Assembly: GCF_032118995.1 (NCBI RefSeq)
Contig: NC_092659.1
Location: 15,494,177 to 15,558,176 of the forward strand
Source: Asterias amurensis
Taxonomy: Eukaryota; Echinodermata; Asteroidea; Forcipulatida; Asteriidae
Direction of reading: 5' to 3'
Length of the DNA stretch: 64,000 nt
Shown here: positions 1 to 64,000 of the stretch, one piece after another
Layout of the letters: every line of letters begins with the position of its first letter
Numbering within the stretch: the first letter of the stretch is position 1
The notes under the pieces: generated by a model
What the model was told of the DNA's origin: nothing
The model's input: only the letters and a program-made list of their open reading frames with translations
Databases searched by the model: none
Made by a program: the position numbers and the translations under genes

Positions 1-922
1 CTGCAATCTCCTTGAAGAGACGGGCTTTTTCCTCTTTAATATTCTTTCTGATTATTCTGACAGCTTCCCTAACTTGCTCCCTTAACCCCAATGACTGCCG
101 TTCCAAATTTGCTCTGTCTGCAGCAATGGTCTCCAGGGTGGATCTGTAATCACCAAGTGCTTTCTGAAGACTTGTAATCATCTGTTTGGTTATGTTCCTC
201 TTTGAGGATGCAGCTGATTCTATTTTAACAAACTTGTGCTGAGATGCTCCTCTCCACCCAGGAGAAATACTCCTCACACTCCTTAGATCAATTTCAGGAC
301 AGTCTTTGCAGACCACGTCATTACAAGTCTCACAGAAGAACCTGTGATCATTTGGACATTCCTCCGTTCTCTTTTCCCTTCGGAAGGTCTTAGTGACCTC
401 TCCTAGACAAAGCTCGTCCAGCGAGGCAACCGTATGTTTTGAAAGAGCAGCAATGCGCCGATGTGCCGTCTTGCAGGTAAGACACATGTACATGCAACAA
501 TCAAGGCATCTCGACATGGCCCCTTTCTCAAGATCACACAAATCACAAGCCGGCTGACTGAACTCCTCAGTTAACAATTCCTCTTTTACCAGTGCATCCT
601 CTAGTTGTCCGATAAGGTGAAAGTTGGTTTCCAAATTCTGGACACCACAACCGGGTGTTTTTGTTGTTTGTTTGCACAATGGGCATGTAATTGACCAACT
701 ACCACTCCAAACACAAAAAGACCCTTGATAAACCAAGCAGTTTTCACAAAAGTTATGCAAACACTGTAAGACTTTTGGGGTCTTAAGTCTCTTCTTGCAG
801 ATACCACATTCCATTTTGTTGCGGACTATGATGCCATCAGGTGGGTCAGAAATTTTGTCTGCCATTTTGCTAACAAAAGTCACAATTTCAGAGAGAGAGA
901 TTGGTTGTTGCCAGCTTGGCAT
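1..922 (-). CDS. TRIM-like RING/B-box protein, N-terminal exon (partial, runs off the left edge)
   Basis: The minus strand is open from an ATG at 922 (alternative ATG at 865, better Kozak context) to base 1. The translation matches exon 1 of the complete TRIM gene at 15,486-16,680 almost throughout. A RING finger shows as CGICKK, then CLHNFCENC, then CPLC. Two B-box-like zinc modules follow (CDLCDLEKG...CLDC...[25 protein letters not shown]), then the start of a coiled coil. I saw no stop in the part present. Compared with the other copy, the RING loop before CPLC is a few residues longer and many positions differ, so this is a diverged but apparently intact paralogue. TRIM proteins are usually RING-type ubiquitin ligases. 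Downstream exons lie outside the window, so whether it also carries the FG/RanBD part is unknown. As in the other copy, an in-frame TGA lies 15 codons upstream of the ATG, which limits the start. Confidence 0.8.
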   Translation of the reverse strand, partial: MPSWQQPISLSEIVTFVSKMADKISDPPDGIIVRNKMECGICKKRLKTPKVLQCLHNFCENCLVYQGSFCVWSGSWSITCPLCKQTTKTPGCGVQNLETNFHLIGQLEDALVKEELLTEEFSQPACDLCDLEKGAMSRCLDCCMYMCLTCKTAHRRIAALSKHTVASLDELCLGEVTKTFRREKRTEECPNDHRFFCETCNDVVCKDCPEIDLRSVRSISPGWRGASQHKFVKIESAASSKRNITKQMITSLQKALGDYRSTLETIAADRANLERQSLGLREQVREAVRIIRKNIKEEKARLFKEIA

Positions 923-1413
923 ATAACCCCATGGGAGCTTTGCCAAATGCTCTTGTTGGGAAGATCATCTAAACAAAATGAACAAACAAAAAGATCTCTG
1001 TTGTAGTTAAAAACCTAAAAGAGACTACACAAGCAATACAAATAACTTTCCTCAATTACAAAACCATCCATTGCTAATCGTTTTGTAAGAGTTTAGAGCG
1101 ATCAAGAGATAAGCCTCATAGACAAAAACAATATCTAAATCCAAATAATATACAATTATACCTTCTTGTAATTCTCCCACCCAAAGCACTCAGTATTTTG
1201 TCTTGCAAGGTATGTGCAGCTACATTTTGAAGTATGAGATATAATCCTGTTGTAGCGCCATGAACTGGTTTACAAATTTCTGTGGCACAGTATGCTGCCG
1301 TATAAGAACCGAGAACACAGCTAAGTGAATCCCTTCTCTTTACGATAAGGGCACTGGGTTCTTTAACAAGTATTACATAAAGTAGGATTTGAAACTTTGC
1401 ATGGTGGAAATAC

Positions 1414-1560
1414 GAATATAGAAAGGTTTGCGGTAACACCATGTAATCTCTAATGAGTTGGGGTGAAAGAGTTAGAGTTGAAACCAACGGTTCTTTTCAG
1501 AACCACCCAAACTCGTTAGAGATAGTCATTACATGGTGTTACCGCAAACCTTTCTATAAG
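1414..1560. repeat. Inverted repeat with GGTTTGCGGTAACACCATG arms
   Basis: Arms at about 1,420-1,453 and 1,514-1,557 are reverse complements around a loop of about 60 bases. The same arm sequence ends the element at 63,472-63,812 and occurs alone just upstream of gene B (41,095-41,117). It looks like a non-autonomous terminal-inverted-repeat element. The duplicated locus carries the same structure at 17,177-17,315. Confidence 0.6.
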
Positions 1561-1735
1561 TATTACATAGCGCACGGGACCTTGCTTTTATTACACAGCG
1601 CACATGACCTATGGCTTTACAGCCCATCAAGAAGGACACAGCAACAATGGTTAAGTGTCTTGCTTTTAAGGACACAAGTGTCATGACCAGGACTCGAAAC
1701 CACTGATTAGACATGAACAAGAACATCAAAGTGCG
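1560..1735 (-). mobile_element. SINE-like fragment, reverse orientation
   Basis: The stretch with 'cttgcttttaaggacacaag' followed by 'tgtcatgaccaggactcgaa' is the reverse complement of a tRNA-type B-box region. A plus-strand relative lies at 55,190-55,545 (GGGTTTGAATCC, then the 'cgtgacacttg' motif). The duplicated copy is at about 17,290-17,480. Confidence 0.45.
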
Positions 1736-1985
1736 TGAACGTAGGGCTATTGCATATAGTCGATGTTTGCACTCCATAAATACAAGGTTCAATGTCAAAT
1801 GGAAGTCTTGTCAGGTCATTTGATCATAACGTAGGGCTATTGCATGTTTCTCAAAGTCATCTCATTATTTGATCTGGGAATAGACAGTGTCATGATAAAC
1901 AGTCACCATTGAGCTTAACAGTGCACCTCTGAACCATTAGCTTTGAAGGAGATTAATGCACTTGTGTTACATTTTTTTACTCTTT

Positions 1986-2346
1986 ATTAAAGACACTGGA
2001 CACTATTGGTAATTGTCAAAGACCAGTCTTCTCACTTGGTGTATCTCAACATGTATGCATAAAATAACAAACCTGTGAAAATTTAAGCTCAATTGGTCGT
2101 CGAGTTGCGAGATAATAATGAAAGAAAAAACACCCTTGTCACACGAAGTTGTGTGCGTTTAGATGGTTGACTTCGAGACCTCAAATTCAAATTCTGAGGT
2201 CTTGAAATCAAATTCTACGTCACTTCAGAGGGAGCCGTTTCTCACAATGTTTTATACTATCAACCTATCCCCATTACTCGTTACCAAGTAAGGTTTTATG
2301 CTAATAATTTTTTTGAGTAATTACCAATAGTGTCCACTGCCTTTAA
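1986..2346. mobile_element. Dispersed TIR element (GGACACTATTGG family), about 360 bp
   Basis: The left end is ACTGGACACTATTGGTAATT and the right end is its inverted counterpart, CCAATAGTGTCCACTGCCTTT, flanked by TTAA/TTTAA-like bases. No coding capacity is visible. Other copies lie at 6,418, 15,247 (partial), 17,737, 22,155, 22,687, 31,910 (partial), 39,887-40,930 (several pieces), 43,164, 50,037 and 61,618. A non-autonomous DNA transposon (MITE) is the simplest reading; the superfamily is unresolved. Confidence 0.7.
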
Positions 2347-2997
2347 TTGTTTTTTTTTTTTTAGCTTTGTCACATAATTATATCCCCCCCTAAAAGAAAG
2401 GTTAATTACGTTAATACATACATACATACATAACTAAATATTTGTAAAGCGCCTTTACATCAAGATCAAAGCGCTGAAAAGACCAAAACCAATGGAACTT
2501 TGGGATTGTGGGAATGTTAAAAAGTTACAAAAAAAATTAAAAGAAACTGGGAAACTTATGAGCGAAAATGGATTGTGTGTTACTCAGAATCCAGCCCCAA
2601 TTTTTTGTAACACCAACCGTTTTTCACTGCACCTAAAAAAATTAACTGAATTGTAAAGTGTTTGGGGGGGTTGAATGAACATTATTAAAAGAGAAAAAAA
2701 CACACAATGCAAGACAACAAGTCCTTTAAAACTACAATACAAGTTCTATCCCGTAAGTCAAGATTCTCGAAAAACGTCACTAGCTCATGCTTCTAGAACT
2801 ATGAGGTTTGTTCAGCTACCGTCTCTTGTCGAGTGAGACGGTTCTAGGGGTACACTAGCTCTTGGAGTCAACTTACAGATGGTATACTTCATTTGGTAAA
2901 AGTTTGATAGTGTTAGTGTTTACCTTGACCTTTCTGTGTGTGTTTCAGTTTAAAGCATTTGCCTACAATACAAAAAAAAACATCAAACCTAAGAGTT

Positions 2998-3427
2998 ATA
3001 CGATGCCTTGGATTGGACGACTTGGTCTTTGAAAAGCATTTGAAACCGTTTGTTATGAAATGCAATGGTTAGTAAGATGTGTTAAAGGTAGAATCGTATA
3101 TGACTCAAAATTGCACGGTTTTCCTTTTTTGTCGCGAACTAGTTGCGATAAAGGAACTCTCCTGCCGTCGGCAGGAGGGTTACGTCATCGCAACTAGTCG
3201 CAAACTAACACGGTCGACCATTTTATGGTGTCAAAAATTTGACTCCACAAAATGTCTGACCCTGTTTCTTCGCAACATATGGAAAACCGTGCAATTCCGA
3301 GGTGTTTGTGTGGATCATTATAGTCTACTTTTAAATAAATAAGTAATAACCATTTGCATTTCTTAACAAATGGTTTCAAACGCTTTTCAAAGACCAACTT
3401 GACAGATCCATGGCAACGTGTTCCTTT
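2998..3427. mobile_element. Long-armed foldback element
   Basis: The two ends ('ccttggattggacgacttgg' and its near reverse complement near 3,400) and an inner pair around a centre near 3,235 form one long hairpin. The outer motif 'gtttgaaaccgtttgttatg' pairs with 'aacaaatggtttcaaacgc'. Sister copies are at 18,508-18,915 (in the segmental duplication) and 62,087-62,432. No open frame of interest. Confidence 0.65.
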
Positions 3428-4007
3428 AAGTATAAGTGTTAGTGTAAGTTTAAAGGAATACTCACAAAAATTAGCAGCCAGAAGTTCACACCGTACCCAT
3501 ACCGTTGCTTGAGCACTCGACTTGTTGCAGGACTGGAGGCCTGTATTTAAGGGGGGGGGGGGGGCATACAATTTACAAAAATAATCATTTCTTGGCATCA
3601 CTTTATCATTATGCAACCCAAATCTTGCTGTAATGAGAGATTCTGTATTTGTGCCACGCACATGATGTAGCAAAATGTATGTACAGGGTGTTGACTACCA
3701 CCTATACATGTACGCCTAGCTGTAGACAGTATCAATTTCTCTTGTGTGTTACAGTGTTGCGTGTATACAAAATGTGTGCAGGTTCAATGTTAAACGGGGG
3801 GATGTTGTTGTCGCACGTAATAGACGGTACCAACTCAAATAATAGTAGAAGTTCATGGAGGTGACTTGGACCTTGGACTTGACACGAAGAAACCTTTGGT
3901 ATATTGATCAACTCGCCACGTATACACGACAACATCCACACATCACTGACATACAACTACAATGCGCACTGCTCAGCGGTTCCGCATTTCTCACAGCTGC
4001 CGTAAAC

Positions 4008-4018
4008 GGGGAATCCCC
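4008..4018. promoter_or_regulatory. Candidate Rel/NF-kB site GGGGAATCCCC
   Basis: A perfect 11-bp palindrome of the kB type, about 3.1 kb upstream of the left TRIM start. It is preserved at 19,520-19,530 upstream of the second TRIM gene. The same 11-mer recurs in gene B intron 7 (47,927-47,937). Whether it works as an enhancer or is simply part of a dispersed repeat cannot be told from sequence. Confidence 0.3.
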
Positions 4019-4160
4019 AGGTGTGTGCAATAAAGTAGACTCGTCCATAGTCGCTTCCAAACTTCCAAAGGGGGGTTTAACCCATGATGGATTTTAGTTC
4101 ATTATGCGAGCTGCACGTGTGCTTGTCGTCATTAATAGTAAATAGTAGTCTTTTGTTAGT

Positions 4161-4220
4161 CGTGGAAATACAGAACAGGGGCGTGTTCTGTATTACAGGG
4201 GCGTGTTCTGTATTTCCACG
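4161..4220. repeat. Perfect-arm hairpin with an internal direct repeat
   Basis: Seventeen-base arms, cgtggaaatacagaaca and its exact reverse complement, flank a short core in which 'acaggggcgtgttctgtatt' occurs twice. It lies just beyond the end of the segmental duplication. Confidence 0.7.
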
Positions 4221-4524
4221 TCCCCTAAAGTAAAATTCCGCGATCCGCCCCATTCAAACAAATCGCCGCCAGTAGAGGGCAATATCATCCACGAACCGCT
4301 ATCGCATCGTCTTGCAAACATGCTTGGAGGTGTGCTGTTATGGAATCGGTACGGCTTAGTCCGAACTGTTCTCATAACTTTCAGAGCAGAGCAGCTGCAC
4401 TTTTGGTATTTTCTCAAATTAATTGTAAGCATGAAAACATTTGGTAACGAGCAATGGATTTGCTCCTTTGGACACTCTTTCTACGAGAATGGTTTATTAG
4501 TTTATTTTTTTACCTTATTGTGTT

Positions 4525-5520
4525 GTCAGATTATCACAAGAACAGTTATAACAACTGTTGTTAGAACTATTATTATCAGAACTGTTATAAAAATTATTAT
4601 CAGAACTGTTTTAATAACTTGTTAATAAGGACTGTTACAAGAACCGATATCAGAGCTGTTATTTTAACTGTATAATGAGAACTGGTTTCAAAACTGCTAT
4701 CAGAACTGTCGTCAAAACTGTTGTCAGAACTGTCCCATTGCTTTGGAAAGTTTATGAACTATTATAAAAACTGTTCGAGCTCTTTATCAGAACTGACGTT
4801 ATCAGAACTGTTGTCAAAACTGTTGTCAGAATTGTTGTCAGAACTATTATTAGAACGATTAGAGAACTGTTATCAGAACTGTTATCAGAACTGTTGTTAG
4901 AACTGTTATCAGAACTGTTATCAGAACTGACGTATATCAGAACTGGTGTCATAACTGTTGTCAGAACTGTTATTAGAACTGCTGTAGAACTGTTATCAGA
5001 ACTGTTATCAGAGAACTGTTATCAGAGAACTGTTATTAGAACTGTTGTCAGAACTGTTATTAGAACTGTTATTAGAACTGTTTTTAGAACTGTTGTCAGA
5101 ACTGTTATCAGAACTGTTATTAGAACTGTTATTAGAACTGTTATTAGAACTGTTATTAGAACTGTTATTAGAACTGTTATTAGAACTGTTATTAGAACTG
5201 TTATTAGAACTGTTATTAGAACTGTTATTAGAACTGTTATCAGAACTGTTATTAGAACTGTTGTCAGAACTGTTATCAGAACTGTTATTAGAACTGTTAT
5301 TAGAACTGTTATTAGAACTGTTATTAGAACTGTTATCAGAACTGTTGTTAGAACTGTTATTGGAATTGTTGTCAGAACTGTTATCAGAACTGTTATTAGA
5401 ACTGTTATTAGAACTGTTATTAGAACTGTTGTCAGAACTGTTATCAGAACTGTTGGTAGAACTGTTATCAAAACTGTTATCAATTGTCAGTAGAACTGTT
5501 ATCATAACTGTCTTCAGAAC
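4525..5520. repeat. 12-bp minisatellite (AGAACTGTTATT / AGAACTGTTATC)
   Basis: A tandem array of 12-mers, degenerate at 4,525-4,850 and nearly pure from about 4,855 to 5,480. Because 12 is a multiple of three, every frame stays open and gives spurious repetitive peptides such as RTVIRTVI or NSSNNSS. I do not regard these as genes. A decayed array of the same motif in the opposite orientation lies at 20,755-21,425. Confidence 0.9.
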
Positions 5521-5859
5521 GTGTAGTTTGACCTCTGACCTCGGTCTTTTCACATAGAGATGCGCTGTCAACTTCTATTGCGGACGTGACAGCAGTGACT
5601 ATTTGGGCATTTATGTCACTGTACGTTATCTAACCATTATTGTATGCAAGGGACACAATGGATCTGACAGCGGGGACCTAGGGGCCCAGTCTAGTCAAGA
5701 GTACCCTCTTCTTGTATTATAAGGTCATGTCCGTCTTTGTTCAAACCACCAATGAGTGTATGTTTGGTTGGAGTTGCACCATGTCAGAAAGTAGGTAGAA
5801 AACACGCCAATTGATGCGAGTGGCGTCATATTATACCCTGGGAAAACAAATACACTTAG

Positions 5860-6160
5860 AATGTTGTTACCGTTGTCGCATGCAATTATGTCCTTTATGC
5901 AATACTATCCGGAGGACATTATTGCATTATGCAATAATGTCCGCCGGACACATTTGCATATGCAGTTGTGTCCGCCCCGTGCAAAACCGTCCTTGGAGTA
6001 AATTAAACGCCGTTGGTCGACGGAACTATTCACGTCAATATTAACGTCAATATTTGCGATTTGGGGCACGAATTACATATGTTCACGTCAATGTTAACGA
6101 TTTTGGGCATATATCGTGAATATTTACGTGAATATTGACGTGAATATTTGGGTGGAGGAA
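5860..6160. repeat. Cluster of short palindromes
   Basis: Two groups of inverted repeats: 'gcaat.atgtcc' versus 'ggacattattgca' motifs around 5,880-5,975, and repeated CGTCAATATT versus AATATTGACG motifs around 6,030-6,150. They look like remnants of small hairpin elements. No gene is visible between 5,520 and 6,418. Confidence 0.5.
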
Positions 6161-6417
6161 GCGAGTGAGGAGACTCGCTCACAGAGCCAGTTTAGTTAAC
6201 AATAAATAGATAGGCGGATAGATTAGTTTGGTTGAAGTTGGGTAAAAAACAATCGCTTGATAAATATACAGCACATGATATGAAGTTCACGTTGTATGGA
6301 TAAGTATTGGCCTGTAGTTAAGTGTTATGCATACTCGGTGCTTATGTAAACTGAGGTGGAGGGCTACCTACTGTATGGGATATGGGGAAATAATCTTTAA
6401 CATTGGTTGTTACATGA

Positions 6418-6809
6418 CTTAAATACACTGGACACTATTGGTTATTGTCAAAGACCAGTCTTCTCACTTGGTGTATCTCAACATAATGCATAAAATAACA
6501 AACATGTGAATATTTGAGCTCGATTGGTCGCCGGAGTTGCGAGATAACCATGAAATATAAAAACACCCTTGTCACACGAAGTTGTGTGCTTTCAGATGCT
6601 TGATTTCGAGACCTCAAATTCTGAACTTGAGGTCTGGAAATCAAATTCGTGGAAAATTACTTCTTTCTCAAAAACTATGGCACTACAGAGGGAGCCATTT
6701 CTCACAATATTTTATATAATCATCAACCTCTCCCCATTACTCGTCATCTAGAAAGGTTTTACGCTAATAATTATTTTGAGTAATTACCAATAGTGTCCAC
6801 TGCCTTTAA
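6418..6809. mobile_element. Dispersed TIR element (GGACACTATTGG family), full length
   Basis: Both inverted ends are present with the full internal sequence of the family, including the 'cacacgaagttgtgtgc' hairpin-like motif. Length is about 390 bp. The flanking bases are TTAA-like on both sides. Confidence 0.7.
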
Positions 6810-9400
6810 GTTATCTTTTTCCTAGAGCTTAAAATTAAAGGAATTAATTCGGTAAAAAAGAAAAATGAAAGTTACATTGTGTGAGCTGAATAAATTGTCA
6901 CCAAAGACCAGTATCCTGCTGATAAATTTGTCGATGAGTTTGGCAAGGTATACTATGACGATGATGTGATAACCCCCTCACTCGATCCTCCCTGTTCGGT
7001 TTTAACCAGCTCGTGGCAGTTTTTGAAAGCGGACAAAATTTGTCATTACCTTACGTTTCAACCCTTGCATGTAGAGTCACTCTGAAACGCAACAAACATG
7101 AACAGGTAACTGTAACATAAGCAGGCGTTTTCCATTCGATTTCAAACTCTGATGTCATTATTTTTGCTGATTTGTATTTCGATTTACGCTAGTTGTAGTT
7201 TCGCACGATTTATCAGAATAAAGGCCTGGAGGTTAAATAATTAAGAAGAAAAGAAGCAAATAAATTACCAAACGGACTTGTTATTTTAAAAAGAATTTCA
7301 TGCAAGTTTTTGGACCTGATGGTACCGGCATTTTGAGAAACCGAATTTATTATTGTTAATTTATTTTTATTGCGTGCTAAAATTGATACCCCCATTAATA
7401 TTTTTTTGTTTTTACTTCGCATTTGAAAAAAAATACAAATCATTTATTAATAAATTCTGTATTTTTAATTTATTTCTTGAATGTGTTTATATCATGGACA
7501 AGTACACTTTTATTGTAATACATTTTTTTATTGCAAAGTAATTTCATTTAACTTTAATTTATTTTATATGTTTATTGCTTTATATTGTATTGTATTAATC
7601 AATTTTTAATGCGCTCCTTTAATATCGCATGAGTTAAATGAACTATACAGAATTGTTTATTGTTTGCTAACAAACACATGCTGACAGTGTAAAGGCCAGA
7701 TTATGTCGGTTGCGCGATGGTCGCGCGATGGAAATCTTGCGCGCAATCCTAAGACTGAGTCCTAAAAACTGTCTCTTTTTAAGATCGCGCGTCAAGATTT
7801 CCATCGCGCAACCATCGCGCGACCAACCATAAACCGGCCTTTAAAAAACTGGCCGAGTGTTTATGTGGTTGAGTGTTGGCTCATTTTCAATATTTGGCCA
7901 TTGGCAACTAATCGGCCAGATGACAGTTACCCCATGGAGGAATAAATTATTCCTCCATGGTTACCCATAACTTACCCAGTACATGCCCAACAAGGTTCAT
8001 GCCGATGCTGGCACTTATGTATTCGGCCGGCCATAACAGCTATAAAATATTGGCCCAGAATCGGCCCGTTATATCTGGCCAGAAGTTAAGGCCATGACAG
8101 GTATACATTATCCCGAAAGTGTGAATAACTCAAAAACTTAAAACTACAAACTATTTAACCCATTTCATTCTGAGAAACATTTATACATAAGTCACTTCTC
8201 AGATTGTCATTTTGGATAAATCTTCCTGCAATTGACATCACAGCTCCAGAATGCATTGACATTAAATCTTTTGAAGATTAGTTTCATGAGTATATCTACA
8301 TTTATATACGATTAAAACTACTGAACGGTTTCCAAAACCGAAGGTATATATTTTGCCTTTCGGTAAGACATAATGATCTCCTCTGATGACGTCACTGATT
8401 TATTGCTTGACATCACATGCAATTCACCCACACACTACAGGGCAACTCAAAATGAATTTGACCAAGATTTATGATTTAAAAACAAAACAACAACTGACAC
8501 TCAAAACCCCAGTGAAGAAAATAACTATTCAAACAAGCAATCTTTCCTGCAATTAAATAAAAAAATGAAAAAAAAAATGAAACAAATTTACCATTTCTAA
8601 GAGAAGTTTTGCCTGTTTTACTGAAAGCATATATGCTTTACTGAACTTTTGAGTGTCATTTGTTTGTTTTGAAAAATATTATCAATAAACCGAAAGCTCT
8701 GCCCCATTGCGTATTGACCAATAACAACGCAACGAAGGTCCGACAAATAAGTCTGACATGCGTGTGCGATTATGCTTGGCGCGCGCGGCAGAGTTGTGCA
8801 GAAAGGCATTGGAGAGGCACGCGTGTTCTTGCTCACACGTGCGTTATGGGCGGCGCCTAATGGATCGGTCCATTGCAGTAAATTTCTCTTTGACTCACCC
8901 TGTATTTAACACAGAACGAGCATGTGCTAAATGCAAGCAGGATGGCATGACTCGTGTTGTACCCCAGTATCACAAAACAGCCTAACTCTACAAATTACAT
9001 TTTGAGAAAAACAAGCACAGAGATAAGCTGTTTTGCCAGAAAAGCGGGATGAAGTTTAAAAAACAAAACGAGATACTGTAGGAAATGTTATTATTTTTAC
9101 ATCCATGCCTTTGAAACTTTGATAAAAAAATAAAAATAAATTTACCCAGAAATGATGAAACAACTAATTTTAGCGCAGACCTCCTTGTAGAGATCCATGG
9201 GACATCAGTGAGAAATGTCTTGCATCTATAATTAAACTACAAAGCATTTATAAAAAGCATAATTTAAAAACTTTAAATAAAATTAAACTAACCCTATACA
9301 AAGTGCTTTTTTGTGTGCTTACAAACGTTGCGTTTAAAGGGACCTGATGTTTTAAAAGTAGAATATAATATTCCACAAAAAAACCCAATAAAGGATGTTG
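6810..9400. other. Gene-free, AT-rich intergenic stretch with two hairpin elements
   Basis: I see no convincing coding sequence. Two structures stand out: a foldback of about 155 bp at 7,690-7,845 with GC-rich arms (GGTTGCGCGATGGTCGCGCG pairing with a near reverse complement), and a perfect 29-bp palindrome at 7,932-7,960 (CCATGGAGGAATAA, A, then its complement). The stretch is the downstream flank of the TRIM-RanBD gene. Confidence 0.5.
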
Positions 9401-12400
9401 TTATTGCTGATGCAGTGAAGACGTTGTTGCTGCTGTGGTGGTTGTTAATGCAGTAGAAGCTTCTGTTACTGCTGTACAAGTGATTGTTGTCGCTGATCTA
9501 GGAGAGAGTTCCGTTGCTGCTGTGGTGGTTGCTGCATCGGTAACTGCTGTCCTAATTGATGCTGTGTTCTCTTCCATGGTTTCTGGTGATAACAATAAGT
9601 CATCTTGAACTTCATGATATATTTAGTAAACCTGTCCTTTAGAAAATAGACATCATTTACATATAAAGTGTTCCCTTTTATTTAGCCTGGTCCTTTTTGC
9701 TGACTGAAGCTTTGTCAAAGGCAACTTTCACTGTCAAACTCGCACATTATTTCAGGGTAACCGAAAATAAGTTTTATAAACATCCATAGAGATATCCCAG
9801 CTAGATCCTAGTTTTTTAAAAGTCTATATTATAGCTGTCACATCAGGGAAAATGAGCAATTGTAGGGTAGGGATCGAGAGCATAGAGATAAATATTCTGC
9901 TTAAAAATATTACCTTGTTCAGTTCCTTTGCTATCATCTTCTAGTTTTCTCAGCTCGGCCTGGCATTCTTTAAACGTCACCTTGAAGCGCTGAGTTGTTC
10001 CCGCCAGCTTGAAGCGGACTGCCAGCTGCTCAGGTTGAGGTTCACCGTCCGATGCATCCATGGCCCGCCAGACCAGGGAGTTCTCCGAACCTGCATTAGG
10101 GAGCAAGGCCATATCCTTGGTGATGTAGTGATTGGCACATACCTAGAGATGACAGAGATTGAAAAATCAGATATTCAGTTTTCCCAATCTGCAAGTAATG
10201 AAGTCGAGTTGTGTAAAAGAAATGTCAGAAAAAAAAAACAGTTGATGCTAAAAGAAAACAGTGATGTTCTGGCAGAAACCCTACAAAATAAGACCCAGGT
10301 TTTTGCTCACATTAATTAGTTGGTTCAAGGTTCAAGGTTCATTTTATTCTAGTTACAGGTAGTAGGTTCTTATATTTTGGGAAGGACCCTTAAATTGTAA
10401 AAAGGCATGTTAACTAAGCTGAATCTCCTAAAGATTGCCTGAAGGTGACTTTTGGAGATTCAAATTTTCATGCTGTCTGTTCGCGAATGCTACGGCCATA
10501 GACTCCACTGTGACCTGCGCTCAGTGTGGATGGATTCGATGCTTTGTGAAAATACTGATAGTTTTTTCCTGTTTCTTACAAGGTAGACATCGTGTTCAGC
10601 TGAAACTTTCGCTGCTAACTTTATATATCTTTATTGATAATCCTGTAAAACCCAGCATTGAACGGGTATATATGCCCTGCAAAAGCCCTGCAAAATAATT
10701 AGGCCCTCAGGGCTGACTTACTGGACTGCTGATGATGAAGGAACACCAAGCACACAACAGCCTCATCAAAAACCAGGAAAATTTGCGATCAACACTAGTG
10801 CATATACATATTCCAGCCATTGACTCTTATGCATCAACCTCAAGAAGAGCTTGGATACTTCCCGCCGAAATACGCATCCCTTAAAACTATAGCTCATTAG
10901 CAGTCCAGCATTCTCCTGAAGATCAGCAGAGTACACTACTGGTCACGTTGAGCTCTGTTGTAACCCCCTGCTTTTTCCAGAGCCAACACTCCTCACAAGA
11001 GAGACATGGTCATAGCCAAAAGCATGTTAGTGATAGTTACATTTTCTGTCGAGAAAACATTGCCAACTCAATTTAATTTGATAATAAGCAAACAGAGCAT
11101 TGGTGCATGACTTTGCCTAATTACCCTGAACACCTGATCTCTCCTCATGAGGATCCGATATCGTCCCGTCTTAACATTCTGCAGAATCTTGATATCTCCG
11201 ACCCCTCTATCCTTCCACTGGGACGAGGTCTTATCGTATCGGTAAAGCTTGGCACGGGAGCAGAACAGCTGGTTCTCGTCCTCTTCACCGGTAATCTTCT
11301 CCAACTGTTAACAAGAAAACACAGGTTGAACTGACGAACTCTTAACATTAGCCTTGTACAAGTTTAGATGCTCAAGGCAGTCAAGATGCAGTAAACCCAC
11401 CCGCATTCTCAAATACTAGGGACTACAGCATCTTAAGGAACACTTTCAACCACCATTATCTTTAAACAGTGTAGGTTTAATGTAAACCTCAGGACGGTTG
11501 TGTTTTGTGTCGAACAAATAGTACCTTAATCGTTGAAAGGAGCCACATCTCATTACTGACCTGTTCAGGGAGTTGAACGATTGGATAAAAGTGAATATCA
11601 TCTCTCTCCTCGGTCATGCTGTCATTAATGCTACTCCCCGCCGCCTCCTCGTCCTTAGATGATGATTCAGCCTCACTCATCTCCTTCTGTTTCTGGGCGT
11701 GGCTGGCATTGGCATTACGCAACAACTCCGAGAATGACTTTAAGACGTTTGGATCATAAGATTTGAAAGTTGGGGATACGTCATCACCTGTTTTAATGAT
11801 GGAGTGGACAGGAGAGAAAGAATCATATATTTGTTCAACTTGGATTTCACAAGAAAACAAAAAACAAAACCAAATACAACTTTCAGAGGATGGTCCCGTT
11901 TAAAAAAAAGGAGTGCACAAGGGTTAACCCCGGGCCATCAGAATTTTTGTGCATTTATACCATAGGTAACTTTGATTGGTAAGCAGTTAGCAACAGCTGA
12001 AGAAATGAGAGTAGCATTAATCTACCCTTACCCTAAACCTTGTGTGTACTTAAACCTGTATTCTTCCTTAATCCATAAAATTACAATGAGTTGCGGTCAG
12101 GTTGGTGTAGACTATGGTGTCTAGCCTCGCCTTTTACTTGGACCCTGGTTCGTATCCCACCAGGGTACTGTGTTGATTGGGTTTTTAGTCCCTATGTGCA
12201 CGACGTGACTGCGTGGGTTTTCCCTGGAATAATTTTTTGGGGCTTTCCTTTTACATCTTTTAAAATCTAAATTTCTTCATTGTCTTCTCTCTTGGCTCAA
12301 GAGCGTCAAGAATAAATTTTCCACACCAAATTATTTGTGGACCATGTCAGATTTATATTCCAGTATGAAGGGCATCATTACCTGTAAAACATGTCCTGTT

Positions 12401-15400
12401 ATTTTGGCTCAACTTGGCTAATCATACTGGGTGAATTCGAATGACTGTTTAGAAGTGATGGTTAAAATACACAAGAAAATGGAGCTTAGATCGGGTTACA
12501 ATATTACCTCGAGTTGTGGCATCTTTTTGGTCCTCACCTTGTGTTGTAGCTTCTCGCTCTTCTCCACCTTGTGTTGGTTTGTTTTGCTCATCTTCATCTT
12601 TTTCATCACCTTGTTCTGTAGCATCTTGCTCTTCTTCTCCATCACCGTTTGCACCTTCATCCTCCTCCCCCTCACCCTCGTCAACACCATTGTCATCTTC
12701 ATCGTCATCTTCATCTTCATCAACATATGTGTCTTCTTTCTCAGCTTTCTCTGTCTTATCCTCTTTGTTGTCTCCATCTTTAATCTTGACTGCATCTCCT
12801 CCTCCTGTCTTCATGTCCTCCTGGGCTGCTTCAACTGCCTCCTTGAACTGCTGGGCCAACTCTTCCGTTTTGAATCTCACAGCCAGCTGTTCTATATGGA
12901 CTTCACCCTCAGGTGCATCCATTGCCATCCAAACCCAAGACTTTGTCGATCCAGCCATCGGCTGCAACTTCAGTTCCGGAGTGACAAAGTGATTGGCACA
13001 GACCTTCAAGACTTGCTCTCTTCGCATGACAATGCGATATTTTTTGGTGTCTGGGTTGAACAGGACCTTGATGTCCCCAATACCACACTCTTTCCACTGG
13101 GCGGACTCCTTGTGGTAGCGGAACAGCTTGGCTCGATGACTGAATCTTACCTCCTCGCCTTCTTCACCGGTTCTCACCTCGATACATTCTGGCAACTCAA
13201 TGAAGGGGTCAACTTCTACACTTTGATTCAGAATAGGTGACTGTGGTTGCTGGGCTAACTTAACTACCCCAGAAGATTTTGGGTTGACCAGTGATTTCTC
13301 AGGAGCTTCTTGTTGAGTGTTGCTGACATCCATGCGGAAGGAGAAATAAGATGCCTTTGTTTTGGCCATGGCAGCAAAATTTAATCCCATGGATTTTTCC
13401 TCACTGGGCATGGACAATGCTGGAGGCGCACTGCTCTTGAGAGTTTGTGATGAAAGGCCAACTGCTCCAAAAGCAAATCTTGTTCCTTTCTTGCTTGGAA
13501 GGATCTCTTTAGATTGGTCCTGTTTATCTTGGGTCAGTGCTTGAATCTGGCTCTTGGAAGGGGCAGCTGTGGAAGGGGCAGCTGTGGAAGGGGCAGCTGT
13601 GGAAGGGGCAGCTGTGGAAGGGGCTGCTGCAACAGTTTCACTCTTTGGGGTGGTTAAGCTCCTTGCACTGGATGTAAAGCAAAAACTGGCACCAAGATCG
13701 TATTTCGGGAATGCATTACCATAGGTTAATAGTCCTGCAGGTGTACTCGATGCAGCACTGCCAAACTTTGCTGGAGGTGATTTCGAAGCAGCACTGCCTA
13801 ATACTGCTGCAGGTGTACTCGATGCAGCACCGCCAAACACTGCTGCGGGTGTACTCGATGCACCACCGCCAAACACTGCTGCAGGTGTACTCGATGCAGC
13901 ACCGCCAAATACTGCTGCAGGTGTACTCAATGCACCACCGCCAAACACTGCTGCAGGTGTACTCGATGCAGCCCAGCCAAATACTGCTGCAGGTGTACTC
14001 GATGCAGCACTTCCAAATACTCCTGCAGGTGTACTCGATGCAGCACTGCCAAACTTTACTGTAGTTTTAGTGAAGGTAAACTTTGGAGCTTCTGGAGGGG
14101 AGGTTGTGAATGGTTTTGTCGTTGCAGAAACTGTAGTAGGCTTCGGGAGATACTTTGATGGCAAATGAGGTTGAACTGGAACCCTTTTTAATGGAGAACA
14201 TTTCCTAGTTGTTTCAGCTGAAGATGCTATAGAGGCTTAACAAGTAAAATAAGAAAAACAGTTCAATTCAATTTAATAATACGTTTATTCCATACTCTTG
14301 AATAAAAAGAACAATTGTGAGAATTAAACAGTACATAGAAATGTAACAAAACGCATTAAATTGTACAGAAACAATATAATCTTTAAGCAAATAATAATTA
14401 AGGAAATAACTATAGGAATGAACTATAAGTAACAAAATTTAATAACAAAACAAAATAGGACACAATCCTTCAATCCTTTCAGCTTGAATTTTACTATATT
14501 GCGCCTGTGGCAAACACTGCCACAATGCATCTTGAGAATTTCAATTAGTTGCGACTATTGTCGTAACCACAACTATTTGAGGAGCGACTAGTTGAGTAGT
14601 AAATTTCACTAGCCCAGGCTTTACAGGGTGAAAAGGGCTATAGTAGGCCTGAATATTTTCTTCTGATGGAAAGCACCACTTCAATCTACATTTAGAATAT
14701 GAACTTATGGCTGTGACATTGACTTTATTTTTAAAGCTGGTGTCTTCCAGACAGTGGTTTGTCAATGGAGCTAGCTGATGGCAATCAGATTTTATATCTA
14801 ATTTTTATATATGCTTTTTTTTCGAACAAAGCTTAGCAAACAAAATTATCAACAGAAAATTCATTTAGTAACACTTACCTCCCTTTGATTGATGATCACA
14901 CTGTTGATTACCTAATAGACAAAAATAACAAAAGAAGCCACAATAACAAAAATTGTATTACAGTCTTTTCATAATTTGTTTTATACTACCGGTATTTGTT
15001 TATTTGTAGGGGGGGGGGGAGTGAGGAGGGGGCCGACTTTGTTTAAAAGTTAATTCTGTTAACAATGAAATCACTTTTTTAATGTATTGATTTCATTGTT
15101 ATGTTGAGCCTGGGTCTTTTAAAAAAATATGTTATTTGTTGCCATCAAGTTTTTGGGTTAGGAAAATGCTTGGTTCATTCCAACTCCTTTTCTACTCTTC
15201 CTATTCTTTCCTCCTTTCTGGGGCTATGTGATTGAGGTTATAAGTCTGAAGGCACTGGACACTTTTGGTATTTACTCAAAATAATTGTTAGCACAAAAAC
15301 TTGCGCGGTAGTTCGAGCAATGGAGAGCTGTATATTATATACAATATTGTGAGAGACGGCTCCCTCTAAAGTAAAAAACCCCAGTAATTTTCCTCTAAAA

Positions 15401-16680
15401 CATTTAGGGGAATTCAAATCATAGTTTATGTAGGCCTATCTGAACAATATTGACCAGAGTTGCATACATTTTTCCGTATACTTACAACTATAAGAGCGAC
15501 CACTTGGATCCATCAAACCACCAATACGTCCGCTGTTTTCCCTGGTGAATGTCCAATGTGGTAATCCACTGTAGATTCTGTCAGGTCCCTTTCTTGTCAG
15601 ATCTTCAAGATTGTTGTTGATGAGTGAAACTAAGCCAAGGAAATCCTGATCTGAAGCAGTGTCAGTGACATTGATTGCCATTTCTAACGAATCACTCATG
15701 CGCTGCATTGCAGCCTTTAGACACTTTTCACTTTCTTGTAGAGTTTTCTCTTTCCTCTGTTGAATGTCGGCAATCTCCTTGACGTGACGGGCTTCTTCTT
15801 CTTTAATCTTCTTTGTGATTGCTCTGACAGCTTCCTTAACTTGCTCCTCTAACCCCCTTGATTGACCTTCCAAATTTGCTCTGTCGACAGCAATGCTCTT
15901 CAGGGTGGATTTGTACTCACCAAGTACTTTCTGAAGACTAGTTATCATCTGTTTGGTCATCTTCCTCTTTGAGGATGCGGCAGAATCCATCTTCACGACC
16001 TTGTGCCGAGATGCTCCTCTCCAACCAGGAGAAATACTCTTCCCACTCCTTGGATCAATTTCAGGACAGTCTTTGCAGACCACGTCATTACAAGTCTCAC
16101 AGAAGAACCTGTGATCACTTGGACATTCCTCCGCTCTCTTTTCCCTCCGGAAGGTCTTGGTGACCACTCCTACACGAAGCTCGTCCAGCGAGGCAACCGT
16201 ATGTTTTGAAAGAACAGCAATGCGCCGATGTACCTTCTTGCAGCTAAGACACAAGTACATGCTACAATCAAGGCATCTCGACACAGCTTCTTTCTCCACT
16301 TCACAGGACTCACAAACTGGCTGATTGTTAAGTGACTCCTCACGTAACAGCTCCTCTTTGACCAGTGTATCCTCTAGTTGTCCGATGAGATGAAAGTTGG
16401 TTTTCAAATTCTGGACACCATTACTGGATGTTGTAGTTTGGTAACACAATGGGCATGTTATTGACCAATAACCCATAGACACTTTATTAAGCAAGCATTG
16501 TTCACAAACGTTATGCAAACACTGTAAGATTTTGGGGTTCTTAAGTCTCTTCTTGCAGAAAGCACATTCCAGTTTGTTGCGGACTATGATGCCATCAGGT
16601 GGGTCAGAAACTTTGTCTGCCATTTTGCTAACAAAAGTCACAATTTCAGAGAGAGAGATTGGTTGTTGCCAGCTTGGCAT
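9401..16680 (-). CDS. TRIM-FG-RanBD fusion protein (RING, two B-boxes, coiled coil, FG repeats, two Ran-binding domains)
   Basis: Coding exons, all with GT-AG borders: 15,486-16,680; 14,879-14,911; 12,508-14,235; 11,561-11,787; 11,125-11,304; 9,914-10,142; 9,401-9,582 (TAA). Phases agree at every junction, giving 3,774 nt and 1,257 aa. RING at residues 39-79 (C39, C42, C54, H56, C59, C62, C76, C79); B-box-like modules at about 123-162 and 186-226; coiled coil at about 235-345; nine 12-aa FG-type repeats from about 472; RanBD-1 at about 748-884; an acidic stretch; RanBD-2 at about 1,048-1,190 over three exons; Thr/Ala-rich tail. Both RanBDs keep the WK(E/D).G.GD.K core and VCANH. RING domains usually recruit ubiquitin E2s, RanBDs bind Ran-GTP and FG repeats bind transport receptors, so a nuclear-pore or transport-linked ligase is inferred. 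The start could instead be 16,623 (better Kozak); an in-frame TGA at 16,723-16,725 stops extension. Joining of exons 1-3 rests on splice sites and phase only. Confidence 0.85.
12095..12310 (+). mobile_element. tRNA-derived SINE-like element in intron 3 of the TRIM-RanBD gene
   Basis: The segment starts with an A-box-like 'gttggtgtagactatggtgt' and has a B-box-like GGTTCGTATCC near 12,150, then a T-rich body containing 'gcgtgggttttccctgg'. This is the layout of a tRNA-derived SINE. The ends are uncertain. Confidence 0.5.
13556..13628 (-). repeat. In-frame 15-bp coding repeat (TAAPS units)
   Basis: Four to five nearly identical 15-bp units (ggaaggggcagctgt on plus) in exon 3 of the TRIM-RanBD gene encode repeated TAAPS pentapeptides. 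The array lies between the FG repeats and the first RanBD and extends a disordered linker. Confidence 0.85.
13714..14062 (-). repeat. In-frame 36-bp coding repeat (FG repeats)
   Basis: About nine 36-bp units encode 12-residue repeats of the pattern (V/K)FG(S/G)AASSTPA(A/G). Eight keep the FG dipeptide and one reads VLG. A further isolated FG (RFAFGAVG) lies downstream. FG dipeptides spaced by Ser/Ala/Thr/Pro-rich linkers are the hallmark of nucleoporins that bind karyopherins. The period is a multiple of three, so copy number can change without breaking the frame. Confidence 0.9.
15247..15400. mobile_element. Partial TIR element (GGACACTATTGG family) in intron 1 of the TRIM-RanBD gene
   Basis: One end (AAGGCACTGGACACTTTTGG) and the adjoining 'gagagacggctccctct' block are recognisable; the other end is missing. 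Confidence 0.55.
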
Positions 16681-17736
16681 ATAACCCCATGGGAGCTTTG
16701 CCAAATGCTCTTGTTGGGAAGATCATCTAAACAAAATGAACAAACAAAAAGATCTCTGTAGTAGTTAAAAACCTAAAAGAGACTACACAAGCAATACAAA
16801 TAACTTTCCTCAATTACAAAACCATCCATTGCTAATCGTTTTGTAAGAGTTTAGAGCGATCAAGAGATAACCCTCATAGACAAAAACAATATCTAAATCC
16901 AAATAATATACAATTATACCTTCTTGTAATTCTCCCACCCAAAGCACTCAGTATTTTGTCTTGCAAGGTATGTGCAGCTACATTTTGAAGTATGAGATAT
17001 AATCCTGTTGTAGCGCCATGAATTGGTTTACAAATTTCTGTGGCACAATATGCTGCCGTTTAAGAACCAGAACACAGCTAAGTGAATCCTTTCTCTTTAC
17101 GATAAGGGCACTGGGTTCTTTAACAAGTATTACATAAAGTAGGATTTGAAACTTTGCATGGTGAAAATACGAATATAGAAAGGTTTGCGGTAACACCATG
17201 TAATCTCTAATGAGTTGGGGTGAAAGAGTTAGAGTTGAAACCAACGGTTCTTTTCAGAACCACCCAAACTAATTAGAGATAGTCATTACATGGTGTTACC
17301 GCAAACCTTTCTATATAAGCATTACATAGCGCACGGGACCTTGCTTTTATTACACAGCGCACATGACCTATGGCTATACAGCCCATCAAGAAGGACACAA
17401 CAATAATGGTTAAGTGTCTTGCTTTTAAGGACACAAGTGTCATGACCAGGACTCGAAACCACTGATTAGACATGAACAAGAACATCAAAGTGCGTGCAAC
17501 TGTATAGTCGATGTTTGCAGTCCATAAGTACAAGGTTCAATGTCAAATGGAAGTCTTGTCATGTCATTTGATCATAACGTAGGGCTATTGCATGTTTCTC
17601 AAAGTCATCTCATTATTTGATCTGGGAATAGACAGTGTCATGATAAACAGGTCACCATTGAGCTTAACAGTGCACCTCTGAACCATTAGCTTTGAAGGAG
17701 ATTAATGCACCTATGTGCTACATTTTTTAACTTTTT

Positions 17737-18113
17737 ATTAAAGACACTGGACACTAATCAAAGACCAGTCTTCTCACTTGGTGTATCTCAACATGTATGC
17801 ATAAAATAACAAACCTGTGAAAATTTAAGCTCAATTGGTCACCGAAGTTGCGAGATAATAATGAAAGAAAAAACACCCGTGTCACACGAAGTTGTGTGCA
17901 TTTAGATGGTTGATTTCGAGACCTCAAATTCAAAATCTGAGGTCTTGAAATCAAATTCGTTGAAAATTACTTCTTTCTCGAAACTATATGTCACTTTAAG
18001 AGGGAGCCGTTTCTCACAATGTTTTATAAGCAACAGCTCCCCATTACTCATTACCAAGTAAGGTTTATGCTAATAATTATTTTGAGTAATTACCAACAGT
18101 GTCCACTACCTTT
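17737..18113. mobile_element. Dispersed TIR element (GGACACTATTGG family)
   Basis: Duplicate of the copy at 1,986-2,346, carried along by the segmental duplication rather than inserted independently: the flanks match on both sides. Both inverted ends are present, slightly decayed. Confidence 0.65.
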
Positions 18114-18507
18114 GATTTTTTTTAAATTTTGTTTTTTAGCTGTCACATAACTATATCCCCCCCTAAAAGAAAGGTTAATTACGTTAATACATACATACAT
18201 ACATACAAATATTTGTAAAGCGCCTTTACATCAAGGATCAAAGCGCTGAAAAGAGCAAAACCATGCAATGAAGTCTCGAAAAACGTCGTTAGCTCCATGC
18301 TCCTAGAACTATGAGTTTTGTTCAGCTACCGTCTCTTCGTCGAGTGAGACGGTTCTAGGGGTACACTAGCTCTTGGAGTCAACTTACAGATGGTATACTT
18401 CATTTGGTAAAAGTTTGAAAGTGTTAGTGTTTACCTTGACCTTTCTGTGTGTGTTTCAGTTTAAAGCATTTGCCTACAATAGTAAAAAACCCATCAAACC
18501 TCAGAGT

Positions 18508-18915
18508 TATACGATGCCTTGGATCGGACGAGTTGGTCTTTGAAAAGCATTTGAAACCGTTTGTTTATGAAATGCAATGGTAAAGATTACTGTTAAAGGT
18601 AGAATACACAAGTATATGACTCAAAATTGCACGGTTTTCCTTTTTTTGTCGCGAACTAGTTGGCAGGAGAGTTATGTCATAGCAACTTGTCGCAAACTAA
18701 CACGGTCGACCATTTTATGGGGTCAAAAATTTGACTCCACAAAATGTCCGACCGTGTTTCTTCGCAACGTAAAAGGAAAACTGCAATTCCGAGGTGTTTG
18801 TGTGGATCATTATAGCCTACTTTAAAAAAAAATAATAAACATTTGCATTTCATAACAAATGGTTTCAAACGCTTTTCAAAGACCAACTTGACAGATCCAT
18901 GGCAACGTGTTCCTT
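18508..18915. mobile_element. Long-armed foldback element
   Basis: Duplicate of 2,998-3,427. The central part has lost some bases relative to the left copy, but both arms remain. Confidence 0.6.
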
Positions 18916-19519
18916 TAAGTATAAGTGTTAGTGTAAAGTTTAAAGGAATACTCACAAAAATTAGCAGCCAGAAGTTCACACCGTACCCATACCGTTGCTT
19001 GAGCACTCGACTTGTTGCAGGACTGGAGGCCTATATTTAAGGGGGGGGGGGGGGGCATACAATTTACAAAAATAATCATTACTTGGCATCACTTTATCAT
19101 TATGCAACCCAAATCTTGCTGTAATGAGAGATTCTGTATTGTGCCATGTAGCAGACTATATATATGTACAGGGTGTGTTGACTACCAGATACATGTACGC
19201 CTAGCTGTAGTGTAGACAGTATCAATTTCTCGTGTGTGTTGTGTATACAAAATGTGTGCAGGTTCAATGTTAAACGGGGGGATGTTGTTGTCGCACGTAA
19301 TAATAGACGGCACCAACTCAAATATAGTCGAAGTTCATGGAGGTGACTTTAGTACTAGTAGTATCAGTTAAGGAAATAATATGCAACTGAACCTTGACTC
19401 GACACGAAGAAACCTTTGGTATATTGATCAACTCGCCACGTATACACGACAACAACATCACTGACAACTACAACACGTACTGCTCCGCGGTTCCGCATTT
19501 CTCACAGGCTGCCGTAAAC

Positions 19520-19530
19520 GGGGAATCCCC
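19520..19530. promoter_or_regulatory. Candidate Rel/NF-kB site GGGGAATCCCC
   Basis: Same perfect palindrome as at 4,008-4,018, about 2.8 kb upstream of the TRIM-RanBD start codon. Conservation of all eleven bases in both copies is compatible with function, but the flanks are also highly similar. Confidence 0.3.
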
Positions 19531-20754
19531 AGGTGTGCAATAAAGTAGACTCGTCCATATAGTCGCTTCCAAACTTCCAAGGGGGGGGGGGGGAATTCGC
19601 CCATGATGGATTTTAGTTCATTACGCGAGCTGCACAAGAGATTCCCGGCCAGGGTCATGTGAGTTGAGTTGTGCGTTGGTTCTCTGCTGTGCTACGAGGG
19701 TTTTCCAGACTATTCGGTTTTCCTCCCTCTGGAAAATCAAACACTTTCGATATTGGCTGTGCTCCGGTGGTCATTATTTGTTGATGTGGCTGGCAGCTGA
19801 AGTGCCCTTGCATGCCTGCTTCTCGAACACGTTGTAGCCGCGTCCTTCACAATTCAGCTCTAGCTGCGAGTAAGGATGTTTATCCCCCCAAATTATGTAT
19901 TTATTTGTTTATCAAAATTCTGTTCAGTTGATTTGAAATAAAAAGTATGGACACAACAATAAGAGGATGGAAATGAATGCCGTCTTAAAATGTTCTTGTT
20001 TTTAATCGCAGCAATACAACCTGCTTCGATGACTAGACAAGATCGATGACAACTGACAACCCACGTATAGCATGTTTAGATTAATGAAGTTTTATGTTCC
20101 GCAAATTGGGTGATATAGTCAACTGGTGCATGGTAATTATATTTTCAGTCGAGTTAACATTTAAATCGATTACAAAATAGTCTCGGCTGCAGTCAACAAG
20201 CGATTTGTGTTTATTTTACGGAACACAACTCCTCTGTAATTATTTTAAGACTTTGATTTATTTATGGTGTCGGACATGTTTATGTTGTTCCTTGATTTTG
20301 AAACCTCTAAAACGGCTCGATTATAATAGGCTATATTGTGTAACTCAACAAGACTCCAAAAGCACAATTAAAGTATCCTCGCTCAAACCGTGTCTGAATG
20401 AGTGGCTGTTGCTACAGTTGCGACTACGGACGCATGATGAAGCAGCGATCAAGCCAAAGACGTGCCACAAAATCACACACGGCCCATGTAACAAGTACAC
20501 ATGCAACAGTTGATTCCTAGGTGAACATTTCAATACAACCTACGTACATGTGCAGAGTGTCATAAAATTAACAAGTTATGTTAATGTATTCATGCCCTTA
20601 GCAGGGGAAGCTTAAGAGTTTTCAAATTACAAAATGTTAAGTTGAATGCAAACTGTAAGTTTCAATTACTCTAATATTTTTAATTTATGTTGGTGATGGC
20701 GGGTATTCAATCGATAGGAGCGATGTAAGAAGTCAAGAGTTATGATTATAGCTC

Positions 20755-21425
20755 TTTAACAGTTCCAGTATTTCACTAGAAATTCTGGTGACAGTTCTGC
20801 CTACTGGATACAGCTCTGATAACAGTTATGTTACCGTTCTTATAAAAGCTCTATTTAACAGTTCAAGTAAAAAGTTCTGAAAGCAGTTCTAAAAACAACT
20901 CTAGTGACCGTTCTTTATTTCTTTTAACAGTTCTAATTACAGTTCTGGTAACAATTCTGATAACAGTTATGGTGCAAGTTATGACAACTGGTAACAAACA
21001 ATTCTGATAACAGTTCTGAAACAGCTGACAAAAAATCCTAATAAACGTTCTGATAACAATTCTGATAATAGTTTGTTCCATCTCTATTAACAGTTCTGCT
21101 GACAGCTCTGTAACAGTTCATGTAAAAACTCTGGCAACACTTCTGATAACAGTTCTGTTACCAGTTCTGATAATTCTGATAACAGTTATAATTATGTTAT
21201 ACCTACATCCCAACTATACGGGGGATCGCGTAGTTAAGTGAGTGTGAATAACATGATCAGGCACCGAGACTACATTTTCAGAACGTAGTAAGAACGAGTT
21301 CGGATGGAAGTTTTTATGAAAAGTTCTGGTAACACTTCTTTACACTTCTGGCAACAGTTCCGATGGTCCGATAACATTTTTGATAACAATGTACTTCTTG
21401 AATCACTTCAGATAACACGTCTGAT
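20755..21425. repeat. Degenerate AACAGTTCTGAT minisatellite
   Basis: Many imperfect 12-mers of AACAGTTCTGAT, the reverse complement of the unit at 4,525-5,520, interrupted near 21,190-21,300. It is much more decayed than the left array and in the opposite orientation. Confidence 0.75.
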
Positions 21426-21850
21426 TTGGTTTTAGTCCTAACTGAACACTGAATTTAAAAAATGAGGTATCGTGAAACACGGAGGTCTATCAAATAAGAA
21501 TATGTGTGGAACATCATGAATTCAAACCAGTTCATTAATTAATTAACGGTGTGGTACATCTGAGACTCCGTATGCACCCATAGGTCTAACAATATACTTG
21601 ACTTCAAGTCTGAGATTGTGGTTTTTTTTACTGCATCAGCCACGCACATCGCCCCACATAATGTTAGACGCACCCCAACTCGCAACATCGTGATTGCTGA
21701 AGATGGAGGTTATTCTACAAGAGGGTGCTATTTCAGGCAATACTGTATTGGCTATCGGGAAGACTTAGAGCCACGATCGTTGACTTGAAACCAAGTCTAG
21801 CATATGAATTGTTATTGTAGTTTCCATTGATGTCTTTCTCAGCAAGGGAC

Positions 21851-24800
21851 CTAAAGTGTTAGTTCATAGATTTCACCAGCGATCTCATCAGCCTTGTCTG
21901 TACACCATCTCACAATATCAACAACCCTGTACTCTCGTGTATCTGGGATGTCTGTCTGTATGGACACAGTACCCTTGAGTGCTTCCACACCATCGTCCGT
22001 CTGAGCGAATCTTTGCATGGCAAGAAACTTGTAGTTCTCCTCATTGGTGCACGGTTGAAGCTAGAAAAGGGGGATTGATCATGGCAACGATCAGAAGAAG
22101 AACAAAATGATTAGAAGTTGCAAAATGTGAAGGTAAATTATTACGAAGAGACCCTTTAAAGGCAGTGGACACTATAGGTAATGGTCAAAGACTAGTCTTC
22201 ACAGTTGGTGTATCTGAACATAATTTTTTATGCATAAAATAACTAACCTGTGAAAATTTGAGCTCAATCGGTCATCGAAGTTGCGAGATAATAATGAAAG
22301 AAAAAAACACTCTTGTCACACGAAGTTGTGTGCGTTTAGATGGTTGATTTTGAGACCTCAAGTTCTAAATCTGAGGTCTCGAAATCAAATTCGTAGAGAA
22401 TTACTTCTTTCTCAAAAACTACGGCACTTCAGCAGAGGGAGCCGTTTCTCACAATGTGTTATACCATCAACCTCTCCCTGTTACTCGTCACCAAGAAAGG
22501 TTTTATGCTAATAATTATTTTGAGTAACTACCAATAGTGTCCACTGCCTTTAACACATTTGTCGGCCATTGACCCGCAGCTGTTTGACCTATATTCAATA
22601 CTTAATTTGATATTATTGGAATTGAATTTCTTGCCCAAAGAAACCCCTTCCCCCATTAATACATGACGTGTTTCACTGTGATACTTAAAGTCAATACACT
22701 GGACACTTTTGGTAATTACTCCATGTATTTGTTAGCCTAAAAACTTACTTGGTAACGAGGTCTGGAGAGCTGTACTAAAGATTGTGAGAAATGGTTCCCT
22801 CTGAAGTTTTCAGAAAGAGGTAATTTCTCACTTAAGAAAAAAACAAAAAACTTCAGGCTTTGAAGCCTTTCTAGGAATCAATAGCATAAGGATTGTTTTC
22901 CTCTTGCAGCTTCGATGACCAAAACTGAGTAATTTGTTTTACCCCTTTTGTTACTTTATGCAAAATGTCAGGATACACCAAGTATAAATACTGGTCTTAA
23001 CAATTACTAAAGTCGTCCAGCGCATTTAAACTTGTCACAGTCTCACCTTAAAAAAAACCTGTTTATTAAATTGTTGACTGGAGTGATACCCATGCGCTTG
23101 ATTTATGCTTTCTTTAAACTTGGCCCAGTCTCACCTTTATAACCTTTTTATTTAGTTGGCGTCTGGAGTGATACTCATGCGTTTGGTGTCTTTTTCTTTA
23201 TCTCTTTAAACTTGTCCCAGTCTCACCTTTAAAACACTTTTTATTAAGTTGTCGTCTGGAGTGATACCCATGCGTTTGATGTCTATTTTCAGCTGTCTGC
23301 TGACCTTTCCTTCCCATCCCAGATCGGATCCTTGTGGGTGCAAGTCCTTAAACGGGAACTCCACCACTTTGCCATGTTGACGATTCTGTAATTTTAGTGG
23401 GGGAAAAGGTTTGAATTTTCTCACACAGTCAATCATTCCTCTTTTGTATTTAAAAGAGTTCATATGAGTGCCAGATCCACCCTAAACTTCAGAACACGTC
23501 GAGATAGTCAAGTCATGGTGGCGTTCGAACACTGCTCTCGCGAGATCACAGCTCTTGTGCGAACCTGCTGGCTGCCGACTACAGACTCGCGGGAATATTG
23601 CTTGTGTCGCGGGAATCGCTGAGAGGGTCGGAGCGCTATCACCGCGACAGACATCAACTTGCAACTAATAGCTTCTCCATACTGAAATACATACTTTGTC
23701 ATACTGAAATACACCAAACAAATTTGTAAAGTTTACCCTTTTCTTTGTTTCCAAGACTGACTTCAATGCGCCATCGGTCTCCTTGCACGTGTCTCTGCAT
23801 TTATCTAGAACTTCATTCGAACTTGGGTCGGCTGTCTCTAATAGGGCCGCCTCGACTGCCAGGTGAGATCTGCGTAGTTTCTTACAGAGCTCCCATGATC
23901 CTTCAACCAACCTAATCACTCGGCCATCTGGGTCGCCAATTGGGCCATCTTGATTCCTGCTCCTCTGAACAAGTGCCATCATCTGGTAATGATTCAACCA
24001 GTTATTATCAAAATAAAACAATATCTCTTTTTGTTATCTTTGAAAGTATCTGAAATGTTATGATGAGATGATGCTTAGAGAGCTACTTTTTTATTTCAGC
24101 CGAGCAGTATTTTATTTGCAAACAATCCTCTGCCAACTTCAAAAGACACATGCTGTCATTCGTCCTATGAAAAGAGAATGAATATCGAGTCTTTTATTTA
24201 CCCGTGCCAAATAAAATAAAATGACTTTACCTCCAGAATTGTCCAGGTGCTTCTGATTCTACAAACATAGTCATGATTCTCCGTGAGGATTCCCAAAAGC
24301 TGAGCTGCTTGGTCATGGCTCCCACTTCTTAAATCAGATACCAGCTCCTTAACTTTGTTGTCCAGTTGCGATACGTCTTCCATGGTGTCACGGAAAAAGT
24401 TGCAAATCTCTTCAACTTTGTCCATGGATTGTCGAGCCATTTTTACCGGATCTTCGACTAGACTCCTTAGTTTTTCAGGTGTTCTGCCCGCATGCTTCGA
24501 CTGGCCGACTACCTCGCATAAACTAAGCAGACACTCATACTCGGGGTTGATGCCAGGCTGTATCTAGAATAAAATAGAGGCAACTATTTTGTTTTGTATA
24601 AAATCACTGTTGTTCAACACAGACTTCGTAAAGTCACAGTTGCAAACCAATGGTGGACCGACGGGTCTTTTATCACGATAACATAAAAGGAGATTGTATC
24701 AGATATCACACAGCCCTTAAACCATCCCCACCCATGTGCATCCCTGTGAATCAGATTTTGTTCTTTTCTTTGTCCCTGCAGTTTAAGGAGCACCACAGTC

Positions 24801-27800
24801 CATAGAATGTGACCCTTTGTTTTCCCTTTTGTGTTTTGTCCTAGGTTTCCACAAGGTAGTGATTACTAAATCACTGCTTCCTGCGTGTAGACGTTTTTAA
24901 GTTCACACAGGGTTTCAAGTTTCAAGTGCGGATCTCTAACTCTGTTCTCTAGTCCACAAACTCTACCTTATTTTTCTCAAAAACTTGACAACTTGTTTAG
25001 CTGAAACTTCAACAGGTAAACTACATTAATCTTCTTTCACAGTGAGTAGGGATTTATGGCATGGCCAAAAACCACATGTAACCAGAGGTATCAACAGACA
25101 CAATGGCTGCCTCCATTCCCTGTATTTGAAGTTCCTTCGTGAATTTACCTGAAGAATATAGTTGTAGAGCTTTGAATAGTGTGTCTTTAAGTCAACCTCA
25201 AATAATGCTTTCAAGGGCTTTTTCATTTCTTTTTCCAGTTTAGTTCGATCTGTCTCCCTCTTCAGTGGAAAGTACTGCTTTTTCTTTTCTTCACTGAACT
25301 TGAGCTCCTCCATCTGCAAAAAATAGTTTTTCTTCAAGTATTACTTTTATTGTTATCTCCTGGCGATGACTAGTGCAAGCTAGTCGAAATAAGTTCAGAC
25401 CAATTCAGAACTCACTCCGCGGTATTGAAGCAAATGACGAGGACTCCCCTCGATTGATCGAGGGGACTTCTCGTTAAAGTCGTAGTTAGAGTAGCAGTCC
25501 CAGCAAGACCGTTCTTTTCAGAAGTATGAAGTCTCCCGAATACCACAAATATACTCCTCTTAATAAAGTATAATGTAACGCAAGATAGTTCTCATTTTGT
25601 CCAGTAGTAAAACAACAGTTGGAAATGACGAGAGATAGTTGTTCCTTTTTAGTAAGGGAGAAAGACCGAATCATTTCTGGATTTATAAATAATGTTTGGG
25701 CGAATAATACTCCTTTTACTAGACTTTTGGAATCAGCAGCTTGTAAGATTCTGAATAGATAAAAGTTTCTACAGCAAATCAAGCATTATACTTAGACACG
25801 CAGTTAATATCGTTAGATTGTGGATTTTTGTGGATGTTTTATGTTAAGGTTCGTTCACTTTTTTATTCAACGGACTATCATGCAAGGCTGTAAACATTAT
25901 TCCTGCGTAGTGCCACAACATCTTTGAACATAGTATCGTCTGATAAATAATTGTGGGTAATGTCAAATAAAGCAACGAACATCTTTAATGGTGAGGGTCT
26001 GTTATGATAAATAACTATTGTTCCTGTAATGTACCTGGAATTTCACAACGATGTGATCCAACAGAGGGCGTGCTTTCTCACAGCAATCCACCGCGGCCTT
26101 CAGAACACAATCCTTGACTGCATTTCCTCCTGCCTCACTCAACATCAACTTGACCGATGTACTTCCCGGATCCTCTTGAAGTATTTGTCTCTCCATGTCG
26201 AAATATTGCTTTCGTGCGTCTGAGTAGAACTCATCCTGACTCAAGAGGTCTGTGATATCTTGCTTGATCGTGTCACAATCCATGCCCATTTGATCGGAGT
26301 CTTTATCACGGCTGGTCAGACCTCCTTGGAAGGAGAGAGGCTTGTACTCTGTGTGGAGAGAGCCGCTAGCATCTCTTGAGCAACACATGTAGATTTCTGC
26401 GAGAATCTGTATTGGGGAAATATTTTTCATAATTTTGCATCGGTGATCAAGACCATTAATTGTGGTTTTACCTATCAACACCGATGTGTGTTAGCACACT
26501 GTATATTCATTACCCAGTATTTTCCCCGAGTTTTGTGAGAACAAGTGTTACCTTTGAAGGCTGAAGTTTACTAAAGCTCTCATAATGAGCCTTTCAATAT
26601 TATTAAGATAGTTTTCGCCCCAAACTTGTTCTAAATCGTAACCCTGAATAAAGACGTCATTGGAAATTTTGGGTTTTACCTGCCCGATTATCTCCAAACG
26701 GGTCTGTAGGACAAAACTATCATAAACATTTAAATAGATACATTTGAAAGTCAAGCAGTTTAAAAAGTTCGGTTTAATCTTTTCAAGAGCAATAGTATTA
26801 TTATTGAGTTTGTTGATTTGTAGGCCCTTAAGAAAATCGTGGACACCAACAGCTCCAGTTTATGATTGGGGGGGGGGGGGGGGGGGGGGCTGAGAGATAT
26901 TCTATGCAATGCGATGATTGTTATTGCTTGTTTATGCTTTAATTTGTTTACATGTGAATGTGAGTTGAAATCTTACCCTGATATACATTGATCTTGAAAT
27001 TGTCTTGAGGTGACCTTTCTCGATCAGACGCAATAGCTCCACACTTGCAACGAGGCTTCCACATCTGCTGGCCTCTCGGTAGGCATCAATGCACGGCTCA
27101 TTTACCGAGTCTGGTGGGGTTGGCTGCAACCGAGGAGTCTCCAAGCTTTCACTGGTCAGCCGGTTGTGTGCAGTCCACAGAGCAATATCAGCAAGCAGCT
27201 TTCTACCTCGCGATTCGTCAAAATCACTCATTTTCGATGCAGTCAAAACGTTCTCTCGAGCCCTTCTAAACATCACAGCTGCTTCATGTGGTTGGCACTG
27301 CCTTAAATGAGACTGCACTTCTAGTTTGCATCCCCATTTAAAATGGATCTCTGCGAGGTTCATTGGGATCTCGATATTGCTCCTGGGATCCAGACGAATC
27401 AAGGCCTTCTCAGCCTTTGCAAATTCGAACATTTGAAGATACAGATTGCCCAGCTTAAGGTATTTGTGTTCTACTCGTCGTGTGCACTCGTAGTAGGTAA
27501 TAAGTTTCTTGTATGCCCTGTCCCTGTCGACCTTTATCCTGTCCGCTACTTTCCACTCACCAGAGCTCTCATCTTGATACTGCATTTCCGTCGAAATGTC
27601 CATCACACGCTCCCACATTTCAATCATAGAGCTTGACTTGGTACAGTCCAGAAACTTGGCATAGCAGTAGAAGAGATGGAACCGATCCTGAGGTGATAAA
27701 ATATCGGACTGTTGTAGTCTGTCTTGGTAGAGACGTCTTGCTTTTTCTATATCTTGCAACTGACCACGTTTGGTCAGTAAATCAAGCTTTTTCGTTAAGG

Positions 27801-28812
27801 AAAACAAATGCATTTCGTCCAGGTTCAAACATTTGTCTAGATGATATAAGGCTGCTTGTGTAAGTTCTCGTTTGTTAGATGCTTGGTCTATTTGACGGAT
27901 GTAACACAAAGCTAACTGAAAGTGGCTCTCGGCAACGTCGTCGTACGGCCATTTTTCAATGTTGTCCTTCAATGCACGTATAGCCTTTTCTAATTCGTTG
28001 TGGTATCTATAGTACCTGATTAAATTGTTGAACACTGCTCTTACCGTAGGAGCCTCTTGATAAGCTTTCTCTAATTGAAAACAAGCAGAGTCGTGATAAT
28101 TTATTCCTCGTCGATTAAAATTTTGTCCCAGGAATGACCTTCCAAGTCGATACTCATCGTTTACTCTGATCAACTTTTCACAATAACTACGCTCCTTGTC
28201 CATGAGTGATTTTCCGACATAGTCGAGTTGGTGATAATCATCTCCAAGCTTCCTGTTGTAACGCACTTTTCTACCAGTTATCAGCATAGCTCCAAACAAA
28301 AAATCAGAACTCTCTGGAAAATGTTCAAGCGCTGACTCAAACAATTTAAGTGCGTTGTCAAATTCCGGCGGGCCTAGCCTTGTCAAACATGTAGCCTTCA
28401 ATGTGTTAATTACACACAAATCCCTTTCTGTTAGGTCTAACTCATTCAGTTTGGCCAGTAAGCTGTTAACTTCCTTATTATTAAGGTTCTTGTGCTCAAT
28501 CCACATTCGGTTAAGCAATACTACACTTTTAAAACCATTACGAAAATCCGGTGGTGCTTGGTTGGTTACGTAATAATCTGCTCTATCGAGGAATTCGAGC
28601 GCTTTGCTTACGTCATAATGATAATTACGGTTCGAAACCTCCAGATAGGATCTGAATAATAAGTTTCCCGCAGTGGCTAGGTTCCCTGTTATGACCAAGT
28701 CGGAGTCAATGTTCCGAATGATTTTGTCGTAGTTGACTCGATTACCGGTGTTGAGTTTCCATGTGAAGTGGCAGGGACGATGCTTCCAATTACAAGTTCC
28801 ACTAAGAGACAT
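21851..28812 (-). CDS. Gene A: IFIT-like TPR protein with a C-terminal helical extension
   Basis: Coding exons: 26,977-28,812; 26,035-26,406; 25,149-25,313; 24,231-24,563; 23,737-23,982; 23,227-23,385; 21,851-22,060 (TAG). Every intron is phase 0 with GT-AG borders; 3,321 nt, 1,106 aa. The ATG at 28,812 sits in ACCACCATG, a strong Kozak context, and aligns with the start of gene B. Exon 1 (612 aa) is TPR-rich: PCHFTWKL at residues 13-20 resembles the N-terminal signature of vertebrate IFIT proteins, and ESHFQLALCY resembles an IFIT TPR helix. Vertebrate IFITs are about 480 aa, bind foreign RNA and are interferon-induced; neither property can be shown here. Residues 613-1,106 are helical, match gene B exon by exon, and belong to no family I recognise. 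Exons 4 and 7 resemble each other (QPG.N.EYECLL; QPCTNEENYKFL). The gene is head to head with gene B. Confidence 0.85.
22155..22553. mobile_element. Dispersed TIR element (GGACACTATTGG family) in gene A intron 6, full length
   Basis: Both ends are intact (TTTAAAGGCAGTGGACAC and its inverted partner), with a TTTAA-like flank on each side. Confidence 0.75.
22687..23012. mobile_element. Older, diverged TIR element (GGACACTATTGG family), reverse orientation
   Basis: The left end (ACTGGACACTTTTGGTAATT) and the right end ('gatacaccaagtataaatac' then 'tggtctt') match the family in reverse. The interior is heavily altered. It lies next to the copy at 22,155. Confidence 0.5.
23040..23300 (-). repeat. 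Three tandem copies of the 3' end of gene A exon 6 with its splice donor
   Basis: Units beginning near 23,040, 23,131 and 23,220 each contain 'tctcacctt' (a reverse-strand splice donor) followed by 'ctggagtgatac.catgcg'. Only the unit at 23,220-23,300 is used as the end of exon 6 (RMGITPDDNLIKSVLK). The middle unit reads TKRMSITPDAN and then a stop, so the extra copies are decayed partial exons in the intron. Confidence 0.75.
25355..25620. mobile_element. Diverged repeat related to 63,500-63,760
   Basis: The blocks 'gatgactagtgcaagctagt', 'agaccaattcagaact' and 'actccgcgg' occur in the same order as in the element upstream of the second gene B. It lies in gene A intron 2. A short hairpin, cccctcgattgatcgagggg, is embedded at about 25,446-25,465. 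Confidence 0.45.
26868..26889 (+). repeat. Poly-G run (22 bases)
   Basis: An uninterrupted G tract in gene A intron 1, C-rich on the coding strand. Shorter G runs occur at about 3,550, 15,010, 19,040 and 19,580. Confidence 0.9.
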
Positions 28813-29127
28813 GGTGGTAACTTTAAACCTTTTCAAAAATAATTGATAGAACAAAACAAGTGTACGAATAAATCGTAAGCATTTTGGAAGTGTTTTTACT
28901 TATAGGTATTTAAACTCCCCCCTTTCCAGATAAAATTAATAATTTCGAAAAGAGCTGCTAAAAACAGAACATGGCCGAACCCTCAAGTGAATCATTTACA
29001 GAACTAGAAGCTAATCATCAGACCTGTCAAACTCTTTCAACCAGTGTTGACGAATAGGGATCTTGTTGGTGTAGCCATGGAGGAAGAATGAATTTTCTGT
29101 TGCAAGTTTTTTGAAAAGCATGTGTGC

Positions 29128-29690
29128 ATGATAATAATAATAATAGACGGTTCTTATATAGCGCATACCGTGAGGTCCCTATATGCGCTTAGAAAGACAA
29201 TGAAACAACTTGAAAAGGCGAAAAAGAATAAATTAACTGTGATAACATTGATTGAACAAATGTGTCTTAACCCGGGTTTTAAATAGATCAGTAGTTTCAG
29301 CCAGCTTGACATTGTTGGATAAACTGTTCCAATAATGTACAGCAGCGTTCTGAAAAGAGCGAGAACCGTAGGATGTTGATGTGATAGCCGGGGCTGAGAG
29401 AAGATGTTTGTTCTTTGAACGTAGGTTTCTAGCCGGTTGATACTGTTGAATTAAATCCTGGAGATAAGCAGGGGCTGTACCATGAAGACAATAAGTTAAC
29501 ACCAATATCTAAAATGCAATACGAGACCTAATTGGAAGCCAGTGTAGATTCTGCAGTATAGGGGTGATATGATCATGAGTGCGAAAACGAGTGACAAGCC
29601 TAGCAGCAGTATTTTGAATCCGTTGTAATTTACTAATTTGAAGATCAGATAAACCATACAATAAACTATTACAAGAAAAGTTTTACTATA
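29128..29690 (-). mobile_element. LINE (non-LTR) 3' fragment, reverse-transcriptase C-terminus
   Basis: A minus-strand open frame at 29,233-29,505 encodes the typical end of a LINE polymerase: LHGTAPAYLQDLI, then YGSRSFQNAAVHYWNSL, then FKTRVKTHLF. Upstream, in another frame, come LQISKLQRIQNTAARLVTR-type residues. It is 5'-truncated and frameshifted and ends in a short ATT/ATA microsatellite, as CR1/L2-like elements do. The equivalent site in the second duplication copy (about 51,392) is empty, so it inserted after the duplication or was lost there. Confidence 0.8.
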
Positions 29691-29793
29691 CAATTAACGT
29701 TTTTATTAGCACACTGGAAAGAAAGTTATCGCCAGTTCAGAGCACCCTCTTGAGGTAACTCTAAGTTCACTTCATGTTATGATGTAATTGTGA

Positions 29794-30083
29794 GTGTTTG
29801 GGTGCATTCGTTTAGATTCCCTGGGTCGACCCCGATGTGGCGTATTTTATTTTTTTTCCAGGACGAACGTGGGCAAACAATTACCCCACGTTCGTCCTCG
29901 AACCAGGAAAAAAACCCAGACACGTCACCACGTGAGCCTTCCCGTGGTGACGTCAGTGCACCTCGGGCCAGCCCCAAGAGCCCCACTTGTGGATAGGGTC
30001 ACTTGGGTCTTTGTGTATGCACTCTTACCATGACTGCGTGTCTTTTTGCCCGGCGAAACATGACGAATACAGTGTGGAATTAT
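29794..30083. mobile_element. Hairpin-rich element, absent from the other duplication copy
   Basis: It contains two nested hairpins, gacgaacgtggg with cccacgttcgtc and cgtcaccacg with cgtggtgacg. Flanking sequence ('gtgagtgttt' left, 'tggaattattaaaagccg' right) is nearly contiguous at 51,525-51,555, so this is a discrete insertion of about 290 bp. Confidence 0.6.
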
Positions 30084-31109
30084 TAAAAGCCGTAGTTTCT
30101 CATGAAAACGAGTTCTATTAATGATCGTGTATGCTTGGACATCCAACTACTACTCACATAGTGGCGCATGCACAATTCATTGTTTTGTTAACACCGTGTC
30201 TTTTATTTTGTTTTGTGTGGCACATTTATAACACAGGACAAAATACAACCCATTTGTGTTTGGTCTATCTTCGTTTTTAAACATAATGATATACATTTAC
30301 CCAAACAATGGAGTTTTGGTATCCATAAAACTCCTGCCCAATACTACTGCCCAATAAAAAATAATTCGTAAGCGTCGAATAGGTCAACGAAATAAAAACA
30401 AAAACAGCCCAACTTAAATATTAGTTGTAATTATGTACTAACAAAAGTATACAGTATTACAGTACCATACCGTATACGTGTAAGCCCAACATCAACCATT
30501 TGTATCAAAAATGATATTATTAGCGGCAGTTTTTCTGACGTTTAAATTCACATAAGCAAAGCCTTAGAGTGTCAAGTGCTTTTTCAGAGTCACTTTTTAT
30601 TTTAGAATAAACATTTTTTTAACGTGTATTGAGGGGCCTACTTGCATATACATGTACAGTTTACTAATATAAACGAAAGCCCAAACAAAAACACAAAATT
30701 TGTGCAACAAGAGTTTTTTGAATGACAAGTTCATACACCAATTCAGAATACTATTCTTTGTGCCCAGTACTATAAAATGGCTTGCCAGTTTTTACTAAAA
30801 GGTACCATTTGTCACGCATTGTACCAACTATGACTGAATACATTTACTTTTGCTTACCTTTCAGTACCGGTCAAAGCACTTTCTTTGCTGATGTAGTTTA
30901 ATTCGTTTAGACCAGTTTGTTTCAAATCTCTAAGGCAAATTTTACTGTTTGGTTGCGGGCAATTGTCTCACAATATAAAAGAATTTTTTTAGAAGAATTC
31001 TGTCACAATTTTTGGACGTCGTAGGCCTTCGCATGTCATCCAGAACAGACACGGGCACAGTACCAAATCCGGAACTATGTGTATTTTGCTATTGCATGAC
31101 ACGAAAACA

Positions 31110-31120
31110 GGGAATTCCCC
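31110..31120. promoter_or_regulatory. Candidate Rel/NF-kB site GGGAATTCCCC
   Basis: It matches the GGGRNNYYCC consensus, about 2.3 kb upstream of gene A. In the second duplication copy the matching spot is interrupted by a 4.2-kb segment and the site is lost. Confidence 0.25.
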
Positions 31121-31446
31121 CGAATTATACAACACAAGAGCTATAGTTCTTTTTATATAGCTCTATGGTACCAGCCTACACAATGTGAAAGCGACAAAAC
31201 CGGGAAATAATGGTGGCCCTGAAGGTTCATCGAGTATAAATACTAAAGACAATAATTATTCATGACAATTATTTGGCTGTTTATGTTCGATGTCCTTCCA
31301 GGGCCACCCAATGGGAATACCTGAAGGTGTCAGTGTCTATACTTTTGGCGTACTCAACTTGAAATTGAGTGTGGAAGTTAGGGAGAGTCTCATACACATG
31401 TCCTTTCAGGGCCACCGTAGGGGATTCCCTGCATTCATGGTATCAC

Positions 31447-31576
31447 TAGTCTGGTTCCCAGACCCAAAAAATCCCCGACTAGGCTCTGTCCATAATATTA
31501 TAAGAACTCTGTCGAATTTAGAATGAAGATTTTTAACAAGAGACGTCAAGGAATCTTTGGTCAGGGAACCAGACTA
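31447..31576. mobile_element. TAGTCTGG-ended MITE (130 bp)
   Basis: The ends TAGTCTGGTTCCCAGACC and GGTCAGGGAACCAGACTA are inverted. The flanks ATGGTATCAC and ATGCGTAAC look like an imperfect 9-10-bp target duplication, and the site at about 58,062 in the other copy lacks the element. The related element at 58,292 also has a 9-bp flank repeat, suggesting a Mutator-like superfamily. Confidence 0.6.
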
Positions 31577-31909
31577 ATGCGTAACTTGCATCTTTGTAAG
31601 GCACCAGTGCGGCAGAGTACCACCAACAACTAAGCTATTTATTTTCGGCGCTCTACTGTAGTATAATCTTTAATTTTAAGGAAGTAGCAAGAGAAATCAA
31701 ACGGTTTTAAAAAGATACAGTAAAAATTGTTTCACTTTATACTTCAATAAAATTCCTGCAACGCTTACTGATCGGTAGTAGAACAAAATGCAAGACAAGT
31801 TCTCAAAAGATCAAAATCTACCTGGCAAGTTGATACACAAGGTGTTGGCTTACACCAAACATTTTAATACCCCACCATGCAATGTATCAAGTCCCTTAGA
31901 CTAGACATT

Positions 31910-32027
31910 TACTTCAGAGGGAGCCGTTTCTCACAACGTTTTATACTATCAACAGCTCTCCATTGCTCGTTACCAAGTAAGTTTTTTTTTTAACGATTGA
32001 TTATTAAAAGTGTCCAGTGCCTTTAAA
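31910..32027. mobile_element. Partial TIR element (GGACACTATTGG family)
   Basis: Only the 'cagagggagccgtttctcac' block and one terminal repeat (AAAGTGTCCAGTGCCTTTAA) remain. Confidence 0.55.
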
Positions 32028-33029
32028 CAGTTAAGTTTATACTCTTGTGTTCTGTGTTTAGTATGCGATGAGTGCTTTGTTATGGAGTGGGCGAACCAGT
32101 AGCAGGAATGAGCGCCCCTTAAATTAAAAACAATTTGAAAAAAATAAATCCTCATTTTCTTTTAAACATTATCTTACCAAGTATATATAAAAATAAAAAT
32201 ATATATTTATTAAGTTATTTATCAAGTTTTAATTATTTTATTATTTTGAAGGGGGGGGGGACTTCCCAGTTACAATTAAAACGGAAAAAAAAACTTCAAA
32301 TAAAGACATATTCAAGAAACCATGGATCGAGTAAGATGAAGTGCAAACATCAATATAATTGTTAAAAATTGTACCATTTAAATTTAATGTTGCGATTGAT
32401 TGATTGATTTTTTTTTTTTCCGGAACGAAAAAAAAAAACCAAGGATCCAACCATAAACTTCTTGCAAACTTCACATTTCAACTCAAAATTAATCACTTTA
32501 AAACATCAATTCCATGTTGGAAAGATTTAGATTTTGCTCCTTCAATGAAAAAAACCCCCAAAACCACGACTTTGTTGAATACTTGACTGTCGTTTTGTAC
32601 AAAAGTTTTCAGTCCCTCTGAAAGTGCAATGACCCAAGACTCACGTATTTTCTAAGCAAATTGATTTGTTTTGCATAATCATTGAGGTGTGCTCTACGTC
32701 ATCATAACTTGTGCACTTTTCCTAAAATAACTAAAACGTCATAAAAAGGGTGAATTCATGCGTAACTTGCATCTTTGAAAGGTACCAGTGCGGCTGAGTA
32801 CCAACGACGCAGCTGTTTATTTTCACTTCGGGCTTGGTTGGAGATTGAGTATGGTCATCAGGAAATTGGCAAGACAACCCGTACCTTTGGATGATTTCTT
32901 TTCGGAGAGGCTTATCTAGGTTGTGAAGAGAGTATTAAACATCAAGTAAGTTTAATTGTTTTACTTTTATAGTATACGGTTTCGCTTGTTTACCAACATG
33001 TTTTACTGTCAATTGTCCCACCAGGACTA

Positions 33030-36000
33030 GTGCGTTCCTCTTTGTTGTTGTCCATTTCAGTGTTGGTGTCATTGTTGTCCATGTCATGGTTGCTGTCTTT
33101 ATTGACAATGTCTAAGTTGCTGTCATTGCTGTCCATGTTTGAGTTGCTGTCATTTGTTGTCCGTGTCCTAGTTGCTGTTATTATTGTCAATGTCTGAGTT
33201 GCTGTCACTGTTTCTTTTTTAAGTTGATATCACTGTTTTCCATGTATTTAGTTGCTGTCATTATTATCAACGTAAAGTTTCTGTCATTGTTTCTTTTTGT
33301 TAGTTGATATATATGATGTTGGCCATGTCTGAGTTGTTGTCATTGTTGTCCATGTCTTAGTTGCTGTCATTGTTGTCCATGTCTAAGTTGCTGTCATTGT
33401 TGTCCATGTCTAAGTTGCTGTCATTGTTGTCCATGTCTGAGTTGCTGTCATTGTTGTCCATGTCTGAGTTGCTGTCATTGTTGTCCATGTCTGAGTTGCT
33501 GTCATTGTTGTCCATGTCTAAGTTGCTGTCATTGTTGTCCATGTCTGAGTTGCTGTCATTGTTGTCCATGTCTGAGTTGCTGTCATTGTTGTCCATGTCT
33601 GAGTTGCTGTCATTGTTGTCCATGTCTGAGTTGCTGTCATTGTTGTCCATGTCTGAGCTGCGGTCATTGTTGTCCATGTCTAAGTTGCTGTCATTGTTGT
33701 CCATGTCTTAGTTGCTGTCATTGTTGTCCATGTCTAAGTTGCTGTCATTGTTGTCCATGTCTTAGTTGCTGTCATTGTTGTCCACGTTTGAGTTGCTGTC
33801 ATTGTTGTCCATGTCTGAGTTGCTGTCATTGTTGTCCATGTCTAAGTTGCTGTCATTGTTGTCCATGTCTTAGTTGCTGTCATTGTTGTCCACGTTTGAG
33901 TTGCTGTCATTGTTGTCCATGTCTGAGTTGCTGTCATTGTTGTCCATGTCTGAGTTGCTGTCCTTGTTGTCCATATCTGAGTTGCTGTCATTGTTGTAAA
34001 TGTCTTAGCTGCGGTCATTGTTGTCCATGTCTTAGTTGCTGTCATTGTTGTCCACGTTTGAGTTGCTGTCATTGTTGTCCATGTCTGAGTTGCTGTCATT
34101 GTTGTCCATGTCTGAGTTGCTGTCAACGTGTCCATGTCTAAGTTGCTGTCATTGTTGTCCATGTCTCAGTTGCTGTCATTGTTGTCCATGTCTCAGTTGC
34201 TGTCATTGTTGTCCATGTCTTAGTTGCTGTCATTGTTGTCCATGTCTTATTTGCTGTCATTGTTGTCCATGTCTGAGTTGCTGTCATTGATGTCCATGTC
34301 TGAGTTGCTGTCATTGTTGTACATGTCTTCGCTGCGGTCATTGTTGTCCATGTCTTAGTTGCTGTCATTGTTGTCCACGTTTGAGTTGCTGTCATTGTTG
34401 TCCATGTCTGAGTTGCTGTCATTGTTGTCCATGTCTTATTTGCTGTTATTGTTGTCCATGTCTGAGTTGCTGTCATTGTTGTCCATGTCTGAGTTGCTGT
34501 CATTGTTGTCCATGTCTGAGTTGCTGTCATTGTTGTAAATGTCTTAGCTGCGGTCATTGTTGTCCATGTCTTAGTTGCTGTCATTGTTGTCCACGTTTGA
34601 GTTGCTGTCATTGTTGTCCATGTCTGAGTTGCTGTCATTGTTGTCCATGTCTGAGTTGCTGTCATTGTTGTACATGTCTTAGCTGCGGTCATTGTTGTCC
34701 ATGTCTGAAATGATGTCATTGTTGTCCATGCCTTAGCTGCTATCATTGTTGTTAAAGTCTGGGTTGCTGTCATTGTGGTCAATGTCTTAGTTGTTGTCAT
34801 TGTTGTCCATGTCTGAGTTGCTATCATTGTTGTCCATGTCTGAGCTGCGGTCCTTGTTGTCCATTTTCTGAGTTGTTGTCATTATTGTCCGTCCATGTCT
34901 GAGTTACTTTCATTGTTGTCCATGTCTAAGTTGCTGTCATTGTTGTCCACGTTTGAGTTGCTGTCATTGTTGTCCATGTCTGAGTTGCTGTCATTGTTGT
35001 CCATGTCTGAGTTGCTGTCATTGTTGTACATGTCTAAGTTGCTGTCATTGTTGTCCATGTCTCAGTTGCTGTCATTGTTGTCCATGTCTCAGTTGCTGTC
35101 ATTGTTGTCCATGTCTTAGTTGCTGTCATTGTTGTCCATGTCTTATTTGCTGTCATTGTTGTCCATGTCTGAGTTGCTGTCATTGATGTCCATGTCTGAG
35201 TTGCTGTCATTGTTGTACATGTCTTAGCTGCGGTCATTGTTGTCCATGTCTTAGTTGCTGTCATTGTTGTCCACGTTTGAGTTGCTGTCATTGTTGTCCA
35301 TGTCTGAGTTGCTGTCATTGTTGTAAATGTCTTAGCTGCGGTCATTGTTGTCCATGTCTAAGTTGCTGTCATTGATGTCCATGTCTGAGTTGCTGTCATT
35401 GTTGTCCATGTCTAAGTTGCTGTCATTGTTGTCCACGTTTGAGTTGCTGTCATTGTTGTCCATGTCTGAGTTGCTGTCATTGTTGTCCATGTCTTATTTG
35501 CTGTTATTGTTGTCCATGTCTGAGTTGCTGTCATTGTTGTCCATGTCTGAGTTGCTGTCATTGTTGTCCATGTCTGAGTTGCTGTCATTGTTGTAAATGT
35601 CTTAGCTGCGGTCATTGTTGTCCATGTCTTAGTTGCTGTCATTGTTGTCCACGTTTGAGTTGCTGTCATTGTTGTCCATGTCTGAGTTGCTGTCATTGTT
35701 GTCCATGTCTGAGTTGCTGTCATTGTTGTACATGTCTTAGCTGCGGTCATTGTTGTCCATGTCTGAAATGATGTCATTGTTGTCCATGCCTTAGCTGCTA
35801 TCATTGTTGTTAAAGTCTGGGTTGCTGTCATTGTGGTCAATGTCTTAGTTGTTGTCATTGTTGTCCATGTCTGAGTTGCTATCATTGTTGTCCATGTCTG
35901 AGCTGCGGTCCTTGTTGTCCATTTTCTGAGTTGTTGTCATTATTGTCCGTCCATGTCTGAGTTACTTTCATTGTTGTCCATGTCTAAGTTGCTGTCATTG

Positions 36001-39000
36001 TTGTCCACGTTTGAGTTGCTGTCATTGTTGTCCATGTCTGAGTTGCTGTCATTGTTGTCCATGTCTTATTTGCTGTCATTGTTGTCCATGTCTGAGTTGC
36101 TGTCATTGTTGCCCATGTCTGAGTTGCTATCATTGTTGTCCATGTCTGAGTTGCTGTCATTGTTGTACATGTCTTAGCTGCGGTCATTGTTGTCCATGTC
36201 TTAGTTGCTGTCATTGTTGTCCACGTTTGAGTTGCTGTCATTGTTGTCCATGTCTGAGTTGCTGTCATTGTTGTCCATGTCTGAGTTGCTGTCATTGTTG
36301 TCCATGTCTGAGTTGCTGTCATTGTTGTCCATGTCTGAAATGATGTCATTGTTGTCCATGTCTTAGCTGCTATCATTGTTGTCAAAGTCTGGGTTGCTGT
36401 CATTGATGTCCATGTCTGAGTTGCTGTCATTGTTGTACATGTCTTAGCTGCGGTCATTGTTGTCCATGTCTTAGTTGCTGTCATTGTTGTCCACGTTTGA
36501 GTTGCTGTCATTGTTGTCCATGTCTGAGTTGCTGTCATTGTTGTAAATGTCTTAGCTGCGGTCATTGTTGTCCATGTCTAAGTTGCTGTCATTGATGTCC
36601 ATGTCTGAGTTGCTGTCATTGTTGTCCATGTCTAAGTTGCTGTCATTGTTGTCCACGTTTGAGTTGCTGTCATTGTTGTCCATGTCTGAGTTGCTGTCAT
36701 TGTTGTCCATGTCTTATTTGCTGTTATTGTTGTCCATGTCTGAGTTGCTGTCATTGTTGTCCATGTCTGAGTTGCTGTCATTGTTGTCCATGTCTGAGTT
36801 GCTGTCATTGTTGTAAATGTCTTAGCTGCGGTCATTGTTGTCCATGTCTTAGTTGCTGTCATTGTTGTCCACGTTTGAGTTGCTGTCATTGTTGTCCATG
36901 TCTGAGTTGCTGTCATTGTTGTCCATGTCTGAGTTGCTGTCATTGTTGTACATGTCTTAGCTGCGGTCATTGTTGTCCATGTCTGAAATGATGTCATTGT
37001 TGTCCATGCCTTAGCTGCTATCATTGTTGTTAAAGTCTGGGTTGCTGTCATTGTGGTCAATGTCTTAGTTGTTGTCATTGTTGTCCATGTCTGAGTTGCT
37101 ATCATTGTTGTCCATGTCTGAGCTGCGGTCCTTGTTGTCCATTTTCTGAGTTGTTGTCATTATTGTCCGTCCATGTCTGAGTTACTTTCATTGTTGTCCA
37201 TGTCTAAGTTGCTGTCATTGTTGTCCACGTTTGAGTTGCTGTCATTGTTGTCCATGTCTGAGTTGCTGTCATTGTTGTCCATGTCTTATTTGCTGTCATT
37301 GTTGTCCATGTCTGAGTTGCTGTCATTGTTGCCCATGTCTGAGTTGCTATCATTGTTGTCCATGTCTGAGTTGCTGTCATTGTTGTACATGTCTTAGCTG
37401 CGGTCATTGTTGTCCATGTCTTAGTTGCTGTCATTGTTGTCCACGTTTGAGTTGCTGTCATTGTTGTCCATGTCTGAGTTGCTGTCATTGTTGTCCATGT
37501 CTGAGTTGCTGTCATTGTTGTCCATGTCTGAGTTGCTGTCATTGTTGTCCATGTCTGAAATGATGTCATTGTTGTCCATGTCTTAGCTGCTATCATTGTT
37601 GTCAAAGTCTGGGTTGCTGTCATTGTGGTCAATGTCTTAGTTGTTGTCATTGTTGTCCATGTCTGAGCTGCGGTCCTTGTTGTCCATTTTCTGAGTTGTT
37701 GTCATTGTTGTCCGTCCATGTCTGAGTTACTTTCATTGTTGTCCATGTCTAAGTTGCTGTCATTGTTGACTATGATTGAGTTGCTATCATTGATGTCCCT
37801 GTCTGAAATGCAGTCATTGTCCATGTCTTAGCTGTGGTCATGGTTGTCCATGTCTGAGCTGCTGATGTCTGAGTTACTTTCATTGCTGTCCATTTCTTAG
37901 CTGCGGTCATGTTGTCCATGTCTTAGTTGCTATCATTGTTGTCCATGTCTGAAATGTGTATTGTTGTCCATTTCTGAGTTGCTGTCATTGTTGTTCGTCT
38001 TGACTTAGCTATGGTCATTGTTGTCCATGTCTGAGTTGCTGTCATTGTTGTGCCTTGTCTTAGTTGCTGTCATTGTTGTGCCTTGTCTTAGTTGCTGTCA
38101 TTGTTGTCCATGTCTGAGTTGCTGTCATTGTTGTGCCTTGTCTTAGTTGCTGTCATTGTTGTGCCTTGTCTTAGTTGCTGTCATTGTTGTCCATGTCTGA
38201 GTTGCTGTCATTGTTGTCCATGTCTGAGTTGCTGTCATTGTTGTCCATGTCTGAGTTGCTGTCATTGTTGTCCATCTCGACTTAGCTATGGTCGTTGTTG
38301 TTAATGTCTGAGTTGCTGTCATTGTTGTCCATGTCTGAAATGATGTCATTGTTGTCCATGTCTTAGCTGCTATCATTGTTGTCAAAGTCTGGGTTGCTGT
38401 CATTGTGGTCAATGTCTTATTTGTTGTCATTGTTGTGCATGTCTGAGTTGCTATCATTGTTGTCCATGTCTGAGCTGCGGTCATTGTTGTCCATTTTCTG
38501 AGTTGTTGTCATTGTTGTCCGTCCATGTCTGAGTTACTTTCATTGTTGTCCATGTCTAAGTTGCTGTCATTGTTGACTATGATTGAGTTGCTATCATTGA
38601 TGTCCCTGTCTGAAATGCAGTCATTGTCCATGTCTTAGCTGTGGTCATGGTTGTCCATGTCTGAGCTGCTGATGTCTGAGTTACTTTCATTGCTGTCCAT
38701 TTCTTAGCTGCGGTCATGTTGTCCATGTCTTAGTTGCTATCATTGTTGTCCATGTCTGAAATGTGTATTGTTGTCCATTTCTGAGTTGCTGTCATTGTTG
38801 TTCGTCTTGACTTAGCTATGGTCATTGTTGTCCATGTCTGAGTTGCTGTCATTGTTGTGCCTTGTCTTAGTTGCTGTCATTGTTGTGCCTTGTCTTAGTT
38901 GCTGTCATTGTTGTCCATGTCTTAGTTGCTATCGTTGTTGTCAATGTCTAAGTTGCTGTCATTGTTGTCCATGTCTGAGTTGCTGTCATTGTTGTCCATG

Positions 39001-39235
39001 TCTGAGTTGCTATCGTTGTTGTCAATGTCTAAGTTGCTGTCATTGTTGTCCATGTCTGAGTTGCTGTCATTGTTGTCCATGTCTGAGTTGCTGTCATTGT
39101 TGTCCATGTCTGAGTTGCTGTCATTGTTGTCCATCTCGACTTAGCTATGGTCGTTGTTGTTAATGTCTTAGTTGCTGCCATTGTTGTCCATGTCTAAGTT
39201 GCTGTTACTGTTGTCCATGCCCGATTTGCTGTCAT
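33030..39235. repeat. 27-bp satellite array with higher-order repeats, first copy (6.2 kb)
   Basis: The unit contains GAGTTGCTGTCATTGTTG followed by TCCATGTCT; more than 200 copies are present. Higher-order periods are visible: the block at 34,381 recurs at 35,439 (1,058 bp) and 36,659 (1,220 bp), and blocks at 36,011 and 37,231 are also 1,220 apart. Their difference, 162 bp, is six units. A separate block of about 807 bp repeats at 37,854 and 38,661. The unit is nine codons long, so long repetitive open frames appear on both strands (for example DNNDSNSDM). The composition is strongly strand-asymmetric (T/G-rich on plus). Confidence 0.95.
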
Positions 39236-39886
39236 TAAAGGCTGTGGATTCTTATTGAAATAGGCCTAAACCAATCAATTTATAAGAAGAACCACTTGCA
39301 CTGTTTAAGTGTGTGTATCTGGAAGCGTTGATTTTGAAAAAAAAAAATACTCCTTGACCACACGTCGGATCTTTTTCCCCCTTTTTTCTTCTTTTGTGCA
39401 GCTAAAAAGTCGACATTTAATCTTGAAATTTGTTAAACCAGATAAATGTGATCAAAAGGCTCTTTGATGGTTTGACTTGTGTGCTTTGGATGCTTTAATA
39501 AATCATACAATTTTAAAAAGATACAGTGAAAAAAATTCAAGTTATTATATTTCAAAATACTTCCTGCAACGCTTACTGATCGTTAGTAGAATAAAAAGCA
39601 AGACACGTTCTCAAAAGATCAAAATCTACCTTGCAAACATTTTAATATATCACATTGCAATGCCTCAAATCCCATAGACTAGACGTACAAATGGTTCCCT
39701 GCTCAAAATGTTCATGTATGTGATAACATCTATGATTAGCATAACAATCATCATCCACCATGCATAACAATCATCATCCACAATGTTCACATTGAAGTTT
39801 TTGTACACGCAAGGTATTTTGCTGCTGTAGCCATGACTTTGCCCCAAGGTCAATCACTATAGAACTGGTTTACTTGTTCGGTGCTT

Positions 39887-40930
39887 AAAGGCACTGGACC
39901 CTTTCGGTAAACTGTATTGTCCAAGGCCCACACTTCGTGTATCACAACTTCTATCACAACTTTGGGCTTAATCGGTGATCGGAGTCGGGGGAAAATAACG
40001 AGAAAACCCACCCTTGAATCCGCGCGTTTCGCCGTGTCATGACATGTGTTTAAAATAAATCCGTAATTCTCGTTAACGAGAATTAAAATTGTTTTACTGT
40101 TTTCTCAAAAAGTAAAGCAATTTCGTGGAATAATATTTCAAGAGAAGTATTTCACCACTACCTTCTGTAAACCCTGTAAGTTATTTGTAAGTCTGTGAAC
40201 TTTGTTTTTTTTTGTGCATAAAATATCAAACCTGTGAAAATTTTAGCTCAATCGGTCATCGAACTTGTGAGATAATAAAAACACCCTTGTCGCACGAAGT
40301 TGTGTGCGTTTAGATGGTTGATTTCGAGACGACCTCAAGTTATAAATATGAGGTCTCGAAATCAAATTCTTCGAAAATTACTTCTTTCTCGAAAACTGTG
40401 GCACCAATAGTATCCACTGCCTTTAATTCACCAAAGGTGTTTTTTACTTCTAAACTTTCTCCCAACTTCGATGACCAGTTGTAGTGTAATGTAGTTGCAA
40501 TTTCAAGCACATTGCTTCGCATGATATAAAATCTTACTCGATAACGAGCAACGGAGAGCTGTTGAAAGAATAAAACATTGTTAGAAACGGCTCCCTCCAT
40601 TAAAGTAACATAGTTTTTGAGAAAGACGTAATTTCTCATTCCCTCAAATAACAAAATACCTTAGCTTAATTGGAGTAGGCCTAACTAACTACTGCTGAAT
40701 ACGACAGCAGTAAAAAATACTTATAGGCAGTGGACACTATTGGTAATTACTCAAAATAATTATTGTCATAAAACCTTACTTGGTAACGAGTAATGGGGAG
40801 AGGTTGATAGTATAAAACATTGTGAGAAACGGCTCCCTCTGAAGTGACGTAGTTTTCGAGAAAGATGTAATTTTCCATGAATTTGATTGTACGACCTCAT
40901 TTAGAATTTGAGGTCACGAAGTCAAGCATC
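39887..40930. mobile_element. Cluster of partial TIR elements (GGACACTATTGG family)
   Basis: At least three truncated copies lie in alternating orientation: about 39,887-40,426 forward and composite, 40,510-40,650 reverse, 40,724-40,930 reverse. They crowd the first kilobase upstream of gene B. Confidence 0.6.
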
Positions 40931-41218
40931 AAGATTGAATGATATGTTAACTGCAAAAACCGGGATTTTAAAATGGACATTATTGGTTTTGTCTTAGAAA
41001 TACCGAAGAGACAACCAAAATTTACATCGATGGTGTACAAAATATGTTTTTTATTTTTTTGGCAGAAACCAAACTCTACCTGGCAAGTAGATACACACAT
41101 GGTGTTACCGCAAACCAAATATACAACAATATAAATGCCTCATCAGAATTCCTTCCCATTGAATATTAATAGAAAACGAATGGACTCCATTATTTTGTTT
41201 TCAATCAACAGTTCAATC

Positions 41219-44200
41219 ATGTCCTCGACTACTGAACCACTTCATTGGAAAGAGCAGCCGTGCCATTTCACCTGGAATCTTTCTGCTGGTGATCTTACTG
41301 ATTTTGAAGGGATCATACGTAGAATAGACCGCGATTTGAAAATGACCCCAGATTTGCTTCGAGTTGATCAACTGCTGTTTAGAGCTTATCTAGAAGTATC
41401 CGACCGCAGATTACGCTGGAACGTCAAGAAAGCGCGGGAGTTCCTGGACAAAGCAGACGTTTACATAGACAGTATTAAAACAGAACGAAAGTTGCAGCCT
41501 GGCTACAGAAGGGTGGCAATTCTGAACCGTATATGGATAGAGCACAACTCTCATAATACCGAAGAGGAAGTCAAACTATTGGTCAAGCTGAGTGGTGTAG
41601 GACAGGATGAAACAGACAAGCTTGTTGTAAAAACGCTATTGGCAAGTGCTCTTACACGTTTAGGGCCTACTATGTTTAAAAGGTCTCTGCAGATCTACGA
41701 AGAGGCACTCAATGTGTTTCCGGATAATGCAGGCTTTCTATTTGGAGCTATTCTGGTAACCGGGAGGATCATGCGATTTGAGAGACCTGTTGGGAGTTTG
41801 TATGAAGACCTAGACGAATACGGCAAGAAGCTAATGGACAAGGAGAAAGAATACTGCGAGCAACTGATCAGAGTAAACGACGAATACCAATATGGCAATT
41901 CATACCTAGGACTGAACTTAAGTCGACGCAAAGGTAGAACAAACGAGGCTAAAAAGCACCTGGAAGAGGCACATAAAAAGGTTCCCGAAGTGGAAGCTAT
42001 TTTTAACAACTTGATGCGATTTTACAGACGTACCACAGGTTTTTTGGATCAGGCTATATCAAAATATCGTTCTGTCTTTTACCAGAAAATCAAATCAAAT
42101 TATGATGTTCCGGAAAGCCACAATCAGCTGGCATTGTGCTACATGGCTAAGGCAAAATACAAGGAGAGTAGCGCTGAAGAGAAAAAACAATATACCCAAA
42201 AGGCCCTCGAAGAGTTCGATAAATGTCTAGAAGATGAACCGATGCATTTCGTAGCTGCTTTGAAGAAGGTGGAGCTACTTACAGATCAAGAAACAGATGA
42301 TGATGCGAAGAGGCGTTGTTACGATGACATTCTGCAGAAGTCGGAACATTATTCAACAGTCAACAAATTAATTGTTTACTATGACTATTCTGAGACAGGG
42401 TCTGCTTCAGACTTTAACATGTTGCAAAAGGTAATGGATTTACTGTCATCATTTGAACACCTTGATGAAAAAACGTGCAAATGGGAGTTTCAAGTAAGTA
42501 AGGCAAAGGCCGCAAGTGCGACTGCATTTAAAAAGCTACACAGTCATTACCTGGGCCAAGAAAACGAAAAGCTACGTCTTGGAATTTTGTACTTTCAAAA
42601 CTTGGACTTTGAGAAGGCTATAGGGAGTTTAGAAAAGTTGAATCCGGAATCCGATCTGAACATTCCATTCTACCTTGCGGCAGCGTATCTAAAATGGGGT
42701 AGTGAAAAAGAGATGAGTAAGAAACCAGCAGAAGATGTCAGAGATTGTTACAAGAAGGCTCGCCGGAATGTTTATGATGCAAGGAAGCAGGGTCTAGATT
42801 TAAGCAGGGTGCGAAAGTTATTGTCTGATACGGCTTTAGCTATCGCCCATTTCAACCTTGAAACAAACACATCTCAGCAGAGTCGGATTGAAGTTGAGTC
42901 TGATTGTATTGAGCCATATCGTGAAGCTGTTAGATGTGGAAGCCTTGTCGCCAGTTTGGAGATGTTACGACTGATTAAGAAGGGGTTCCTCAAGAAAACG
43001 TCACGATCAAAGTTCCTTCAGGTATGCTGACATTTGTTATATATATATACAAAAAAAATGTACAAAAAGAATCAGCGAAAATTAGAGTTGTGATTTATGA
43101 ATGTTTCAATAAACTCCTGTTGCCTTCTGACTTAGGAAGGAAACCTCAAATAGTGGGAAACACCTTTAAAGACAGTGGACACTATTGGTAATTGTCAAAG
43201 ACTAGCCTACACAGTTGGTGTATCTCAACATATGCATAAAATAACAAACCTGTGAAAATTTGAGCTCAATCGGTCATCGAAGTTGCGAGATAACAATGAA
43301 AGAAAAATAACACTTGTCAAACGAAGTTGTGTGCGTTTAGATGGTTGATTTCGAGACCTCGAGTTCTAAATCTGAGGTCTCGAAATCAAATTCGTGGAAA
43401 ATTACTTCTTTCTCGAAAACTATGTCACTTCAGAGGGAGCCGTTTCTCACAATGTTTTATACCATCAACCTCTCCCCACTACTCGCCACCAAGAAAGGTT
43501 TTATGCTAATAATTATTTTGAGTAATTACCAATAGTGTCCACTGCCCTTTAATAACAAAACCTACGACCGCAAAATCTAAGGTTCTGGAGGTAATTTAAT
43601 TCATCGGATAGTTATTTTTATTGTTGTTGTGTATGCGCGTGCCCTTTTTTTAATGACTTTTTATTTTCTTCCATTCATGCCGAGTGTAATCAATGTCTAG
43701 ATCCTTTGTAACTAGTCGATTCACTCACTCTACGCACCTATGTTTAGTGACTCAGGTCCTTTGATCCTGGGTTTGTGTCTTCAACGTCTTCGTGAGATAA
43801 GTAGGGCAGTTAGACTATAGGTCTTCCTTACCCCAAAATAGTTATCCAAAAATAGTTATCCAATGAATTAATTCAGATCCTTGCAGAAATGGACATCTGC
43901 TGTTCACAGCAGCTGAGTGATTGCTTGCATCGAGATGAGAAACCACGTTCCTTTGTGAGTAGTGTGAATAGTCGAGACACCGACAAAGACACATTTGAGT
44001 TGGACTGCAAGAAGATCAAGCAAAGCATTTCGACCACTTTGCGTGAGGATGCCTTCTTCAGGCAGGCATGGGTGCAACACTTCGAAATGGAGAAGAAAGT
44101 ACTCGAAGAGAGATTCCAGATCAACAACGGATGGTTAGCAATGGATGGACGGGGGGAAAGTTCAACCGAAAGCGTTTCCAAAGAAGAGATGTACGCTGCC

Positions 44201-47200
44201 GTCGACTGCTGTGAGAAATTACGCCCTCTGTTGGATCACATCATTGTCAAATTTGAGGTACAGATTAATAATAAAAAAAAAAAAAATGGTGACACTGAGA
44301 CAAACTTTTGATATTTTTTCCACTCCGTTTTTTTTTCCAATGACTATATGAATAGGCCTTAATTGAGTCACTGAACAAAATAAAAAAAACGACAAAAAAT
44401 GCACTCTTATGAAACTCGATATATATTGTATTTAGTTTAACCTCCTGTTACCAGCTATTTTTGGTTGAACATTTTGCCGCAAGAAGTAATAATGGAAGTG
44501 CAATTAGCTACGTTCAACTGTTATGTATTTTTGTAAGTTTTCTTTTTCCTTTTCTTGATAATAGAAAGATGGACTCGGTAAACAAGAAGAGAGGAGGGAT
44601 CAATATTTTCCTCTTATTTTTGGGAAGAAAAATCCCGTGGGAACTGATCTAGAGAAAGAACTTCAAGAAAAACTTCAATCGTACTTTAAGATTAACTTTA
44701 AAGAGCACTACCCAAATCTCTACAGGAAACTTGTTCAGGTAAAGTTGAAGTCGACATTGTTTACATCAAGTTGTTAGTAGTTTATTGGCGAAGTTTATTT
44801 TGTAATTACGGGAGAAGAGATATCTATATCTCACAAACATCTGGATAATACTATAACGTGTTTTGATCCTGATGTGTATTTATTTATTTATTTATTTTTA
44901 TTTATTTATTTCCAGGCAAACGGAACATACAAAGAATAGGCAATAAAAATATGACTACACAGAGAACAAGCCTGCGGATAACCAAAAAGCGAAAATAATC
45001 ACTATCTAAAGGCGATCCAGACAATAAAAATAACAAAGGCACAAAAGGGCACAAGGACAAAAACGTCACAACAATTGCACATCAAAAACCATATCAAATA
45101 TAAATAACTAAGCAGACCGCCCCAGTCCGTCCGAGTCGGGCTCTAAAACAGTCGATGTAGTGCCCCCTACCGGTAGACAAAAACAGGGTCGCCGATCAAG
45201 ACTTGCCTTTTATAGTAGCCTTAACATCTGACGTCACACTTCGTGTATAACGCCAGAGAGTGGCCTCGAGCCTAGGTCAATCCCCGTCCATAATCACCTT
45301 TCACCTACATTCCTTTCACACACGTCAAGTCCTATGTACCAACATTACATGTAAGTACATGTTTTTGGTATACAAGAAGAGAGTATTTAACTGAGTAGAT
45401 ACTGCATGCTGACGACCGAAAGTAAGCTGTGTTTTGATTGGTCCGAGGTGATGTTTGTCAGCTGCACCCACATCACCTCGGACCAATCAACAGGGGACCA
45501 GTCAAGCCGCTCAAAACCCCTCGCAGCAACCTCGCAACCATACGCAGCACGCTGTACACCCGCTAGCCTCGCAGTCCCATTCAGTACGAGGTTGAAGATG
45601 TTTGTATTTAATAGTGGCAAGCGATCAAGTATGTTAGACAAGTACAGAACAACAACAACATCACATTTCATGGTTGAGGAGACTGTTTAAAAGAACCGGT
45701 GATACTAGTTGGTGACAGTTGGTAGATAAAGACATGATTTGCACATGAGAAAGAGAATAAAGAAAACAAATAACCAAATAAAACAATATAACACATCAAT
45801 ACACAACAATACCCCACAACAACCCTCTATAACGACTCACTCGCGCAACATAAAGACACCAGCAGCTGAGTAAAATCGGATACAAACTAACTTTAAAAAA
45901 AAAGTATTGTAATTTATTTATTTTTATGATTGATTTATTTTCGAATATATTTATTATTTTTATGTTTTTTCAGGTACAGCCGTGCTACAACTCCGAGAAC
46001 CCCTTTCTCGAAACACTCTTCACTCTGGTAAATCATGTCAAACACAGCGGAATACACACACAAGCCATCTTAAAAATCTTGAACGGTCAGAGTCCAGTGA
46101 AGCTGGCCCGACAGTGCATCGATAAAGTTGAAGAGATATACAACATCTTTGATGACGCCATGAAAGACTCATCTGAATTGCGAGAGAAGGTGGACAAGCT
46201 GGTGACTGATTTGAAGGTACAACTAGTTTACTTTTTTTTAATCCATGTAGAGACATGGAAAGGAGGCCGGTTCCTCTATTTTTATAGGCACCGGACATGT
46301 TGGCATGATTTCAATGATTTTTTATTTTTTATTAATCTTTACTTTTATATGTTATCCTCTAACCATCTGCAGGATTCGAAACAAGAGCTGGACAAGACGT
46401 ATGATAAGGCAGATGAACTTTTGAGGATACTATCAGACCGCAAAGATTTCGTTGTAAGGATGGGTAGTACCTGGAAACTCCTCGAGGTAAGATTTAACAG
46501 GTGTTTATGTTTGAATCAAAATCCTCTCAAATATAGACAAACACAGAAGTAAACAGCAATGTTGTGGTCTTTGTTTTGTTCAACCCTGCAGCAAGGGACC
46601 CGATTGGTTTCAATATGACAAGCTTTTTATTGAGTTTGTTGTATCTTAGTGCGTTGTTAACATGTTCAGGTTTTGGCTCGGTTAATTTAAGCTTTAATAA
46701 TATTGAAGTCTTGTATAGCGCACGTATCTACCAAACAAGGTACTCAAGACGCTGAGTATATACAAACTTTCAGAAAGATAGGTTATTTCCGTGATGAATT
46801 TTTAGACCCGATTATTTAGCATCTCAAAAGGGCTTTTACAAGGTGTTACGACGCATACAGTAGCCACAGCCAGGAACACCGGGGCGAACCCCTTCTCTTT
46901 TCGAAAAGTGCACAAGGTTCTTTTACATGCGTTACAGCTTTGATATTTTGTTTGTAAATTGAATATTGTTTTAAAAACTGGGCTTCATCTATACCCTTTG
47001 CATTTTACCAACAGCATTTATACACAAAGGATGCTGGTAGGGTTTTGTGCTATCAACCAAATCAGAAACCCATGTTGATTGCCCCCCCCCCCACCTTTAT
47101 GGCAAGTGGCATGGTCCAGCTTAGAATATCATATCATTATGGGCTGGCCAGAGTGTATGATTGTGTAAAGACAATGGAAATAATAATATGTAAGCATGTG

Positions 47201-49269
47201 CTGACAACGCCCTTCACTTTAGAAACAACACTGAGATTTTGCATGTCTTGTGGTTTGCTTCATTTGCAAACTATGAGGATATAACTTTTGGCAATGGTTT
47301 TATGAGTCCAGATGCTGGCAGTAGTTCGAGAGAGGAGCATGCATAGAGGAGAAGAGAAAGTGAACAAGTTGGCCGAAGGGGATCTTCGCAAGTCACACCT
47401 GAAACTTGAAGTGTCCATATTGCAGAATGCTGACCTAAGTGCGAATGAAGTTCTTGAGAAATGTAGAGACACTTGCAAGGAGGCGGACATACTATTAAAG
47501 GAAGTGCTGAAGACGAAAAGACAGGCAAGTAAACTTAAAATTGACAAAAACTTAAAAATCTGCCGGTTCGGTTGTAGTATTCCAAATCTAAATTCTCAAC
47601 ATGTTATTATCAAACGAGGCGGTATACGCCTCTCTTAATACTTATGCATGACGTCATAATTCTTCCCCAAAATGAGGCTATGGGCGCACGTTCCCCACCA
47701 CTTGCAGTGGCTGCGCCCATCGCCTCGTTTTGAGTTAGCATTGTGACGTACCTCATGCATAAATATTAAGAGAGGCGTATTTGGTAAGACACATCCCCCA
47801 ATTGCAATCATCAAGCTCTTCGCAAATGACGTCACAAGGTCAAACAATGCATGCTAACACGGAGATCAAAGGAAAGTCTATCATTGGCTGAGAGTGATGG
47901 CGACCTCTACTGGGCGACTGGTGAACGGGGAATCCCCGATAAAAACGACAGGTTGAACCACCAATTCAGTCACAAAAGTTAAAAACACTATTTCGTTTCT
48001 GCCCAACTTTATATACAGGGCCACGACCCCCAAGATGACGCAGAGGTTCAGTTCCCTTTTGAAGATATGTACCCAAGAAGTGATATAAGCTCCTGGAAGG
48101 GAAAAGTAAAAAAATATATAAAAAAATGTATCAAACAACTTGGAATCACCCCTACTGACGACTTGCTGAAGGTTATGTTACAGGTAAGAAGACGGTATAA
48201 CCGGCATAATACACCCCTCGACCGCTAGGCCAGAAACTCCGAGTGTGTACAAAAAACGAAAAAAATATGTAAAAACCGAATCTTACCATGAAAAAAACAT
48301 TACTTGTATGTTGTGTTTGAAAGCCGATTTAGTGTTTGAGGGGTCAGGAGTCACTCGTGCCCCCATAAATGAGCCGGTCCGTGCAGCCTTTTACCTTTTA
48401 CCCTAAGTTAGTTTTTTTAGGTGCCAAACACTATAAATTTGTTTCATGTTTAGGCAACCCCCCTCCCCGTAACATGGTCTATAATTCCAACCGAACCTCG
48501 ATGCGGAACTGAATGTCAGATCAACAGAGTAGCAACAGCACCCATTCAATCACAGTACAGTTCGGGCTTCAACCCGAGTCGTGGTGACCAGGGCCCAATT
48601 TCATATAAAAGCCTGTAAGCACCAAACTTGCTAAGCAGATAATAGTAATGCTTAGCAGAAACACATTTTTTCACTAAGCATAGTAATTTGCCAAGCAGTA
48701 TTTACTGCTTAACAGCTTGTTTTTTTTAATTGGGCGCTGTCCATGATTTGGCTTCGGGTTCGGCTCACGTCAGTTCAGTGCCCAATTTCATGGCTCTGCT
48801 TACCGCCGAGTTCTGCGCTTACGATCACCATTCTCCGCTTGTAGGGCAAGTGCCGAATTTCTGCGCTAGCTGTGTAAACGAATAATGCCCACCCATAGTG
48901 TCGTGGGGGTACGCAAACAAACCAGCCAAAATTCCCTGCTTACGGTAAGCAGAGCCTTGAAATTGGACCAAGATCTAGTCGAGTCCTGTAAAACTGGACC
49001 AGGGAGTTTGTGAAGTAATACTTGAATATGTTTCCATGTTTTTCGTTTAGGCACAGCCATGCAGCAGTGAGGAAAACTACAACTTTCTTCTCATGCGAAA
49101 GTTCCTCAAAGAGTGCGATGGTGCCAGTGATTGCATACCAAGTGAAGTTAGCATACAGACAGAAAGCAATGAGTTGAAGTCACACCACGCCGTTGACCTT
49201 ACTCGATGGTGTACAGACAATGCAGAGAAAATTGCCTCCAAGGTTCAGAACTTGATGACAAGCCGTTAG
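41219..49269 (+). CDS. Gene B: IFIT-like TPR protein with a C-terminal helical extension
   Basis: Coding exons: 41,219-43,021; 43,877-44,257; 44,565-44,738; 45,974-46,216; 46,373-46,486; 47,312-47,524; 48,019-48,183; 49,051-49,269 (TAG). All introns are phase 0; 3,312 nt, 1,103 aa. The ATG at 41,219 aligns with gene A's start; earlier in-frame ATGs at 41,135 and 41,180 are possible but not conserved. Exon 1 (601 aa) carries PCHFTWNL at residues 14-21 and TPR-type helices such as LTRLGPTMFKRSLQIYEEAL and ESHNQLALCYMAKAKY. Exons 2-8 match gene A exons 2-7; exons 4 and 5 here are one exon in gene A. Intron 6 starts with GC (CAG|GCAAGT). An AATAAA at 49,843 is a possible poly(A) signal. An IFIT-like RNA-binding role is suggested by the TPR part but unproved; the rest is unrecognised. 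Confidence 0.85.
43164..43553. mobile_element. Dispersed TIR element (GGACACTATTGG family) in gene B intron 1, full length
   Basis: Both inverted ends are complete, with TTTAA-like flanks. It sits close in sequence to the copy at 22,155, in gene A intron 6, but at a different position in the gene, so the two insertions are independent. Confidence 0.75.
44877..44912. repeat. (TTTA)n microsatellite in gene B intron 3
   Basis: About nine TTTA units. The following kilobase (44,913-45,960) is intronic with no coding signal. Confidence 0.85.
45435..45489. repeat. Perfect hairpin, 19-base arms
   Basis: tgattggtccgaggtgatg and its exact reverse complement flank a 17-base loop inside gene B intron 3. 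The arms include an inverted CCAAT pair. Confidence 0.8.
46700..46950. repeat. Dispersed repeat fragment in gene B intron 5
   Basis: Text such as 'tatagcgcacgtatctacc' and 'gtgcacaaggttcttttaca' resembles the tails of SINE/LINE elements elsewhere in the window (1,330-1,380; 29,150). The ends could not be set. Confidence 0.35.
47626..47778. mobile_element. Foldback MITE in gene B intron 6
   Basis: Arms 'acgcctctcttaatacttat' and its near reverse complement at the far end, plus an inner pair (gaggctatgggcgca with tgcgcccatcgcctc), give a hairpin of about 150 bp. Confidence 0.7.
47927..47937. promoter_or_regulatory. Candidate Rel/NF-kB palindrome GGGGAATCCCC in gene B intron 6
   Basis: It is identical to the sites upstream of the TRIM genes, preceded by AAC in all three places. 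The shared flank suggests a small dispersed repeat could be its source. Confidence 0.2.
48591..48736. mobile_element. CCCAATTTCAT-ended MITE, first of two
   Basis: GGGCCCAATTTCATA at the left pairs with AATTGGGCGC at the right. The interior is a series of 'gcttagca'-like half palindromes. It lies in gene B intron 7. Confidence 0.6.
48779..48970. mobile_element. CCCAATTTCAT-ended MITE, second of two
   Basis: CCCAATTTCATGGCTCTGCT pairs with AGCAGAGCCTTGAAATTGG at the far end. Same family as 48,591-48,736. Confidence 0.65.
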
Positions 49270-50760
49270 GCGCTGCCTATAATTTTGTCTGCCGTTCAGG
49301 CAACAGCCACAGACAGTTGTAGGTAGCGCGAGGTAATTGCGACTGACTCACACACACATACTGGGATCGAGGGTGTGTGTATCGTCTCCGTAGCTACGCC
49401 GCGCTGTAACTACACACCGCGCTTAACAATGACTGTCTTGACTACGAAGGTTCTGTCTACAGCTTAAAGAAGTTCTTGCGTATTCTTCCATGTGGCCTAT
49501 CATTGGTTTCTTTCATCCATTCATTCATTATTGGTTTATTATTCAAAAACAAAATCCCAATGGCTAACAGAGATCGAATTCCAGGAAAATCTACAGAGGT
49601 ATTACACATTAATTTTAGGACATTATTGGTTTGGGAGGGAAATATTTACAATGTAAACAAAATTGTGTAAGAACTTTTGTTAATAATTTGAAGGGACATT
49701 ACTGAATTGGTTTTGCTAACAAAACAGTTGCTGGCAGTGTAAGCACTTCATGTAATCCACATGTAAAACTGACAATTCTGTAGAAGAAAATAGTGAAAAC
49801 CCGATTACACATTATTTGCTTGACATTGGTGCAAAACAAAGAAATAAAACGCTCACTGAGCATTAAACTCCTAATGCAAAGTTAAGTTACACATTTCTCA
49901 TCAAAATAATATGAACTTTCAGACAGAGATATTTCAAGGGATGTTTTCTATTATCATCATCATTAGACGGTGTAAGTTTAATGTAAATCTGTGAACTTCA
50001 CGATTTTGTTTTCTTACCAATTCTGTAACGTTCCTTTATAAAGCCACTGGACACTATTGGTAATTGTCAAAGACCAGTCTTTTCACTTGGTGTATCTCAA
50101 CATATGCATAAAAAAAAACCTGTGAAAATTTGAGCTTAATTGGTCGTTGAAGTTGCGAGATAAAAATGAAAGAAAAAACACCCTTGTCACACGAAGTTGT
50201 GTGCTCTGTATCAACAGCTCTCAATATTACTCGTTACCAAATAAGGATTTAGAGTAATAATTATTTTGAGTAATTACCAATAGTGTGAGTGCCTTTAAGT
50301 AGGCGCCTTGATCGGTTTTCTGGAAAAGTGTACATTGTAAATCCATATTATTATGATTATGATTATTAAGTGCCATTAATTCATACACTTAGTAACTTTA
50401 ACATTAATTTTACATTTCTAAGACTCCTTTAGTCGATAACCAAAGTACAAAGCGAAACTGACCATATTTGAAAAAATAATCGTATTTCGGAAGGGACAGG
50501 ATCTTTGATGGGTTAAAGCATTTTGGCGCACTTTATTGGAAATCGGACCTTTCTTTTGCAACGTCACAGCCCGAGTTTTTGCCAACCCAGGTTGGAAAAC
50601 TATGGAAAGCCGTAAACGCAAATCAAAAACAGATCGCTATTTGTTACAATGTTTGAAATATTCAAGCATTGTTTTGATTTTGTCAAAAACAAAAACTAAG
50701 GGGAGGTACTTTGTTTCATTGAAAATTTGCAGAAAATGTTGAAATTGGTAAAACATTATA
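49270..50760. other. Gene B 3' flank up to the duplication junction
   Basis: No further coding signal is visible. It contains an AATAAA at 49,843 and an internally deleted GGACACTATTGG element at 50,037-50,300. The last bases before 50,761 have no counterpart in gene A, consistent with a duplication junction. Confidence 0.5.
50037..50300. mobile_element. Internally deleted TIR element (GGACACTATTGG family)
   Basis: Both ends are present (CCACTGGACACTATTGG; CCAATAGTGTGAGTGCCTTT) but about 120 bp of the interior is missing. Confidence 0.65.
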
Positions 50761-51077
50761 TCAATCCACATTCGGTTAAGCAATACTACACTTTTCAAAC
50801 CATTACGAAAATCCGGTGGTGCTTGGTTGGTTACGTAATAATCTGCTCTATCGAGGAATTCGAGCGCTTTGCTTACGTCATAATGATAATTACGGTTCGA
50901 AACCTCCAGATAGGATCTGAATAATAAGTTTCCCGCAGTGGCTAGGTTCCCTGTTATGTCCAAGTCGGAGTCAATGTTCCGAATGATTTTTTCGTAGTTG
51001 ACTCGATTACCGGTGTTGAGTTTCCATGTGAAGTGGCAGGGACGATGCTTCCAATTACAAGCTCCACTAAGAGACAT
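50761..51077 (-). pseudogene. Truncated copy of gene A exon 1 (codons 1-105)
   Basis: From the ATG at 51,077 the frame matches gene A (MSLSGACNWKHRPCHFTW...) with few substitutions up to codon 105. It then passes abruptly into unrelated sequence at 50,760 and stops at 50,637. There is no splice donor at the break and the exon 2-7 block is absent, so a normal protein cannot be made. The upstream DNA (51,078 onward) is a full copy of the gene A promoter region, so it may still be transcribed. The near-identical reading frame indicates a young duplication. Confidence 0.8.
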
Positions 51078-52103
51078 GGTGGTAACTTTAAACCTTTTCA
51101 AAAATAATTGATGGAACAAAACAAGTGTACGAATAAATCGTAAGCATTTTGGAAGTGTTTTTACTTATAGGTATTTTAACTCCCCCCTTTCCAGATAAAA
51201 TTAATAATTTCGAAAAGAGCTTCTAAAAACAGAACATGGCCGAACCCTCAAGTGAATCATTTACAGAACTAGAGGCTAATCATCAGACCTGTCAAACTCT
51301 TTCAACCAGTGTTGACGAATAGGGATCTTGTTGGTGTAGCCATGGAGGAAGGATGAATTTTCTGTTGCAAGTTTTTTGAAAAGCATGTGTGCATGATCAC
51401 AAGTTTTACCATAAAATTAACGTTATTGTTAGCACACTGGAAAGAAAGTCATCGCCAGATCAGTCTAGCGCCCTCTTGAGGTAACTCTTAGTTCACTTCA
51501 TGTTATGAAGTAACTGTGAGTGTTTATACTTGACCTGTTGGAATTATTAAAAGCCGTAGTTTCTCATGAAAACGAGTTCTATTATGATCGTGTATGTTTG
51601 GACATCCAACTACTACTCCCATAGTGGCGCATGCACAATTCATTGTTTTGTTAACACCGTGTCTTTTATTTTGTTTTGTGTGGCACATTTATAACACAGG
51701 AAAAAATACAACCCATTTGTGTTTGGTCTATCTTCGTTTTTAAACATAATGATATACATTTACCCAAACAATGGAGTTTTGGTGTCCATAAAACTCCTGC
51801 CCAATACTACTGCCCAATAAAATTAACTCGTAAGCGTCCAATAGGTCAACGAAATAAAAACAAAAACAGCCCAACTGAAATATTAGTTGTAACTATGTAC
51901 TAACAAAAGTATACAGTATTACAGTACCATACGTGTAAGCCCAACATCAACCATTTGTATCAAAAATGATATTATTAGCGGCAGTTTTTCTGACGTTTAA
52001 ATTCACATAAGCAAAGCCTTTGAGTGTCAAGTGCTTTTTCAGAGTCACTTTTTATTTTAGATTAAACATTTTTTTAACGTGTATTGAGGGGCCTACTTGC
52101 ATA

Positions 52104-53107
52104 TATCGTAGGAGGTCCTGTTTTCGAGGTGTCCCTAATATCGTGGCAAATCTTTTACCTCTCTGTGCGTGATGTAAACAGTCCCAAGATAAAAATTGTG
52201 TGGTTTTATTCGCCAAGCAAAGAGTCTCCTCTTCTTTGACCAAAACTTAGAAACACGTAAGGCTCCACTGGTCATTTGCACTTGTAAATGCAAAAAGTTT
52301 GGTATTTTAGGCATTTCTACAAGGTACACAAATATGTCATAATGTTGAGGCCATATAAAAATATTTGCCCACCGAAAAAGTTTCATCAAACGCTATTTCA
52401 ATTCACAATTCATGATGATCAAAATCATGTGACTGAATGTTTTGCTGAGCATTCTTGAAAAAAAATACCGAGGCTTAAAGAAGCCTGTGCCTTATATCAT
52501 TTTCTAATTTTTTTGGAGATTTTTATTTTGTAACCCTCGTATCAATACTATTATTTATACTAAAATTTAAACATCAGCTTGTTGATTCAATTATCACTGT
52601 TTATTTATACGCTTTATTATAAATATTAAGAAAAAAAATAGAAAATAAATAAATAGAAATCAGATTTTGAAGCCAGTAATTATTCATACTTTTTATATTT
52701 TTTATTTTTTTTTTATTTTTTGCAAGTTACCATGGTAATTTTAAAAATTTAATAAAAAAATATTTTGAATAAAATGAAGGCAACTGCTGGCTATACAGTC
52801 ATACACAGAGTCTCAAAGAACACTTGAAGTCACTGCAGATGTTTCTTCCATGTATGGCTTCACCGGGAAACCATACTTTCTCGTTTGCCGTGAAAACAGG
52901 AAAAACTCAAAACAAATGGGGCCAGTTGAAGTCATCCAAGATCGGTGTGTGGTGTGAACATTTCAATGTCCATCAAGTTTTAATACATGTTTGCACACTT
53001 CGTATTAACAAATGAAGATAATTAGGGCATCGGTTGATATATGGCATCATTATTTTTTTCCCAATTCAAAGAAAAAGGCATAATAGCGTGATAACTGGTA
53101 AGCAGAA
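52104..53107. other. 1.0-kb segment present only in the second duplication copy
   Basis: The first copy reads through this point at about 30,650 without it ('acttgcatat' joined to 'acatgtacag'). The segment is AT-rich, has no convincing open frame, and no clear terminal repeats were found. Confidence 0.55.
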
Positions 53108-53616
53108 AATACATGTACAGTTTACTAATATAAACGAAAGCCCAAACAAAAACACAAATTTGTGCAACAAGAGTTTTTTGAATGACAAATTGATACACCA
53201 ATTCAGAATACTATTCTTTGTGCCCAGTACCTTAAAATGGCTTGCCAGTGTTTACTAAAAGGTACCATTTGTCACGCATTGTACCAACTTAACTATGACT
53301 GAATACATTTACTTTTTGCTTACCTTTCAGTACCGGTCAAAGCACTTTATCTTTGCTGATGTAGTTTGTTTCAAATCTCTAAGGCAAATTTTACTGTTTG
53401 GTTAAGGGCAATTGTCTCACAAAATAAACGAATTTTCTCAGAAGAATTCTGTCACAATTTTTGGACGTTGTATGCATGCCATCCAGAACAGACACTTGCA
53501 CAGTACCAAATCCGGAACTATGTGTATTCTGGAATCTTTGGTCAGGGGACCAGACTAATTTTGCTATTGCACGACACGAAAACAATAGACCTTTCTTTTG
53601 ACACGTCACGAGTCAC

Positions 53617-53874
53617 GTGACAAAACAATTCCGCCATCTTGGTTGGCAAAAGTTTGTTTACTTGTGTGCAAATGTATACAGATACGAACTTTACAGTCGA
53701 ATAATCATGATTCTTAGCCGCTGTTGCTCCAAAAATTGGTTCGGATCAAAAGAAGGGTTAAAGTTCTTTCGCTTCTCTGAAGTTGACAAGTTTCAGGATC
53801 AAAATAAAGCGTGGATAGATGCCGAAACACGTCCGCCAGCGCAACAGGATAGATTGGCAACCTTCACGACATGA
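53617..53874 (+). pseudogene. Possible THAP-like zinc-finger exon, fragmentary
   Basis: The open frame contains CCSKNW, then GLKFFRFSEVDKFQDQNKAW, which recalls the start of a THAP DNA-binding domain (Cys pair, FxRFP-like motif, Trp about 13 residues on). The second conserved Trp and the C-terminal Cys-x2-His part are not recognisable. Just upstream, CCGCCATCTTGG is typical of a transcription start with a YY1-type element. A possible short terminal exon follows at 54,592-54,700 (acceptor TATATACAG, open to a TAA), but a link is speculative. Confidence 0.3.
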
Positions 53875-54737
53875 TGACCGGATATGCATGCATGCATGCA
53901 TGGTGTGATCACTTTGTGGAAACTAATTGTGTCTGGTAAATCATTCATTATTTCTGTGTTATTGTTAGCAAGGACAGACTCTAGTCTATGTTGTTAGTAA
54001 GCGTTTTCCTCGATGGTTGGATTATTCATATTGATTCGAAAGAATCATTAGAATGTCACACAGAACTGTCAGTTTTCTCATAATAATACATTTTGAGACA
54101 TCGCACATTTTCTTCCTGTTCCAGCTACCTCCCAAAAATTGTTTAGAGAATTATATAGAGAATAGTGCATTTTTTCTTCCATTTTCACACAGTCCCACAA
54201 CACGAGTATCACACATTTTCATGTATCCACATTTTGCTCGCAAAGTATAAAGAAGGGTTACCGTCTCTTGTCAATGAACTGATCGTTTTAAAAGTCAGAA
54301 TGGAAGGGGCCTACTTTATTTAACGTTTAGTTTTTACATATTAAAAATTTTGTTCAGGTAATTAATTAAGGAAGGAATTAGGCTAGTTTAGTTATCGGTT
54401 GATTCTACACCTGGTGGAAACAATGAACAAAGTGTTGAAATTCCTTAGGTTATTATTTCCTACACTTCCATTATAATAATTAATTTATAGGTATGTATGG
54501 AATAAGACTTTTTTTCTGTATACTACTTTGAGGCTTTACTACGGAGGTTATCACAACCTTTTATTTTGTTTTCTTCTTTGTTATATACAGCAATGGAGTA
54601 ATACCAGGAACAACAACACAAGAGCCCTCTAAGGAGAAATTAGACAGGAAAGCTTCATCACCACCATTATTTAGTCAGCCTGTTAAAGATACATTGTAAT
54701 AACCCGAACCCATGTCCGCCTTGTGACCAGGAGAACG

Positions 54738-54895
54738 GAGACCAGACAACTCGTCCGCCGGACAACTCGATCGTTCGGACAACTCGTCCGTTCGGACAAC
54801 TCGATGGTTCAGACAACTCAACGGTTCGGACGACTCGACAGATGATTTATTCAACCGTCGGACAACTCGACTTGAGGTCAAGACAAGTCGACGGA
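54738..54895. repeat. Minisatellite of about 17-18 bp (GGACAACTCG units)
   Basis: Eight or so imperfect units of GGACAACTCGTCCGTTC. Short inverted symmetry (GTCCGCCGGAC) is embedded. Confidence 0.75.
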
Positions 54896-55189
54896 TGGCC
54901 TAGTTGGGAAGAGGAGGCTTTTGTTGAGATCGAGTGCTTCTAAAATATTTAGTTTGTGGATAAAAAACATGTCGTCTTGCTTGAATCCATTGATCACATG
55001 GCCTAACAGACACAGCAAGAAGATATCTTCCAAAAGCTTTCAAGAAATGAATAAAATTGAGGAAAGCTACAGTAATAATCAACTGTTTTGAATTGTTTAC
55101 ACAACACACATCATTCAAATCTCAAACTTCAAGCAAAGACAGCTACTCTACATCACAACACTTGTTAAATAGAATTATGTGGGTAAAGA

Positions 55190-55545
55190 GGAAACAAGGT
55201 TTAAATAGACTAGCTCTGTTGCTTCTGTTCAGCAGTGTGGGTTTGAATCCTTGTCGTGACACTTGTTTCCCTGAGCAAGACACTTAACTGTAATTGCTTC
55301 TCTCCACCCAGGGGTAAATTGATACCTGTGATGGCAGAGATGGTTCTTGTGATTGATTTAGCCGAGTAGCACATACAATTATTTGTTATTGTTTCACATG
55401 CTGTATACTTCTCATGGAGCTTAGATGGTTTGAGAACTGAATTAATGCACAGTGATGACCAGGGAGAATAATGTTGGAAGTGCTTTGAGACGCCCTATGG
55501 GTGTGAAAAGCACTCCATAAAAACTGGTTATTACTATTATGGGTT
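55190..55545 (+). mobile_element. tRNA-derived SINE
   Basis: A B-box-like GGGTTTGAATCC near 55,240 is followed by 'cgtgacacttgtttccctga' and 'gcaagacacttaac', a conserved core shared with the reverse copies at 1,560 and 17,290. It ends near 'gtgaaaagcactccataaaa' and an ATTACTATTAT tail. Confidence 0.65.
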
Positions 55546-55921
55546 GATGCAGGTTTGATTTTGATATTCAGCTGCAGCTACAACACAATAAATCAAGTAT
55601 TTGTGGATTTCAATTTGTTTCTATGATGTCTAAAAAGGCCCTACAGTAATTGATCCTGCATGCACATTCACAAACCAAATCAATTCAGGATACAAACAAG
55701 GTTGTATTCGTGTTAAATTGTTTATTCATATTATCCAAATTTATTTATTATAACTTATTTATATGTAAAATATAATTTGTTAAAATTATACATATTTAGA
55801 CTTCAAGATTAAAGGTAGAATAAATTATCTTTGTTAAAAAATATGTACAAGTAATACACTAATAAATTTGTTTTAAAAGATGCATTGCCCTAGTTTGGTC
55901 AAAATTTAAGGTCACAAATTA

Positions 55922-56127
55922 AAGGGGCTAGCTCATCATTCTGTCCTGCGGCTTTGCATGGAAATATTAAATGATGAACCCACCACATGATAACCTACAT
56001 CCCAAGCATGGACATGCATTTCCAGGATGTAGATGAGAGGGTGCCCAGGATGTAGGTCACCGAGTGGTGGGTTCATCATTGTTTATAGATCCATGCACAA
56101 CTGCAGGACAGGCGAGATAGCCCCTCT
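55922..56127. mobile_element. Foldback MITE with arms of about 80 bp
   Basis: 'ggggctagctcatcatt', 'ctgtcctgcggctttgcatg' and 'gatgaacccaccac' on the left pair in order with the reverse complements on the right (gtggtgggttcatcat, catgcacaactgcaggacag, gagatagcccc). Confidence 0.75.
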
Positions 56128-56884
56128 CAATGTGGTACATTGCTATTTGGTAGGGATAGGAAAAGTTATCAACTTTCATATGATACATTGACCATTGAAT
56201 GGTTCTTCGTGTCCAGTGCCTTTAACCTCTCCGAGGAACAAATGTATTTAAAACATATTATTGTCCTATATTTTGCTAAAAAACTGTACATTTATTTAAA
56301 CTGTTTCAAAAAATTAAATTAATATTTTTGTGCACACAGCTTGATCTCATTGTTGGACCTTCTGTATTGTTCCCGCTTAATTTTCATGTTATTTTGTTTT
56401 CTGAAGGTAACTGTTTCCTTATCATCTTCTTTTGGAAGGAGAGAAAATATACAAGCTTCTGGGTTAATTTGTCGAAGTGTGTACAGTTTTTTAAGTTTTC
56501 GTACACAGACAGATGTAATGGGCAGTTGCGTAGGAAAGCGCACACGGCGAATTAAAAAAAAAAAGCGTCAATGTGAATTAAAATCGTGTCATAGTCATGC
56601 AACACATCAAACATGTTTGTTCCCAGGGTGGCTTCAAAACACAGAGCAAGTTAGCGCTATATTAATGTAGATTATTATTATTATTATTATTATTCAATAT
56701 GTATAGCTCTATGGTTAAACGCAACCTTAAAATTTGTTTTTTATGTGATTATTTGTCATTAATATGTGGAACTCAGTTTTGTAATTGCGATGGATTTTTT
56801 CAATAAACCTTGTTTTATATTAAATTGAATTAATTTTGTCAACTTTAATTTGCATTGCATTGATTAAGGTTCTTCCTCTTTAAT

Positions 56885-57300
56885 GCTTTATTCTGGCCCT
56901 ATGCTTTAGCATTGAGTAGGATTCTGGCCCTATGCTTTAGCATTGAGTAGGATTCTGGCCCATGCTTTAGCATTGAGTAGGATTCTGGCCCTATGCTCTA
57001 GCACTGTGTAGGATTCTGTCCCTATGCTTTAGCACTGTGTAGGATTCTGTCCCTATGCTTATGCATTGAGTAGGATTCTGGCCCTGTGCTTTAGCATTGA
57101 GTAGGATTCTGGCCCTATGCTTTAGCACTGTGTAGGATTCTGTCCCTATGCTTTAGCATTGAGTAGGATTCTGGCCCTATGCTTTAGCATTGAGTAGGAT
57201 TCTGTCCCTATGCTTTAGCACTGTGTAGGATTCTTCCCCTATGCTTTAGGACTGTGTAGATTCTGGCCCTATTGCTTTAACATTGTGTTGGATTCTCTGA
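56885..57300. repeat. 31-bp minisatellite
   Basis: About thirteen units containing GATTCTGGCCCTATGCTTT followed by AGCATTGAGTAG. Two unit subtypes alternate (GGCCC/attgag and GTCCC/actgtg). Confidence 0.9.
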
Positions 57301-58291
57301 CACTTTCGTCATAAAAACTCATGCTATTCTGCAAACACATTATAATGATCCATGATTAACAAGGCAGAGGGCGCCCTATCTAGCCCTCCGTTGGTTTCCT
57401 CCGTTGGTTTCAGCAATCATTGGTTTTGTACAGTACTATATGGAGTAGAGCAGAAAGCACAGAGGTCAATGAGTAGAGTAGAATCCTACTTCGCCTGTTA
57501 ACATATCTTGCAGGGAAGAGGTCATCGCTTATTATAGTAATGAGGTCAGTGGCTTCAACACAAATCCTACAAGGCTGTCGGCCTGACGGCCTCCGCATGC
57601 GGTTAGTGTACGGGGGCATCGTGTCGTGCGATGTTACGCACGGTGAATACGGGTGGGTTTTACGCACAGTGAATACGGGTGGGTTTTTATACAGCTGCGG
57701 TTTTTTTTTCCGGAGTGAATAATTCGACTGCCTTGAGCAAGGCTAGGAATTGTCCCGAATTATACAACGCAAGAGGTCATGACGGATACCAGCCTACATC
57801 AGTACACAATGTGAAAGCGACAAAACCGGGAAATAATGGTGGCCCTGAAAGTTTATCGAATATAAATATTAAAGACAATAATTATTGATGACAATTATTT
57901 GGCTGTTTATGTTCGATGTCCTTTCAGGGCCACCCAATGGCATTACCTGAAGGTGTCAGTCTCTACTTTCGGCGTACTCAACTTGAGATTGAGTGTGGAA
58001 GTTAGGGAGAGTCTCATGCACATGTCGTTTCAGGGCCACCGTAGGGGATTCCCTGAATTCATGCGTAACTTGCATGTTAGTAAGCACCAGTGCGGCAGAG
58101 TACCAACAACGCAGCTGTTTATTTTCACTTCTTATTATTTTTCACTGAGTGTGGTCATCAGGAAGTAGCAAGAGAAACTCGTACCTTTAAAGGATTTCTT
58201 TTTCTGAGAGAAGCTGATTCGGGTTGTGAAGAGAGTATTAAACATCATGTAAGTTTAATTGTTCCTCTTGATGTTGTTGTCCATGTCTGAG

Positions 58292-58551
58292 TAGTCTTGG
58301 CCCAAGACTGCGGTGCTTGATTCTGGATAGTGTACTACGCGCGATTGAATCGCCAAAGTGCGCCCGCCACGGTATAATCTAGTTACTTGGACGGCTTGAA
58401 ATCTAGACTACATTCTGCAAGCTTGCCAGTGTAGTCTAGATTTCAAGCCGTCCACGTAACTAAATCATACCGTGGCGGGCGCGCTTTGGCGATTCAACCG
58501 CGCGTAGTACACTATCCAGAATCAAGCACCATAGGTCTTGGGCCCAGACTA
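58292..58551. mobile_element. TAGTCTTGG-ended foldback MITE inserted in the satellite
   Basis: The arms (TAGTCTTGGCCCAAGACTG at the left; reverse complement at the right) extend over about 115 bp each and leave a short loop near 58,415. ATGTCTGAG flanks both sides (58,283-58,291 and 58,552-58,560), a 9-bp target duplication out of phase with the 27-bp repeat. Related to 31,447-31,576. Confidence 0.75.
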
Positions 58552-59642
58552 ATGTCTGAGTTGCTGTCATTGTTGTCCATATCTAGGTTGCTGTTATTGT
58601 CAATGTCTTATTTGCTGTCATTGTTTCTTAAAAAAAAAAATTATGTCATTGTTGTCCATGTCTTAGTTGCTGCCATTGTTTTCCCATGTCTTAGGTGCGG
58701 TCATTATTGTCCATGTCTGAGTTTCTGTCATTGTTGTCCGTGTCTAAGTTGCTGTCATTGCTGCCCATATCTTGACTTAGCTGTGGTCATTATTGTCCAT
58801 GTCTAAGTTTCTGTCATTGTTGTCCGTGTCTAAGTTGCTGTCATTGTTGTCCATGTCTGAGTTTCTGTCATTGTTGTCCATGTCTGAGTTGCTGTCATTG
58901 TTGTCCATGTCTGAGTTTCTGTCATTGTTGTCCGTGTCTAAGTTGCTGTCATTGTTGCCCATATCTTGACTTAGCTGTGGTCATTATTGTCCATGTCGGA
59001 GTTTCTGTCATTGTTGTCCGTGTCTAAGTTGCTGTCATTGTTGTCCATGTCTGAGTTTCTGTCATTGTTGTCCATGTCTGAGTTGCTGTCATTGTTGTCC
59101 ATGTCTGAGTTTCTGTCATTGTTGTCCATGTCTGAGTTGCTGTCATTGTTGTCCATGTCTGAGTTTCTGTCATTGTTGTCCATGTCTCAGTTGCTGTCAT
59201 TGTTGTCCGTGTCTAAGTTGCTGTCATTGTTGTCCATGTCTGAGTTTCTGTCATTGTTGTCCGTGTCTAAGTTTCTGTCATTGTTGTCCGTGTCTAAGTT
59301 GCTGTCATTGTTGCCCATATCTTGACTTAGCTGTGGTCATTATTGTCCATGTCGGAGTTGCTATCATTATTGCCCTTGTCTGAGTTGCTGTCATTGTTGG
59401 CAATGTCTGATTTGCTGTGAACGTTGTCCTGTGTCTTAGTTGCTATCAGTTGTCAATGTCTTAGTTAATAGTCAGTATCAATGTTGTCCACGTCTGAGTT
59501 GCTGTCGTTGTTGTTAATGTCTTAGTTGTTGTCATTATTGTCCATGTCTGAGATGCTGTCATTTTTGTCTTGTGTCTTAGTTGCTATCATTGTTGTCAAT
59601 GTCTGAGTTGCTGTCATTGTTGTCCCGCGTCTCAGTTGCTAT

Positions 59643-60135
59643 TGTGGTGACTACATGTACCTGTATAATAATAATATTGATATCACGTGTTTTCAATCCA
59701 CCAATCAACGCCCGTTTTGTGTTCCTGTTGGTGCACGGCTTGTGCATCGTTTAACGTTGATATTTCGCTGGTTGCTTTTGGGCACATGTAAATTCGTTCT
59801 TCGGTTAGTTTGCCCCGTTTCCGGACACGTTTGCTTTTAAGTCTTTGCAGTTTTGACAACCAGTTTTATACCTTACAGAGGAGTCGTTGGAGTTTTTATT
59901 GTTAACTGTTTTGAGTATTGTTCATCGTCAGTCGTCTGTTCCCGTGTGAACACTATTTATATCGCATCGAAACTATATAACTTCGCTACGCTGACCGCGA
60001 CCGCTTTCACTTCACGTAATCAGATCACGAACAAACAGCACCGATCCATAAACCCAGATTGCCGTATTGTGGTGAGTTATTATTGAACTTCTCAAGCACA
60101 TATTGAAAACGTCATGCCCAAACACGATCCCCAAA
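59643..60135. mobile_element. Possible solo LTR-like insertion in the satellite (fossil)
   Basis: A 493-bp non-satellite block starts with TG and has CTAT on both sides (59,639-59,642 and 60,136-60,139), as expected for a short target duplication. A TATA-like ACTATATAAC lies near 59,975. No internal coding region is attached. The family is not recognised, and a different kind of insertion is possible. Confidence 0.35.
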
Positions 60136-61547
60136 CTATCATTGTTGTCAGTGTCTTAGTTTTTTTTGCTATCATTGTTGTCAACGTATGAGTTGCTGTC
60201 ATTGTTGTCCATGTCTGAGTTGCTATCATTTTTGTCCACTCCATGTCTATACTCTATTGCTGTCATTGTTGTCCATGTCTGAGATGCTATCATTGTTGTC
60301 AATGTCTTAGTTGCTGTCATTGTTGTCCATGTCTTAGTTGCTGTCATTGTTGTCCATGTCTGAGATGCTATCATTGTTGTCAGTGTCTTAGTTGCTGTCA
60401 TTGTTGTCCATGTCTTAGTTGCTGTCATTGTTGTCCATGTCTTAGTTGCTGTCATTGTTGTCCATGTCTGAGATACTATCATTGTTGTCAATGTCTTAGT
60501 TGCTGTCATTGTTGTCCATGTCTTAGTTGCTGTCATTGTTGTCCATGTCTTAGTTGCTATAATTGTTGTCCATATCTGAGTTGCTGTCGTTGTTGTCCAT
60601 GTCTGAGTTGCTGTCATTGTTGTCCCGTGTTTTAGTTGCTGTCATTATTGTCAATGTCTTAGATGCTATCATTGTCTGATTGTTGTCCTTGTCTGAGTTG
60701 CTGTCATTGTTGTCCATGTCTGAGTTGCTGTCATTGTTGTCCCGTGTTTTAGTTGCTGTCAATATTGTCAATGTCTTAGTTGCTATCATTGTCTGATTGT
60801 TGTCCTTGTCTGAGTTGCTGTCATTGTTGTCCCGTATCTTAGTTGCTGTCCTTATTGTCCATGTCTGAGTTGCTGTCATCATCTCGACTTAGCTATGGCC
60901 ATTGTTGTCCATGTCTGAGTTGCTGTCATTGTTGTCAATGTCTTAGTTGCTGTCATTGTTGTCCTGTGTCTGAGTTGCTGTCGTTGTTGTCAATGTCTTA
61001 GTTGCTGTCATTGTTGTCCATGTATGAGTTGCTGACATTTTTGGCAAAAAAGTTGCCATATCCACGTATTTTGATTTCTTGAAATCCGTTAAACCAGATA
61101 ATGTGATCAAAAGGCGCATTAATTATGGTTTGACTTGTGTGCTTTGGATGCTTAAATAAATCGTACAATTTTAAAAAGATACAGTATAAAATGTTCAAGT
61201 TATTATATTTCAAAATACTTCCTGCAACGCTTACTGATCGGTAGTAGACTTAAAAAGCAAGACACGTTCTCAAAAGATCAAAATCTACCTTGCAAACATT
61301 TTAATATATCACATTGCAATGCCTCAAATCCCATAGACTAGACGTACAAATGGTTCCCTGCTCAAAATGTTCATGTATGTGATAACATCTATGATTAGCA
61401 TAACAATCATCATCCACCATGCATAACAATCATCATCCACAATGTTCACATTGAAGTTTTTGTACACGCAAGGTATTTTACTGCTGTAGCCATGACTTTG
61501 CCCCCAAGGTCAATCATTATAGAACTGGTTCACTTGTTCGGTACTTT

Positions 61548-61988
61548 AAGGCACTGGCCACGTTTGGTAATTGTCATATTTATAAAAAAAATAAAAATAA
61601 AAAAATAAATAAAAAAAAAGGGCACTGCGACACCTTTGGTATTTTGTCAAAGAGCAGCATTCTCACTTGATGTATCCTATTAAATGCACAATAAAAACAA
61701 TCTGTGACCATTAGGACTCGATTGGCTATCAAAGTTGCAAGAGAACAATGAAAGAAAAACCACCCTTGTTCCACAAATAACGTGTTTGCTTTCAGATGCC
61801 TAATAAAAGGCCTGATGTTAATATTTGAGTGAAAATTTATCTCCCACTCAAAAACTACGTTACTTCAGAGGGAGCCGTTTCTCACAATGTTTTATACTAT
61901 CAACAGCTCGCCATTGATCGTTACCGAGTAAGTTTGTTATGGTAACAATTACGTTGGGTTATAACTAACAGTTTCCAGTGCATTTAAT
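61548..61988. mobile_element. Diverged TIR elements (GGACACTATTGG family)
   Basis: A stub at 61,548-61,580 is followed by an A-rich stretch and an older full-length copy at 61,618-61,988 with a decayed right end (AACAGTTTCCAGTGCATTTAA). Confidence 0.55.
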
Positions 61989-62086
61989 TAAACAGTTAAG
62001 TGTATACTTTTGAGCTCTGTGTTGAGTGTACGATTTGTGTGCATTGTTATGGAGTGGTGCAAACCAGTGCCAGGAATGAGCGACCC

Positions 62087-62432
62087 TTTAAGGAACACGT
62101 TGCCTTGGATAGGTCGAGTTGGTCTTTGCAAAGCGTTTGAAACCGTTTGTTATAAAATGCATAACTTGTTATGGTTAGAAAGATAATTTAAAAGTAGAAT
62201 ACAATGATCCACACAAATTTGCCTCGAAATTGCGTGGTTTTCCTTTTACTTTGCGAACTATCACGGTCGGCCTTTTATGGGAGTCTACAACGTGACTCCC
62301 ATAAAAGTCGACGAGGTAAAAGGAAAACCACGCAATTTCGAGTGATACTTGTGTGGATCATTCAGACTACTTAAAATATCTCTCTAATCATATATGCATT
62401 TTATAACAAACGGTTACAAACGCTTTTCAAAG
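62087..62432. mobile_element. Long-armed foldback element
   Basis: The most symmetrical member of the family at 2,998 and 18,508. The centre is near 62,288, where 'gggagtctac' meets 'gactcccataaaa'. 'ggaacacgttgccttggat' marks the left end; the matching right end is cut by the next element. Confidence 0.75.
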
Positions 62433-63279
62433 ACAGAAACCACTAAAATCTGACATTTTTAGGGTAAAATATTACCATTTGGAAAAAATATGTCATAACC
62501 ATGTCAGTTTCTTTCACATATATGCAAATTTGGTATCAAAATGATGAGAATTGCATGCTCAAATCAATTCTTTTGTTAAAAATAAATTTTCAGAAATGTA
62601 GGATACTGTAATCTTTAATATGTTATCATGACCTTTGACCCAGTTTTTGAAATAATGTATCATTCCAAAAATCAACGAAATAAAAATCACTGATAGAGGA
62701 AGACATGCTCTATCAAGTGATTTTTATTTTGTTGATTTTTGGAATGATGCATTGTTTCAAAAATTGGGTCAAAGGTCACGACAACATATTAAAGATCATG
62801 GTGAATTGTACAAAAATAGTCATAAAGTTGGAAATTTTGAAGAGCCCAACTGTTTCTTAGTGGATTCTGATACAGGAAGACATGCTCTATTAAGTGATTT
62901 GTGTTTCGTTGATTTTTGGAATGATACATTATTTTAAAAACTGGGTCAAAGGTCACTAAAACATTATAAAGATTACAGTGACTAGCGTTTCAGAAATTTT
63001 CTTTTTTAACAAAAGAATTGATTTCAGCATGCAATTCTCATTATTTTGATACCAAGTTTGCATATTTGTGATGAGAATTGACATGTAATAGATGTTAAAT
63101 TTGCATCGGGGATAAAGAATATTAATTTTGGTTTTTACCCATACACCGATGTGAGTTAGCACTGTATACTCAGTACTTTCCCGAGTCCTGTGAAAAAGAA
63201 TTGACATGGTTATGACATTTTTCTACCAAAAAGGTGGTATGTTACCCTAAAAACGTCCGATTGTAGTGGTTTCTGCCCT
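62432..63279. mobile_element. Large foldback element (about 850 bp)
   Basis: The left end 'agaaaccactaaaatctgac' and the right end 'gtagtggtttct' are inverted, and long inner arms pair ('ctttgacccagtttttgaaa' with 'aaaaactgggtcaaaggtca'). The 'gaagacatgctctat' block occurs twice, so the centre is partly duplicated. A segment at about 63,085-63,195 resembles gene A intron sequence near 26,450-26,545 and interrupts the right arm. Confidence 0.7.
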
Positions 63280-63471
63280 GACCACACGGTAAGTCAGATC
63301 GGGCTAAAAATTGGTGTGCATTTATTGCTCAATAGCACCTACAAGCACAGCAATTTTTATCAAAATCGGAAGACATGAGGTAAAAAAGTGCGTTGGTCTT
63401 ACATGGAATTATCCATTAACAGAAGTATGCATTTTGGTCGCAACACAATATAAATGTATAGGATTTGAGGC

Positions 63472-63812
63472 ATTTGGTTTGCGGTAACACCATGTGTGTA
63501 TCTATGTGTGTGTCTGTCTCCTGACGATGACTAGAGCAAGCTAGTTGAAACGTTGAGACCAATTCAGAACTGACTCCGCGGCAGTACAGATAATTACGAT
63601 CCTATAAGCTAAAGTAGCAGTCCAGTCTGTTTTCAATACAATCCGCCCTGGTAATAGTTAAAAAGCAGGCAGGACAGTTCTTTTCAGAACTGAGAAGTCT
63701 CCCGAACCTCCGTTTGTCTACTCCGCGGCAGTAGAATAAAGCAAGACAGTTCTCTAAGAACAAACTCTACCTGGCAAGTAGATACACACATGGTGTTACC
63801 GCAAACCAAATA
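63472..63812. mobile_element. GGTTTGCGGTAACACC-ended TIR element next to the second gene B
   Basis: The ends are 30-bp inverted repeats ('ggtttgcggtaacaccatgt' left, reverse complement right). It ends about 100 bp before the start codon of the second gene B. At gene B itself only the right end remains (41,075-41,120), so the first copy lost the rest. Confidence 0.65.
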
Positions 63813-63909
63813 TACAACAATATAAATGCTTCATCAGAATTCCTTCCCATTGAATATTAATAGAAAATGAATGGACTCCATTATTTTGTTTTCAATCAAC
63901 AGTTCAATC

Positions 63910-64000
63910 ATGTCCTCGACTACTGAACCACTTCATTGGAAAGAGCAGCCGTGCCATTTCACCTGGAATCTTTCTGCTGGTGATCTTACTGATTATGAAG
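63910..64000 (+). CDS. Second gene B copy, 5' end only (runs off the right edge)
   Basis: The ATG at 63,910 opens a frame matching gene B (MSSTTEPLHWKEQPCHFTW...) over all 30 codons present, with one visible change (Phe to Tyr near the end). The DNA from about 63,770 is also nearly identical to 41,075 onward. Since the duplication unit contains all of gene B, a complete copy is expected beyond the window. Confidence 0.75.
   Translation, partial: MSSTTEPLHWKEQPCHFTWNLSAGDLTDYE

Follow-up and report, generated by a model that had tools for sequence, protein, structure and literature searches.

The locus examined here lies in a window of 64,000 nucleotides from the starfish Asterias amurensis and raises the question of whether a TRIM-type exon and a nucleoporin-like block on the same strand belong to one gene or to two, and what a protein combining them might do. 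The DNA is best read as one joined gene, to which we assign a probability of roughly 0.75. The whole explanation, in which a TRIM would be spliced onto a RanBP2/Nup358-type tail with the origin and mechanism proposed below, is favoured with somewhat less assurance.

The candidate gene is located on the minus strand. The seven exons proposed in an earlier, sequence-only reading are borne out: all six introns have GT-AG borders, the phases match (1, 1, 1, 0, 0 and 1), and the spliced frame of 3,801 nt contains no internal stops and would encode about 1,260 residues. In the predicted product, a RING, two B-boxes, a coiled coil, a microexon, nine FG motifs and two Ran-binding domains (RanBDs) follow each other in this order. 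Exon 1 (15486..16680) encodes the RING, B-box 1, B-box 2 and the coiled-coil helix, and ends in phase 1 at the donor GTAAGTAT. Exon 2 (14879..14911) is a microexon of 33 nt that runs from phase 1 to phase 1 and, as had been claimed, keeps the frame at both of its ends; the frame also survives if it is skipped. Exon 3 (12508..14235) contains the FG-repeat region, RanBD-A and most of an acidic linker, while the end of this linker and the start of RanBD-B are found in exon 4 (11561..11787), the middle of RanBD-B in exon 5 (11125..11304) and its end in exon 6 (9914..10142). The uncertain exon 7 (9401..9582) supplies a Thr/Ala-rich tail and the stop.

Splice sites were scored with general consensus frequencies that were not trained on A. 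amurensis. On this scale, the microexon donor ranks 2nd among the 8218 GTs of the window and its acceptor 72nd among the 7290 AGs, and they form the sole acceptor/donor pair of such strength spaced 9-89 nt apart on both strands of the window. Lowering both thresholds by 2 bits yields seven microexon-type pairs, three of which have a length that is a multiple of three. The exon 1 donor (rank 299/8218) is perfect on the intron side and poor on the exon side, and the exon 3 acceptor ranks 497/7290; the strength of both is middling. The window contains 23 copies of the hexamer GTAAGT (shuffle mean 37), two of which are the donors of exons 1 and 2. Codon scores, which were trained on two IFIT-like open reading frames taken to be coding, place exon 1 barely above the 95% mark and do not distinguish the microexon from non-coding DNA; in exons 2 and 7, the proposed frame was outscored by one on the opposite strand.

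The proposed borders of exons 1 to 6 stand, and the start of exon 7 is uncertain. Its original acceptor at 9609 scores -5.0 (rank 4106/7290), and an acceptor at 9582, in the same frame, scores 1.9 and gives a product of 1,257 aa. The C-terminus is uncertain because the acceptors at 9834, 9631 and 9343 score higher (2.9, 2.1 and 3.3, respectively) yet yield short tails. A transcript containing the TRIM part only is also possible, since the frame of exon 1, if not spliced at its donor, stops after 414 codons at 15436, and since AATAAA motifs are present in introns 1 and 2 (15004, 14729 and 14289).

The N-terminal part has the RING, B-box and coiled-coil order of TRIM (RBCC) proteins. Pfam recognises the RING (16444-16566, minus strand, as are the other features of this part) as zf-C3HC4 with an E-value of 8.7e-6, two B-box stretches (best 1.1e-5) at about 16186-16326 and about 15991-16131, the latter bounds being set by eye, and a PML-type coiled coil (2.3e-6). 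The coiled-coil helix, at about 15664-15969, is also seen in a structure prediction of the TRIM exon (mean pLDDT 45.5), in which a helix of about 100 residues (238-339) is mostly of high confidence and the remainder is poor. In the tail, a Pfam search with E-values up to 1 gave Ran_BP1 as the sole match, and no B30.2, NHL, filamin, PHD-BRD or FN3 domain was found. The missing class domain does not bar TRIM membership, since some TRIMs, those of class V, are described as having none (PMC3137616).

Whether the RING would be active is doubtful. Patterns and alignments indicate that all C3HC4 zinc ligands are kept, and the nearest solved RINGs are those of TRIM2, TRIM3 and TRIM56 (E 2e-14 to 3e-10), although Pfam found neither an NHL nor a filamin domain in the starfish tail. 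Compared with TRIM2, the linchpin arginine is replaced by tyrosine, on which our doubt about ligase activity is based, and the isoleucine in the first CxxC is replaced by phenylalanine (CAFC). Both positions are presumably E2-facing. A second TRIM exon 1 is located at 2..922 on the same strand, open to the window edge, beyond which any 3' continuation would lie, and encodes a RING, B-boxes and the start of a coiled coil; its RING has a lysine at the linchpin and CGIC as the first CxxC. The 5' flank of the fusion exon (16681..18263, minus strand) is duplicated at 923-2491, and 16 of 818 sites differ between the flanks from 17500 to 16681. The fusion could be on its way out or be non-catalytic, as ftr52 (discussed below) may be; the joined protein would then be made as a pseudoligase or a decoy, engaging transport complexes but adding no ubiquitin to them. 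This alternative is rather unlikely, and is the best of those considered. It would fit the linchpin and CxxC residues of both copies and a dN/dS between the copies of 1.57 in the RING, a value resting on few changes (18 nonsynonymous and 3 synonymous), with 0.71 for the whole compared exon, which is not clearly below 1 (one-sided p 0.085). The retained zinc ligands, the absence of any stop or frameshift over 3.8 kb and the indels between the TRIM copies, all three of which are multiples of three, speak against it. Published findings on other TRIM RINGs point both ways: TRIM6 and TRIM22 are inactive, in part through a linchpin glutamine, whereas TRIM32 is active despite a linchpin serine (PMC11992055).

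The tail starts with a single FG patch, upstream of RanBD-A. Residues 410-760 contain nine FG motifs, whereas 2,000 composition shuffles averaged 1.35 and never exceeded 6. This excess is inflated because seven of the nine, spaced 12 residues apart, sit in a tandem repeat of 36-nt units (13735-14054). Two Ran_BP1 stretches follow (Pfam, 6.4e-96). Together with the TRIM domains, they confirm the domain composition given in the sequence-only reading. Scores against PDB sequences, the only set compared, support the nucleoporin origin suggested there and refine it to RanBDs of the RanBP2/Nup358 type. Here, RanBD-A (about 12809-13219, minus strand, exon 3) scores highest with human RanBP2 RBD3 (150.6 bits), and RanBD-B with frog RBD2 (167.8), human RBD1 (164.6) and human RBD4 (164.2), in each case above RanBP1. 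Among RanBP2 domains, identity is highest to human RBD3 for RanBD-A (52%) and to human RBD4 for RanBD-B (62%).

By sequence comparison, both domains are therefore classed as RanBP2/Nup358 type, and RanBD-B is on balance RBD4-like. The tree places neither firmly among the four RanBP2 RBDs: kinship with RBD3 and RBD4 is weakly supported (61/67 and 31/65), RanBD-A is nearest to RBD4 by path length, and RanBD-A and RanBD-B as mutual closest kin are not rejected (p 0.29). The eight RanBP2 domains used for comparison, from human and frog, read WKERG at a site where RanBD-A has WKECG and RanBD-B WKDRG. The structure of RanBD-A, predicted for the domain alone, has a mean pLDDT of 38.9. The starfish gene shares with RanBP2/Nup358 the RanBD type, FG motifs ahead of RanBD-A and a second RanBD that is on balance RBD4-like, and differs in its RING-TRIM N-terminus. 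Pattern searches of all six reading frames across the window turned up no credible RanBP2-type zinc finger or cyclophilin, Pfam found no cyclophilin in the tail, and no SUMO-ligase repeats were recognised there by eye. Two FADVV matches (five residues) and a lone CANH at 45734 (four residues) were dropped as being without context. The neighbouring TPR exons are IFIT-like; their PDB matches are to IFIT2, weakly (1e-4 and 3e-4), and not to RanBP2.

An improbable alternative is that two same-strand genes are present: a TRIM ending at 15436 and a RanBP2-like fragment that either has its 5' exons elsewhere, with the TRIM nested in an intron, or begins within exon 3, with the ATG at 13411 as its start codon. 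Some TRIM genes consist of a single coding exon, and the in-frame stop 16 codons beyond the exon 1 donor and the three AATAAA motifs would suit such a gene. However, exon 3 starts directly after an in-frame TAA adjoining its acceptor, and its first ATG is codon 276. The FG part therefore requires an upstream exon, and a start at this ATG would relegate 275 open codons, and with them every one of the nine FG motifs, to the leader. Between exons 1 and 3, no first exon running from an ATG to a phase-1 donor was found at a score of at least 0; at scores down to -10 there are six candidates, all at or below -5.3, and none offers the nucleoporin part a credible coding exon of its own. A parent gene with more distant 5' exons would need to extend across an IFIT-like exon that lies upstream on the same strand (26932-28899). 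A tblastn search with the fusion protein revealed no further RanBD in the window outside the fusion gene. For a complete RanBP2 gene with the TRIM in one of its introns, tblastn and motif patterns gave no supporting match within the window. The strong splice sites and matching phases of the microexon also argue for the joined gene.

Such a union has a natural precedent. Zebrafish ftr52 (finTRIM 52) is reported as a transcribed RBCC-RanBD-cyclophilin A chimaera with a junction established by cDNA (PMC3137616). As in the starfish gene, an RBCC is joined through splicing to the C-terminal portion of a gene resembling RanBP2, but ftr52 is a fish finTRIM with one RanBD, cyclophilin A and a stop codon in its RING exon, whereas the starfish gene has FG motifs, two RanBDs, an open frame, a TRIM2/3/56-like RING and no cyclophilin that could be found. 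The view that there is no known TRIM-FG-RanBD family may be correct for this precise combination, and fails as a statement that there is no precedent. TRIMCyp of owl monkey and macaques likewise joins a TRIM core to a C-terminal domain from another host gene; there, a cyclophilin A retrocopy lies in the trim5 locus (PMC3137616), in contrast to the multi-exon, RanBP2-type starfish tail. The engineered TRIM5-Nup358Cyp, which inhibited HIV-1 (PMC3234246; PMC3930637), shares the TRIM and the Nup358 piece, but is man-made and uses the cyclophilin. Among the literature matches listed, ftr52 and the engineered fusions were the only TRIM-RanBD or TRIM-Nup358 fusions. Viral contigs, a weak place to look for relatives, gave 9 short-pattern stretches for the TRIM exon and 15 for RanBD-A, and no relative.

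For the joined gene, an origin like that proposed for ftr52 is probable, in which a TRIM exon landed either ahead of or within a RanBP2-like gene, which may itself have been an incomplete copy. The product, if transcribed as we presume, would dimerise through its coiled coil, and the tail, in which the FG patch is followed by an RBD3-like domain, the acidic linker and another domain of RanBP2 type, would dock with its FG patch and paired RanBDs, near the pore's cytoplasmic side, on complexes of Ran-GTP with a transport receptor such as Crm1 or importin-beta. Given the gene, we consider the chances of such docking to be even. Crm1 is described as a binding partner of a piece of RanBP2 that comprises FG patches together with RanBDs 3 and 4, and the binding is tighter with Ran (PMC4866044). 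The RING, if active, could then ubiquitylate the receptor, its cargo or another user of the same route.

An antiviral role, even granted docking, is less likely than not, and an aim at the nuclear import of intruders is a guess, with which the IFIT-like neighbours and the TRIM duplication are compatible. That the protein is a pore-mimicking restriction factor, a natural counterpart of TRIMCyp whose Nup358 tail baits a Nup358-docking virus or parasite for the TRIM to disable, is unlikely: the HIV-1 block by engineered TRIM5-Nup358Cyp (PMC3234246, PMC3930637), the IFIT-like neighbours and the TRIM duplication would suit it, but the capsid-binding part of those fusions, as described, is the cyclophilin, which a motif search did not find in the starfish gene, and the IFIT2 match is weak. 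Also speculative is a broader account in which TRIM cores have been joined to a Nup358 tail more than once in animals. The starfish product would then be an intact pore-mimicking TRIM aimed by its RanBDs and FG motifs at Ran-loaded transport complexes. Its TRIM head, located beside IFIT-like genes, would be tandemly duplicated, and gene conversion would preserve the similarity of the promoter and first 36 codons of the two copies as their RINGs and bodies drift apart.

TRIMCyp is the precedent for a TRIM that gains a new target by taking up a host domain. If the joined reading is correct, the starfish gene would be a second case of a TRIM and RanBP2 joined in nature, here intact and lacking cyclophilin, and would indicate that TRIMs have repeatedly adopted the nuclear-transport machinery itself as bait or address. 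The authors of the ftr52 study suggested that such a union may give a transient benefit and be hard to fix (PMC3137616); the starfish gene would put this idea to the test, and would provide a natural protein with which the steering of ubiquitin ligation to Ran-GTP/exportin complexes could be tested.

The candidate gene on the minus strand runs through seven exons, at 16680-15486 (exon 1, with the frame opening at 16680), 14911-14879 (exon 2, a microexon), 14235-12508, 11787-11561, 11304-11125, 10142-9914 and, for exon 7, from 9609 or 9582 to 9401. The introns and the gene content suggest an animal source. As proposed in the sequence-only reading, all six introns have GT-AG borders, the phases fit and the frame stays open; with exon 7 from 9609, its 3,801 nt contain no internal stop. 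The domains named in that reading are all assigned by Pfam: RING, two B-box stretches and a PML-type coiled coil in exon 1, followed by two Ran_BP1 stretches (RanBD-A and RanBD-B), which are separated by an acidic linker. Nine FG motifs lie between the TRIM and RanBD halves, seven of them spaced 12 residues apart as a tandem repeat. AlphaFold2, run on this TRIM and on a second copy in the window, gave a poor overall model (mean pLDDT 45.5), in which helix 238-339 is mostly of high confidence, in keeping with a TRIM coiled coil.

The TRIM and FG-RanBD exons probably belong to one joined gene, for which the sequence suggests odds of about three in four. The FG part depends on an exon upstream of it, because an in-frame TAA abuts the exon 3 acceptor, with the frame opening directly after it, and the first ATG of exon 3 is codon 276, downstream of all nine FG motifs. 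No ATG-bearing first exon with a phase-1 donor scoring at least 0 was found between exons 1 and 3; with the threshold lowered to -10, six ATG-to-phase-1-donor candidates appear there, all at or below -5.3. The microexon donor ranks 2nd among the 8,218 GTs of the window and its acceptor 72nd among 7,290 AGs (both strands), and they form the sole pair of such strength on either strand with a spacing of 9-89 nt. With both thresholds 2 bits lower, seven such pairs are present, and the spacing is a multiple of 3 in three of these. GTAAGT is rarer in the window than expected by chance (23 sites, mean 37), and exons 1 and 2 both use it as their donor. By codon score, the proposed frame beats the other two same-strand frames in all seven exons; in exons 2 and 7, an opposite-strand frame outscores it. 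Compared with the 95% mark for non-coding sequence (0.156), exon 2 scores lower (0.10) and exon 1 barely higher (0.163). Against a joined gene stand the middling exon 1 donor (rank 299) and exon 3 acceptor (rank 497), the stop after 414 codons when the exon 1 donor is read through, and AATAAA in introns 1 and 2. Dispersed repeats, each with several more copies in the window, were observed at 15249-15375, in intron 1, and at 17738-18113. By eye, about 12080-12260 in intron 3 resembles a tRNA-derived SINE; ARAGORN found no tRNA in the window.

The 3' end is less firm. The exon 7 acceptor at 9609 scores -5.0 (rank 4,106 of 7,290), and that at 9582, in the same frame, scores 1.9 and gives 1,257 aa. 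Since the higher-scoring acceptors at 9834, 9631 and 9343 (2.9, 2.1 and 3.3) give short ends, 3 to 16 residues beyond exon 6 (1,200, 1,203 and 1,213 aa), the Thr/Ala-rich C-terminal tail is not certain. This doubt leaves the RBCC, FG and RanBD parts untouched, and the odds for the joined gene are therefore unchanged.

The second TRIM copy (2-922, minus strand) is an exon that stays open for 307 codons up to the edge of the window, beyond which any RanBP2-type tail of this copy would lie. Pfam recognises a RING and two B-box stretches in it, the B-box scoring 22.6 bits, below the cut-off of 24.1. Window 3-2491 duplicates 15770-18263 (90.6%), and 2765-4116 duplicates 18274-19635 (86.4%). From 17500 to codon 36, the copies differ at 17 of 926 sites (16/818 and 1/108), against 102 of 797 in the remainder of the compared exon (p 4e-20), and divergence jumps from about 2% to 13% at about 16573 and 815, the end of codon 36 in each copy. 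Synonymous divergence in the compared exon is 0.16, so protein selection alone fails to explain this contrast; the promoter and N-terminus have probably undergone recent gene conversion or recombination, which would account for it. In the compared exon, 76 nonsynonymous and 29 synonymous changes give a dN/dS of 0.71, a value not clearly lower than 1 (p 0.085), and all three indels are multiples of 3. The duplicated 5' flank also contains Rfam histone 3' stem-loop matches at 17241-17286 and 1484-1529 (plus strand; 39.0 and 36.5 bits), the former within an inverted repeat (17173-17316); no histone gene was noticed beside either. An array of 12/24-nt units of the AGAACTGTTATC type, with several open frames on both strands, lies at 4539-5520, and units at 20925-21187 are, by eye, its reverse complement.

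RanBD-A matches best to RBD3 of RanBP2, at 150.6 bits for the human and 147.0 for the frog protein, and the top scores of RanBD-B are with human RBD1 (164.6), human RBD4 (164.2) and frog RBD2 (167.8 bits); RanBP1 scores below the RanBP2 domains for both. A ten-row tree places RanBD-A beside RBD3 (61/67) and RanBD-B beside RBD4 (31/65) with weak support, and a grouping of RanBD-A with RanBD-B is not rejected (p 0.29). By path length, RBD4 is nearest to RanBD-A, and RBD3 is the most identical (52%). RBD3 followed by RBD4 is the order in the C-terminal part of RanBP2, which RanBD-A and RanBD-B would match. Pattern searches of the rest of the window recognised no cyclophilin and no RanBP2-type zinc finger.

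The nearest solved structures to the RING are TRIM2, TRIM3 and TRIM56. Its zinc ligands are retained, with CAFC and CPLCY where TRIM2 has CSIC and CPVCR and the second TRIM copy CGIC and CPLCK. Most RINGs have His, Lys or Arg as linchpin; TRIM6 and TRIM22, with Gln, are inactive, other changes contributing too, and TRIM32 is active with Ser (PMC11992055). Given these changes and precedents, the RING is a candidate ligase that may or may not be active. RanBD-A has WKECG and RanBD-B WKDRG, where all eight RanBP2 domains used for comparison, from human and frog, have WKERG; the predicted domains may therefore have kept or lost affinity for Ran.

The earlier view that no such family is known needs qualification: zebrafish ftr52, a transcribed RBCC-RanBD-cyclophilin chimaera with a stop in its RING exon, precedes it, although FG repeats with two RanBDs set the present gene apart. 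Its authors propose that ftr52 arose when ftr exons 1-4 were inserted into a RanBP2-like gene, with a speculated transient antiviral benefit (PMC3137616). A designed fusion of TRIM5 to the Nup358 cyclophilin inhibited HIV-1 (PMC3234246). The gene described here differs in that it is unbroken and combines FG repeats with two RanBDs, and in that a cyclophilin was not found; no further natural TRIM-RanBD gene was among the literature matches listed.

Crm1 export complexes are reported to bind a piece of RanBP2 that carries RanBDs 3 and 4 together with two FG patches; both patches are required, and the RanBDs act in cis (PMC4866044). The predicted fusion protein carries two such RanBDs and a single FG patch on a TRIM core. 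Most simply, it would be a soluble or pore-edge TRIM docking on complexes of Ran-GTP and transport receptors. Among its neighbours are large, IFIT-like TPR exons at 26932-28899 (minus) and 41135-43030 (plus), whose single PDB hit within an E threshold of 0.001 is IFIT2 (1e-4 and 3e-4); an IFIT gene survey judges its invertebrate candidates not to be true IFITs (PMC3688568). By eye, the smaller exons following the two are alike, and another large TPR exon (50637-51164, minus) closely repeats the beginning of the one at 26932-28899. Long arrays of 27-nt minisatellites with a similar unit (33045-39236 and 58552-61043) flank the plus-strand gene. An antiviral role of the fusion gene would be compatible with the IFIT-like neighbours.
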